A stretch of DNA of 64,000 bases from Ophioderma brevispina (taxonomy: Eukaryota > Echinodermata > Ophiuroidea > Amphilepidida > Ophiodermatidae): the NCBI GenBank assembly GCA_023653785.1, contig JAMKCH010084979.1:62001-126000 (forward strand), given 5' to 3'. The position numbers were made by a program, and so were the translations under genes. The notes under the pieces were generated by a model. That model did no database searches, was not told the DNA's origin, and worked only from the letters and a program-made list of their open reading frames with translations. The stretch's first letter is position 1. The number at the start of each line of letters is the position of its first letter. Below, one piece after another: positions 1 to 64,000 of the stretch.

Positions 1-2014
1 AATCATAGTCGTGCGTGGCACTATTACACTACGTCATGCTCCGGTTACGTCATGAATACGTTTATGCATAATTAACCCAATAGCTTATCGAAAATGGCTG
101 GCGCTATCACCATGAAAATCGAAATGTCTATGGGCATTGGTACAGTGTCACCCGCCTGATGAAAAAGCATTGCGCCTTCTGCGCCCAAACCGTCCGAAAT
201 GCAGTGAAAAGCATCGCCATCATTTTCCATCAAATAACGGCCCAGAGCAACGAAAAACATCGCGTTCATTTTCCCGGAAGACGGCCAGATTTACCAGAGG
301 CTGCAACGAAAAAAACATCGCGTCATTTTTCCGGGGAAGACGGCCCCAGGTGCAACGAAAAACATAGCGTCATTTTCCGGAAGATGGCCAGAGGCAATGA
401 GAGCCAATGAGAGTCATTGGCGCGACAAAAAATAGTGTTGACGCCCAGAGCAACGAAAAGCATTTTAGACCGGGACCACGTTTTTCGTTTTGCCTCTCAT
501 TTCCTCTCGGCCCCGCGTCGGGTTTTAAAGGACACAGTCACCACAAATGAGAAGCCCTTTCAGTAACCAATCAAAACTAGGGCTTTTATTCTCTGTGTTA
601 ACCCATACCGCCACTCTACAGACATCACTGAGTCGTCATACATGATATTACCTCACAAGTGACCAACCAACATAGTTTGCTTAGAAGCCAAATTAGATAG
701 GAAGGTAGAGCATCTTCTAATGACATAGAGCTGTATATATGCTTATCACAACATGTTGGTGGGTAGCGCACTCTATGCCAATCCTTCCCCATTTAAGAAC
801 TTCAGTGTACTCAATTCATGTGGAACAAGGAACACTTATAGAAACTATATGTGAACAAAATCACAACTATAGAACTACCATAATGTAGAACCTGAGACCC
901 AATATCCTAACGTATATTGGTCTCAGGAGAACATGGACAATTTATATCAGGTTTCACTTTTGAAGGGTCCTGCTACTGGTATCTGTAACCAGTACGACCT
1001 GTCCCAGGGCTGGGTTGGTCGGTGGCTAAACTGTCACCCCCATCGGGAATTCTAGGAATCTGATTGAGGAGGGTATCTGGTTACCCTGGTAGATGAAAAA
1101 AAAGATCTAATACAGTTGACGCTGGAATGAGCTATGGCAGCTACCAGCACTTGTTTGCATCATAATGCTGCCCTTACAGGTGGGGTGGTGGGTGCCCAAA
1201 GACTAACCAGCCCACCGCCTAAACTGTCGATTGGTTTCAGGAGGGCATCCGTTCAAGGTAGAATTGGTCCTCATATGACGGCATTATTGCTGTGGGTGTG
1301 AGATGAATCTGGCGTGGACAAAACCTGATTGAAAACTTTGGAATGCAAGGGCCATTCTTCGGTGAAGTTACATACGACCGCCCTTATTTGCCCTCCATGC
1401 AAAACAGCCAATAAAATAAGTCCGGTCCTGTGCGTGACTTTCCCGAAGAGTGCCTACTACGACTAAGTGGAAAACAAAGAGAATAAGTATAGATGATGTG
1501 ATCTATGATGTCACATGTTGACATTCAGGATGCTCTCGCTGTTTTTTTTTTTCTGGGCAGCAAACTATTCAGTGGTTTCTATGACAGACCGCAAATAAAA
1601 ATCCTGGTCGTAAATTTTTTAACTTGCAGAACCTTTCCTGATTTAATCGATCCCATAGGCAGCTGGTATCATTAGCAAGCATGCTTAATTTAAATGTTGG
1701 TATTAATATTTTGAACAAAGGTAAACAAAAAAAACCAAAAAAATTCCCATGCAAAGTATGGGGCTTGTCAAGTCCATTTTTTTCAATACTTTTCTTTTCT
1801 TCCAACAGGGGGCACCACAAACAAAAACAAATGTCACCATCGTCGTTATAATTATAATATTGAACAAGTAACAAGTACATGTGGAACAAAGAACAATTAA
1901 TTATAGAATTCCTGTGGTACAATTACCGAATTAAAAGATATTACTTGCAACTTGGTATTACGATATCTACTTTTCTTCAATTTTATTTTTCATTCATATT
2001 ACTATTGTTTACAG
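1..2014. other. Non-coding flank and probable intron with degenerate repeats
   Basis: Apart from the tandem repeat at 201-470, I see no gene. A pair of related segments at about 1027-1095 and 1215-1265 share taaactgtc and aggagggcatcc-type cores and look like decayed transposon sequence. Open frames on both strands here are short and have no coding character. Confidence 0.4.
201..470. repeat. Short tandem repeat, about 50-58 bp unit
   Basis: The core GCAACGAAAAACATCGCGTC followed by ATTTTCCGGAAGACGGCC recurs at about 201 (degenerate), 246, 303, 352 and 450 (partial). Units differ by substitutions and small indels. It is CpG-rich compared with surrounding DNA and has no evident coding function. 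Confidence 0.7.
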
Positions 2015-2331
2015 GAGGAGTTATTTCCACCAGGTCAGGAGACGGACTCCAGCAAGCTCCATTCCAGCACATCCTAAGTGACTCATCCTCAGGAAGCACG
2101 CTCAACTCATTGCACCCTCAACGAGGGCGCCTTCCAAGCCCAAATTTGCATGGCAGGTGACAGGAAACATGTTAATATGACTGCTGAAGAGATTGCAAAC
2201 ATCGGTGAATCAATGCCTAATAGGACTCAAACTATGCATCGCCCTCTGTCCCCAGACCAAGCAGTGAAAGTTTGGCAAGTGACGGTTCTAAGAGAAACCA
2301 TTCAGTATACCGTTAACAATTTTGAGCACAG
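2015..2331 (+). CDS. Putative internal exon of the Q-rich-protein gene, frame interrupted
   Basis: The acceptor is tattgtttacag and the donor is CAG/gtaaga, both strong. The 3' two thirds read openly from about 2078 to the donor, with non-repetitive sequence including VKVWQVTVLRETIQYTVNNF near the end. The frame entering from the acceptor (EELFPPGQETDSSKLHSSTS) meets TAA at 2075-2077. The same frame continues directly after that stop, so the break is either a true stop or a pair of compensating errors. The exon ends in phase 2, and joining it to the exon at 8310 keeps the frame open. I do not recognise the domain. Confidence 0.5.
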
Positions 2332-5300
2332 GTAAGAGTGTTTTGTGGATTGTTTGCCAATCGATTAAAGTGAAGAAGTTGCCAAATTGAATTTTAACAC
2401 TTAGTAATTGTTGTTAAAGTTGCATTTCATGATCCTAGCACCTCACTATTTGTTGATGGTTTTACTAGTTTTACTCAATAAAAGGTTATTCCAAAATTTC
2501 AGTTGAATCTGATGTTGCATTTTGGGAAGTTGTAATCGAATTAGTTGTAACACACGTTGCCCCCACGGACAGAAATACAAAATTACAAATTTTGCCTAGA
2601 GTAGATCGAATTTACATGTAAGATTAGCTACAACATACTATACTTGGGCCAACGGTTCAGATGATAATAGCCAGTTTCTTTGAGTGAAATCGGAGGGACG
2701 AGGCTGTGAATCATTAAATGCCCCTTTAAAACATTACACTGAACTGATTTCCTTTACACCATGTTGACTGAAATATAGTGCTTTCCCTTCTGAGAATTGG
2801 AATGCCCCAAATTACATAATACACCCCTAAAAGCGAAATGGGCTCGCACTTGACCCCAGGTCCACACCCTGTCTACCTTAGCTCTTTCCTCATTCCGTTT
2901 TGGCTGTTATTCCAAAACGGACGCACCCTGCAGCTTCTCATATTACATCCAAAATAACTGAGATTTCTGATACTACTGGACTAGTTGTGTCTCATCCAGA
3001 ATTACTACTCCTACTACTATAATATACCATATCACGGATAAATACTGGATTATGTACTGGATTTTGCGCTCATTCGGAACGGAATAACGGAAGACTTATA
3101 CGCCGTCGGAGAGCTCTTTTTTGTATCCTTTTTTTGCCGCCAGTGCGGTCATGTGATCGGTATAGCGGGAACCAAGGTACAAAGGCAGCCATTGACGCCC
3201 TTGTTGCTGCTTTGACTGCTTTGACTATGTGTGAGTTGTTTACTGTCTTTGTTATCGGGCTTGCTTGCTAACAATCTATATGGTTTGTGTTTGTATTTTT
3301 TTAATTATATCTTGTGGATCTTAATAAAATATGTCAAAACGGTGTTTGAAAAATTTCTTTAACCGTTCGTGACTCAGTTTACCGAGTTGGTTTTTGTTAG
3401 TTCCAACGTTGCGTACCTGGAGACCTCCACGGCCACGCCTTGTTTTTTTCTGTACGGTTTTTGCGCAGCTATTGCCCATATGCACTCACGCTCACCAACC
3501 CCGTCATGGCGCATTATTGCGTTCGCTGCCCCCGCTTCCTCCATTCAATGAGTGGGATCCCCAGCCCCTTTGTGTCGATCACGCAATGTTCCCTTCCCGC
3601 ACCATCCGGTGCGCCTCTTTCTGTCTCAGGACTGGGTCGGACGTTCCAATGGGTACCATTGACATGGGTACGGCCGCACCGCTTTCGTGGTTGCGTACCC
3701 ATGGGGGGGGGTGGTAGTCGGGCCCCGTCCGGGGTGCGTCCAGCAGCCCGCTGCCTGGCTTTGGGTGCTCCCAAATGTGGGGTAAGCTTCGGCTACTTCT
3801 TCGCGAAGCGCTGATGGGGTGGGTTCGGGCCGCCTCCTCAGCGTAGCATCGGCCGTCCGCTAGCTCGCCTGATTCAGCCCTAGGGGCTGCACCGGTGCAG
3901 GCTGGCGCGCTCTGCGCTGCCAATCCCCCAGTGGGGTTGGCGGACATATCCTGTTGGTGAGAGGTGATGGTGGTGCTCTGGTCGCCGGGGTTGATCCATC
4001 GCCGTTTGTTTATCCACACCTACGTAGTTGCGGTACCGGTTTCTTCGGGCACTTCTTCCGCGACTACGGTAGCCATTCCTTCGGGGTAATGTCTCCGCAA
4101 ACCCTGGGGCCTGGCTTCGGTATCCCTCTCGGGACGCCGCAGGTGTTTACTACGCTCGCTGCACCCGGCATCTCTAGCCTGGCTAGTCATGGCATTGCCT
4201 CCTCAGCAGGCGCCGTACGCTGCCGGGTTCCTTCTGGACTTGGCGTGGCGAGCGGTGCTCCGCTGGGTTGGCCCCGCGATGCCCCACCGCTAGTCGGCTC
4301 AGGCCTCTCATGCGGGTAACGCCTGTGTGGTTGCTAGTGCTGGTCCGCCGGCAACTGCTTCCCAAACGGCGGGTCCGCCTATGGTGGGGTACCGGGGTGC
4401 CCCTGCCATTGGCATTCCTACGGGGCAGCCCTCGTGGCCTACCCCCCACCCCGCGGGGCTTTCAGTACCCGCCGCACAGCCTGCCCTCTCAGGTTACGCT
4501 GCATCCCTGTACGTGACTTACCCACCCCAGTCGTGCTGGTTAACTTCTGGGGCTGGGTCAGTCTGGTATGGTCTTTCGACGGGGCTCCCCGCTCGCGGGA
4601 GCCCCTTCAGGCTATATTACTCAGGCGCCTCCGCCGCCGCTGCCAGCCGCTGGCCCGAAGGGTGCTTTCGGGGCTGCTTCTGACCCTCTTTTCGCGGGGC
4701 GTTGTGCGCCGCTACTCTGCAGCGGGATTGTCTCCCTTCTGGGGGCCGGTCAAGCTGCGGTGGTACAGCCTGGTACCGGGCCGGGGCAGGGCGGTGTCCC
4801 GTCACCTACCCTTCGGCTTACGTGCCTTGGACTTGGGGTGTCGACCCCATGCCTTCTCGGCCTGTACCCTCGGCAGGGTCGGGCTGGGGTGCAGTCGAGG
4901 CTCGTGCTCCCTGCTGCCCAGCCTATGCCAGTTGGCTTGGTCCTTGCGGGAGGCCCCGTGTCGCCGCCCAGGTGCGACCCCCCCCCGCCTGGCCCACCGC
5001 CTTCTTCCGCTCATTCCGTTGCTCAGTCCTCTCAGGACTCCTGACCGGCCGCAGACCTCCGACGTTTCGGAGGACAGCGCTGGCGGGGTGTACTCGGGCT
5101 CGGAGGTGATCCACCTAGGGGATACACCTTCGCAGCCTTCGACGTCCGCGGTACTTCGGAACAGGAGGCACCCCTCATGTACTGCGCAGGGCGGCCGAGT
5201 CTCTTGGCCTGCCCCGCGCGCCTGAGCGGCGTGCGGAGGAGGGACAAGCCCAATCTGGGCTTCCCCATCCTCCCCGGACGCTTCAAGTCGTTAACCGCTT

Positions 5301-8300
5301 CCACATACGTTGGTCTGGTAACTGTGGAAGCGCTCCGGGGAGGTCACTCGAACAGCTTTCTTCGTACCCGGTGAAACTTTCGCCAGGTCGTTGAGGACTG
5401 CTGAGGGAGACTACAACTCCTTCCTGAGGACTCCGAGCCATAGATCTTGACCTAGCAGCCAAGTTGCCAACGGACAAGGGGGCTTCTCCGCTGCCTTCTC
5501 TTTCTCCTTCTCTGGGAGATTCAGTTGAAGCACCTCGACCTGGGCGTGCCCTCTGTATCAGACTAGGCGCTTTCTCTATTGTCCTCGCCCACGAGATCAG
5601 ATCCTCAGTGGGCGAGGATGGAGTTTTCTCCCGGAAGCCTCTGATGCCTTAACGGTCCTAGCCTCGCTGGTGACCAGCAAACATAGACTTCAATGTCTAT
5701 GGCGCGGCGCCTCAGCTTCCTGCGACGCGAGAACGCTGCTTCACTCTCCGAACCTGAAGTGCCGTCTAGCCGGAAGTCTCTAAGGCCAAGCCCGAGTCGC
5801 TGGACCTTCCCTTCGGAGGTTCGTTCCGTGAACTCTCTCTCTGCTTACCTCAGCGGAGCGGTAGAGTCGGAGCAAGGCCCGCTCAAGGAAGCTCAGGCGA
5901 AGACTCCTCCGGGAGATCTTCGGCTAAGTAGAAGAAGAAGCGTCCCGCGCTCTTCTCTGGTCGTATCGCCAGCCCGGCGAAGCCGACACTGCCTCAGCAA
6001 CCCAAGAAGCCCTCAGCTCCGGGGCGCGAGCTACTTCTCTCAGAAGCCGGTCCGGGCCGAGGACTCGTCCCCCTCCCAAATGCAAGGCGCCTGGGAGGGG
6101 GAGATCCTTCGTCCTGAGGGCAACGGCGGCCGCGTGTCTCTCCTTCGGGGGGCCTTACCACCTCCGGGGGGCGGCCGCTTTAGTTCTTACGTGCGCTGGA
6201 ATGGCCAGCCATTTCTCCCTCACCTTGGGTGCTGAGTGTAGTGGAGCGGGGGTATCGAACTAGAGTTCACTGCGGAAACCCCCGGCGACTTCCCCTCCGA
6301 GACCTACTAACCCCCCTTTCCGGGGGAACCGAAGAACCGTGTTCTTCTTGACGACGGTCTCGGCGCTCTTGGCGAAAGGTGCCATCCTCCCAGTCTACCC
6401 CCCCCCTTCACCAGGGGTTTCTGGTCGATGTTCTTCTTGGCCCCCCAAGAAGACCGGGGATTGGCTTCCCATCCTGACTTCTCACTGATCGCTTTGATAC
6501 GGACTTGTAAAAAAACTTCTACTGTCCGAACTAACAAGTCCGCTATTCAGCGCGATCCATAAAGGTTTCGATGACGGATCAACCATTAATGACGATGGCT
6601 TGATCTGTCTCTCCTTCTAGAGGGATGTTTAATACCCGACCTCCGGCCAGGAAGACGGTCCCACCATGGGACCTTAATACTGTCTTAGACTATTCTAGTG
6701 AGCCCCCGTTTCGACCAATGGCTGAGGCGTCACTTAAACATGTCACCTTTAAGACGGTCTTCCTGGTCTCTCTCGCCTCTGGGAGACAATGCTCAGAGAT
6801 TACGATATCGCGTGTCAGCGTCAGAATTCCTCTCGGGACCGGGTCAAATTGTTTTAAAAGTCGGGATTTTCTGGCAAGAACTAGTCATCCTCATTCCGAC
6901 ACTCACATTATCTTACACCCTAATGCATGTCACCTTTGGTGCGGGAAGATCGCCTGTTGTGTCCTGTTCGGGCCCTTGAGTCCTATAAACGTAAAACTAT
7001 CCGCTCAGGGGCTCGAACGCCTCTGGTTTCTTACACCTCGTCTCCCCCCCGGTCCTCGTCGAAAGCGACCAATTGCTTGATGGATTAGCGCTGTAATTAA
7101 TGATTCGAACGCAGTGATAGAGCCTTCCAAGCTCGAGCCCATTCTGTCCGTACATCACGTCGTCCTGGGCCTATCACCGCGGAATCAGCACTGCCTAAAT
7201 CTGCGAAGCTATGTCGTGGAGTGCTCCCACAACGTTCTCGTCGGTGTCCTACAGAAACTACAAACTCCCAAGAGAACTTTGCGAGGGCCTCCTGCAGAAA
7301 CAACACTATTTCAACTACACTATACATAATTCTCCCCTTCCGGTTACCGACTATGACCCTCGCCCCGGAGTCTTCGTTGTCAGGCGAGCATCTATGTCCC
7401 AGATTCTTAGTAATGCCTTTAGCACCTTACTGGTGTGTTTTTTTTAGTGCAGGTCTCGCCTTTGGCTGCATTCCTGTTGGCTGCTCTGATATATCATGCT
7501 CCACCTCCGACTGAGTGTGCTATTCTGGTGTTGATTGAAAATATTCTTCACCACGGAGGTTAATGCATATATTTCAGTCACATTGTTGTACAGGAATCAA
7601 GTTTTCAGTGTAATGATTTATTCAAAAACCACTTATTTTTTATAATCATCTAACTGAAGCCTGATTTCCCTTCCCATTTGACTTCCCGCTTCCGGGCCCG
7701 CCACAGCATGATAAATACGCGCGTCCGTGTGGGTTTGAGCTAAAACGGAATTGAGGAAGAGCTAAGGTCGACAGGGTGTGACCTGGGGCACTGGTCGAGA
7801 CCATTTCTTTCCTCTTTTAGGGGTGTTATGGTAATTTGGGGCATTCCACTTCTCAGAAGGGAAATGCATATAGTTCAGTCAACATTGGAAAGGAAATCAG
7901 GCCTTCGTTAGATGATTTATAAAACATAATGTGTTTTTGAATAGTATGTGTTTGGTTTATTTTGGACAATGGTAGCTATTGCACTTACAACCTTCTTGCA
8001 CTCACATGCAATATGCCCAAAAAAAATGCTACCCCATCTGTTTCAATCTCTATAGCTCTGCTGTTGATGGATTTCAATAGATTGGAATGTTGCACTTTTG
8101 GACCTTACTTGCAACATGTTATGGTCATTTATCACAGCCTTACGTGTGTTTGGCATGAATATACATCTGCTGTTTACTTTTTTTGAATATACACTTAGCC
8201 ATTCTTCTTTCTTCTTGTTCAGTTTGATTACACAACAACTCCATTTGATATCTGTAGTGTTATTATTAGTTAGGTTTCTCATTCTCTAAAAACTTATGTT

Positions 8301-11300
8301 TCTTTTTAGTGGCAACGTACTGATAGCAATCTTCAGGAGGAACCAGGGAACGATTTTGGTATGCCCAGACGAAATGCCAGCCTTTGTATGACTTTGTAAG
8401 TTAATTCTTCCTTTGAATTATTTGGATGAAGAATTGTTCAAGTTGTTTCAGCAGACAACACATAGGATCCTGTGTGTGTGATTTCTTGTTTGGAATTTGT
8501 CAGTGCTACTCGAAGCACTCAGAACTACTTGGTACAATGCTCTGAATTTTGTCCCTCTAGACTGATAAAGCTGACATCAATAAATCTCTTGTTTTAGTTT
8601 ATTTGATTGAAATCAATAAAAAATCATAATTTTGTAACATAGAAAAAAGTTTTGTTTGTTTTGGCTTAATTGTTACTGATTAGAGGTTAATTGGCTGATT
8701 TTTAGCTTCGCGTGCATTGCCCACAAAATCAAGGCACACACCGCTCAGTTTGACACACGAAATAATGGCACAACCCATAGGGGGATTGCCATTATGAGTC
8801 TGGTCAAACTGACGCAAGGACATTGATTTTTGCCAATGCACGAGACGCAAAAATATACGACACTAACCTACATTTATAAATTCATTATACAGCAGACTTT
8901 TTAAATGAAATTTGAATATGTCTTGAAATCACTGCAGTACGTTTCTAACTAAAAGATGCACATACCCCACCCATAAAAATGAATCACTCCAACTTCTGGA
9001 ATACGTTCTAAGTACTACTCCGCGTACGCTCATAACATACGCATCATGCAATGACAGATTCAATGCAGGATTTTTTTGTCCAATCATATTTCCCCTCTCA
9101 TAATAAACTTTATGAATATTCCCTTTTAGGATTACTTCTTTGATGTTGACTTCCTAGTGATGGCAGGGGACCAACCCAATGACGTGGTTGTCGTTGTTGT
9201 GGCAAAAGGTCACTTTCTCCAAGACCTGCCCAAACTAAACCCAAGCGCTCAGAGTCAATGACAAACAGAAAGACGATGAAAGGACATCACAACAGACCCG
9301 AGGTAGAAATTCTTAATTCAATTTTTTTAATATATTGTTTATCTTGTCTTGACATTATTTCGCAATAGGTTTCAGACAATTACCATATTTCAAGAGGTTT
9401 TTGTGTCGCCTGCCCTAAGGCAGGAGACCCATCGGATCCACTTTGTCCACTGTTGTTGTGTCTGTTGTAGTCTGTTGTTGTTGTTGTCTGTTTGGAGTCT
9501 GTTGTTGTTTGTTGATGTCTGTTGTGAAAAGGTTAACATTTTCTGTTATCCTCATACTTTGATATTGTTAAACCAAACTTGGGTCACAGGTGCAAACATG
9601 GCATCCCCCATTTTTGATGAGGTCAAAGGCCATCCCAAGGTCAAAGGTCAGTGAGGTCAAGTTGTAACATGGCTGAAAATGGACAAATTGACCTCATTTG
9701 AAAAGTGTGACAAATTCCATTGGAACCAAACTTGAATCGTAGTGCAACATGGTATCCCTCATGTGTTGATGAGGTCAAGGTCGCATACCAAGGTCAAAGG
9801 GCCATGTGAGGTCCAAGTTTAAAAAGCCTGAATTGTAAAATTGATCTCATTTGAAAAGTTGAAATTCATTGAACCAAACTTGAATCATAGTGCAACATGG
9901 GATCCCCCCTCATTTGTTGATGAGGTCAAAGGTCACAGATCAAGGTCACAAGGTCATGTTTGGTCTATCATTCACTAACTACGACGGCAGCGACACAAGC
10001 GGTCAGAGACCGATGTATTTTTTTTCATATTAGTATAGAAAGTAGATTCCATTCCTTTGTTTCCTATATGTGAAATTGACCGATCAGACAATGAAAAATC
10101 AATATTTGCAAATTTTCCACTGCTAGCTTTCTCTAAACTGTTATCAAACTCATTCTTTTTTTTCCTTACATGATGCATTCCAAAGAGTCATTTTTTCTCA
10201 GGAAAACTCCCAGAAATCGCTTCTCAAATGGTGCAAAACGCCCAAAAAGGCAGCACCAGAGAAAGAGATACTTAAACGAGAGCCCCCACAGAAGACTCCA
10301 GACAGCGGTGGACCACAGAAACAAGCCGGCAACACTCCAGGATCTACCCCTACACCTACTAAGTCATCTCAAAGTTGGTAACACAAGACCAGCAACCACT
10401 CACACACCAACTTCAAAACCGTTGATTGCTCCCACGTCGAGCTGCAACCAGTTATCGGCAAACCGGCCAGCACATCTGTTTGGCGTAAGGCTGGGTGATG
10501 CAAGGGGATAGAAGAGATCTGTGATGACAACCAGCAAGTCATCGTCAGGGAAACAGAGGACTTAATAGCAGAGGAATACATGGTAGCAACATAAGTGTGG
10601 GTGTATAGCAGTCTACAATCACAGAGTGCTTGTGGAACATGTGATTTGATTATTCAGACAATTTCCCAAGATAACCCAAGAAAGTTTCTACAGGAAGCTT
10701 ATTTCCAATTGGGGTCCATTCACTGGGATGGAATGGGCAGCCAAGGGTAATCAGACTACTCTTTTCTAAAAAACTGACTGTGGATATGTGTGTACAGGTA
10801 TTGCTCTCTGTACTTGGGACTTATGGCTTGTCTTTGTCAAAGACGCCTCAATCAGTATCTCCGGAGGTGCGTGGTGAAGGCGAATCCTCGGCCGAGGGGA
10901 TGTTCTGTGCAAGCAATAAGTGTTTATTAAATAATTATGCATTCATCATCATAATGGGAATTTTACCTTACTATGCACGGATTATCTTTCAACTGAAACC
11001 CTTCTTTAACCACGACAAGTTCCCCTGACAGTAACACAAAACATGCCGCCAAACGTGTATCAATGTGTGTGGCCGCCATGCATTCATACGGCGCCTTAGT
11101 CTATATTGCCCAATCAGTTCCCAGGAAAGCTATGGAAGATTTTATCCCGAAAAATAAAGAAAACACAAACGCAAAATAACTGCAGAAGGCGATGGCACAA
11201 GACTCGCCGGAGAAGGCGCTATACCTACGTCATGTAGCAGGGACTGTAGGAATGGCAATAAAGTTGCCCCGCCTGATGAAAAGATAACATTCCCTCTGTA

Positions 11301-14300
11301 CCTTCCTGTTGGAATTTTTTCAAAATTGAAAAGGAACTCTGTGACAGTATATTTTATTCTTTGATCAAAAAAATTCTGCTTCCATAATAGCCTCTTAAAA
11401 TTTAAGCAGAGCCTTTATATATCTAAATATATATATTTTTAATTTTGCTATTTTATTTGTATCTGCACAAAAACTGGTAAAAAGACATCCAAGAAAAAGA
11501 AAAAGAACCAAGGATGAAGCACAAGAAGATACTCCAGGTAAACAGACTGCACAGCCACCAATCAGGCTGCAGGATCCCAGTGATCTCAACAAACACCACA
11601 TAAAGTATCACAGCCAAGCACAAACACCCCAATACAAGCAACCCAACACCACCCTTCACCCTTTGCCTCCAGGTCTAGCTCCCAGAAACCTCATAAAACA
11701 TCCAGTCTGCTCCCCAAGTATCTTCACAATGTAAATCAAAAGATCTATACCGGTAAATTCAGATGAACCAGGGAAGTAGAGCAACTTTAATCCAACTCCA
11801 TCCCTAATACTACTACTAATAAAATGCTAACCAGAAATCACAGCACAAGACATGGCAACCAAAAGCTCCAGCAGGGATTTCACAAAAGGCCCCCACAAAC
11901 GGAATACACAATACAGCAAGGGCGCCCTATTAAATGCAGCAAAAGACCAACCTGGATGCAGCAAAAATGCAACCAGAAATGCAGCAAAAATTCAACCAGA
12001 AATGCAACAAGATGCAACCAGGAATGCAGTCAACAGACGCACAGCCGGAAATGCAACCAGGTGTGCGCAGAGCTGCAGCAGGGATGCAGCAAGCAATGCA
12101 ACCAGGAATGCAGCAAAATATACCGCAGGGAGGCAGCAAAAGGGGTATCAGGGAAGCAGCAGAAAACACCCCAAGGTTTGCAAACAGAAAACATCTCCTG
12201 CAATGCAACAGAAAGAGCCCCAAGGAATGGCAGCAGAAAGCACCCAAGAGAATGCCACCACAGACAGCAAGCCAAAAGGCCACAGTTAGGAATTATTTCA
12301 TAATACTTAAGTGTATGGTGTACTAAAGTGTGGATTTTTTTTATTGTTGTACGTAGATTAACAACTGAGACAATACTCAATAAATTCAATTAAAAAAAAA
12401 AGGTTTCATTTGTTAGCAGAAAGCGTTATTGCTTTGTATATAATGTGTTTTAGCACTTAACCAGGTGATTAAAAACTAAAAATACATCGCGGTACCCAGA
12501 CCATGAATGTCGTCTGCCGTCATTGTTTGTGAATGGGGCCAAAGGTCACATCAGTCCACCAACATTCAAACCCCCCCCACCCCCTCCTTCCACCAGTTAC
12601 AATCAGCGTAGCCTTACGGAACTCATACGGCAATGCAATCTATAAGGTTAGCATTTTGACCACAGATTCACACACACACGATGCACACCACAGAAATACG
12701 CCCAGAGTAATCCCTATTTTCCTTCTGCAATCTTGCAAACAACACAAAAATTGAGGTTTGATGGTTTTCAAATAGTCAGTCAAGCTGTACATCATGATAG
12801 AAAACATTCAACATATATGTTACGATCTGGGAAAGCCTGTCGGATGTCATAACTTTGGTCAGCTAAAGACTGCCTGGCTGTCTTTCACTTTGTGGATTGT
12901 AATGTAGGCAATCAATAGACTGCCCACATGGCTTTTCTCGTGGCTCAAAGGACCAGTTCCGAAGGTTTTTTCCAAGTGCCTCACATATACTGAAAATAAT
13001 CCTTTAGGAGAGGAACGGTTAATGAACCCACCTTGGAAAATGCGTGTTTAAAGTACATATATGTGATGCGAATCTGGGAAAACCCGCCACTGTGGGTAAA
13101 TTTATATTTTGAGTTTTTCCTATCACTGCAGAGTTTGAATATTGTTTCCATAACTGTTTTACTTCTTTGATACACGCATCAAAAGTTACGCCTTATACAA
13201 TTCTGACAAAAAATAAAAGTACAATATGAACAGATTTTAAGCTATTTTCTTTATTTTTTCAAACTGTCCTGTGCGACATGAGGCAGGTTTTCCCAGATCA
13301 CATCACATATGCTCATTTGGCGATTGGCAGTAGGCATTGTAGTATTTATTTGCAGTAAATATCATGGCAACAACTCCATTAAGTTCCCTTTTCACTTGTT
13401 AGCATCTAATAATGTTCTTTAATGGACATGTTTTCATTCAGGATTGTAGTATTGAGTGTGAGTACTAAAAGAATGTGAACTTGTATTTTTTTAAAGTGAC
13501 CTTCGTGTAACCCATTAGATGTATTTACTCCTGGGTAGGACATAAACTAGTTGATACCTGGAGTCTGTCACAAATGTCACAGCCCTAACTTGCATGCACA
13601 CATGCAAGGTATGTACACAAACACACCCACCTAAACCTCCAAAACAAAATCCAAGATTTATTAATTTCCCGTTTATGGCATGTGTTGACAGGGCATGCAG
13701 CAACAAGACTGCCTTGTCCTAGGGGCATGCAGTCAAATCAGAAACCACATCAGAATATGTCCTCACCACAGAAGTCTCCATATCCCAATAACCAGAAGTT
13801 TCCCCAGCAGAGGCAAGACCAGAAAACACCTCAGCAAGCAGCACAAAAGACCCCACAGCAGATACTTCAAAAGCCAAATCAGAAAGGACAACAGCAGCAG
13901 CAGCAGCAAGCCACACCAAAGAACCAACAACAGAAAAATCAGCAGAAGGCATCCCAGAAAAATAACCAAAAAGAGCAACCACCCATCCCATCACTTGCAC
14001 AACCTCCACCTAACCAGAGACATGTGCCATACTCAAAAAAGGTAAGACAATATACATAAATGACCATCAATCACAAGTTATCAGTAGTTCATCAACACTT
14101 CTGAGATAATAAGAAGGATGTATAAAGGGAAATTTATTGTCCCTGCCGAAACAATTTCAGAAGGGGGTTATAAAATGAACAGCATATGCATAAACCCCTT
14201 TTTTGAACAAAAATATTAACCCATCTGTTGTCTGTCATTTGAGGGCTATGTATTGATGAATTTAGACTTGGAGGGAGTGGAGTTTGGGTTAACACATCTG

Positions 14301-17300
14301 TTGTCAGCCATTTAACACTTAAGTGACCAAGGGGTTTTCACTCCCGTTAGTACCCAAGGGGGTCCCATGGAACCCCCCCCCAAGGAAACCACTTACCCAA
14401 GGAAATTTATACCACATGTGAAGGGTCATAAGACAACCCCAAATCAGCAATAAAAAATGAAATGTTATTTGGGCTGCAAATTTGGAGCAAAACATTGTTT
14501 TCAAAACACTCGAAAAATGGGCAAAAGACGGAAAATTCAAATGAGCCTTGCGCTTACATCAAACTTTTTGAAATCTTATTTTATGTTGATATCTATTCTA
14601 GAAGACCCAAATTACATATATTTAACAAAAAACTTGAAGTTTTAGTTGCAAAATTCACATCATTTTCCCATAGACTTTGTACAGTAACGGTTTAGCAACG
14701 TCCACAATGAAATTGTTTGTTTTCAGCACATAAAGGGTTAATTATTTTTAATGTTACTATTAATTGTTTACTTATATGTATGTGTAAACATATATCAGCA
14801 AACAAAAAATTTGCTTTGGTTCTTTGATTTTTTTAATATTCTCACTTGACTTCCATTAGTGCCCAAGGGGGTTTCCATGGGACCCTCACTAATTAACTCA
14901 TTAACGGCTTGGCCGATTTTAATTTTTTGGTATGAAAAGGAGCGCATTTAAAAGTCAGACAATTACTAAAAATTTCGGCGCAAAAAACCCACGCGTAAAG
15001 TGGCCAGCGCGAAAAACAAATTTGGATGGTCCCTAGGAACCCCCCCCCCCCCTTGGTCACTTAAGTGTTAAGGGTTATGTATTGATGAATTTCAAAGTAA
15101 CTTGGAGGGAGTGCAGACTAGGAAATGAAATATCACCTTTTTGTGCATTATGAAAATTTTCTCCCAAGTATATGCACAATTTACTGTATACTCATGGTGG
15201 TCTCATAATTGCTGGATTACCATTGATAGATTTCAAGGTGCATTTTGCAACAGTTTTGTTCACTTGATGCATTCTTATGTCAAAAAGACTTAATAAACAG
15301 TGACTTTGACAGGTAAAAAACGATCAATACATACAACTCACAATGAAACGTGTCATTTAAAATAGCTTGTCGTTTGCCTGTTTGCCGAGTTATATCAAGA
15401 TACCAAAAGTTAATATGATTACTGGGGTTGATAAACAATGGGATGGTATGAGCAATAGAAAGTACTGTGAGAAGTCACATTTGATGTCAGTTCAATGGAT
15501 GTATGTGCCAACCAAATAAATTGCTGTTGTGTAACATCCGATTGTCATACTACTCTCCATCTTCAGCGCCTACCCAAGGCTCCTAATCTTACACAAGAAC
15601 AACAGCAAGAGAGCCAGAAAGCTTTAATACAACAAATGACCCAGGGTCTAATGCAGATGCTTCAGCAGGACAAAGAACAACGAAGAGCTTTACAGAAGGC
15701 AGATTTAGAGCAACAACAACTACAGCAGCAACAACAGCAGCAACAGCTTCCTAGTCGAGGACATCAAGTAGGGAACTTGGGAGATAAGTCTCCAAGACAG
15801 GGAGCTTTTCAACAGTACCCTGTGCAGCCTCAGTAAGTAGTAATTCATTTAAATATACTGTTTAGTGTGCACACCTGACCATGTTTGTTCTGAAAATTTT
15901 CAACAGGGAATGACATTTCAAGCATAAATGGTCACTCCAAACAGGGGAACAACTTGAAGGGATTTTGGAAAAGCAAAAATTTGAGGCTTTTGTTAAATGT
16001 TAAAAACATAAAACAAGGCCTTCTATTATATCGCTGAGTTTTATTTAAACTTAAATTAGAGAAATCTCAGATGTGGATTTGCTTTCCTTTCCTGGGTGGG
16101 GGAGGGGGATGTCTGGCAAATCTTTGCCAAATGGATGTTTTCCTCACAGATAAAACTCTGCCCCATTGCCTCTCTTTTCTTTATTGTTATCACAATAATG
16201 GTGTTCATATTGTGTTGTTTTTTAATTCCTTGGAGCTCGCTATTTCAAAACACTGTATATTGCAATATTGCAATTATCTGTTCCTTAAAGTTAACATTGT
16301 TTATTGCATTTATTTCAACTTGTTTAAATTGATTAATTATATTTTTTTCATGATCTATTTTTACAGAGTACAGAAGAATGTACAACCAAACACCAGCCCA
16401 AAGAAAATCCTCCCAGCTCCAGGCCCTGCCAGACTGCAGTCAGGTTTACCATTAAGCCAGCATGCTGACTCTTACACAAAACAACATTCTCCCACAGACC
16501 TAGGTCTAACATCCCCTCAGTATCCTACCCATGAAAGCCCCCAGAAGTCACCTTCAGCCATTGGAAGAAGCCCTCCCAAATTCCCTGCTCCACATTCTCC
16601 AAGCAGTATAGGCATGAATCAGGCAGGGTTTCAAAGCCCTGGCAATGCAGATGAACTACCACCTGCGGGTATTCATCAGCCCAGATTTTCCAATGTCCCT
16701 AAACCAGAGGTGTCTCCTGGGTCAGCAAGTAACCAATTGAAGTTCCATGGTGGCACCCAATCTCCAGTAGAAATCAACCAGTTCCATGCACAGACAGCAG
16801 TCAGAGATGAGCCAGAACTGCCCATTTTTGGCAGCAGCCCTTCCAAGCACCCAGGTAACATTGAAAGGTCACCACCAGGGTTCGGTGGAGGCAGTGCACA
16901 CCAGCAGACTCCAGCTGACCAACCGCAACACCCTCTGCATCATATGATGGGTATGAGTCCAGTAAGATATCCAATGGAACACTTAGCATATAGTCAAGGA
17001 AATGTGCCAGGATCTCAAGTGGATGCTAAGTCTTCAAGAGATTATCACCAGAGCAACATGATGTTCCAGCAAGGTAGAAACCCAGAAGAAGTCAGTCCAT
17101 TTGCTATGGTTGGCAATCCACCGGTACCCATCGGATTGGGTGTGGTTTCTCCGGTATGAGAAGATTCAACAGTGATGGTACACCTCAGGGATTCAACCCT
17201 GAAAGGCAAGCAGGGAACCAGCCCCAGTCTATGCCAACAAGTTCTCCAATGGGCATGAGCCCGGCTAAGTTTTCCCGCAGGTGGTGGCTTTGATATCTCT

Positions 17301-18638
17301 ACCTGGCTCCAGTTCAGCATGTCACCCAACAGTGCCACCAGCCAAACCCCATTGAGATACCCAACCTCCAATAACCCCCAGTCATTAAACATGCCTCCAT
17401 TTGGAAACTTAAACACCAGTCCAGGAACGCCACCATTTATGAACTATTCTGCACCAGGCAACCCCTATGCCAGCAACCCATCCCAACTTGTGGGTATGCC
17501 ACCCAGTCCACCCAGCAACCAGTTACACCAAGCCAGTGCTGTGTTTGGAGCCAATAATCCTTCTCAGTTGGGTGTCTCTCCGAGTCCTCCAAACACCCAA
17601 CCTTTCAGGGCAATTTATTTGGCACTGCTGGTGTCATAGGCAGCCCAGCAGGTGCCCCATATACCAGCTCACCAGCCTCAATGCACATGTTAGCCAATGA
17701 TAGCGGTCTAGGCTTAGGATATGGCAGTAGTGAAAGCAGTATGGGCAGTCAAAGCAGCATTGGAGACAGATTATACAGGTAAGTACATCACTTGAAGACC
17801 ATGTCAGATAATGAACTTGTTTTGGATGCAAACAGCATGCTGTGATGCATGTTTGGACTAATTGGTAGTACTTGTAGTCAAGAAAGATTCGGGGATGAGA
17901 TGGCCAAACTGATGAGGACTGAATTTCTAGTCAATTTAATAAAATAGTATATAACGGACACTACTTCACACAACTACACTCAGATTCTTCTTAGAAGTAC
18001 CTAAGGCCTACCAACTGCCTAGAAAACAATATCTTGGCTCGTAAAGGGCAACAAACTTTCCAAAGCATTTTCAAGCAAAGTAATAATGATATTTGAGTTG
18101 AGCATTGCCAAAACCTGACTCTTTAACATGTGTATAGATTCTGTGACAGACCATTAACTTTATGGTTATTACAAAGGCAGTATAAATGAACAATGGCAAT
18201 ATCCATGAGATTGAAAGTGTGTATATTCCTATTAGAGCAATTATGACCACTTAACCCTCTCAGTCCAGGTCACACATTTGTAACATGGAATAACCTCTCT
18301 TATTAGCTTATTTGTTATCTTTGGAGTATCAGAGTAGACACATTCAATCTTTGAAAAATCATAAATATCCGACTCACCTATTTGTTCTTGTTACCATTCA
18401 CAGGGAGGCAGTGACGCTTGCAACGACATCATCAACATACCCACCATTCCCACAGGGTACGGCATCCAATGCAGCCGTACCTACACACATCAACGTTCAC
18501 CCAAAGCCAATAAATGTCCTGCACGGCACACCCACCTACGCCCCGCATCAGCTGGCATCCATGTATAACAGCGAAGGTCAACCGTTGGTTCATAGTGAGG
18601 TCGAAGGTCAGAGTGTCATAGGTCAATCTCCAAGGTGA
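2015..18638 (+). CDS. Multi-exon gene for an unidentified Q/P/S-rich nuclear-type protein (whole gene span)
   Basis: This entry joins ten putative exons at 2015-2331, 8310-8395, 9130-9302, 10202-10377, about 11470-11729, 11835-12284, 13692-14041, 15567-15832, 16367-17778 and 18404-18638. Most have a pyrimidine-rich acceptor and a good donor (CAG/gtaaga, TTT/gtaagt, AAG/gtaaga, CA/gtaagt, CAG/gtaagt). Splice phases agree for 2015-2331 to 8310, for 9130-9302 to 10202, and for every join from 11.8 kb onward. The predicted protein starts with a non-repetitive, possibly folded part, then a Lys/Arg-rich stretch, then several hundred residues rich in Gln, Pro, Ser and Met. That composition is typical of transcriptional co-regulators; the role is inferred only from it. 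The start codon and promoter were not found and may lie upstream of the window. A DIRS-like retrotransposon occupies the first large intron. At least five in-exon frame breaks are present; sequencing indels are my preferred explanation. Confidence 0.7.
2560..2731. repeat. Copy of a dispersed repeat also found at 43.85 and 48.1 kb
   Basis: The string from acggacagaaatacaaaa through gggccaacggttcagatgat to aatgcccctttaaa matches the segments at about 48111-48290 and 43850-43990 with scattered substitutions and indels. It abuts the left end of the DIRS-like element exactly at the cccctttaaaa motif, so the DIRS element may have inserted at the edge of a repeat copy. Confidence 0.65.
2732..2935 (+). 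repeat. Left inverted terminal repeat of the DIRS-like element
   Basis: Segments such as ATGTTGACTGAAATATA, CCCTTCTGAGAATTGGAATG, ACACCCCTAAAAG and CACACCCTGTCTACCTTAGC match the reverse complement of 7700-7905 with about 80-85 % identity by eye. The outer boundary is set by the internal complementary region, whose first half ends at the complement of CATTACACTG (2732). Confidence 0.75.
3470..6260 (+). pseudogene. Gag-like region of the DIRS-like element, frame-shifted
   Basis: This GC-rich stretch has many overlapping open frames on both strands, the longest being 263 codons at 4434-5225. No single frame is continuous. A Cys/His cluster near 3500-3600 (HYCVRCPRFL in one frame, PLCVDHAMF in another) resembles the N-terminal zinc-binding motif of DIRS Gag proteins. 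Near 6180-6290, phrases like WSGGIELEFTAETPGDFPSE occupy the place where Gag leads into RT in this family. The overall similarity is weak and my assignment rests mainly on position inside the element. Confidence 0.45.
6340..6525 (+). pseudogene. N-terminal fragment of DIRS-type reverse transcriptase
   Basis: The frame from about 6355 reads VSALLAKGAILPV, then a Pro-rich turn, then PKKTGDWLPIL. This matches the beginning of the DIRS/Ngaro RT domain (ALLxKGAIxxVPP...SPGF...VPKKTGGWRPIL). A TGA follows at about 6484. The palm motifs (YxDD) and RNase H are not found before the recombinase starts near 6530, so the enzyme is truncated by an internal deletion. Confidence 0.7.
6530..7260 (+). pseudogene. 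DIRS-type tyrosine recombinase, frame-shifted
   Basis: The region opens with IHKGFDDGSTINDDG and FNTRPPARKTVPPWDLNTVL, which are family hallmarks (SGFPDGSS; FNxRPPxPRYxxxWDVxxVL). The catalytic residues are all present: the first Arg in SGRQCSEI (codon 6784-6786), the H-x-x-R box in AHSVR (His 7140-7142, Arg 7149-7151), and the Tyr nucleophile in TFSSVSYRNY (7250-7252). The spacing of about 119 and 37 codons is normal for tyrosine recombinases. The motifs lie in different frames, so at least two indels separate them and no intact protein can be made from this sequence as given. Confidence 0.8.
7561..7690 (+). repeat. Internal complementary region of the DIRS-like element
   Basis: The first half (7561-7614) is the reverse complement of the left terminus (2732-2785). 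The second half (7614-7690) is the reverse complement of the right terminus (about 7885-7943). The two halves join at CAGTGTAATG/ATTTATTC. In DIRS1 this region templates the completion of the termini and circle formation (established model); its position, just after the recombinase and just inside the right repeat, is the expected one. Confidence 0.75.
7700..7943 (+). repeat. Right inverted terminal repeat of the DIRS-like element
   Basis: This is the reverse complement of the left repeat over about 200 bp, plus a terminal extension (gatgatttataaaacataat and on to tttttgaata) that is matched only by the internal complementary region at 7614-7690. This asymmetry fits DIRS1, in which the two terminal repeats have unequal outer ends. 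Confidence 0.75.
8310..8395 (+). CDS. Putative exon, 86 bp
   Basis: The acceptor tgtttctttttag and the donor TTT/gtaagt are near consensus. Joined in phase to the 2.0-kb exon it reads GNVLIAIFRRNQGTILVCPD and on to EMPAFV, then meets a TGA six bases before the donor. A one-base shift near the 3' end would let it run into the 9130 exon as LYDFDYFFDVDFLVMAG. The alternation of hydrophobic and charged residues suggests beta-strands of a folded domain (inference). The family is unknown. Confidence 0.5.
8700..8853. mobile_element. Palindromic MITE-like element, 154 bp
   Basis: The arms 8700-8770 and 8787-8853 are imperfect reverse complements: TTTTTAGCTTCGCGTGCATT pairs with AATGCACGAGACGCAAAAA, and CAGTTTGACACACGAAATAA pairs with TTATGAGTCTGGTCAAACTG. 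It lies in the intron between the 8310 and 9130 exons. There is no coding capacity. Confidence 0.7.
9130..9302 (+). CDS. Putative exon: end of folded region and start of basic region
   Basis: The acceptor is cccttttag and the donor GAG/gtagaa. The 5' half reads openly as DYFFDVDFLVMAGDQPNDVV in one frame. The 3' half is clearly coding-like in another frame, with GKRSLSPRPAQTKPKRSESM and then NRKTMKGHHNRPE, rich in Lys, Arg and Ser. A frame change of one base between about 9200 and 9245 is needed to use both halves. The 3' frame ends in phase 0 and joins in frame to the next exon. The basic stretch could serve as a nuclear localisation signal (inference). Confidence 0.55.
9460..9535. repeat. 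TGTTGTTG-rich simple repeat
   Basis: Irregular repeats of TGTTGTTGTGTCTGT and GTCTGTTGTTGT lie in the intron immediately before the AGGTCA minisatellite. Confidence 0.7.
9560..9960 (+). repeat. AGGTCA-rich minisatellite, about 150 bp unit, 2.5-3 copies
   Basis: Each unit contains AACCAAACTTGAATCATAGT, then GCAACATGGGATCCC, then TTGATGAGGTCAAAGGTCA-type sequence and CTCATTTGAAAAGT. Units begin at about 9570, 9720 and 9868. Perfect AGGTCA-A-AGGTCA (DR1) elements occur at 9638-9650 and 9923-9935, with further single half-sites. A related array is at 54.95-55.2 kb. It lies inside an intron of the Q-rich-protein gene. Confidence 0.75.
10202..10377 (+). CDS. Exon encoding a Lys/Pro/Thr-rich linker
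   Basis: The acceptor cattttttctcag is good, and the donor TTG/gtaaca is acceptable. The exon is open throughout in phase 0 from the previous exon, beginning ENSQKSLLKWCKTPKKAAPE and continuing through a Pro/Thr/Lys/Gln-rich segment (KTPDSGGPQKQAGNTPGSTP). The bias to K, P, T and S is typical of disordered linkers in nuclear proteins. It lies just downstream of the AGGTCA-rich repeat at 9.6-10.0 kb, which is intronic. It ends in phase 2. Confidence 0.65.
11470..11729 (+). CDS. Putative exon with KRKR-type basic cluster, frame interrupted
   Basis: A Lys/Arg cluster (KRHPRKRKRTKDEAQEDTP) is followed by Q/P/S-rich sequence. The open frame from about 11455 runs to 11730. A different frame in the 3' half (QPSTNTPIQATQHHPSPFAS, then SSSQKPHKTSSLLPKYLHN) looks more like the rest of the tail and ends in phase 0 at AAT/gtaaat, joining the next exon in phase. 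The acceptor is uncertain, and the obvious candidate (aaaaag before 11485) lacks a pyrimidine tract. One or two base-level frame errors are likely. Confidence 0.45.
11835..12284 (+). CDS. Exon encoding Met/Gln/Pro repeat region
   Basis: The acceptor is ctaaccag and the donor CCACA/gttagg, which is weak. From about 11935 the frame encodes a repeated MQPxMQQ/MQPGMQ motif about ten times, then switches frame near 12130-12150 to AMQQKEPQGMAAESTQENAT. The upstream part (KSQHKTWQPKAPAGISQKAP) ends at a TAA at about 11932-11934, immediately before the repeat in the same frame. The exon leaves in phase 1, and the codon is completed in frame by the exon at 13692. Such Met/Gln-rich repeats are typical of intrinsically disordered activation regions. 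Confidence 0.6.
13057..13311. mobile_element. Inverted-repeat (MITE-like) element in intron
   Basis: TATGTGATGCGAATCTGGGAAAACCC at 13060-13086 is the reverse complement, with few mismatches, of the segment around 13283-13311 (GGCAGGTTTTCCCAGATCAC and on to CATATG). A third, direct, partial copy of the gatctgggaaa core is near 12823. There are no open frames of note. Confidence 0.55.
13692..14041 (+). CDS. Exon encoding Q/K/P-rich low-complexity segment with polyQ
   Basis: The acceptor tgttgacag and the donor AAG/gtaaga are good. The exon is open throughout, about 116 codons, beginning with RHAATRLPCPRGMQSNQKPH after the split Arg codon. It contains repeated KTPQQ and QKxxQ units, a run of seven Gln encoded mainly by CAG near 13890-13910, and ends PPPNQRHVPYSKK in phase 0. 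Codon use is biased to CAG/CAA and CCA. No globular domain is visible. It joins in frame to the 15567 exon. Confidence 0.8.
14316..15067. mobile_element. TTAA-flanked DNA transposon (non-autonomous), 752 bp
   Basis: The left end CACTTAAGTGACCAAGGGG and the right end CCCTTGGTCACTTAAGTG are perfect inverted repeats. They are bracketed by TTAA at 14312-14315 and 15068-15071. TTAA duplication with inverted ends is the mark of the piggyBac and Kolobok superfamilies. No transposase frame is seen. The element lies in the intron between the 13.7 and 15.6 kb exons. A flanking segment of about 40 bp (ctatgtattgatgaattt) is repeated on both sides, so the insertion lies between two copies of a short direct repeat. 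Confidence 0.75.
15567..15832 (+). CDS. Exon encoding Gln/Glu-rich helical segment with polyQ
   Basis: The acceptor ctctccatcttcag is strong and the donor CA/gtaagt is a consensus match. The frame is open in phase 0 from the previous exon and reads RLPKAPNLTQEQQQESQKAL. This is followed by an amphipathic Met/Leu/Gln segment (MTQGLMQMLQQDKEQRRALQ) that could form a helix or coiled coil. Then comes a run of eight Gln and a Ser/Gly/Gln tail ending QYPVQPQ. The last codon is split CA/A and is completed by the next exon. Confidence 0.85.
16367..17778 (+). CDS. Large exon (1.4 kb) encoding Ser/Pro/Asn/Gln-rich tail; three frame breaks
   Basis: The acceptor catgatctatttttacag and the donor CAG/gtaagt are strong. 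The sequence has many repeats of a Ser-Pro-x-(Lys/Arg)-(Phe/Tyr)-Pro type, such as SPPKFPAPHSP, SPVRYPME and SPNSATSQTPLRYPTSN. The frame open at the start ends in TGA at about 17157. Coding character continues in a second frame (GMRRFNSDGTPQGFNPERQ) to about 17300, in a third from about 17290 to 17590, and then in a fourth segment (NLFGTAGVIGSPAGAPYTSS) to the donor. Continuous composition across the breaks argues for single-base indels in the assembled sequence. The phase at the donor (TAC AG/) matches the last exon. Confidence 0.8.
18404..18638 (+). CDS. Putative last coding exon of the Q-rich-protein gene
   Basis: The acceptor ttgttaccattcacag is strong, and the split Arg codon AG/G is restored. 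The exon reads EAVTLATTSSTYPPFPQGTA and continues with VPTHINVHPKPINVLHG and a Pro/His/Ser-rich end, QSVIGQSPR, then TGA at 18636-18638. It is less repetitive than the preceding tail, so it may hold a conserved C-terminal motif. The bases around the stop (CCAAG/gtgata) could also act as a splice donor, so an extra downstream exon cannot be excluded. Confidence 0.75.
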
Positions 18639-21007
18639 TAGTTGAGGTTTGAACTACCAGTTGGTGGCCTGTACTATGTTGTGTTATAATGAAGTGATTT
18701 GCTTGATTGACCAATTGATGATAGAATGCACATAAAAGTAGATTGTAGGAATTCAGTATTTGTCAGATGTAAACACAACTAGGTATTTCTACATTTAGCT
18801 TGGATCGTGTAGTAGAAAGGCAACATATTTGTTTGAAAATGTCTGCGTTAATGTTCATGTTTTATTGTAGTGTTTTACCGAGTACTGCCTGTCTAAGCCT
18901 AGTGTGCAATATGTACACACATAGTGCAGTGTGACAAAGGGCAGCATCCGTTTGGGTGAGCTATAAAGTTGGCTTTTATTTTTAGATGTATTATATCTTT
19001 TAGTAAAATCTGACAATGATTGTTGACTAGGAGAGATCCTGACAGTGCCAGGACTTCCTTGAATACCACAACTGAGAACTCCTGTGTAAAAGCAAGCATG
19101 GTCACATCTAGGCAGATATCAGGAGGAATTGGTTAGTGCTCTTGACGAAGCTTTCAGATAACTTAGTCTAATTTTGTTGTAGATTTTAGTTAGCAGGGCA
19201 TTGGAAGTAAATGTAACCTTTACAACAATTAAGAATTTTATTTATGTGAAAATATAATTCCACTTGCCGTTAACATTTTAGGGAACTTAGATTTTTAGAT
19301 TAGACTTATGAATGTAAATAGATGATGGGCAACATCAGAAATAAGCAGTGGTTGACTTTTGTATTACCTGAAATGAGATGTATTGCTAACCAGTGAAGTT
19401 AAACAATGAGCCTATCAAGGGGACCAAAATTAGCTGGGTAATTTAGTAGAAAGCAGCACACCCAAACCATATGAACACCCTGAGCACTGCCTGCCTCTAA
19501 TACAGCATTTCTGATTGGCTAAACACATCATATATTCATTTCAATAACCAGTTGAAATGCAGCTTACAAATATTTCAGCTCTAGTCCTCTTCAGCCCTGC
19601 CATCATTCTTACCATGTTGCTGATTGGCTTAAAATATCACATAAGTTCTATTGTGACCAATCAGGGTTGAGAGCTGATTTCAACATTGATGTGCAGATAG
19701 GCTAATGTGACACTGAAGGCTTAACACAGGGGCTATCACTTGTAAATGTGTGCACTGAAGTAGCATTCAGTACCTAATAATTCTAGCTTGTATTTAGTTG
19801 GCTTAGAACAGCTTATTTGTCATGTAATCAGGGAGTTGATATTAATAATAGAATCACATAGAGGGACACTGTCTTACAGTGTATTGTAAATATATAATTG
19901 CATACGATTACTGAAAGTAGTCAAGCCCTGAAGTTATCCCTGATCCCATTCAGACTAAAATGCCTGTTTTTGATTGTGGTTTACACTAATTGAATGATGG
20001 CATTGCAGGAAAACAAGATGGCATGCTCACACATCAAATTGTGATAGATGCAAACTGCACTGTTACAATGACTTATGAGTGTTGAACTGCAAAGTGTATG
20101 TGTTGTATGTGGAAACACTTGTTTCAAATGTGGTTAAACAAGATTATGATGCTGTGCAGATGATCGATTGAATTTGTGATTGATTAAATTTTGTAGACTT
20201 TAATTCAGTCAACAAATTTGTTATAATAGTATGAAGACTTTGACAAATTCATCATTGTCTTGCTCTAAGTGGTATCACTTGGGCATCAGTTATCTACCTG
20301 TGTAAGAGACTGTCATCAGAATTGCTGTTGAATTTTCTTGTTGAATCTGTAAATATTCACAATGGAAACATACAATTTCTACGTAAAAACTGAAAAAGGG
20401 GACTTGTCATGTCATTTAAAAGAAACGTCATAATCTAAGCAATAAAAAGAAAGCTTGTAAAATCTTTCATTTTGAGAGTTTTTGCATTGAAACTAAGGTA
20501 TAATTGCATATGCACAACTTGTAATCAGAAAACAGTTAAATTATTATTAAAAAACTGTGATCCATCACAAATTCTATCAGTCATCTGCTAATTGTGAGAG
20601 GCCTACGTTCACGTTAGTGATAGCCATAAGTGTTACATCTGAATGAAAATACAAATTGAACCTTTTTAAATCGCCTTTTAAATACGCATTTTTGATTTAC
20701 ATCCAATTTGACTGTGATTGAACCGTGATCTAAACATGCCTTCTAGTGTGAATGGGATTGTGCACTTTCAGCTATCAGATTCTCATCCCAAAGCACAGTT
20801 TAATAACCCCCTGGGCAATACTGACTGTTGATTGGTCATTCATAGGGTAATATCAAGTATTTAGCCAATCAGAGAAAAGGTGCATACAGATATATTCATG
20901 AGGTCTATTCCGATTGGTTCTGCAGAGGTTTTATCATGTTATATAATTTAATGAGCCGATCAAACATGCTGTCACCAGGGGATTAACATTGATTAGTCCA
21001 TTAGCTA
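18639..21007. other. Probable 3' UTR and flanking non-coding DNA
   Basis: No coding exon is recognised here. The first part should be the 3' UTR of the preceding gene. A possible polyadenylation signal AATAAA lies at 20441-20446, about 1.8 kb after the stop, with T-rich sequence nearby, but it is unsupported by any other evidence. Several CCAATCAG/CTGATTGG boxes occur between 19500 and 20920 without a clear arrangement. Confidence 0.35.
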
Positions 21008-21009
21008 TA

Positions 21010-22166
21010 CAGTCCAACCTTGTTTATCCGGCCACCATTTATCCGGATCCTTCTATTACGGCCCGCGACTGGCGGCCGATTGCCCCGCATGGTGTATTTT
21101 CTATTTTTTTTCCTTTATTTTTTTTCATTAAACACCTATTTTTTTCCGTTGAACTTGTATACTCTATATAAATAATTACCATGGAAAAAGGGGCTTACCA
21201 ACATCCTTTTATGGGTTCGTTTTATAGGGAAGTTCTCGCTAACCAATGAGGTCAAGCGGACTACATTTGTATACATCCCTCAAAAATCATAGCTGTGCCA
21301 ACATGACCGTGATTAAAAATGCCGCAATCACAAACTTTTAGGCCCGAAAAAACGGAGGGGCCGATGGACATATTTATACCGTACAAAAACACCATACACA
21401 AACACTGATTGTGCCATATTGCTTATAAGCGCACTATAAATAGACCGATATGAGCATCAATAAAATCGAAAGAACGGATAATAAAAAAAGAAGACAGTAA
21501 AAAATCACACGTACAGACTGTTTTCAAACCAAACAAATTTTTATTAAATCTACGTTTGTGACTCTATCCTAGAAACACCTTCCAAAACCGCGAAAGCATT
21601 TAGCTCAACTTGATCGGCTATCCCAGCTTCCAAATTTTGCACATCTTTTGCAGTTTCGACATGGATCGTATGATGTAATTTCATGTTTTTTAACAGGGAT
21701 TGAGATCCTTATTTCATGATTTAAAATCTGTTCTCTTGTGCTGGAACTGTGACGATGCGTGTAAATGTACGTCGGTTGAACTACCGACGGCCGACTAGTA
21801 AAGAGGCAATGATCGACCATTCAGACCAGGTGAGGAATTTCGACAGACGATCGATCCTGGAGTAGATACCAATTAAATATAGCAATACTGAAAAAACATT
21901 GCAAAAACATGTGGTATATTTCTGTTTTTTCTCACTATTTCCATTTCATCTGATTCATAACACTCACAATTTTTTACAGTGTGTTAGCTAATGTAAATAC
22001 AATACATTGTCACACACTTATCCCCACTGAACTTCACGTCTGTTTAGCCTGTGTTTAAGCATCAATCGCATATCGGCCAATCGCATATCCCGATGAGCGC
22101 CGGTCCCGACGTGTCCGGATATATAATATGGGAAATATATTTTAGATATAAACGAGGGTTGGACTG
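21010..22166. mobile_element. Tigger/pogo-like DNA transposon, non-autonomous, 1.16 kb
   Basis: The left end CAGTCCAACCTTGTTTATCC and the right end ATAAACGAGGGTTGGACTG are inverted repeats. They are flanked by TA at 21008-21009 and 22167-22168, the target duplication of the Tc1/mariner superfamily. The CAGTCCAACC...TTATCCGG start is characteristic of pogo/Tigger-type ends. The interior has no recognisable DDE transposase; the longest open frame is 71 codons on the minus strand (21605-21820). Confidence 0.8.
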
Positions 22167-22168
22167 TA

Positions 22169-25123
22169 TGATGGGCATCAAAGTACAGTCAATGCTGCAT
22201 TCATGATGTACTCTCTCGTGCAGGTTATTGTACTGTGCTGTGGGTGCTTGAGTTTCAGGTGAGTTTATGATAGCTTATGGTGGTGGTAGTAGTATAGCAA
22301 TGTTTACCTAGACTTAAACAGGGAACTCAAGTGTTTTGTTGATTTTAATTGATCATTGAGGTGTCTTATATGGTAATTTTTACCAGATTGATGCAGCAAC
22401 ATTGTTTAACCTACTTTCTTTATTTTTTCAAAGCAATGTCAAAGCAGCATGTTTTATAGCTATCGTTTTGGAAGGTTGTCCGATAGAATTGGAGAGACCT
22501 CACCAATTTTGAACCTGTTATTTTTATGTAACAATTTGGTTGCACAATGTTAAATTCACTGTCATACTTACATGTATATTTCGTATGTTAACGGGCAAAC
22601 TGAGGTCACAATTATTAGTTTCAGGAGTTCATTGGCCCTAAAATTGCAATGTTTTTTCTCCAATACATATTTAAGATACCACTGATGGCATATTTGCACA
22701 TCTTTTCAAGTGCCAGATGTACTAGGAAGTCACAGGATGGGGGGTCGTCAACGGTCATTTAAGAGTCTTTTGAAGTATTTTTAAAAAACATTCAAATTCA
22801 AACTTTTTATTATGTTTATAATTGGCAATGTACCGCATGAACAAATTTGTGGGTGTAAATTTAACCCAATTGGATACCAACATGCATACATCTTTCTGCC
22901 ATAGAAAGATGATGAGAAGGACATCATTCAAATTCAGCTGAACTATAATTCCATTTATTGGTGACCTGTTGGGATTGCTTTCTCCCCATTTTCCTTTTGT
23001 GTTTGTGCCTTACACTGCAAGAGAATTGACCTGGATGATGGGTATTGGATCTTCATTTTTGAGTTATGACAGTGTGTCAATTTCTTGCACTTCAAATAAC
23101 TAAAATTGACAGATCTGTGCTCTAGGCATACTGTAATTAGGACTTGTTACGTAACTACATGTCATAGCACGCACATGGTCGAGACAACATTCTTTGTAGA
23201 GTCTGTGCTCGTAAACAAAGCTTGTCAATATTGAAATCTAAAGTCCCCCCACACTTCTTACCTAACAATAGTTTGAGATTATTATTTCAACTGAACCGTT
23301 AGCCTTAGTAATCCACATGTTATCCTAATCTGCATCTGTAAGAAATTTGCCATTTTTTTATTTACGTCCGTACACAGAATTACAGCCCAGTGGCCCTCTG
23401 GGACTGTGGGAAACAAGGCACTGCTTATAACACAAACCTGCAAGATCGGAATCAAACTAAATTTTGTGAATAAGCTTTTCTCAAGGATATCTAGTGAAAC
23501 ATGAATGACAACAGAATAGAGTGCTGGAATCACCAAAATGCACCTTCCTTTAACCATAGATGTCTATTCTGTGCATCCCCAACCTTAAACTGTGAATGAA
23601 GTTTTTTTGAGTAATTTTCTCCACAAAATTGAGAGAGAAGGAGAGAAAAAGAAATTTTATCATTGAAAATACATTCTTTTTGTTTTCAATGAAATTTTTG
23701 TTCGGTGTGAGTGGCACACATTAAACATAGCAATGATGTTTGTTTTCAACTTGCCTCAAGAAGTTAACTTACATTTTTAAAAAAAAGAAGAAATTTGAGA
23801 TAAATATCACATTCCCCATAGGTTTAAAACTCTTTAAGTTTAAAAGACATGAAAACAAACAATTTAATATCAGAGGATTAGGCAATTAGACTCTGTGGCT
23901 CAGTATCACTGCTCTTTGTAAAGTTTGTGTAAACAAAGTACCTAATATATTACTCTGCCTCTGAGCATTGTCTGTATGAAGGTTAACAATTAGGCTAAGA
24001 GAGGAACTTGATACATTGACAATTATTGACCATTGTCATTAAAAATCATGTCATACATTCAACATGATTCAGAGGTGCTCTGATAACTGATGTAGCTAAA
24101 CAGTTGCACTCATGACATTACAAAACATATTTATATTAGTGGGAGAGATTGTTACCAAAGAATAGTTCCAAATCCATGCTCTTATTTGCACATTACACAT
24201 ATTTTGAATTTTGGCGCATATTGCACTGTTGCCAAGTTGCAATGTTTTATGTATTTCTTTTATGTGATGTAAAATAGGCCAAGGTGTCAGATCTGAGAAA
24301 CTAAACCATAAAGAGACGCTAGTTTTACTTTGTTGCTGCGTGTAGAAATTATTAAAAGAAAGCTTTGGTATTTGTAATTGTAAATTGTAATAATTCTTGT
24401 ATACAACTAATTTAGTTTAGCTTACAGCTTGTAGAAATATGGACGGGCAAAACCAAGAGTTGTGATTGGTGATGTGCTGGCTGTTTTTAAGGGTTTAAAA
24501 AAATATCCGTGGTGTTTAAAAAGATGCTACCAACCATAACGGTATAAAATTTTTTTGAGGGCAAATGGCAAAGGTTCACAGGACACACTCACATTTGAGC
24601 AGTCATTCCCACAGAGACGAGTTGAGATTGTTCTCCATATAAATTCTGTAGTGTCTGTCTGATGAATGATATGAGTGAAGACCAGCAACTTTAAAGGAGG
24701 CTGCTAGTGTGAGGTTGTAGTGAGCTTGCATTTTTTGTCCAGTGTTAATGATAATCACAGCTTGAAGTAGAGCATATTTATGTCCGATTGGTGTTGTGCA
24801 TTACTACAGTTATGTTTAATAGTGATGTCTATAAAGTATACAATGATCTTGTTACATGTAAGTAAACATTGGGTGAGTAAGAAAGAAAGTGAAACAAACT
24901 CTCATGATTCTTCCATGACCCTACACTCGGGGCTGACATTCCTTTCATAACCAGGATTAAATGAACCACATTAAACCAATGATACACTCAATGATCCCTG
25001 ACCGTCATAATATAACAAGAGGAAGTAAACTCCCACTTTAGCCCTTTGCAGTTGTACTATTCGGCATGTGTAAAACGTTCTCGTTGCATGATGGATGAAT
25101 TTTGGGGGAAGGAAAATGGTAAA
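22169..25123. other. Intergenic DNA, no gene recognised
   Basis: This AT-rich sequence contains only short open frames without coding composition or splice context. Simple A/T runs and scattered short motifs are present. I see no repeat boundary that I can defend. Confidence 0.5.
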
Positions 25124-25262
25124 CGTTTCATATAGAGTCCCAAGGATGAAATGAGATATTACCAATTGGTTCAGTCATGCGCTGTATGATGTTGTGCAGT
25201 AGCGCTTGACAGAATAAATGGTAATACCTCATTGCATCCTTAGTACTTCTATATATGAAACA
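25124..25262. repeat. Hairpin-forming inverted repeat, about 40 bp arms
   Basis: GTTTCATATAGAGTCCCAAG followed by GATGAAATGAGATATTACC (25125-25163) is the reverse complement, at about 85 % identity by eye, of GGTAATACCTCATTGCATCC followed by TTAGTACTTCTATATATGAAAC (25220-25261). The loop is about 55 nt. It could be a small MITE or a structured transcript; nothing distinguishes these here. Confidence 0.65.
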
Positions 25263-26612
25263 TCTAACTGACAAACTTGCCAGTTACATATAGAAGGGAA
25301 ATTTGACCGTTTTACCAGTATGGTAGATATCCTGGTGTAAGGTAATGGGGCTCAGGGAATATCTGCTTTGCTAAATGGGATCATTATCGCAGAGTTGTGA
25401 AGCGGGTGGTCTGATCAAGACTGAAGGTTTGGTGGGCTTGACTCACATATTCAATCTCTCATCAGTAGTAGATTTGCTCTACATAGTCTTAATAATTGGC
25501 AGTGTAATCTCTGTACTTACTGATGTATTAAATAGGTATGTACACTGCAGTGTTTCTTTTTGTGGAAGATTTTACAACTATATGTTTTCCTGGAGATACT
25601 TAAATAAACGGTGAAGAATACAATATTCTCATTAAATCTCTCTGTAAATAGCCAATTTGCCATAGCTTGTTTAATCTTGTATTATTATTACTCAATTTTG
25701 AATTTTCTGTGTGGGCTTTATGATATTATACCATATTTGGGTCACGTTGTGAGATTTGTTGACCGTGCTATTCCATTTGAAATCTGTACTGGTCACGCGC
25801 AAAATTTTTACATGGGTTTATATTTTACACATGAGCAGCTAGAGTAGTGTGAATTTAAATGTCACAAAGTATTATTGCCAATATGGTAATGTGTAGTATT
25901 TCATTGTAACCTGCAAATTCAAAACAACTGCAAGTTGGTATGTTGTCTGAAATGTGCAAATTTATGTTAAAATAATTCTGTGCTGTTCCTAGTACTTCCT
26001 GTGGAAGACATGCAGAATCTAAGCAAGTTTAAGCTTTGACACATTCTAAATCAGACATCTTGTCAAAAACAAAATCCAAAGAATTTTTTTTAAAGAAAAT
26101 ACACAAAAGGCTGGCTTTTTATTGAACGAATTTGAATGCATTGGTGTGAATCCCCAGTAATGTCTTGGAAGGGGAATTCTGCAGATGGATTCAACGTGTG
26201 TGTTCGACAGGATTGTGAGGATTTTCACAATGAAATGGCCTACTTTTGCCATGCAAACGGTTGTAGAGGGTGTTTTGTAATGTAAGGTTGCTACTGCAAG
26301 TTTTATAACAAAAAAAGAATTTTAATTGATTTGAATTTTATATAGATTTTGATTCGTAATTGATAATGATGTTAACATAGTTCTTCACCATGTTGGATAT
26401 TTGTGAAATGACAGAAGGATTTTGGAAAGAATGAAGTGTGAGAAAGTAGGCAAGTAGTGATACAGGGAAGCATTGAGTTTAGTGTGCAAACTCATTGCAA
26501 CATGATGGGAATTGAAGCAGTATTCAACAGATAAATTTGAAAATTTACTTATGATTTTGATGTTTACCACCGCTATTAGCAGAAGTCCACAGGTGGTCAA
26601 TCTTTGAAGCAT

Positions 26613-26966
26613 TTAAAGGTCCATGGCCACGAACGCTGATAGCTTCGGCCCCAGAAGCCCGAATTTTACCGGAAGTGATCAAACATTTTGGTTTATCCCG
26701 AGAAAGCAACTATTTTTCTCGTTACCCTGTGAATTCTTGGAGCCAAAGGATGTTGGTTTGGAAGTTAATGACGTGAAAATGTGCCCCCCCATTTTTGGTG
26801 ACCATTATAATTTTACACAGTACTCCAGGGCTTACAAAATCACATTTTTAGCTCTCGCATCATAATGGATTGAAATATCGATGCGACGCAAACTTTACAG
26901 AGGGGTTTTGGAGTGATGCAAATCTATCAAGATGAAAATTTCATATCCTTAAATCAGGCCCTTTAA
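26613..26966. mobile_element. Candidate short MITE with TTTAAAGG ends
   Basis: The segment begins TTTAAAGGTCCATGGCC and ends ATCAGGCCCTTTAA, giving short inverted ends of about ten bases. The interior is somewhat GC-richer than the flanks and has a distinct look, with an unconvincing 80-codon frame. It is a weak call based only on the ends. Confidence 0.35.
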
Positions 26967-28431
26967 TGTTACAATGTCTAACAGAAGAAGAAAGAAATCA
27001 AGGGCATTGCCTTATGTCATTTAAACACTTGTGTCTGGACAAATGTTTAATCCACAGACAAATCATAGGTGTTTTATCAGTAAAATTAAAGGTTTGGCAT
27101 TGAACTTTAAATTACACTTGTATAAGTCTGATTTCAGTGTGATAATTTAACTGAAAAATATCATCTATATGGGGATATACTACAATCTTGTTCAAAATTG
27201 TTGGAAACACTTTGGTGCAGATTTGGTTCCAGCCCCATCATTTCAATGTTGCAGGAGCACGAACACTTTGCCAATCTCGCACCAATTATTTCTCAACAGT
27301 GATGGGAGGGGTGGGGAGGGGGAAAGAAGTTAGTTATAGTTACAATGCATTTTAAGCATAGAGATCTTTCATAGCTGCCAATATTAACAGCGGCCCCCCC
27401 CTGTTCCAAGGACTTATGAACACGATTGTCGAAAACCACCGTTCTTGGCTCAGTGACCCGCTTCTAGCCAAAGGTGACCACAAACTTAGCAAGAAATTTC
27501 AGATCAATACATCCAAAAGAATTCTTTTATTTTAACTTACTATTTTTAAATTAAAGGCACTTCAGTGATTTGCCAAATCAGGAAATCAAAAACATCATCA
27601 AAAATTGGATTTTTGCATGTCTGTATGGACAGGAGTAGCTACCATAACATACCCTGCAAGCGATAAGGCTGAAAGCAACCTAATAAAGGACAAAATAGAT
27701 AGTTTAGTCATTACTGTCCCAACGGACCTTCTACAGCAAATGAATGGACGATGCATATCTTTGAACACTTGCTGTTTTTCTTCCTTTTTTTTGTAATTTT
27801 TCATCCGGAAAAGAAAATTAAATGCAAAATTTACGGACTTATTCTTCACTTTTACACTAATCTTGCAATTTTCGAAAATTTTGACTCTCTTGGATGGATC
27901 AATGATAGTGACTTTCAGATTATCTTATTTTCACATGCATTTAGCATTTCCACTTAGACTTGGTCGTCCATGAATATTGGAAAAGTGGTGCCATTTGCAT
28001 AGCAAACACACATTGGTTGCAATATTAGTGTTTATTTGTTATGACCATCTTTGCCTTTAATGAGGCAGTGTCAAATTAGGGGAAAGGTTGAGTAACAAAG
28101 TAACACTACTATCTCGACAAATTGATGGAGAAAATATCAACTTTAAATCCAGTAACAACTTCAATATGACCCTCCTGGTGATATGTAATGAATTATTATG
28201 TGATGGACTTCTGCTGAGAACTAGTGGCATCTTCAAAATATATGTATTACCATATGTATCAATTCTTAGAGCTTTTATTGAAAGTCTGTTCAAAAAAATA
28301 ATCATGAGTCGACCAATCAGCTACCAGTTCCAAATTTCAGTTCATTTTCACAAGCTGGTCCTTTAGTAAGTTAGAACCTTCATGTGACCGTACAGTTGAG
28401 GAGATATGCAATTTTTTTTTGCTGAAATATA
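26967..28431. other. Intergenic DNA, no gene recognised
   Basis: No exon with coding bias or paired splice sites is evident. The opposed small frames at 27.6-27.85 kb are complements of each other over the same AT-rich sequence and neither resembles a protein. Confidence 0.45.
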
Positions 28432-29515
28432 GATTAGGGTGTGTAGAATAAGAATCTGCGGTGCCACATGGGCATCCTTGGGCATTTTGAGAAATCCAAA
28501 GATGGCGTCGCAATTAATGATAATGATATTATTCAACCCCTATATTATCAAACTAGGAGTTACTATATATACTATATGATCCATGAACAAGTGTATGGCA
28601 CTTAACATTTAAGTCATACTTCAAATTCAAAAGGAGCTAAATCCAATTAATTTGAAAAAAATATGCCCTATTACAGCAATTACTGCTAAAAAATAGACTT
28701 GAAATACTTATGGTTATGTTATTAAACAAATTAAATATTATTTCTGATACTTTTAAAATTGTAACATGGCGTCAATCAATATGGCAGCAAAAACGTGATC
28801 ATCTTCAAAAAATACTTGACACAAATTTATAAGTATTACAGCCTCAAATCGAAATCAATGTGCCAAGACATGAGAAATGTACGTTTGATCCTTACCAAAT
28901 GTACAGCATACATTCAATTTGTTTTAAATGCCCAAAACGAAATAAAACAATATGGTGCAAAGTTTCAAAATACCATAGGAATTAAATTTTTACATATATG
29001 CACTCAATGTATAATTTGACACATTTTATTCCTGGGATTACCTGGATCACTTGGTTATGTCATAGTACATTTCTAATTGTTCATTGACACAATACTTATA
29101 CTTGAAGGTAATATTTAGAAATTGGTTGTCAGTGGTTTTTGAAGATATTCACGTTTCTGGCGCCATTTGATTGAGTCAGGTTAATGTTAGAACTTTAAAG
29201 GTATCATAAATACATTCTTGGTATCTAACAACATAATCTAAGTACTTTCATTGTTTATTTTTTATCGCAGGATTTGTGTTTAGGGCATATTAATTGATTA
29301 GATTGGGCGTCAATTTTGAATTGGAAAAGCTATGACTTAATGTTACAAGTGCCATACACTGTTCATTGGATGCCTCTAGTATAGCTAGTAACTCCATAAT
29401 TGATAATATTAGGGTTGAATATATAATTATCATTTAGGGCGACGCCATCTCTGAAATTTCTCAAAATGCAAAGGATGCCCAAGTGGCCCCCGGCAGATTC
29501 TAATTCAACCCTAAG
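28432..29515. mobile_element. Large fold-back element with arms of about 240 bp
   Basis: The left arm 28432-28675 is the reverse complement of the right arm 29281-29515 over nearly its full length at about 80 % identity by eye. Shared strings include GAGAAATCCAAAGATGGCGT in the left arm against acgccatctctgaaatttct in the right, and GTGTATGGCACTTaacattt against atgttacaagtgccatacac. The spacer of about 600 bp shows no coding capacity. Long terminal inverted repeats of this kind suggest a fold-back or MITE-type DNA transposon. Confidence 0.75.
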
Positions 29516-32329
29516 CATCATTTAAGAAAAAAACTTGTGTATATACTAACTCTACGTCAGGGCATAATTTGCGACCATATCCACCGACTATTTCAGATAT
29601 CAAACCTTGATTCAAAAGATTAGCTACACAACCTTCATTATAAGCATGGAAAAGGGACCATGCCAAATAAAGTTCCAAAGTGGTTGAAAACTCAGTGATT
29701 GAAGGAGTAGTCTGACTTAAAATGAGAGTTTTGGAATTGTTTGAAAATAAGGTCACTCAAAAGTCTGCTGTTTTATAAGTTTATGATTGAGAGCACAACT
29801 TTGATGTGCAGACATGTTATAGTTTTAGACTGTTTTCATACTGGCGTGTTCAGTTCAGTTCTGACAACAACATGAACCAAAAACAAGAATCTAATTTTAG
29901 GCAGGGGCTTGTTGTTCTTTCAATACCACAATGCGATGGGTCTATATACAGCTCCATGGAACTTAACTGAAATAAGGAAGTCAAGACTACAATTAGGTGT
30001 TTACAAGTGGAGTTTTCAAAAGTGCCTGTTTTAACCATTTTGGAAGTCTTGTTACAGCAGATAAATAGGTTGCAATTCAACCAAAAATTCTTCATTTTGC
30101 AATACGGTGCGCCGTCTGCGCTACCCTTTGCCAGTCCAATTTGTACCGTAAGGGTCGAATTGCGTTCAACTTCATTGATTAACACACAATTGGTGCGTTT
30201 ATCATGTTGAAAACAGCTAACGAAAGATTTTGTACGATCGAAAGACGCAGGGGTTTACTTATTTACAATAGGCCCTTTGGTGTGCATTCGAACACAATAT
30301 TATACATTATATTGCCAAACTAATGATCAGTGACGTGTTCCTGTGAATATTTGTATTAGTAGGTCTGATGTGACAGTTTCAGGTTGATGGGTCGCACCGC
30401 GGCTGATCGTTGGGGCACGCCTTATTGACAAGTTGTAAGGAACTGAGTCACAACAATTGTATTTATTGCAAACTTAATTGGATTGTATCTGAAACCAAGA
30501 AATAACTCAAATGTTCAAAACTATGAGATTCAATTATACAGTACTAATGACAGAAACCAATTCTTCAATGTGAATGTTTGGTACAAACCGATATGATAAC
30601 TTGATGTTATTTGTTTTCCCTATTGAAGTTGCAAAAAAATTAAAATAAGATCTTATTTAAACTGCTTTTGAGAAATCTGCTTACAATTATCCAACCTTTT
30701 TTGGTGCTTGACTCTGAAATCTTGTGATTAATATGTGAATATATTCCATGAGTTTTAACAATACATGATTATCTTATCAGTGTTATGGTGGGGGAGTGCT
30801 GAGTGCTTCCTGTTGAAAGTCCGTGGGAAATCGGCAAACAGCCCCTAACAGTTGTACACATTCTCTTAATGCTTTTATATGACATTGCTAAGACTGACAC
30901 TGCAGTAATACAGTGATTCTACTAGCCCATATTTGCAAGGTTGGTGTAGTGATGGTCTATGGTAGCATGTCCTGTTCAAATCAAAAATTGTTACGAAAGT
31001 GGATGACCTGATAAGATCCTATTTAAAACATGTCGTCACATGCAGCCATGGGGCACGCACTACACCAAAACACTCTTGAGAATATAGCATTACTTTAAAA
31101 CGTACTTGCACAGGTGGGAGTATAAGGAGTTTGCGCAGTTGTATTTTGTGAAAGAATCTTCAGTTGAAAAGGTTATGCAACTTCTTAGTCTGTTCTTGTC
31201 CCTAGCAGTGAGGCCGCATTAGTAGGCTGAGATACCATTGTCACCATTTGCTGAAATGCACGATGATGTCAATGATGGAGAAAATGAAAAATATCATATT
31301 ACTTTCATCCAGGTAGTAAGAGTCAGTGGTCAATCAAATACGCAACGTGTTATGATCAAGGCAATGGAAAAGGTTAGTAGGAAGCAGCAGTCTATACGCA
31401 ACATAGTGGTTACATGTGACGGCAGCAAATTACAACTTGTTGTAGGCCAGCAATGGTTAGGACGGTGCTTAGCACCATCTAACCATAGGGTCGTGTCATG
31501 AAACCAACGGTGCGATGGGGGCGGGGGGCTTTGCTTAATGCATCCATAGCAGGCAGATTTTAAGACTAAACAAATGGTTTTATATTGTACATTGTGCCAT
31601 GTCAAATCAACATTCAAAGTACGAAATCACTTGTTTTAGCATGATGTGTTTTAAATCAAGATAAATGTTTGGGAGATTGTTTCATAGTATCCTTGGTGTT
31701 CATATTTGAATAATTATGATGTTAATTTCTAGAAAACACAGCTTGAAAAAACAGGATCCCTAAGAGCCAGTTGCTCTAATGTGAACTGAGAAATGGCTTT
31801 TACTTTGGATTTCATCCCCCAAATTTTGTTCACATAGAAAAAAAATACAATGAATAAAAGAAGAAATAAAAATGGCCAATAGGTTTTGTGATATGAAACA
31901 TCACTTGGGAGGACGACCTTTTCCGTATCTATTTGGGATTTCAAACTATAAGCTCAAAATGTGAATGTTTTGAATTTACTGTGATGGTAACCACTGGACA
32001 AAAATTTTCAAACAGAGGAAAATTCTTCCTTGCCAATTGATGTATGAACAAGATGGCATTTTAACGCCAAAATGAAAGTCTTACCTTCAGATAGAGATTC
32101 CGTAATTGCGCTTAAAAATGTCAAATTTCCAAAACATTGAAAACCACAAGGAGATTGAGCAATGTTTTAAAAGTGTGTTAATTTCAAAGAACTGAGCTTA
32201 TTTTATATGGTCAGGCTGCGGTAATATGTTGTGCAATGAGTGTTAGCAATTATACAATTGGATTAAAAAAAAAATTATATTTTTTTTTTTGCATAGATTT
32301 ATATTAATATTGGTCTCTTTGCAGATTGA
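29516..32329. other. Intergenic DNA, no gene recognised
   Basis: An 87-codon frame at 31238-31501 has mildly protein-like sequence (QVVRVSGQSNTQRVMIKAME) with a preceding tttcatccag and a following gttagt, but no partner exon was found. Otherwise the region is AT-rich DNA with no recognised feature. Confidence 0.4.
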
Positions 32330-32910
32330 TGATTCAATATTATACACCACATCACGTAAAGAACATTTTTGGCCTTCTAAGTGGTTCACAATATGTGCTG
32401 CCGCCTTAAAGGAGAAACCCGTACAACGAATAATAGTATACAATATACTCGGTGTTAAAATAAATTATTGACCACATATCGAGTGGTTTCAGTAAGAAAA
32501 AATATATAACCAAACAATTAATTAAAACCATTAGTCTGACCATGTGCTATTTAAAATCGCGCTAGTGTATAACGTGTTCTGCGATACGGTCGGAACGTTT
32601 GCGTCACACATGCAATAGTAAATACACATATGAAAGAGTGCATGTGTTGAAGGGTATGAAGCTACTGTGCGTCGGTATATCGCAAAACACGTATACATAT
32701 CCCATATTATACACTAGCGCGAATTTCAAATAGAGCAGTCAGACAAAATGTTTTTATTATTTTTATGGGTAGTATATTCCGTTTTCCATGAAACCACTCG
32801 ATATGTGTTCAATAATATTTTATAGCGTATATTGCAAAAGGTTATTCTTAGTACGGTTCTCCTTAAGTAAGAACCAAGTAGTACTACTAATAATGGTATT
32901 GAATGGACCA
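32330..32910. mobile_element. Fold-back element with arms of about 230-280 bp
   Basis: CACATATCGAGTGGTTTCA at about 32473-32491 pairs with TGAAACCACTCGATATGTG at about 32788-32807. Outward, homology continues through ATTATTGA, CAATATAC and CCTTAAAGGAGAAACCCGTAC against the complementary side to about 32900. Inward, GTCTGACcatgtgctattt and cgcgctagtgtataa pair with ttatacactagcgcg and agcagtcagac. The whole structure is an imperfect palindrome of about 580 bp with no coding function seen. Confidence 0.7.
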
Positions 32911-33869
32911 ATGATTAAACCATTTCACTGGAGTTTCTGGATGACTGTATGGGGACTGTACCTAATTTTGCTGATTTAAAGGTACCCCACCGATTACAAA
33001 CATATAATTTTCTGGTCTGAATATGAAGGCCTCACCAAATACTTTAATCCAAAAAAGTTTATGCTTGAATCAGAACATACCATTTAAAGTGAGCGGAAAT
33101 TGTGATTTACAAAACGATCAGTACATGTAAAACTATTTCTGTTACGTAAACAAAAACAACAATTTGGCCTGGCATAATAAGGGAAAGAAGTCCGTCAACA
33201 ATTTTGCCAGATGAGAGAGAAAATATAAGGTTTTAATGGTATCAAAATCCCAGATTGATGGTTGTGTGAAAGGTCCCCGGGGTCTGGATGAGAATCGGGG
33301 TTAGGCTCTTAAGTAGCGAACGTGATGAGAAGATCTGTTTTCAGCTGTGTTAAGAAAGCATTGATTTTATTTTTTAAATGTATTGTTTATAAAAATGATC
33401 AATGTACATTGACAAGAATTAAATGATGGCCAAAGTGCAGCTAAAGTCTGCTGGATATTTAAATTTTAAGTTCAGGTATATCATGCTCCTGGTAACAGGT
33501 AACTGATTCAACTTTTTACTTTTTTAGGTGAACTATTGAACTAAACCAAGTACATAATGCTATTCTCTTAATGAATAGAAGGAGCTATTTCTATTGAAAT
33601 GCTGTAATAACCCATGTTGCAAGATTTCACTCAAATCTTCCAATGAGGGAGTGGTGTATAGAGTTGACCATATGGGCATTAAGTTGGAATAATATTCCCC
33701 CTAAAGAAGATAGGATTTAACTGGAATCTTCCAAAGGGAAGTGTGGTTTCAAGTGAAGTTACTCAATGGTTATTTTATCCTGTTGAAAATGACAGTAAAA
33801 GTATGGACTCCGATACAATTGAAATATTCCATATATCCCTTTTATCTAGCGGCTTTCTTTGCAGCCGAG
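32911..33869. other. Intergenic DNA, no gene recognised
   Basis: I see no exon, repeat boundary or structured element in this stretch. Confidence 0.4.
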
Positions 33870-34257
33870 ATGCTGTTCACCAGCTAGCGCCAAAAAATGT
33901 CCGTCAGCATTAGTTGGGGATGTCAGATTTGCATCGTGCTGGATGTCTCGAAGCAATCACGTCAATGTAGTAAAGGGGCGACGACCCCTGTTGGGACATG
34001 GTAACCTCAAACATGTGATGTGTTGAGGACTACTTGATCAATCGGCACAATGATAGTGACCGGCAATGAGCTTTTGTGTTGGGCAACAGAGGATGAAATT
34101 AGAGGGATATATCTGTGTTTTGGTCATGGGCTCACGCCAGGGATATGTTTTATACTCGCATAAGAAGCTTGGTTTGAGGTGTCATCCCAGTCTATCCTGT
34201 AGCACTTCATTCATGGTCCAGGTCTCAGAGCCATATAGGATATATATTACCTTATGA
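33870..34257 (-). pseudogene. Remnant of a non-LTR (LINE) retrotransposon reverse transcriptase
   Basis: On the minus strand, 34257 downward to about 34190 reads VIYILYGSETWTMNEVLQDR. The motif LLYGSETWT is a conserved segment near the C-terminal side of LINE reverse transcriptases in several clades. The frame is broken soon afterwards by stops, and the following sequence to about 33870 is only faintly protein-like. It is a short, inactive fragment; the clade cannot be decided. Confidence 0.6.
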
Positions 34258-34358
34258 AGCATACAGTTATGCTAATTAGTGTATGGATCCCTATTATGTG
34301 TAAGTTGTGTGGGGGTGAAGTTGGTTGTAATCCCACTAATTAGCATAACTATATGCTT
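34257..34358. repeat. Inverted repeat with TAATTAG cores
   Basis: AAGCATACAGTTATGCTAAT followed by TAGTG (34257-34281) is complementary to CACTAATTAGCATAACTATATGC (about 34333-34356). The arms are about 25 bp with a loop of about 50 nt. The cores contain TAATTA, the homeodomain-type sequence, though this is common by chance in AT-rich DNA. It directly abuts the LINE remnant. Confidence 0.6.
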
Positions 34359-35872
34359 TATGGAACAAATTTCCAGGAAATTTCAATGTACGGAATCCTT
34401 AATATTTTACGGACATTTTGAAATTGACATCCCCTGTGTTGAAGACTACCTAAATCTACAGTAGTAGTGAATTATCAATGGATAAGCCCAATGTTTCAAA
34501 AGCTTTTTAACCGACAGAAATGTGCATGTAATGATTTTCTCATGCTTTTACAAGCTTTCTTAAGTAATGGGGATGAATTGCTGGGTTAGTGCAAGGTTGT
34601 ATGTGTGTAATAGCTGCCATTTTGTTGGCTGGAGATGCCATACCATTAATATTACAAAAGTGTCAATTTATATGAGATGGTTTCGCGAATGTGAGTAGTC
34701 TCACTCAAGAAACAATTTTGAGACCCCGGTTACAGGTCAGAGAAGTTGGGAAATTTTGTGAGTCATGGAACTTACAAAAGTGGCGAGAGGAGAAAAAAGT
34801 GTAAACAAGGACAAAATATTGCTAAGATTGTTGGAGAGAAAATGTTCAACACCAGGTGACTGTAAAGGGTGGTCTAAAAGACAGTTTTCAACTACAACTG
34901 TCAAACTTTAGTCGGGGAAAGCACCAGGGAGTTGGAAAAGATGAGAATCGGATGGTCACTGGCAAGCATGTAGTATATACTTCATAGTTTTAGCACTCTA
35001 GATTATTAACAAAAGACAGGGCTTGTACTGCAACAAACGTAATGTCTACGTGTTTCCTATCAGGTTCAAGACATTGTAGTTAGGGTGGCAGCCTCATCAA
35101 ATTGGACATGAGCTATTTTGTAAACATGTGTTTGATAGTGCTTAGTCTTATCATGTCATATCACATGCGATATTTGGAGAGAAAAGGCAAATTTCAGCTG
35201 ATCCTGCTCGACTTTGAATCTAATTAGTATGAAATCGTTATGTGTTACATTGCTTGGGCCTATTATATGTCATATAGGTCATTTAAAGGGATTGATGCAA
35301 TTTCAGCTGACTCGTTTACTAGGTGTCATGTGATTTCATTGATACATTGAACAAACACGATTAACATCTAGGCTGAGCATTTCTTAAACATGGAATAACA
35401 TAGACGATTTACCAAGAGATTCTTATTCTCCTTATTTTCCCATTTTGTCCAATCACTATCAGCTGTCCATTGCTCAATGTTTTGTATCTTTATTAAATTT
35501 GCTGTATGTTCCTTGTTCGTGTAGTTTCTTATATGAAACATTAATACTCAAAATATTTTAACATCCCGACACACACAGAAACCACTCGTTTCGCAAATGC
35601 TACAAGATGAAATTGAAAATAATAACCACTGTTGAAACAAAATCAAGGTACACCCATCCTAGCATGTGCGACAGGCAAGATGGCGTTTGAATTAGGAAGT
35701 GTTACCTGAGTGAGCTCAGTAGCTATGGTGCTCCCTTAACTTACAGTGATAATAAACATTGAATAGAAATACAGAGACATCTTGGTAATTGGACAGCTGA
35801 TACATTTAAACAATATGTTGATTAAAATAAGGAGTGTAATATCCTTTTAAGAAATCAGTAGGTTTAAGGTAG
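34359..35872. other. Intergenic DNA, no gene recognised
   Basis: I find no supported coding or structural element here. Confidence 0.4.
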
Positions 35873-36178
35873 GTTCATTACTGCCACTGCACTGCTTTGC
35901 TGTGCAGTAAATTTACTGCTAATTTGTCAGTCGATGCACTCCAATCGATTTACTGAGGTCAATCCGGTCACTGCAGGTCACGGGTTGCTAGGATGTGGCA
36001 GTAAACTTGCGAAGGATTGCAGGAAAAATTGGGTACTGTACCTGACTGCACCCCACTGCATCTGGCTGCATCGCCAGTTAAAATAATTTAACTGGTTTCG
36101 GACTGATTGCGTTGCAAGACGGCAAGTGATTACAGTAGCGCGATTTGGTAGGCTGAATTGCATGAGGACTAATCCTTA
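35873..36178. mobile_element. Harbinger-like MITE, copy 1 (degenerate)
   Basis: It begins TTAAGGTAGGTTCATTACTG and ends GGACTAATCCTTAA, and the interior shares CAGGTCACGGGTTGCTAGG, TGACTGCACCCCACTGCATC and TGCATCGCCAGTtAAAATAA with the copies at 59.1-60.4 and 63.1 kb. GTGCAGT/ACTGCA motifs dominate both halves, making it partly self-complementary. There is no coding capacity. Confidence 0.7.
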
Positions 36179-39100
36179 AAAATAGTGGCTATCACCGAAG
36201 TAAAATGAAACTTTGAAATTTACGATGCTTTGTAACAGGTCACAACATGTAAGCGATACAATTTTTTAATAGTTGATATGTTGAGATCACATCTTTTAAG
36301 TGTCATTGGGTAAAAAGTCTTACAAAATGGTTTCATGAAGCAACTATAGGCAAATAAATGGCAGTAGATGGATCATTAGCGAGGTTCAGATGGATGCAGT
36401 GGATGGATCATAGCGAGGTTGCATCGGCGATTGTGTACTGTACGCAAAATGTTAAATTGTTTTTTCAATCAATCCATGAACAAAGAATTGCACATTTACA
36501 AGCACAGGTCTCACAATGATAGGGCTGGCCAGTGCCTGGATTAACAGTGGCCATGTCACTGGATGTAGAGAACACTGTGTGCCAGTTGCTAAATGATTGA
36601 AGTGGACCCTTACCATGGATGTTATTGTAAAAACTCTGATGATTGTATGTAGTTATTAGCGTGGTGATCCACCCCAACTACCAGTCCATCTGTTTGCCTC
36701 TAGTCAACCAGGTATAAATGTAAATCATGCATCTGATTGGTGTACAAATATATTGAATTGGCAGATCTCTTAAAAATGGTTTCAGAAAAAAAATTTGAAC
36801 AAATTTTGAGCTTTGTCGTTAATGCTCTATTCACATTTACTTGTTTGTAAAGGTAATTACCATAAGTTATGCAATGGATGTTTTAAGATGTATTTAATAG
36901 ATCCTTACATTGTCGATGACCAGATTGTGGCATATTTTGCTGATTTACCTGGATATTGCATGACACCTATTATTTTTAAATTGGAATCAAATCAAATACT
37001 TTCTTGTTTGTAAAATGATATGAATATATTGTGCAAACCAAACTTGTTCAAAAATAAATACCGGGGTTGATTAACATAATAGTATACTCAGGGAGTCCTG
37101 TTACATGGGCATTGAGTGGGGGACTTAGCGTATGGAAGTCCATGTGTTGTAAAAATCATTAAAATGAGTTTAACTCCTATTCCAAAGAACTTCAATTTAA
37201 AATCAGTGGACTTCAAGCAAGGTCGTAAATGCAATGCTGCCATGTGAATATCTGTGTGCTGCCATGTATATTATGATGATTTATCTACCAACGAAGGGAG
37301 AGAGCAAAGGATAGCCTGCAAGGGTATATTTCAGATCTGGTCAGTGAGCGCGTATTCAGCGCGTAATACACATATATTAAGGTCGGTGACAGCGTATCGA
37401 TGATCATTGACGAAAGGGTGTTGTTTTCGTTTACGCGTTGGGCACGAACATTTGGTGTTATAATTCTTTACTTTTTGAAAAAAATAAGGTTTTCATAAAG
37501 AAAACAGGACACATGTATAAATTAATTATTTAGAATGACTTAGGGGGTATGAAATCGTTATAGGGTCCATGCGCTAGCCACAGACGGATTCAGCCTTCGG
37601 TTTCACCCGGCATGGGGCGCGCGATATATCCCGTATAGAGCGGACGCGACCCGATAAAACTAATTCTTTGAGTCAGTGGCTATTGAAATGGTTCTTCAGG
37701 CGACGTGTAGGCAAACTATTTCAAGAGCTAATGACCAAGACAGGTATACCTAGTAGGTTTGATAATTCTGACAAATGGCAGCTTATTGCATTGTGACCAT
37801 TTTGCATTCACAAGACAAAATAGTGTAGAGAGAGAGAGAGCTGAGTTTGGAAACTACGAGATGCTATCCTATAGGGAGGCCTGTGTGGGGATGAACGGAA
37901 ATTTTCAAATGAAGTCAATTTAGTGAGTGGCTAAAGAGACACTATTTTTTGCAGGATGTTGAGAATCATCCGACTGCACACTCTAGAAGCTAACATTTAT
38001 GGATTGATACCTTAACAGATCCCAGACTTGTCTAAGAAGTCCAGATGCAAGCAATTCACAACAACACACCATACACATTTGTGTCAACTTTTTTAAAGAT
38101 TGCTGAACTTTTGAAAATAAGGTGGACAAATTGAAAAAAGTAATAAAATGAAGAGAGGTCTCCCTTTTAGAATAGGATCCAGTAGTACTTCCCAACTTGA
38201 ATCTCTCTTCTCTTCATAGTTTTGTTAATTGGTTTTTTTCCAAAATTTGGAGTAAGAACCTTGTAAAACAGGACTTATTAATATAGACAATACAGGGCAA
38301 AAGTAGCCCTGTTTGATCTTGTTCATACATGTTGCTACAGATGTTAATGGCAACCTGATTTTGAGAGGGGCTTCGGGATTGGTGTGCATGGGATTGCTAG
38401 CATCGGTAGGTTTGGAAGATAATTGAAAAGATGCATCATTACTACCAATCTTGATTCATCCTTGATACCTAATTTGTTCTCAGGTTAAGTGACAAGCTTT
38501 TAGATGTAATTAAATCCGGGGGTCCTGTTTCCCTAACCTCATTGAGTAACATAAAATCATCATAGTGGAACATAAAAACCCTATTGCACATCTGTGACGG
38601 ATCACATAAGGGTTTAGATTTATTTGTTGCATGAAAGCGTTGCATCAATTTGTCACTTATTCATATGTGACCCACAGATGGCTTGAGTTTCAAATTGATG
38701 TCGCTCATTAACAAACCAAAAACTAAACTTCCCTAGTGTGTCCATTTTAGGGGCAGATGTTGGACAGCACTAGCCTCTTACCAACATGCATTCTAATCAA
38801 TCTGTATTATGTATTTGAAGTGCAAATGATGTTTCAAAAGGCTAGTACCAGCTAAGGTCTGCCCATGACTCACCATTTTTCATAATGCAAGGTTTCAGAT
38901 TTGATCCGGTGACTTTTCTTTCAGACTAATTGTGAGGAGAGGAAAGGGATGCTAACCCTTTGCTTGCTCGGTGAGGCAAATGATGTCCTCAACTTACTGT
39001 CATGCATTTTATGGTATGGTATCCACAATATTGACTGATCACATGACTCTTTGTAGGTTTTTAACGGAGAATTGATATTCACCAGAACATAAAAAAAAAC

Positions 39101-39747
39101 AGTTCTGAATCTGAAATTAAGGTGGATTCTTAACTTGATATGCAAGGAGGGCCATATTATTTTTATGAGAGACCATTTCTGGATGTAGGGGTCCTTGTTC
39201 AACCCCAAATTTCAAGCTTCTGATGGTATCTTACTCTGTACAGTATCGTCTTTCAATTTTACCTAGCGTAAATTTGGCTTTGGGATATTTTGGATTGAAA
39301 AATTTGTTTTTCACATATTTTTTTTGCCAAAAAGTAGCAATAAATAAAATGTTTTTGCAAAAGGTGTTAAATCACAGCAATATGATGTTTTACTTTTTAC
39401 TCCATTTATATTTAAAGTTGCCAGCTATTTTAATCATTGTCCATTTTGGTAAAATGAGGAAAAATAATGAAAAATACATTTTCATTTACAATATCTCAAA
39501 CCAAGTTCAAATTTAGGAATTGCTAGCTGGGTATAAATAAAAGAACTCGGATGTACCAATAACAATTGACATCATGGCATCTCAGGACTTTTTGGGTTTG
39601 AATAAACTCTTTGGTCCACATGGCATCCCCAGGCTGTTTCCAATTATTAACATAAGCTAAACTGATGTATAGTAAAGAGGTAATCATCTTTAGATCCTGT
39701 CCAACAGCACCAATGTTGAAATACTTCAGCTCAATCTATACTTTCAT
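36179..39747. other. Intergenic DNA, no gene recognised
   Basis: A short direct repeat (atggatcattagcgaggtt, twice) is at 36368-36420, and a brief AG run is near 37830. A CpG-richer patch occurs around 37560-37660. No exon is evident. Confidence 0.4.
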
Positions 39748-39916
39748 CCGGCCTGAACTAAAGGAGTGACGTCATTGCTTTCAACGTAGTCTTGACCGTA
39801 GGCGAATCGCAGTAAGCTACAGCTTAAATCGCGAGCGTACAAAGTCTGCGCGCGCGATACGCGTGCACAATAGCTTCGCGAAAGCTATGACACCTCCTTA
39901 TAATAGTTCAGGCCGG
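39748..39916. mobile_element. CpG-rich MITE, 169 bp
   Basis: The ends CCGGCCTGAACTAAAGGAG and CTCCTTATAATAGTTCAGGCCGG are inverted repeats of about 19 bp interrupted by a small indel. The interior is CpG-rich (gcgcgcgcgatacgcg) in contrast to the AT-rich surroundings. There is no open frame of interest. Confidence 0.7.
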
Positions 39917-42029
39917 CGATGTATAAAGCATTCACAGAACTTAATCAGTTTTTCCTTATCGAGCTATCACAAAGCTTGGTGTTGGAAGTGCTACTATGTA
40001 GTAAGTGTTCAAATGGTAGTCTGTTGTGTTTACATTACAGGTGTACTGCACATGGTTTTTCCCTTTCTCCCTAGAGAGGCTTCGTACATGCACTAGGAGC
40101 CAATAGTCTCCAGTCCCATGACAACTGTTCAGTACTTTCCATTCACCAGTGTATATTAAAAATACACCCTCCTGTTTATTGGTATTATAATATGATACAC
40201 CCGGGTACACAAGGTTCATTTCTTAGTAATACATGTAGCATGAATCAACACATTTGAACTGTGTCCCTTGGTGGGTGGAGCATATTGTAGCACTATATTG
40301 TGTGTGTATACCTGTGGAAAAATATCAAGCTAGCTTTGGAGCTTGAATTTGGATACAGGGATACATTCACGAGTTTGAGTACCTCCTACTCTTTAATTGA
40401 GGAGAATGCATGTTCAAATGTTCAGTTTGGTGCTAATATGGTTTTGAGGTTTTTTTCCAGCAGTATAGTGCCAGCACTCTAAGAATTGAAAAAAAGAGAA
40501 CTACAATAACATTGAGGCCCCTTAAAAAATAAAAAATGTCAAGTTTCCACCTTGTAAGTGCAGTTATTTAACGGGGATGTTTAACTTGTTGGAGGTCATG
40601 GATTCCATGAAGGGAGTATGTTAATGTGGTTTGCCAGATGATCTATTCAGAAGCCTTTATTATTTTAATGCAATATCCCTCCCTATGTTGTGGCGTTCTG
40701 TGTATGTTCACTATTCACAGGTCTAATAATTGGTTCTAATCTTGTCAGTGAAATCTGTATATATAGAGGAAACATGAAAAATTTGAAATGAACCAGTTTC
40801 TCCATTATCACATTTTCTCTCACTGAAGAACGGTGATATAACCTAAAACTATTTTGTTAGGAAGCACTTGATCAATCGGTTGTCTTGCATTCCAGAGATA
40901 TTCACCTTGAAACTAAAATGTATGTTTTTGTCATCTTAAGTAAGTCACGTGCATCAATTACGAGGTTTAATTCTGATGCAGTATAGATAATGTGACTGTG
41001 ATGTCAATGTTTAGCAGGACGGGGTGCCTCTGTTTGTTCACAACTGGTAAAATAGTTCATTGGTAGTTTTGTACTGTGGCAGACTCCCTAAAAATTCTGA
41101 TTGTGCCCTTCCACATTTTGTTCTTTGGTTTTGCTTGAAAGAGTATTAAAAAATCCACAATTCGTATGTGGTGTGTGTTAATTTTCTGGTGTGTTTCGGT
41201 TAATAAATTTTACAATGGTGCATTCATGGACACACTTAAGAGCTACCAAATGTGGGTCCGGAGGTGCCCATAGACTCCATTCATGGTAGGGTTAAGGTCC
41301 ATAGCCAAGGTCACATTTCATGTGATATATCCAAACAAAAGCAGCAACACTATTCTTCAAGAACCCCCCCCGTTGTCCTGAACCACCATGCTATCCCAGA
41401 TGTAAACATTTCACATCTTTAGAAATAACCATGTCCTGAAGGCATCAGTAGAATGTTACTTCACAGGTATTGCTCTGAGTCATGTTATATTGTGCAGGTT
41501 ACTAACATTAGGATAAATGTTCATAAAAAAAACCAGGGCTATGTTCTGTTACTTCATGTCACTTTATTAATAAGCTTTGCTTCAGGCTTATATACTCTTT
41601 CTGAAGCAAAAATGTATACAAGGTTGTGTGTGTGCACGTGTGCCTGCAGGCCACTTCTCCTCATCCTTTTGTTGCTTTTAATCATCTGATGCAATGGACC
41701 AAAAGATCCAGCAAAAAGATTTCATCCATTGCCGATGTGCTGATCTACAGGTGTTTGGGAATGTGTACAGTTGAGCTGACGCTGTATGAAAGGCTTCGGT
41801 AAAACTATTTGAAGTCAATCCCAGTACACTCATGTTTTGTAGCTTATCATAGTTTTCCCGGCTTAGAACAAATTCCTGACACCCTCCTATTCCACCTTCA
41901 GGGGACTGTCATTAAGTCTTGCCCCTGATTACCTTTTATGAAAAAAGTGCAGTCTACGGTAGTATTATCCTTTAAGTCTGCATCTGCAATGAATTTCAGA
42001 GGAAAAGATTCTTTTTTAGTGAAAATCTC
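39917..42029. other. Intergenic DNA, no gene recognised
   Basis: I find only AT-rich sequence with short frames. The left boundary of the tandem duplication begins near 42030. Confidence 0.4.
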
Positions 42030-42670
42030 AGAAGCGACTCTTACTTTATTTGCACAGACTTACAGACATTTGTAGTGTTTTAGTAAATATCTCTGGAGTA
42101 GGTAAAGCAGTGTAAGTGCATTTTACGTAGAAAAAATGTACCAAGCAAGATGCCAATAACGAGTACTATTTTTATGCGAAAAATGATACTCCAAATAGGA
42201 GAAAACTATGTTTTATGTAATAGTTTGACTTTTTGTAAACTCCTGTACATGAAACAAATCATGGTCTTCATTTCAAGTTGACTGATTTGCTAAGTCTGAA
42301 TTCTTATTAAGGCTTGTTATTGGATACATGCAGCCATCAACTGCATACATGGTATATTGAATACATCATAATAAAACCAAGCAGTGCCATCTCACGGGCT
42401 CATGCACTTTGACAAGGCTTGTTTATTGTGCAATTATTAGATAACCCAGTCGTCATAAAAAATAAGGCCCCATAAGTTTCTCAGTGACTTTCTTTGCCCA
42501 AAAAAACTCACTATGCATTTTCTTTCAGTAAAAAGGTCTACGCATTATGTGTGATTCTGTGTTTTTGCAAATTTAGGCCACTTTTTTCTGCTTTGCAGCC
42601 AAAAATTGGGTAGGTAGGGTCATCCTGAGGAGAAACATTTTGGGGCACTGTGGCAGGTAGCAGTTAATTA

Positions 42671-42786
42671 AGTCCCAGGATGCAAATGAGGTTTTTGAAT
42701 AGGATATCGCTCTACAGCATATCACACATGCATATCCGCACAGCAGTTGTTCGGAATAAACCTCATTTGCATCAATGGGACTTCTT
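42671..42786. repeat. Inverted repeat with octamer-like ATGCAAAT cores
   Basis: AAGTCCCAGGATGCAAATGA followed by GGTTT pairs with AAACCTCATTTGCATCAATG followed by GGACTT. The same structure is present, with indels, in copy B near 46732-46853. The cores contain ATGCAAAT, the POU-factor octamer, in both arms. Confidence 0.65.
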
Positions 42787-44035
42787 TATGAAATGAACTT
42801 TGCTGTGCATACTCCACGGTCTGCCAGCCATGGACTAGTAGATAAGAGGACCAACAACCACGAGTTCCAAAAAGACCCTATCACATTGTATTAAATCCCC
42901 ACCTGATCCCATTTAGGCTTAAGGTAAATGCGATAATCATCCTCCCAGCAGGCAGGGCTGACTGGCATCTATCTTCGGGGCATACTAGGAAAGTTCAGCC
43001 CGCCTCAAAATTTGAATGATGTAATTGCAATATTGGAAAGAGGAAATGAAAGATCAGGAAAATTTTTCTGAAATTAATGGAAAAAATCCCAATAGCCACG
43101 CCATTTCATCATTCTAAAACGATTGCTTAAAATAAACCCTCATCTACATGAGCAATTTTGTAACCAACCACCGGAAGGGGGTACCACACCTGAATTTTCT
43201 TATGAAATCCAATTTCCTACAAATATGGTACCTACAGTATAGCTTAGTTTATTCTTTCCCATTGATATCAAAATATGTAGACACCAATGATGACGTCACT
43301 ATGACGTCATACAGGGTAATAAAGTATGAAATACTGCATATAGGAAGAAGAAACATTGATATTTGCAAATTACGGCTGAAAAATAAATTGTAACAAACAC
43401 ATTTTCCATACAATGATGACAGAGACTGGCTTATGACATAATGTTCGTTATGTTATGGACTCATTTTGGTATCAAAGAGGAGGACCTGCAATATATGTGC
43501 AACTAAAATCCATGTCTGTGACATTCCTGTGTCGTACTAGGAGTGTGGGCCCATTTCCGGTCAGAAAGGGAGGGTGGGGTAATTGCCACACCCTATCCAT
43601 CACCTTGGGATCACCCTTTACCTTTCCTATACCCGATGGGGGGGGGGCACGAAATGGAGCATGGAAGGTTCTATCACTTCGTAGGTGGTAACAGTTGTTC
43701 CTCGTCGGGAGGGGGGAAACTTTCATGATCAATATTATTCGCCACTGGTATGAACTGAACCATGCCAACACGTTGTTCAACAGGATCACAACATTGCCTG
43801 CTTATTACCTCCGTTTAATTCTTTTGTTCGTTAACTAATTTCTTACAGATACGACCCGATATTTGCCACGTAAGATTAGGTACACATGGGCTACCAAGGC
43901 CAACGATTCAGATGATATAAAAATCTCAAATTTTTTAGGTAAGTCGGGGGATGAGGATGTAGATCATGAAATACCTCTTTAAACAATGCATGTATTATTC
44001 CCATGCCATTGCAAATACCAAAAATTAGTGACAAG

Positions 44036-44360
44036 GCCCATGATCATAATTATATAATATTGGATGATGATGGTGATAACCTGAAAATATCGCCCGAGCT
44101 AGATCCAATATAAGGCGAGTCGAAGACGACGAGCCTGATATTTCTTGGCGAGGGCGATGCTTTTTGTTATCAACCGAAAAGTATTCCAATATTATTATAT
44201 TATGCAAGAGGGAAGTGATTGTTACCAAAAAATAAGTTTAAAAAAGGCTTCAAAACTATAAAACGAGATTATTTGATTTGAACAGTTGCCCAATATTTTT
44301 GGTATTGTGCAGTTGGGGCGGTCCGCGCTACTCGCACTGCAGTATTGCACACCAGGTGCA
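44036..44360. mobile_element. Insertion of about 325 bp in copy A with fold-back structure
   Basis: Copy B passes directly from aattaggcaagccatgaatc to aataattgttg, whereas copy A has about 325 extra bases here. The insert contains tatataatattgga against tccaatattattata, and ggtgataacctgaaaatatc followed by gcccgag against cgagggcgatgctttttgtt followed by atca, an imperfect hairpin. A fold-back or MITE insertion is the simplest reading. Confidence 0.55.
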
Positions 44361-44734
44361 TCAATAATTGTTAGTATTGCTTTGCAGCGCCCTTAATTTG
44401 TGAAGGGTTTGCCATCAAGTTGATAAAAATTCAGTTTCACCTGGACCTGGTTTGTTTTTTTTTCAATAACAATCAGTGCAAAATTGAATAAAAGCTAATC
44501 GCATAAAGGTCAATCCCTTTTGAAACCACTGCCTGGTTTCTTCAACTTGAAGACTTTCCAGAGTATTTTTGGGCTATGGATTCCAACCCTAACCCCCACT
44601 TGAGTGCATTGTATCAATGTTTTGAATTCATTATACGAATGCTCGAGCATGTGCTTGCCTTTATTTCCTTTCTTTTTTCTATTTGTGTGATTTTATAATT
44701 GCATTTCTTGCATGTTGTTTTTGTAGGTGGTGGT

Positions 44735-44830
44735 GTATGTAGATTTTTTGCGTATGTGTGTGTGCGTGCATGTGTGCGTGCGTGCGTGTGTGAGGTATGC
44801 ATTTGTGTGTGGATGTGTGTGTGTGGGTCA
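44735..44830. repeat. GT-rich microsatellite
   Basis: A run of (TG)n with interspersed CGTGCATGTGTGCG units lies in copy A; the matching part of copy B (about 51610-51715) is much shorter and disrupted. Confidence 0.8.
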
Positions 44831-47800
44831 CTTTACTTAAATCACTTAATCTTACCAAAATCACATTTAAATGTAACCTAATCTAAACAAATTTACACAA
44901 ATACACCCAGCTTGTACATTTTTTATGAGATTTTTGGTGAGATTCAATGGCGTTAGGTATGAGAGTATAATCAATTTTAGGATGGCGCTCTTTGAGGACC
45001 TTTTCCTGACCATCAGGCTTGATCCAACGATCTGAAATCAGGTATACAATGCGCATGTGTGTGAATATGTTGTTTTTAAACAATCTCGTTGTTTCTATTT
45101 GTGTGATTTTATTTTTTGGCGGGTATAGGCGTGTCTTGTTGTTGTGTGTGGTTCTGCTCTTGTTGTTATTGTTAACTTACAGCGATAAAATCCCATATAT
45201 TTCTTGTGCTTTCTTGACTGGTGAGTTTAAACAAATTACTCGTTGAACCCATTTTTATAGGCCAGCTAAAATTGCAAATTGCCCGTCTAAAACACCAAAA
45301 ACTTTTTTTTTACCCATTCTATTGTACACGACCCGACATTCATCTGGTGTGATTTAGAACACGTGGGCACTCCGGTTTGGTAGCCATAGAGCGTTAAATA
45401 TAGCCTTTATGGTGTGTTTGGTATAGGATACAAACGTTTAAATAGCTTTTTTCTCAAAAATTTTGTTTGACCAAAAGAAAGGAATTTCAATTTTGACTTG
45501 AACAATCATCACAGAAAATTACACAAATAGCAACCAGCTGTACATTTTTGAGATGCATGGTGTTAGGGTTACTGTGTCACAAAGCAAATGAAGGTATTGG
45601 CAATTTGATTCTGTCATGCACTACTGCACAACATCAACTGGCATACCTCATTTGCATGTTTGTTACAAATAAACGTAGGCCATATTTTTAGTATTTCAAA
45701 CATGTTTAGAATGTCACAATGTCCTAGACTATCACCTGAGAGCAAACTGACGAAATTTTAAAGCAATAACGACACATTTTTTTTACGAGCATCCCATTTT
45801 CAAAATTCTGAGATTTTTGCAGTTGGTTGTCTTGTACCATACCTGCAACTGTAATGTTCAAGTGTATTCATGTCATTAAAAAAATTGTAATTAAAATCGG
45901 ATCCCCGATTTTAATTATCAATTGCAGACTGAAATGCAAATGTCTGCCCGTCCACTGTGAAAATAGTGCCACCGTACAAATTACCATCTACTGCAACTTG
46001 CCTGACCTTAATGGATAGCGTAGACATGAACATGCACTATTCCTGGTTATATCAAATTCGAAGGACCTTTCCAGCAGTCACTAATAATTTCAGTTCATCC
46101 CATTTAATTATCCGAAGCGACTTCTTACTTTATTTGCACAGACGTATTAATTTGTATGTTTTAGTAAATACTATGAGGATTCAGGTTAAAGCAGTGTACG
46201 TGCAGGTTTACGTAGAAAAAATGTACCAAGATGCAAATAACTGAGTAATATTTTATGAAAAAGTACTCCAATGAGAAAAACTATTGTTTATGTAATAGTT
46301 TGCTTTTTGATAATATCTGGTAACATGAAACAATCCATGGTCTTCATTTCAAGTTATGACTGATTTGCTAAGTCTAACCTTCATTAAGGCTTGTATGATA
46401 CATGCAGCCATTCAACTGACATACAATGGTATTATTGAATCTACAATAAAAACCAAATGCAGTTGCCCTCCAAGGGCTCACACTGCACTTTGACAAGGCG
46501 TGGTATGGGCAATTAGTACCATAACCCAGTCGTCATAAAAAATAAGGCCCCCATAAGTTTCTCAGTGACTTTGCCCCAACACTCCTATGCATGTTCTTTC
46601 AGTTAAAAAAGGCTACGCATATGTGTGATTCTGTTTTTGCAATTAGGCCACTTTTTTTGCTTTGCAGCCAAAATTGTTAGGTCATCCGTGAGGAGAAATC
46701 TTTTGGGTGCATGCGGTTAGCAGCTTAATAAGTACAAGTATGCAAATGAGTTTTTGAATAGGATCTCGCCACTCTCCAGCATATCGCACATGCATATCTC
46801 GCACAGCAGTTTGTTTCGGAATAAACCTCATTTGGCATCAATGGGACTCTTAAATGAAACTTTTGCTGTGATACTCAGTGGTCTGTCCAGCATGGACCCT
46901 AGTAGATAAGAGGACCAACAACACATAGTTCCAAAGACCCTACACATTGTTTATTTAAATCCCACCATGATCCCAGTTACGGCCTTAATGGTAATGCGTA
47001 ATCATCCTCTTAGCAGGAGGGCTGATGGCATCACTCTTCGGGGCATACTGGTAAGGTTCAGCCCGCTTCAAATTGAATGATGTATAATTGCAATATTGGA
47101 AAGAGGAAATTGAAAAGATCGGAAATTTTTCGAATTAATGGAAAACATCCCATAGCATGCCATTTCATCATTTAAACTATTGCTTAATAACCCTCATCTA
47201 CATGAGAATGTTTTGTAACAACACCACCGGAAGGGGGTACCAACCCCCTAGAATTTTCTTTATTGAACATCCAATTCCAAATATGGTACCACAGTATAGC
47301 TTAGTTTTATTCTTTCCATTGATATCAAAATATGTAGAAACAATTATGACGTCACCATGACGTTCATAAGGTAATAAAGTATATGAAAATACTGCATATA
47401 GGGAGAAAGAAACATTGATATTTTGCAAATTACTGGCCTGAAAAAAAAAAAATATATTGTAACAAAACATTTTCCATTCTTGTAGAGACATGTCATTAGG
47501 ACATATGTTAGTATGTTGGTACTCATTTTTGGTATAACCGGAAGAGGAGGACCTTGCATATATTGCAACTAAAATCCAATGTCTGGGACATTCATGTGTC
47601 GTAAATAGGCGTTGGTATTTGCCGTCCCGAAGGGACGGGGGGTGGTAATTGCCACAACCCTATCCCTCAATTTGGATCACCTGTACATTTCCTTTACCCC
47701 GATGGGGGGGGGGCAGAAATGGAGCAGGAGGTTCCATTCACTTTCGTAGGTGGTAAAACAGTTGTCCGCGTCGGAGGACTATTCATGATCAATATAATCG

Positions 47801-48438
47801 CCACTGGTATGAAAGAACACTGCCAAATTTGTTTCAACCAGGGATCACAACAGGACTGCATTATACCTCAGTTTAGTTTAATTCTTTTTTCGTACTAATC
47901 GATTTAAAACAGAAAGGACCTCTCTTAAAGTACCAGTAGTATTTAAAGGTGTGCATTTCGTGATTTTCAGCACCTTCTGTTTTATTATTCACTAGATTCC
48001 TTGAGGAAGAAAAGTTATTCACAAAATTTGAGTTGATCCTATCTTGCATTTTGGTTATAAGCAAGTGCCTGTTTCCCACAATCTCAATAGGCACGGGCTG
48101 TTATTCTGTCTGTACGGACAGAAATACAAAATGCAAATCTTACAGATACCGACTAAATTTGCACAAGATAGGTACACATGATTACCAAGGGCCAACGAGT
48201 CAGATGATATTAAAAATCTAATTTTTTTTAGGGGGTCAGTAGGGGGAGAGGTTGTGGATAATGAAATGCCCCTTTAAACAATGCATTTATATTCCCATGC
48301 ATGTGCAAATACAAAATTAGGCAAGCCATGAATCAATAATTGTTGTATTGCTTTGCAGCGCCCTTACATGTGAAAGGGGTTTGCACATCAAAGGTTGAAG
48401 TCAAAGTCAGTAGTCCCCTGGACCTGGTTTGTTTTTTT

Positions 48439-51347
48439 TGTCGGGTCGACTTAGCGAAAACCCGCCTATAGAAACCACTGTTCTCAAAATTGCGAAGGAG
48501 TCTATTTTTATAGCTGAAGAGGTCAATTCATTAAATGTTTCTTTATGAAAATGATCTAGTCTACTATAATTTTTGGAAGTTTTAGGGGTGGGTGTGTAAT
48601 GCGATGCAAGTTCAGACAAAGAATAAATCATTGCAGGTTTGTGGAAAGGGCCTTCTTAAAAAGATTTCTTTGATTTTAGTCTTGATGAAGGACTTGCTTT
48701 TTGATGGGGAGTTTGGTTAAAAAACGTTGCAGGGATAGATAAAGGGTGGTATAAACAAATAGGAGATTTGTAAGTAAGAAAATGATCAGCCAATCAGATG
48801 TTATACTACGCAATGATTGAAGCTTTTACCTTGTATTGTGTGATATTATTTAAGACGAAGGTTTAGGTACAACATCTTATTGAAAAGACAGGAAGGTGTA
48901 TTTAACCTACAGTAAATTAAAGCTTAAAATTGCGAATTCAGTTTTAACACATTTTGCGCCCCAAATGGGAGTTTTCTAGTTTCTTTTTTGAAATGATAGG
49001 AAGGAGTTGTAAGCTATGTTAAATTAAAGCTTATAACTTGGGGATTCGGTTTTAACACAATTTGCGCCAAATTGGGCGCAAAAAAAGAAAAATATTTTCT
49101 TTTATTTGAATGCGGCGGCAGGGGTAACCTATGTTAAATACACTTATAAATTGGGGATTCATTTTTTTTAACACATTTGCCGGCCCAATGGGCGTGTTTG
49201 TTCTATTTTCTTATTGAAATTGATGGAAGGTGTAACCTATGTTAAATTTAAAGCTTATAACTTGGGGATTCAATTTTAACACATTTGCGCCCAATTGGGC
49301 GTTTTTTCTATATACTTTATTTAAAATGACAGGATGGTGTAACTATGTTAAATTAAAAGCTTATTAACTTGGGGTATCAGTTTAAACAAATTTTGCGCCC
49401 AATTGGGCGTTTTTTCTATTTTCTTTATTTGAAATGATTAGGAAGGTGTAACCCTATGTTAAATTAAACTTTAATTGGATCAGTTGTAAAAATTTTGCGC
49501 CCAATTGGGCGTTTTTTCTATTTTCTTTATTGAAATGACAGGAAGGTGAACCTATTGTTTTAAATTAAAGCTTATAACTTGGGGATTCGTTTTTTACACA
49601 TTTTGCGCCCCAATTGGGCGTTTTGCTATTTTCTTTATGAAAGACAGGACGGTGTTTTGGAAGCTATGTTAAATTAAAGCTTATAACTTGGGGATTCAGT
49701 TTAACACATTTTGCGCCCCATTGGGGCGTTTTCTATTTCTTTATTAAAATGATTAGGCAGGTAACCTATGGTTAAATTAAAGTTTATAACTTGGGATTCA
49801 CTTTTAACACATTTTGCGCCCACTTGGGCGTTTTTTCTATTTTCTTTATTTAAAAATGACGGAAAGGTGAAACCTATGTTTAAATTAAAGCTTATATACT
49901 TGGGGATTCAGTTTTACACATTGCGCCCAATTGGGCGTTTTTTCGATTGTCTTATTGAAATGATAGGGAAAGGTTTGTAACCTATGTAAATTAAAGCTTA
50001 TAACTTGGGGATTCAGTTTTAACACATTTTGCGCCCAATTGGGCGTTTTTTCTATTTTCTTTATTTGAAATGAAAGGAAGGTGTAAACCTATGTTTAAAT
50101 TAAAAGCTTCTACAATTGGATTCAGTCTTTTTAAACATTTTGCGCCCAATTGGGCGGTTTTTCTATCTTCTTGATGTGAAAGACAGGACGGTTGTAAACC
50201 TATGTAAATAGAAGTTTATAACTGGGAGGATCAGTTTTAACCACATTTTGCGCCCAATTGGGCGGTGTTTTCTATTTCTTTATTAAAATGATTAGGAAGG
50301 TGTATGTTAACCTATTTAAATAAAGTTTATAAATTGGGGAATCAGTTTTGTTTTAACCACATTTTTGCGCCCAATTGGGCGTTTTTCTATTTCTTTATTT
50401 GAAAGACAGGACGGTGTTTTGGAACCTATGTTAAATTACGCTTTAACTTGGGGATTCAGTTTCAACACAGATTTTGCGACCAATTGGGCATTTTTTTTAT
50501 TCTTTATTTAAATGATAGGAAGGGTAACCTATTTAAATTAAAGGTTATAACTGGGGATTCAGTTGTAACACATTTTGCGCCCAATTGGGAGTTTTTTTTA
50601 TTTACTTTATTTGAAAGACAGGAAGGTTTGTAACCTATGTAATTAAAGCTTATAACTTGGGGATATCAGTTTAAACATTTTGCGCCCAATGGGCGTTTTT
50701 CTATTCTTTATTGAAATGACAGGAAGGTGTAACCTATGTTAAATTAAAGCTGTAATTGGGATTAAGTTTTTTAACACATTTTGCGCCCAATTGGGAGTTT
50801 TTTTTTTTTTTTTTTTACTTTTTATCTGAAATGACAGGAATGTGTAACCTAGGTTAAATTAACGAAACTGAGAACTGGGGATTCAGTTTTAACAATTTTG
50901 CGCCCAATTGGGCATTGTTTCTTATTTCTTTTTTGAATGACAGGAAGAGTGAAGCTATGTTAAATTAAAGATTAGAACTATGTGGGGTCAAATGTCCAAC
51001 ACCAAGGTAAAGGTCAACGGGAGATAGTTGAAACAAGGTGAGCGGGTTATAATGCAATCTTATGCTCAGTATCAAAATTACTCTTTAATCAGTTATGAGA
51101 TTTTTTTTGATACCGTTTCTGTCATAAAAGTGCAACTTAAAACTCGAAAACATCTACTCCTTTAAATGCTTGGCACCATGAATTTAGTTTCTGCCACCAC
51201 TTAAAATTCGGCACCCTTTAGCATGCGGTTTATTCAGTTCTGTTGCCGACTTCGTAGCCTGTGGCAGACAGAATACTAAATTCTTTCCAAGGCTTTTAAG
51301 TTTTTAATGTTGTCTATTTCTTGTAAAATTTGCCTGGCGACCCGACA
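48439..51347. mobile_element. 2.9 kb inverted-repeat-bounded insertion containing a satellite array
   Basis: The left end TGTCGGGTCG (48439-48448) and the right end CGACCCGACA (51338-51347) are perfect inverted repeats. Copy A has an uninterrupted sequence at the corresponding site (cctggtttgtttttttttcaataa), so copy B shows the filled and A the empty site. The target is a T run, so a target duplication cannot be read with confidence. The interior has unique flanks of about 400 bp on each side of the satellite array at 48880-50990. No transposase is seen. The superfamily is not assigned. Confidence 0.7.
48880..50990. repeat. Satellite array, about 107 bp unit, about 19 copies
   Basis: The core GCGCCCAATTGGGCG, itself a perfect palindrome, recurs at about 49287, 49395, 49497, 49606, 49817, 49923, 50031, 50142, 50249, 50368, 50577 and others, at 100-120 bp intervals. 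Between cores, each unit reads TTTTCTATTTTCTTTATTTG, AAATGACAGGAAGGTGTAAC, CTATGTTAAATTAAAGCTTA and TAACTTGGGGATTCAGTTTT with ragged single-base indels. Frames through it code only short meaningless peptides. Confidence 0.9.
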
Positions 51348-52464
51348 CAAGTTTTTTTAAATTACTTGTTTCAATAAAATCAGTGAAAATTGAATAAAAA
51401 GCCAATCGCAGGAAGGTCATATTTACCTGGTGTGCTTAACCTTGAATGAAGAATTCCAGAGTAAATTTTTGGCTATGGATTCATAACCCTAACCCCACCA
51501 CTTGGGTGCATTGGATCAATGTTTTGAATTCATATGCGATTGCTCGAGCATGTGCGTTTCCTTATTCTTTCTTTTTCTATTGTGGATTTTTATAATTGCC
51601 ATTTGGTGTTGTTTGTATGTGTGTTGTAGGTTTTTTGATGTGGGGGGTGGTGTGCGTGCTGTGTGCGTGAGTGGTGAGAGGTGTGCATTGTGTATGGGAT
51701 GTGTATGTGTGGTCAGGTACTTAAATCACTGAATCTTACAAAATCACATTTATGTACAATAATCTAACAAAAATTACACAAATAGCAACAACCAGCTTAC
51801 ATTTTATGAGATTTTGTGAGATTCAATGGAGTTAGGGTATGGTATCAATTTAGGGATGGCGCTCTTGACCTTTTCCTGACCATAGGGCTTGATCCAATGA
51901 TTTGAAATCAGTATCGGGAAGGCGCATGTGGGTGAATATGTTGTTTTACCAACTCTCGTTCTTTCTCTTTGTGTGATTTTATTTTTGCTGGTGTAAGCGT
52001 GGTCTGTTGTGTGTATGTTTTTCATTGTTGTTATTGTTTACTACACGATAAATCCATATATTTCTTTCTGCTTTCTGACATGGTGAGTTTAAAAAAAATT
52101 ACGCGTTGAAACCCATTTTATATAGGCCAGCTAAAATTGCAAATTGCGTCTAACAAACACCAAAAAACTGTTTTTACCAATTTATTTACACTGACCCGAA
52201 TATCATCTGGTGTGAATTTAGAACAAGTGGGCACTCCGGTAGTAGCCATAGGCGTTTCAATATAGCCTTTATGGTGTATTGGTATAGGAAAATACAAACT
52301 TTTAAATAAGCTTTTTATCAAACATTTTGTTTTCCTTGGGACCAAAAGAAAGGGAATTTCCAAATTTTGGACTCTTGAACAATCATCTCAGACAATTACC
52401 ACAAATAGCACACCAGCTATACAGTTTGTGAGATTAATGGTGGTGTTAGGGTTATGTGTCACAA

Positions 52465-52541
52465 ACATGCAAATGAGGTATTGCAATTGATTCTGTCATG
52501 ACACTACTGCCACAACATCAACTGCAATACCTCATTTGAAG
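52465..52541. repeat. Hairpin with GCAAATGAGGTATTGCA arms
   Basis: ATGCAAATGAGGTATTGCA and TGCAATACCTCATTTG are inverted, about 50 bp apart, in copy B. The equivalent in copy A (about 45587-45656) has the same arms with small differences, so the structure is retained in both copies. Confidence 0.65.
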
Positions 52542-53010
52542 TTTGTGACCTAATGAAAACCGTAGCCATATTTTCAGTATTTCAAACTGTTTAGAATGTC
52601 CACAAGGTCCTAGGAACTATCAACCTCGAGAGCCAAATTGAAGAAATTTTAAAAGCAACTAACGAACATTTTTTAAGAGCCATCCCCCATTTTCAAAATT
52701 GAGATTTTTTGCAGTTGTGTTGGTTCTTGTAAAACAGACCTTGCAACTGTAATGTCAATGTATTCAGTTCTGTCATTAAATTATTAAATTAAAAAAAATT
52801 GTAATTAAAATCAGGACCCATTTGTAATTTCATGGCAGAACTGGAAAGCCAATTTCTGCCGTCCCACTGTGAAAATAGTGCCACCTCACAAAATAACCTC
52901 TAACTTAAACTTGCCTGACCTTAATGGATAAGGTAGAATGAACTGCACTATGTCCTGGTTTTATATCAAGGGAAGGACATTTCCAGGCAGTCACTGAATC
53001 TCAGTATACA

Positions 53011-54268
53011 ATATAATATCCTATTAAAAAGTCCTTCTTTTTTGTGGACACTAGACATGTTCGCAGCTCTAACATTCACAGGTATTAGTTTACTAATACT
53101 GCAAAACATCTAAAATTTTTTGGAACATGGGGGGCACTCTTTAAAAAATGGGCTGTTATTATCAAGTCATTTGGAGGCAATTCCGTGACCGTTAAGAGCA
53201 GAGCATCATTTTCTTTTACCACAAAGACAAGTAACCAAGTGTTCATGGACTTTTCATCTTGTTGCCAAGGATTAAAAAAACAAAAGGAATAGTTTGTACA
53301 CAATGTCTGGTTTATACAAGATCAAGGGACAAAAAATAGCGAATGTCATCACCAAAGGTTAAATCTTTAAATTGCACCCATTTCGTCCACAATGGCTGAA
53401 ATTTTTTAACCTTACACAGGGTATTGCAGCAAAAACGAAGTTGTAATCTCGTTTTGTATTTGGTTATCGAGTTAAATGACAACCAAGACCAATGCCATTG
53501 ACCTTCTATGAACTCTGAATTTTAAAAAATATGTTGCCAGTGCAACATATTTTTGTTGCAGTCTGCGGAAAGATGAACAATTTGAGCCCATTTTAAAGAT
53601 GAGAGCAATACAGAGATATTAAAATAACAGAGAGATGCCGTACGCCCGCGTTTGAAGAATAGCGCGGGCCACGTAACCGTGTTTGTGGCAATTATAAACA
53701 TTCATTACGGTATCCATTCGAAACGCGAACGCGAATGCGCCGTAACCTGTTGGCCTGGAAACGGTACATCGTTCTATGCAAATGGTGAATAATGAATAAA
53801 TTGGTACACCACGCTAGGTAAATCAGGGAATATATGAATAAATTGTACACCACGGTTATGGAAATAAGTACGCCACCCCCCAAACAAACCTGGGCGGGAA
53901 AAGATGGGTACGGCTTGTGAGCGGCGTTTGTATCTAGTGTTATATAAATAGAACTCTGTGGTGGAGCAATATTAAGATTTAACCTTTGGTGTTTAGGGGG
54001 GGATGCGGACTCATTATGGCTTTGGACTTAACACAAGGCACAAAACACGTGACATTTTACAGTACGATGGTATTTTGAACTTTATGTCGGAACGATAACA
54101 ATGTAATGTACGGTTGCCAGTTCCTGAGTTTATAAGTTTTTATAACTATATTGACCCGATCAGTTGCTTACATAACATGTCAATACTTTACTTACAAGAG
54201 TTATCTACTATTGAAAGAATGCCAACCTGGCTTTGAAAGAGGACACAGAGTTGCTTGCTAATTATGTT
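53011..54268. other. Intergenic DNA, no gene recognised
   Basis: I see no exon. A nearly repeated phrase (aataaattggtacaccacg / aataaattgtacaccacggt) lies at about 53795-53855. Part of the region is CpG-richer around 53640-53760. Confidence 0.4.
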
Positions 54269-55258
54269 AACTAGTGGAGGCCCGCGCTTTGCTGCGGGGT
54301 CGATCCCGGAGCTGAGTAAAAGGGAGTCTAGTGACGTGATCCCTGACAAACAGGACAGGTGTGGCTAGGAAATATGAGTCTCCGGGCTCACAGTCCGGGA
54401 ACAATGGTGAACAATAGGGCAATCGATTTTCAGTTGACTCCTCACGGGACAATAGTTTCACGCTTTATTCAGATGTCATCATATGGAGCCCGGACTATGA
54501 TACGGCCAGACTATGATTACTTAAACAGAAGCGATCACCGGGCGATCACTGATGAAGAGGTCGGTGACCACAGTGGCCAACTACCGCAACCACACCAGGC
54601 TATGAATAACGACAATTTTGGCATATTGGGCGCCTGTTCTAGCTTGACCCCTCTAGTAAATCGGTCATGTTGGCATGTGTATTGCCTTGCCAATGAGGAC
54701 GACTTTGATTGGTTACTCTTGGAAAACACTTTGCCCAAACCGTATGAAGTACCTCACGCAGAAATTTCTGACCAAATCACAGATGACCATCTTCAAATTT
54801 TGTGGGCGCCAGGCCTATAGCTGGCAGGACCAATAGCAATCCGTGTGGGCGTGTGTATGTGTGTGTGGATGTGTGTGGGATTGTGGGTATGTGGGTGTCA
54901 CAAATTGTTAAGTTTTTTTTTAAATGACCTCAATGAAAAAGGTAAACTTCAATTGGAGCCAAACATCTGTCATAGGTGCACAATGGGATCCCTCATATGT
55001 TGATGAGGTCAAAGGTCATGTTGAAAGGTCAAAGTATGTGAGGTCAAGGTAAAAATGGCTTAAATGTAAAATTGATATAAATTTTAACTTGAAGTTCCAA
55101 TTGAACCAAACTTTTGTCATAGGGCCCTGCGGATCCCTCATTTGTTTTTTATGTTGATGAGTAAAGGTCATGGACCAGGGTCAAAGGTCATGGGGCGGCC
55201 CACAGCTTATTTCTTTGATATAGCGAGTAGCGAAAGCCGAGAACCGCGAAATTCTAGT
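54269..55258. mobile_element. Candidate non-autonomous element with ACTAG ends and AGGTCA minisatellite
   Basis: The left end resembles ACTAGTGGAGGCCCGCGCTT and the right end, read in reverse, ACTAGAATTTCGCGGTTCTC, both followed by GCTTTGC/GCTTTCGC-like sequence. Inside are a 153-codon open frame (54359-54820), a GTGTGTGG microsatellite and AGGTCA-rich repeats. The 153-codon frame resembles no protein I know, and I do not call it a gene. The ends are short and imperfect, so the boundaries are tentative. Confidence 0.45.
54940..55195 (+). repeat. AGGTCA-rich minisatellite, second locus
   Basis: Two units of about 150 bp are related to those at 9.56-9.96 kb (TTGATGAGGTCAAAGGTCAT, GTGAGGTCAAGGTAAAAATG, GAACCAAACTTTTGTCATAG). 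A perfect DR1 (AGGTCA-A-AGGTCA) is at 55006-55018, and a GGGTCA-A-AGGTCA variant lies near 55175. Confidence 0.75.
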
Positions 55259-55626
55259 TGTGGTTTTGTCAACAAAAAAACAAAAAACACACCTATTTTT
55301 TGTTGACAAAGCTTTAAGCTAATGGAGCTTCCCCTTGCTGGCCGACATCGAATATAATTTTAATTGGTAAGGGTTATTATTTTGACAAAGTTGCAACACT
55401 ATAATCAAGTTGGGACAAGAAAATGTTGAACATTTGGGATGCCATTAAAAACGAACAACAAAGGCTATGTCTTCTTTTGCACTCGTTTAATGGCATTTAC
55501 GCTCATGAAAATCATATTGAAATGTTTATAACAAGAAAAGACAAAAATTGACCCAAAATTAATCTTGAGCGAGTATTACTCGCCGGCAGAACGCAAAAGA
55601 GTTAAGACCCCAATTTTCAGCACCGC

Positions 55627-55800
55627 TGTCACCAAAGACCCCATGTATTTTGAAAAATGTCACCAAAGACCCCATGTATTTTGAAAAATGTCACCCAAAG
55701 ACCCCATGTATTTTGAAATGTCACCCAAAGACCCCATGCAGGTATTTTGAAAAGTCACCCAAAGACCACATTTTTTGGGGGAAAGTTTACCACTGTCACC
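55627..55800. repeat. Minisatellite of about 32 bp, about five copies
   Basis: The unit GTCACCCAAAGACCCCATGT followed by ATTTTGAAAA repeats with one-base indels, the last unit degenerate. An open frame that crosses it is an artefact of the repeat. Confidence 0.85.
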
Positions 55801-57849
55801 TAAAACCCCTATTTTCCCTAAATTTTAAAAATTTAACCCAAAGAAACTTATTTGTTGCGTCCTCTGTTCACCGAATGCCACGGGTTTGGACAGCTCCAGC
55901 CTTAACCCATACATTTCTTAGTGATCCGTCCCGGGTATTACGCTAGCGCGTTAAAATATTCCATAGGAATGGTTGTTACAACACAATACTGAATGATACA
56001 CCATGTCAGGTTGCAGTGTACACGTTTCATCGTTTGTAAACACGATTCAACTTGGCAAAACCCGGTTGTATTTGGAAATCGGGCTCCGCGCCAATTTGCG
56101 TGACACCACGTGCTTACAATTAAATGATGCAAGGCAAAATGAAATGCCATTAAAAACCTAGGGGGTGTCCACATGAAAACAAAACTTCATCTCTAAAGAA
56201 CATATTCTAAATCAAATGGTGAAATAATATTCGTGGACACCCTCTAGCATTTTTGTAAAATTTATGGTTAAAGTTGCAGCAAAAATTTCGCATTTTGCAT
56301 TGCGATGATCAAACATGTGAGGGATCTGGGTAGTCTGCCAAGTCGAAATTAATCAACGACAGCATTTTGATTAGTACAGCTAGTAGTCACGCAGGCGGCG
56401 GTAAACCTTTGGTGATGGACCTTTGTGTTTGGTTCTATCTTCAATTACCATACATTGTAAATAGTATACAAATACTACATGGTTGGAGGGGAAATGTTGA
56501 ACTATTTTCCGAGGAACTGGCTACAGGCTACCCCAGTACCGAAGGAAAACTAGTTGCACTATTTCCCGACATAGCATGTAGTATGTGTTTTTTATTACAC
56601 CTTCATAAATATTTATGAGATGATGGGTATTTCAAAGTGCCTTTGAAGACCATATCGTTGTGACTGTCAGCGTTTTCTTTGCATAGAAAATCGCATCCCG
56701 TTTACGACTCGCAATGAGCGGCGTAAAATCACCCCAACAACTCGCGAATTTGACCAATGAAATTGGAAGCCACTTATGCCTATGAACTCATGGGAATATT
56801 TATTAAGGTGTAATAGTACAAACTACATTTTTTTAATCCTTCTAACAAGACGAACACTGGTTACCCTTTTGACAGCAATCCAAGCATTTTTCATTTTTGA
56901 TCCATGTATTATGAATTCCCCCTCCTGGATTCTGACCAACCACTTTCACGAGGGGCAACCCCACTAAATTTGTTCAATAACCTTCACAGCTAATACAACC
57001 AGAGAAATGGTGCTCTGCTCTCCCACGGTAATGGAATTGCTCCAAATGGGACCCAACTCTATGCTTTCCTGTTTATTGAAAATTGTGCCGAGTCACTTTA
57101 AAAATGAACCGCAACTAAAAGACCCATGTAAGGCAAGCGCTCGTAGACCCCATGGTAATCAAGTGGTAAGTTACTGGTTAAAAAATCCCTATTACTTTCA
57201 GAATGCGTGTGGCTTAAGATGGGTTTGCAATGCGTCACAGGTCTGTGAAACCCCACCCCTGCAGGGAGACTATTTTAGCTAATCACACAGCAGGGACACC
57301 AATCATTTATTGACGACTCAATAGATTGAAAATCTAGCAAAAAAACCATCCTCATACGGTGAGGTATACAAAATCCTTGGTAAAAAAAATATCAATTAAA
57401 AAATAGCCACAAGTACTGAGGTATAAACCATTCTGTTCTTTATAGATTTTCTATAAATTGATTGGCTTTTCTGGAATCAAAAGCTCACCATTTTCACAGC
57501 CAATTTCTTTATGGTAGTAGCTTATACTTTTACACGAGAGACACAGCCCAATTCGCCTTATCAACATACACTCGCAGGCCAGTAGGCTTGTGTTTTCTGC
57601 CACATAAACACAGATGTACACCTAGCAATTGTTTATCTGCCACCATCATGGGGTAGCTATGTGGATACTTAGGCTTAGCGTGTTTGGCATTTCTTGTGGG
57701 ACCGCATAGTTTTTGATAAGGTACGTTTGGCAGTCTATTTGGAATATAGTGCACTATGAACATAGGAATTTTAATAGTGCCCAATTCAAATTTTTTGAAG
57801 ATTTTCTCTAACAAAAAGATAACAAGGCGTCTCGAACCACAAAGGTCCC
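55801..57849. other. Intergenic DNA with one hairpin, no gene recognised
   Basis: AAAAACCTAGGGGGTGTCCAC (56153-56172) and GTGGACACCCTCTAGCATTT (56233-56252) form a hairpin of about 100 bp, perhaps a tiny MITE. Open frames at 56367-56618 and 57007-57282 lack splice context and recognisable domains. Confidence 0.45.
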
Positions 57850-59065
57850 CCGCTCGTCGCGGTAGGAGGAAAAAGTAACATAACTTAGGCGGTTGTCATG
57901 GAAACCACGAGAAGGATCCTACCATAACAGTTTAAATAATTTGGATGACCCCAGATGCCCTGGTTCCATGGGACCACCAACCGCATAGTTGATTGACCTG
58001 GCTGACCCCACATGACCTTGAAATGACCTTCAACATTTTCTGCACTGAATATTGAACCGGCACACACCAAGTTCATATTTTCCTCCACATTGTTTAGAGA
58101 TTTGACCTGGAAATGACCCTGATGACCTTGAAATGACCTTCAAAATTTTCAGCACTGAATATTGACGCACACACCACGTTTATCATCTACCACATTTTAG
58201 AGATGGACCTTGGATGATATTTGCCTCGTAGACCGTGCAAGGACCTTCAAAATTTTCAGGCACTGAATAGTGACCGCACACTATAATGTTTCATCATCCT
58301 ACCACATGTTTAGGGCTTTTGACCTTGAGGACCCACTGACCTAAGACTTAAAAATTTTTGGGCACGAGATGTTGTAGCACACCCACCTTGTTTCATCATC
58401 CTACCACATGTGTAGAGATGTGGACCTGGATGAACCCGCGTGACCTTGAAATTGACTTTCAAAATTTGTGCGGGCATGAATATTGACTGCTACCTACAAG
58501 TTTAATCATCCTACCACATGTTAGGGATTTGACCTTGAATGACCTCACAATGACGTGTGAAATACCTTCAAAAATTTTGGCACGGAAGTTGCAGCACACC
58601 CACCAAGTGTCATTAATCCATCCACAATTGACAAGGTTTAATGTGAATTTTGACCCACCATTTGACCTTTGACCCCATGGCACATGAGACACATCTCCGA
58701 AATCATCAGCCGCCATACTTAAGGCGACATATAGGGTGCAAAGATGGGACACCATATCAACAATACTTGCTTAGAATCAAAAGAATCGTGTTGTTGACAA
58801 GGTCTTACAATTTTAAACCCTATTTTTAAATATTTTTGACCTCATTGACCTTGACCCAGACACATGATCCACTTCGGATCCCACCCCACGCGTATGTGGA
58901 TACATCTATTGTGCGAAGATGGACACCCACACTGGCTTAGTTCCAAGATATCGCGTGGGACACACACCGCCACACATGCACACACGCCACACACGGGACG
59001 GGGAGAATTTCTATAGTCCCCCTTAGCCAAACAAAAGTTGGCGGGGACCAATTAAAATGCAAACA
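57850..59065. mobile_element. Candidate element containing TGACCT-rich minisatellite
   Basis: The block is bounded on the left by aaaggtcccccgctcgtcgc and on the right by a cacacac-rich stretch followed by ctatagtcccccttagcc and ggcggggaccaatta. These hint at GGTCCCC-type inverted ends, but they are weak. The interior is mostly the minisatellite below, with tail sequence rich in CACACA. There is no coding region. Confidence 0.4.
57990..58680 (-). repeat. TGACCT-rich minisatellite, about 110 bp unit, about six copies
   Basis: The repeated core reads ATGACCTTGAAATGACCTTC, then AAAATTTTCAGCACTGAATA, then TTGACCGCACAC and a cATCATCCTACCACATgtt string at about 58180, 58285, 58395 and 58507. TGACCT is the complement of AGGTCA. 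A TGACCT-T-TGACCC element (DR1-like) lies at about 58663-58675. Unit boundaries are blurred by many small indels. Confidence 0.75.
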
Positions 59066-59132
59066 GAGTGAGGGTATAGCGGCCTCAATTTATCTATTAT
59101 CCAGACGGCAGTGTGGTACCTGTGGAGTATAC

Positions 59133-60372
59133 TAAAGATCCAATCATACTTATACTGCACTGCTGTTTGCCGTGAATTTACTGAAGTTCCGTCACTTCTG
59201 CTGCAATCCTCATCGAGTTACTGCAGGTCCAACCAACGAGCTTGAATAAATTAGAGCGCGGAAAATGTTTGCAGGTTATCGCCAGTTTGTTTACAAACTA
59301 ACCTCAACCTCATGCTCTCTGAAATAAAGGCAAAATAGAAAACGTCACCAAAGTCCTATTTATTTTTAGAAAAAATGTACTTATTTGTTCACAGGAAATC
59401 GGGGTAGGTAAGTCATATATATGTTATTACAATTCAATAACCCAATCATTTACCTGTTTTCACGAAATGACTGAAGTGGACAACAGCCTTAAATCAATAA
59501 ATTCATTCAGGAAGTTGTGGCCAATTTTGATGCCCATGAATGAAGCCAGTTTTTGGGCACCAAAATAGAGAACACTTCCTAATGCATTTGATTCGAATTC
59601 AGTGACTTTTTGTTTGTGGTCAATACTTCAGTTATTTAACGAAAACAAACAAGGTCCTTTCAACACGCTAAAACTTCAAGAATTTTTTAGTTAATTTTTT
59701 CAAGGGCCCGCCAAATCATACGTGGATCTCAGTTTTGTTACGGTGACACTTGGAAGGGATTTAGTGTACGATTGCTGATAATGTGTTAGCAAACGGCAAA
59801 CGTTGAAATTTAAAGGATGGCGATGACCTGGCAGCAGAAGACAGCAGCGTAAAGGCGGTCGATCAAAATTCCACCTTTTGCGGCAATTTCGACATTAACC
59901 AGCTAGACCTATTTTTGTTCCGACGATATTACGCTACCTTTTCTGTAAGGTTATTTCATGTAAAATGGTAGTTTACTTCACGATATCCAGGTGGTACAAC
60001 GCCGCTTTCATAAAATCAGATCGTGCTGCCAGACGTGTAAGTGGGACGTCAGGGCTCGCTGAGTGGAGTTGAGTTCATTTTCTCGCTGAGCAGGGTGCTC
60101 TATTTATTCAAGCTCGTTGAGGTCAATCAGGTCCCTGCAGGTCACGGGTGGTTGCGTTATGTTGCAGTGTAAGTAAACTTGCGAAGGGTGCAGGTAAAAT
60201 GGGCATAAATGCACCCCACGTGATGCAGCCAAGTGTTAATAATTTTAACTTTGTGAATACTGCATTGCGTGTTGCACACAAGCACGTGATTGCAGTACAA
60301 TTTGGTTAGGCTGCATTGCCAGTATTGCACTGCAATGCAAGAGGAGTGAAGTATGAATGCTAATTTTAAGGT
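59133..60372. mobile_element. Harbinger-like MITE, copy 2, split by a nested element
   Basis: The left part (59133-59233) and the right part (60119-60372) together match the MITE at 63.1 kb: ATACTTATACTGCACTGC, GTTCCGTCACTTCTGC and CAGGTCC on the left; CTGCAGGTCACGGG, TGATTGCAGTACAATTTGGT and GTGAAGTATGAATG on the right. The block between them is an inserted sequence with its own inverted ends. Confidence 0.65.
59234..60118. mobile_element. Nested element of about 885 bp inside MITE copy 2
   Basis: The left end CAACGAGCTTGAATAAATTAGAGC (59234-59257) is the reverse complement, with one gap, of GCTCTATTTATTCAAGCTCG (60097-60116) followed by TTG. The interior has no long frame. Its position between the two halves of a recognisable MITE makes it a nested insertion. 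Superfamily unknown. Confidence 0.6.
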
Positions 60373-60814
60373 CCTTTTGCAGCACTTAAAAGTGGATGCA
60401 TATTACTCCAGTACTGTACAAATCATAACTGCCTTAACCTACTGGACAACTAAGAATAGACATTGCAACAGGATGCTAAGGAGAAGCCCCATTGTACATC
60501 TTATGACTGCTTATACTTGGAAGATCTATTGGTAGCTAAGGACAACACAATGCTCATGTACATTGTACAGGCGCTACCATGGCAGAACCGAGTAGCTGTA
60601 GGAAGTATAAACAGTGGAATATGACCATGTTAACAGTAATATTCCAAACCTTTCACCACACATACACAGTATCATAATTATTACACCTCTGAAAGTCAGG
60701 AACACAAGGAACATAACATGCTATTAAGATGGCTGATTACACGTGTATTCCCTAGGGAATAGTTTTATTGAATTTTTAACTACAACTTGTCACTTGAGTC
60801 ACAGTGTGGATTAT

Positions 60815-60977
60815 ACAAATATTGACTGCTTTGAGGGCATGGTAAAAATTATAGGCCCAAGGTGATCTCAAAAACCATACTATGCCCTGAGCAAAGATGA
60901 GGGGCATAGTATGGTTTTGAGATCACCGAGGGCCTAAGAATTTTTAACAGTGCCCAAAAAAAGCAGTCAATATTTGT
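60815..60977. mobile_element. Near-perfect palindromic element, 163 bp
   Basis: ACAAATATTGACTGCTTTGAGGGC at the left is answered by GCCCAAAAAAAGCAGTCAAT at the right. In the centre, GGTGATCTCAAAAACCATACTATGCCCT pairs with AGGGGCATAGTATGGTTTTGAGATCACC around an 11-base loop. It could be a fold-back MITE; as RNA it would form a long hairpin. There is no coding capacity. Confidence 0.85.
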
Positions 60978-62114
60978 TTTATATACGAATTTAAAGATTT
61001 CGGTCATTCTGATGGTTAAAGCACACTTATAGGCCTAGTTTATCACTATACGGTATGAATTCAGTATTCTTCTGCCACACAACATCATTCAACATGCCTA
61101 GTGATTCCGTTGAGGCTGCGAATCACAGGGTGGGGTGGCACAATACTAAATTCTTTCCCCTTATACAAGGCCTCGTTTTATGACATGCTATAACAACAAC
61201 AAATATTAGCTACATTACCTGACGAGCAAGATGCATAGACTTGGTCAATAACCATCGTCGATCCAAATTCGACAGCTTGACTGAGCACATCATTGATATC
61301 TCCATTTACAGATGCGGCCGTGTGGAGATACTTTCTTAAGATTTTTTAGCCATAGTTGACATGTTTTTTGTGTTCTTGCATCGGTGCCTCTATATGTCAC
61401 ACAGTCATTCCTAAGGCAGTCTTGGTGTGATTCAGCATCATATCCAAATTGACCGGTTTGTTTACGCAGTGTTGACGTTTCAAATATCAGAACTGACTGG
61501 GCCTAGGGGAAGAGAGGTCTCTGATGGTTTTGATATTCATCTCTGCTACAGCATGGCAACTACGCTTTTACATGTATAGTGGTGTAATGGTAGACCGAGT
61601 TCAGGCAGAAGAGACTATTAATGTTGAATTGTCAGAGCATGGCAAATTGCTATGCCCTGCAATATGAATGCATGCCCTGCAGACCGGGGTTTTGATGAGT
61701 TAGTAAATTTATGTCCCTAAGGTTTAACAATCAGATGACAGGATTCTTTAATGAGGTATATTAAAATAAACAAATGGTTATATCGGGGAATAGGGCACAC
61801 TATTTCCAAGGCACTGGTTACGGAAACTATTACCATCCACCCAAACTCTAAGGCACATGAATTGATCTACTACTCAGTATGTCATCTGATGATCATTCTA
61901 TTTAAACCCATGATCATCCTTAGTAATATCTATGTTCAATATAAAAGAATAGAAAAACAGAGTTTAAATATTACAAAAATATGCCGTAACACCATATAGA
62001 CCTTGTTTTAATTCTTTGGAGATAGATATAAGCACTAGTTGTGACAGAAAACATGTTGGAATAACAGAAAAAATATGCCTATAACAACAAAATATGACTA
62101 AGTTATGTTTTCAA

Positions 62115-62147
<33 letters not shown>

Positions 62148-63090
62148 GTGAAGTAGATAAGGAACTAGTACGCATTTATCGTCCTTGGTCAACAGAAGAC
62201 GTCAACATGTTCAGACAGATGTTTGCAAGTTGTGCAATTTGCATCGTCCTTATACATGGTGCGTGGATATTCCAGCACTTTGAATCAACACGTGTTTTCA
62301 TACTTGCAGTTTCATGCATGAATACCCTGCTGTCCTGACTTCAAGGAAAGAAGTAAAAACATTATAGTTATATATTATCAGAATGACCTTACCCCACAAG
62401 GACAAACACTTTTCTTACAGTTATCTATGATTGGCTCATTACATGATACTATATGATCTACCCTTTGAGTAGACCTATATATGTATACACCTTTACAGAT
62501 TCTTACCCTGTTTCTGATTGGTTATTACATCACGTAACCCCTATGAATAGCCAATCAAACTGACTTGTAATGCAACATATTTGAGTAACATAGACAATTC
62601 CTTGTGTGAGTACAGAAGGTCATAAGTGCCCAGCTGCCCATTTGTCAAGAAATTCCCATCCAAATATACTATCATTAATCATACCATCCTCATTATTCTC
62701 ATATCATAAAAAGATACAATATAAAACATACAAAACAGAATATGGAGGAAAGGACCAAAAGGCAAAATAGATCAGAAGCGGCTTCCCCTTAATTCAAATA
62801 CTACATGAAAAAAACATAAAATTTTTATTGCAACTATAATACACTAAAACAAAACCATTGATTAAGACAAAACAGGCAACAAAAACAAAACAAATGACCC
62901 AAAAAGATCTTACTCAAAAATCTAATATAACTATTGTATACAAAGTCAGATTAGAAGATTTTTTAGAAGAGGTTCTAAACTGTCAAGTCTTTAGTCAATG
63001 CTCTGTAGGGTTTCTTCAGGCAAACGGTGCCCTGAAGAAACCATTTCAAGAGCCACTGCTCAAGGAAAGATTAAATTGAGACTCACCCTA
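60978..63090. other. Intergenic DNA, no gene recognised
   Basis: The region contains the poly-G tract at 62115-62144 and a small perfect hairpin at 63009-63042 (GGTTTCTTCAGG / CCTGAAGAAACC). Open frames are short and unsupported. Confidence 0.4.
62115..62144 (+). repeat. Homopolymer of 30 G
   Basis: An uninterrupted run of thirty G is counted directly in the sequence. Such a tract can form quadruplex DNA and is also a point where sequence length is easily misread. Confidence 0.9.
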
Positions 63091-63430
63091 AAGGTCCGTT
63101 AATTACTTCCACTGCAGGCATTGCGTGCAGTGAAATTACTCAATGTTCCGTCACTTCCGTGACACATATTTTTTTTTTGATTATGCAGGTCAACCAAGCG
63201 TCCACTGCAGGTCCGGGTTTGCAGTGAGGTTGCTAAACTGCCGGAAATTTGGTCAAACTGTACCACTGACTGCACCCCCATGCATCTTGCTGCATCGCCA
63301 GTAAAAATAATTGTAAGCTTCGTTGCAGTAGGACATTGCGTGCAATACTGCAAGTGATTGCAGTGCGATTGGTAGGCTGCATTTTTACAGCACTGCACTG
63401 CAAGCAGTGAAGTATGAACGGACCTTAATA
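63091..63430. mobile_element. Harbinger-like MITE, copy 3 (best preserved), about 335 bp
   Basis: The ends AGGTCCGTTAAT and ATGAACGGACCT are inverted repeats flanked on both sides by TAA. A three-base TWA duplication and GGTCCGTT-like ends fit the PIF/Harbinger superfamily. The interior is dense in CACTGCA/TGCAGTG and partly self-complementary. A 134-codon minus-strand frame across it (63099-63503) is a chance frame. Confidence 0.75.
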
Positions 63431-64000
63431 CTGGCAGCACACAGATGTAATACATGGCAGCTATTACAATTACAGATAAAAGTGCTCTTGCACTCACAGA
63501 CAAATATGAAGGATCATCTTGACATGAAACACCCGCCCGCCATTGAACCCATCAAGTCACATCAAATGGACTTTTGCTGACCCAATCATTTGGATTTAAT
63601 GGTATTAGAAGAAGTACATGATCGTTTCCTATTTTTAATACAATTTTGTGGATAAGCAGCCATAGCCTAGAGGGCACTCAGTGGGATTATTAAAAAAACA
63701 TGACTATACTCAAGTTAATTATTGAAAATAAACTATTGTCTGAAAGAACTGTTTTAAAGACTTGTGGTTCTACTTAGCTCCCTAACTTGTGTCAGTTCTT
63801 TTCCTTAAACATTTTTGCCTATTTTTCAGAAAACGTGAATGGGAGAACCGTTTTACCACAATCATAATGTTCAACCAAAACCAATGTTCCTGCTTTTGCT
63901 ACATTCAGCTATACTAACTCAATAGTTGACTGGGGGGCTAAATGAGGTAGCTTTGATGCATTACATATTTTGTACCACTTCTTAAACACTCATATAGTCA
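63431..64000. other. Intergenic DNA, no gene recognised
   Basis: I see nothing supportable in the last 570 bases. Confidence 0.4.

Follow-up and report, generated by a model that had tools for sequence, protein, structure and literature searches.

Two copies of a ~4.1 kb repeat, A and B, abut head to tail with ~80% identity in the window, the whole 64,000-nucleotide stretch of Ophioderma brevispina DNA that was analysed. Copy B (46111-53021, + strand) carries an insertion that is absent from copy A (42028-46113, + strand). The limits of the insertion were determined by scoring 1430 joins of the B flanks against A, with the end of the left flank placed at 48425-48450 and the start of the right flank at 51330-51384. 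In the top three joins (score 97) the left flank stops at 48437-48439 and the right flank begins at 51369-51371, whereas a join at the outer edges of both inverted repeats scored 51 and joins that begin the right flank at 51348 reached 65 at most. Because of these scores, the 21 nt outside the right repeat (51348-51368) were taken as part of the insert, which spans ~48439-51368, or 2930 bp, to within one base, since the target is a T run. The same scoring of B flanks against A revealed no target-site duplication in this filled/empty pair. The original prediction of a filled and an empty site therefore stands for an insertion in B that A lacks, and fails for exact boundaries at both repeats: A does not lack exactly the segment bounded by TGTCGGGTCG and CGACCCGACA, as the best join puts the right boundary 21 nt past the right repeat. 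The features of the element and its target are listed below with their basis.

48432-48438, no strand: target T run on the left (window letters and join test)
48439-51368, + strand: whole element, a putative non-autonomous Helentron (HINE) of ~2930 bp with its 5' end on the left (empty-site join; start and end common to other copies)
48439-48448, + strand: 5' asymmetric inverted repeat TGTCGGGTCG, reading TGTCGGGTCGCC in copies with the common loop (exact motif search; other copies)
48440-48464, + strand: 5' terminal hairpin region, altered in the window copy, where other copies read GTCGGGTCGC-CTTA-GCGACCCGAC (window fold; other copies)
48439-48879, + strand: left module, ~440 bp (alignment starting at its first base in 19 of the 20 copies fetched)
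48880-50979, + strand: central tandem array, 19.4 copies of a 107-108 bp unit (tandem repeat analysis)
50980-51368, + strand: right module (matched at 17 of the 20 loci fetched, its terminal piece at 15)
51172-51300, + strand: right-module segment of ~129 bp, unmatched in 14 fetched loci (adjoining right-module pieces there)
51338-51347, + strand: 3' asymmetric inverted repeat CGACCCGACA, separated from the 3' end by 21 nt (motif search; join test)
51348-51368, + strand: 3' terminal segment ending in CTTG, outside the inverted repeat, a weak palindrome (join test, folds, other copies)
51369-51371, no strand: target Ts on the right (window letters and join test)
44455-44463, no strand: empty counterpart of the target in copy A, a T run (A/B comparison and join test)

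The predicted inverted ends are present, with TGTCGGGTCG at 48439-48448 (+ strand) and its reverse complement at 51338-51347. The 10-base end has three exact matches in the window against 0.03 expected from shuffling. Of 61,129 offsets in the window, 16 gave a 10-base inverted repeat in the layout of the element, a count that includes shifted forms of the true site. The third exact match lies in copy A (45329-45338) and is not conserved in copy B. The possibility that it belongs to a second element was set aside, since B differs there and neither module matches; it is due to chance or unexplained. The array was also as described beforehand, at 48880-50979 with 19.4 units of ~107 bp (TRF period 108, consensus 107 bases). 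Its unit contains the palindrome GCGCCCAATTGGGCG(C), and against 1891 matches the array shows 109 substitutions (32 of them transitions), 100 insertions and 81 deletions, with only a few positions differing in at least four units. The satellite motif had no match in the viral collection and none in the prokaryotic collection. The longest stop-to-stop frame of the window copy is 76 aa, in agreement with the predicted lack of a transposase, and a Pfam search of ten window frames returned no family. A literature search with the 10-base end yielded no transposon paper by title, and GCCCAATTGGGC was not found in the literature text searched.

The element's first 562 bases served as query against the window's own genome (2.51 Gb, 65,844 contigs). 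The first look gave 2203 candidates, and all 40 that were scored, the window's own included, were strong matches; 20 of the 39 scored relatives other than the window were fetched and examined in detail. Other insertions with these ends do exist, so that unshared ends, which would have refuted the original prediction, are not what was observed, and the left module starts at the exact first base in all but one of the fetched copies (L026, at base 5). The left module, array and right module follow one another with at most ~35 nt between pieces in 11 of the 20. At 14 loci the matches end near right-module position 165-193 and restart near 314-323, the two pieces being adjacent or almost adjacent in the locus. 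The 5' end follows at least four Ts in 17 of the 20 fetched copies, and fewer in L023, L024 and L026. The layout of the 3' repeat seen in the window copy is also present in other copies, and 14 3' ends were legible (13 from 11 fetched loci and the window's, after five short-matching ends had been dropped); a T follows in all 14 and TT in 12, although both L014 ends have a common flank and may be one site. When the flanks of nine copies, the window's included, were compared by eye, no common duplication was seen beyond the Ts. The element itself is not bounded by an assembly join, an outcome the original prediction had named as refuting, since its start and its end recur at other sites.

An exact 10-bp stem with a 4-nt loop was found at the 5' end of 11 of the 20 fetched copies, the loop being CTTA in eight, TAAG in two and CGTA in one. 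In L018, the one other copy folded for its 5' end, the hairpin folds with a z of -7.3. The window copy has an altered 5' hairpin that is no more stable than its shuffles (z -0.59), and 5-bp stems with the repeat arise at this end in 3329 of 20,000 shuffles. At the 3' end the window copy has an imperfect palindrome with fold z values of -2.2 and -1.6 for two cuts. This hairpin, CAAGT...ACTTG, was convincing at first: an end-to-end stem of at least five was obtained in 269 of 20,000 stretches drawn at random from the window and in 235 of 20,000 shuffles. A 5-bp stem in itself is common by chance (2010 of 20,000 shuffles), and the 3' ends of two other copies fold like shuffles (z about -0.3), so the 3' hairpin was rated as weak and not counted in support.

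These properties make it very probable that the element is a non-autonomous Helentron (HINE, Helitron2 group), with a palindromic 5' end, a 107-bp array and a 3' repeat lying 21 nt from the end. The assignment was made because published descriptions agree with its asymmetric ends and 5' palindrome, with insertion into a T run that leaves no duplication, and with tandem repeats in the centre. The passages of PMC3627910 on Helitron2 give asymmetric terminal inverted repeats 8-15 bp long, with the 5' repeat lying 0-2 bp and the 3' repeat ~20-30 bp from the end, together with a 5' hairpin and insertion after TTTT; in our element the 5' repeat lies at the boundary and the 3' repeat 21 nt from it, and the 5' hairpin with its inverted repeat is formed by the exact stem in 11 of 20 copies, the window copy being altered. 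For HINEs, the relevant parts of PMC4067079 and PMC7492417 describe T-rich targets, no target change and tandem repeats, and those of PMC11136912 give the same account for oyster Helitrons in general. Here, the T-rich target without duplication was observed in one filled/empty pair and by the Ts before 17 of 20 copies, and the element is noncoding (76-aa longest frame) with the array in all 20. PMC5148889 also agrees with this set of features, and it reports joined ends of a circular intermediate for a Fusarium Helitron.

The element is a new family of an already known kind, satellite-carrying non-autonomous Helentrons, its likeness to known HINEs being one of description. As far as the parts of PMC7492417 on Cg_HINE of the Pacific oyster go, modules and subterminal inverted repeats there likewise surround a satellite-like array (up to 29.3 monomers), and the target is T-rich without duplication as in the window; the monomers, again compared by description, are mostly 140-180 bp, against 107 bp here. 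HINE-Mo of a mite and DINE-1 of Drosophila are, in the sections of PMC4067079 that treat them, non-autonomous with T-rich targets and some tandem repeats, as here. The same sections give mite HINEs palindromic subTIRs of 12-15 bp, like our element, but ~38-60 bp from the 3' repeat to the end in HINE-Mo, compared with 21 nt. Helitron2 of Chlamydomonas and others is similar in the lengths and positions of its asymmetric repeats and in its 5' hairpin, and most Helitron-1N1_CRe copies lie after TTTT without duplication, as here (PMC3627910, in part). However, a 3' hairpin is expected in Helitron2 and is weak here, and the Helitron2 passages of that paper mention no central satellite.

The original prediction had described a TIR element of unclear and perhaps undescribed superfamily that moves a tandem array. 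An element that is mobile and holds the array is borne out, but the TIR type is not. The perfect 10-bp inverted repeats near both ends and the lack of a long reading frame would suit a cut-and-paste TIR transposon or a MITE of unknown superfamily with an acquired satellite. Such elements have their repeats at the exact termini and duplicate the target, whereas the right boundary lies 21 nt outside the repeat, the window pair has no target duplication and the flanks of the nine copies show none beyond the Ts, which makes this origin very improbable. The asymmetric ends, palindromic 5' end, T-run target without duplication and central tandem repeats fit Helitron2/Helentron instead. Since the repeats read TGT...ACA, a solo LTR of a retrovirus-like element with TG...CA ends was considered as well. 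The boundary lies beyond ...ACA, a 4-6 bp duplication is missing, the 5' end is palindromic and the central array varies in length, so that a solo LTR can be given practically no credence. The TIR transposon, the MITE and the solo LTR were all rejected on the boundary position and the missing target duplication.

If the element is a non-autonomous Helentron, a RepHel protein would mobilize it in trans (with an endonuclease if it is a Helentron in the strict sense). Helitron Rep domains do occur elsewhere in the genome, with 60 Helitron_like_N matches, of which some lie in open frames of at least 888 aa. The exact 10-base end was absent from the 12 Rep loci examined (~3.5 kb each), and no contig is common to the 50 with Rep matches and the 99 listed as containing the exact 5' end or the left module, so an autonomous element with these ends was not found among these loci and listed contigs. 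Eight partial Rep frames were scanned and matched no helicase or endonuclease model, which slightly lowers our confidence in the Helentron assignment.

The nature of the A/B pair bears on how the locus is read. Between A and B, 83 of 321 substitutions are transitions and 162 of 264 gaps are single-base, with gaps taking up 11-12% of the columns in two long alignments. The left module of B deviates from the family majority by 15.5% (15 transitions in 43 substitutions); deviation elsewhere is 0.7-5.3% in 14 of 19 rows and 9.4-19.7% in the other five, the majority having been built from the same rows with the window included and L026 omitted. A 301-bp insert specific to A is 86-87% identical to three relatives, from the 39 scored, that share 96-98% among themselves. 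An old, diverged copy could give such identities, but the few transitions and short gaps led us to favor read errors over divergence. If read errors are the cause, A and B would each hold ~10-15% errors and their 20% difference would need little or no real divergence.

There is thus an even chance that A and B represent a single locus, as two alleles or as two readings that the assembler placed in head-to-tail order, with the insertion as a presence/absence polymorphism, and a recent tandem duplication is about equally likely. The noise in both copies seen in the above figures (83/321 transitions, 15.5% against 0.7-5.3%, 86-87% against 96-98%) speaks for alleles or readings. So do fetched loci L009 and L012, in each of which a single contig repeats one flank together with the start of the element, as a clean and a noisy reading (L009 1-1086 and 2245-3365; L012 1-943 and 3848-4870, element orientation). 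The L009 pair has 5 transitions among 45 substitutions, 65 insertions and 30 deletions, and the L012 pair 20 transitions among 74 substitutions, 100 insertions and 20 deletions; both doublings differ by 12-19%, with insertions outnumbering deletions, which suggests assembly doublings in this genome. However, the window is without N and A and B meet without a gap, and they are both noisy, whereas L009 and L012 each pair a noisy reading with a clean one. A query made of the initial 1812 bp of A matches the genome at full length in two places, both in the window's contig (40 of 2870 candidates scored); a true duplication would likewise leave the full-length query without a match elsewhere. The doubling into A and B may itself be an assembly join. 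Under either reading of the pair, we infer that the insertion is later than the separation of A and B. The pair fixes the ends of the element. It is also a warning that, where an assembly is rich in errors, a doubling that is recent or artificial can be mistaken for an old duplication.

The A-specific insert of ~300 bp lies at 44055-44355 and belongs to a repeated family (1690 first-look candidates, 40 scored). Copy B alone has an insert of ~240 bp at 47899-48138, related to 23326-23553 on the other strand. A dispersed repeat of ~835 bp at 42828-43662, inside the duplicated unit, is the sole part covered by most scored matches of the A query. Outside the pair, a GC-rich stretch of 5.2 kb (2744-7900) is flanked by inverted repeats (2744-2905 and 7738-7900, 83.5%); we take it to resemble a DIRS-type retroelement, and several of the ten frames searched against Pfam came from it, with no match. 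A palindrome of 1.17 kb without spacer at 28389-29556, with arms 71% identical, is an element or a read artefact.

The 5' hairpin also occurs in two loop orientations. The exact 30-base 5' end has 57 genome copies with the loop CTTA, and 10 more copies have TAAG, its exact inverse, the inverse being seen at L012:402 and L015:402 in element orientation. In L012 the clean reading has the inverse loop and the noisy second reading of apparently the same locus the common one, so the two orientations may stem from alleles or assembly error. Should the loop forms be biological, the hairpin might be inverted during transposition (flip-flop), which we regard as improbable; if true, the 5' end would be processed through a closed or self-primed hairpin. 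Such a flip-flop was not found in the Helitron literature searched, which included parts of PMC3627910, PMC4067079, PMC7492417 and PMC5148889.

The array follows the left module in all 20 fetched copies, with 0.3-28.1 units, and the predicted variation in its length was observed, 2.6-28.1 units being found in the 11 copies with left module, array and right module. These differences in part track assembly quality: first arrays have 0.3-5.4 units in the 14 low-deviation rows and 6.4-28.1 in the five noisy rows and the window, and short arrays in clean rows are what the collapse of arrays in short-read contigs would produce. Still, the noisy copies differ enough among themselves to support a truly variable array length.

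In the mechanism we propose, RepHel would nick in the T run and one strand would be copied by rolling circle. Copying would end where the inverted repeats and the hairpin signal the end, and the strand would be pasted between Ts. The array would be carried along as cargo, its length altered by slippage or unequal exchange. This family is a warning that inverted repeats that look symmetric can conceal an asymmetric Helentron end. It adds a case of a 107-bp satellite dispersed by a rolling-circle type element, and fits the published view of Helentrons spreading satellite-like arrays.
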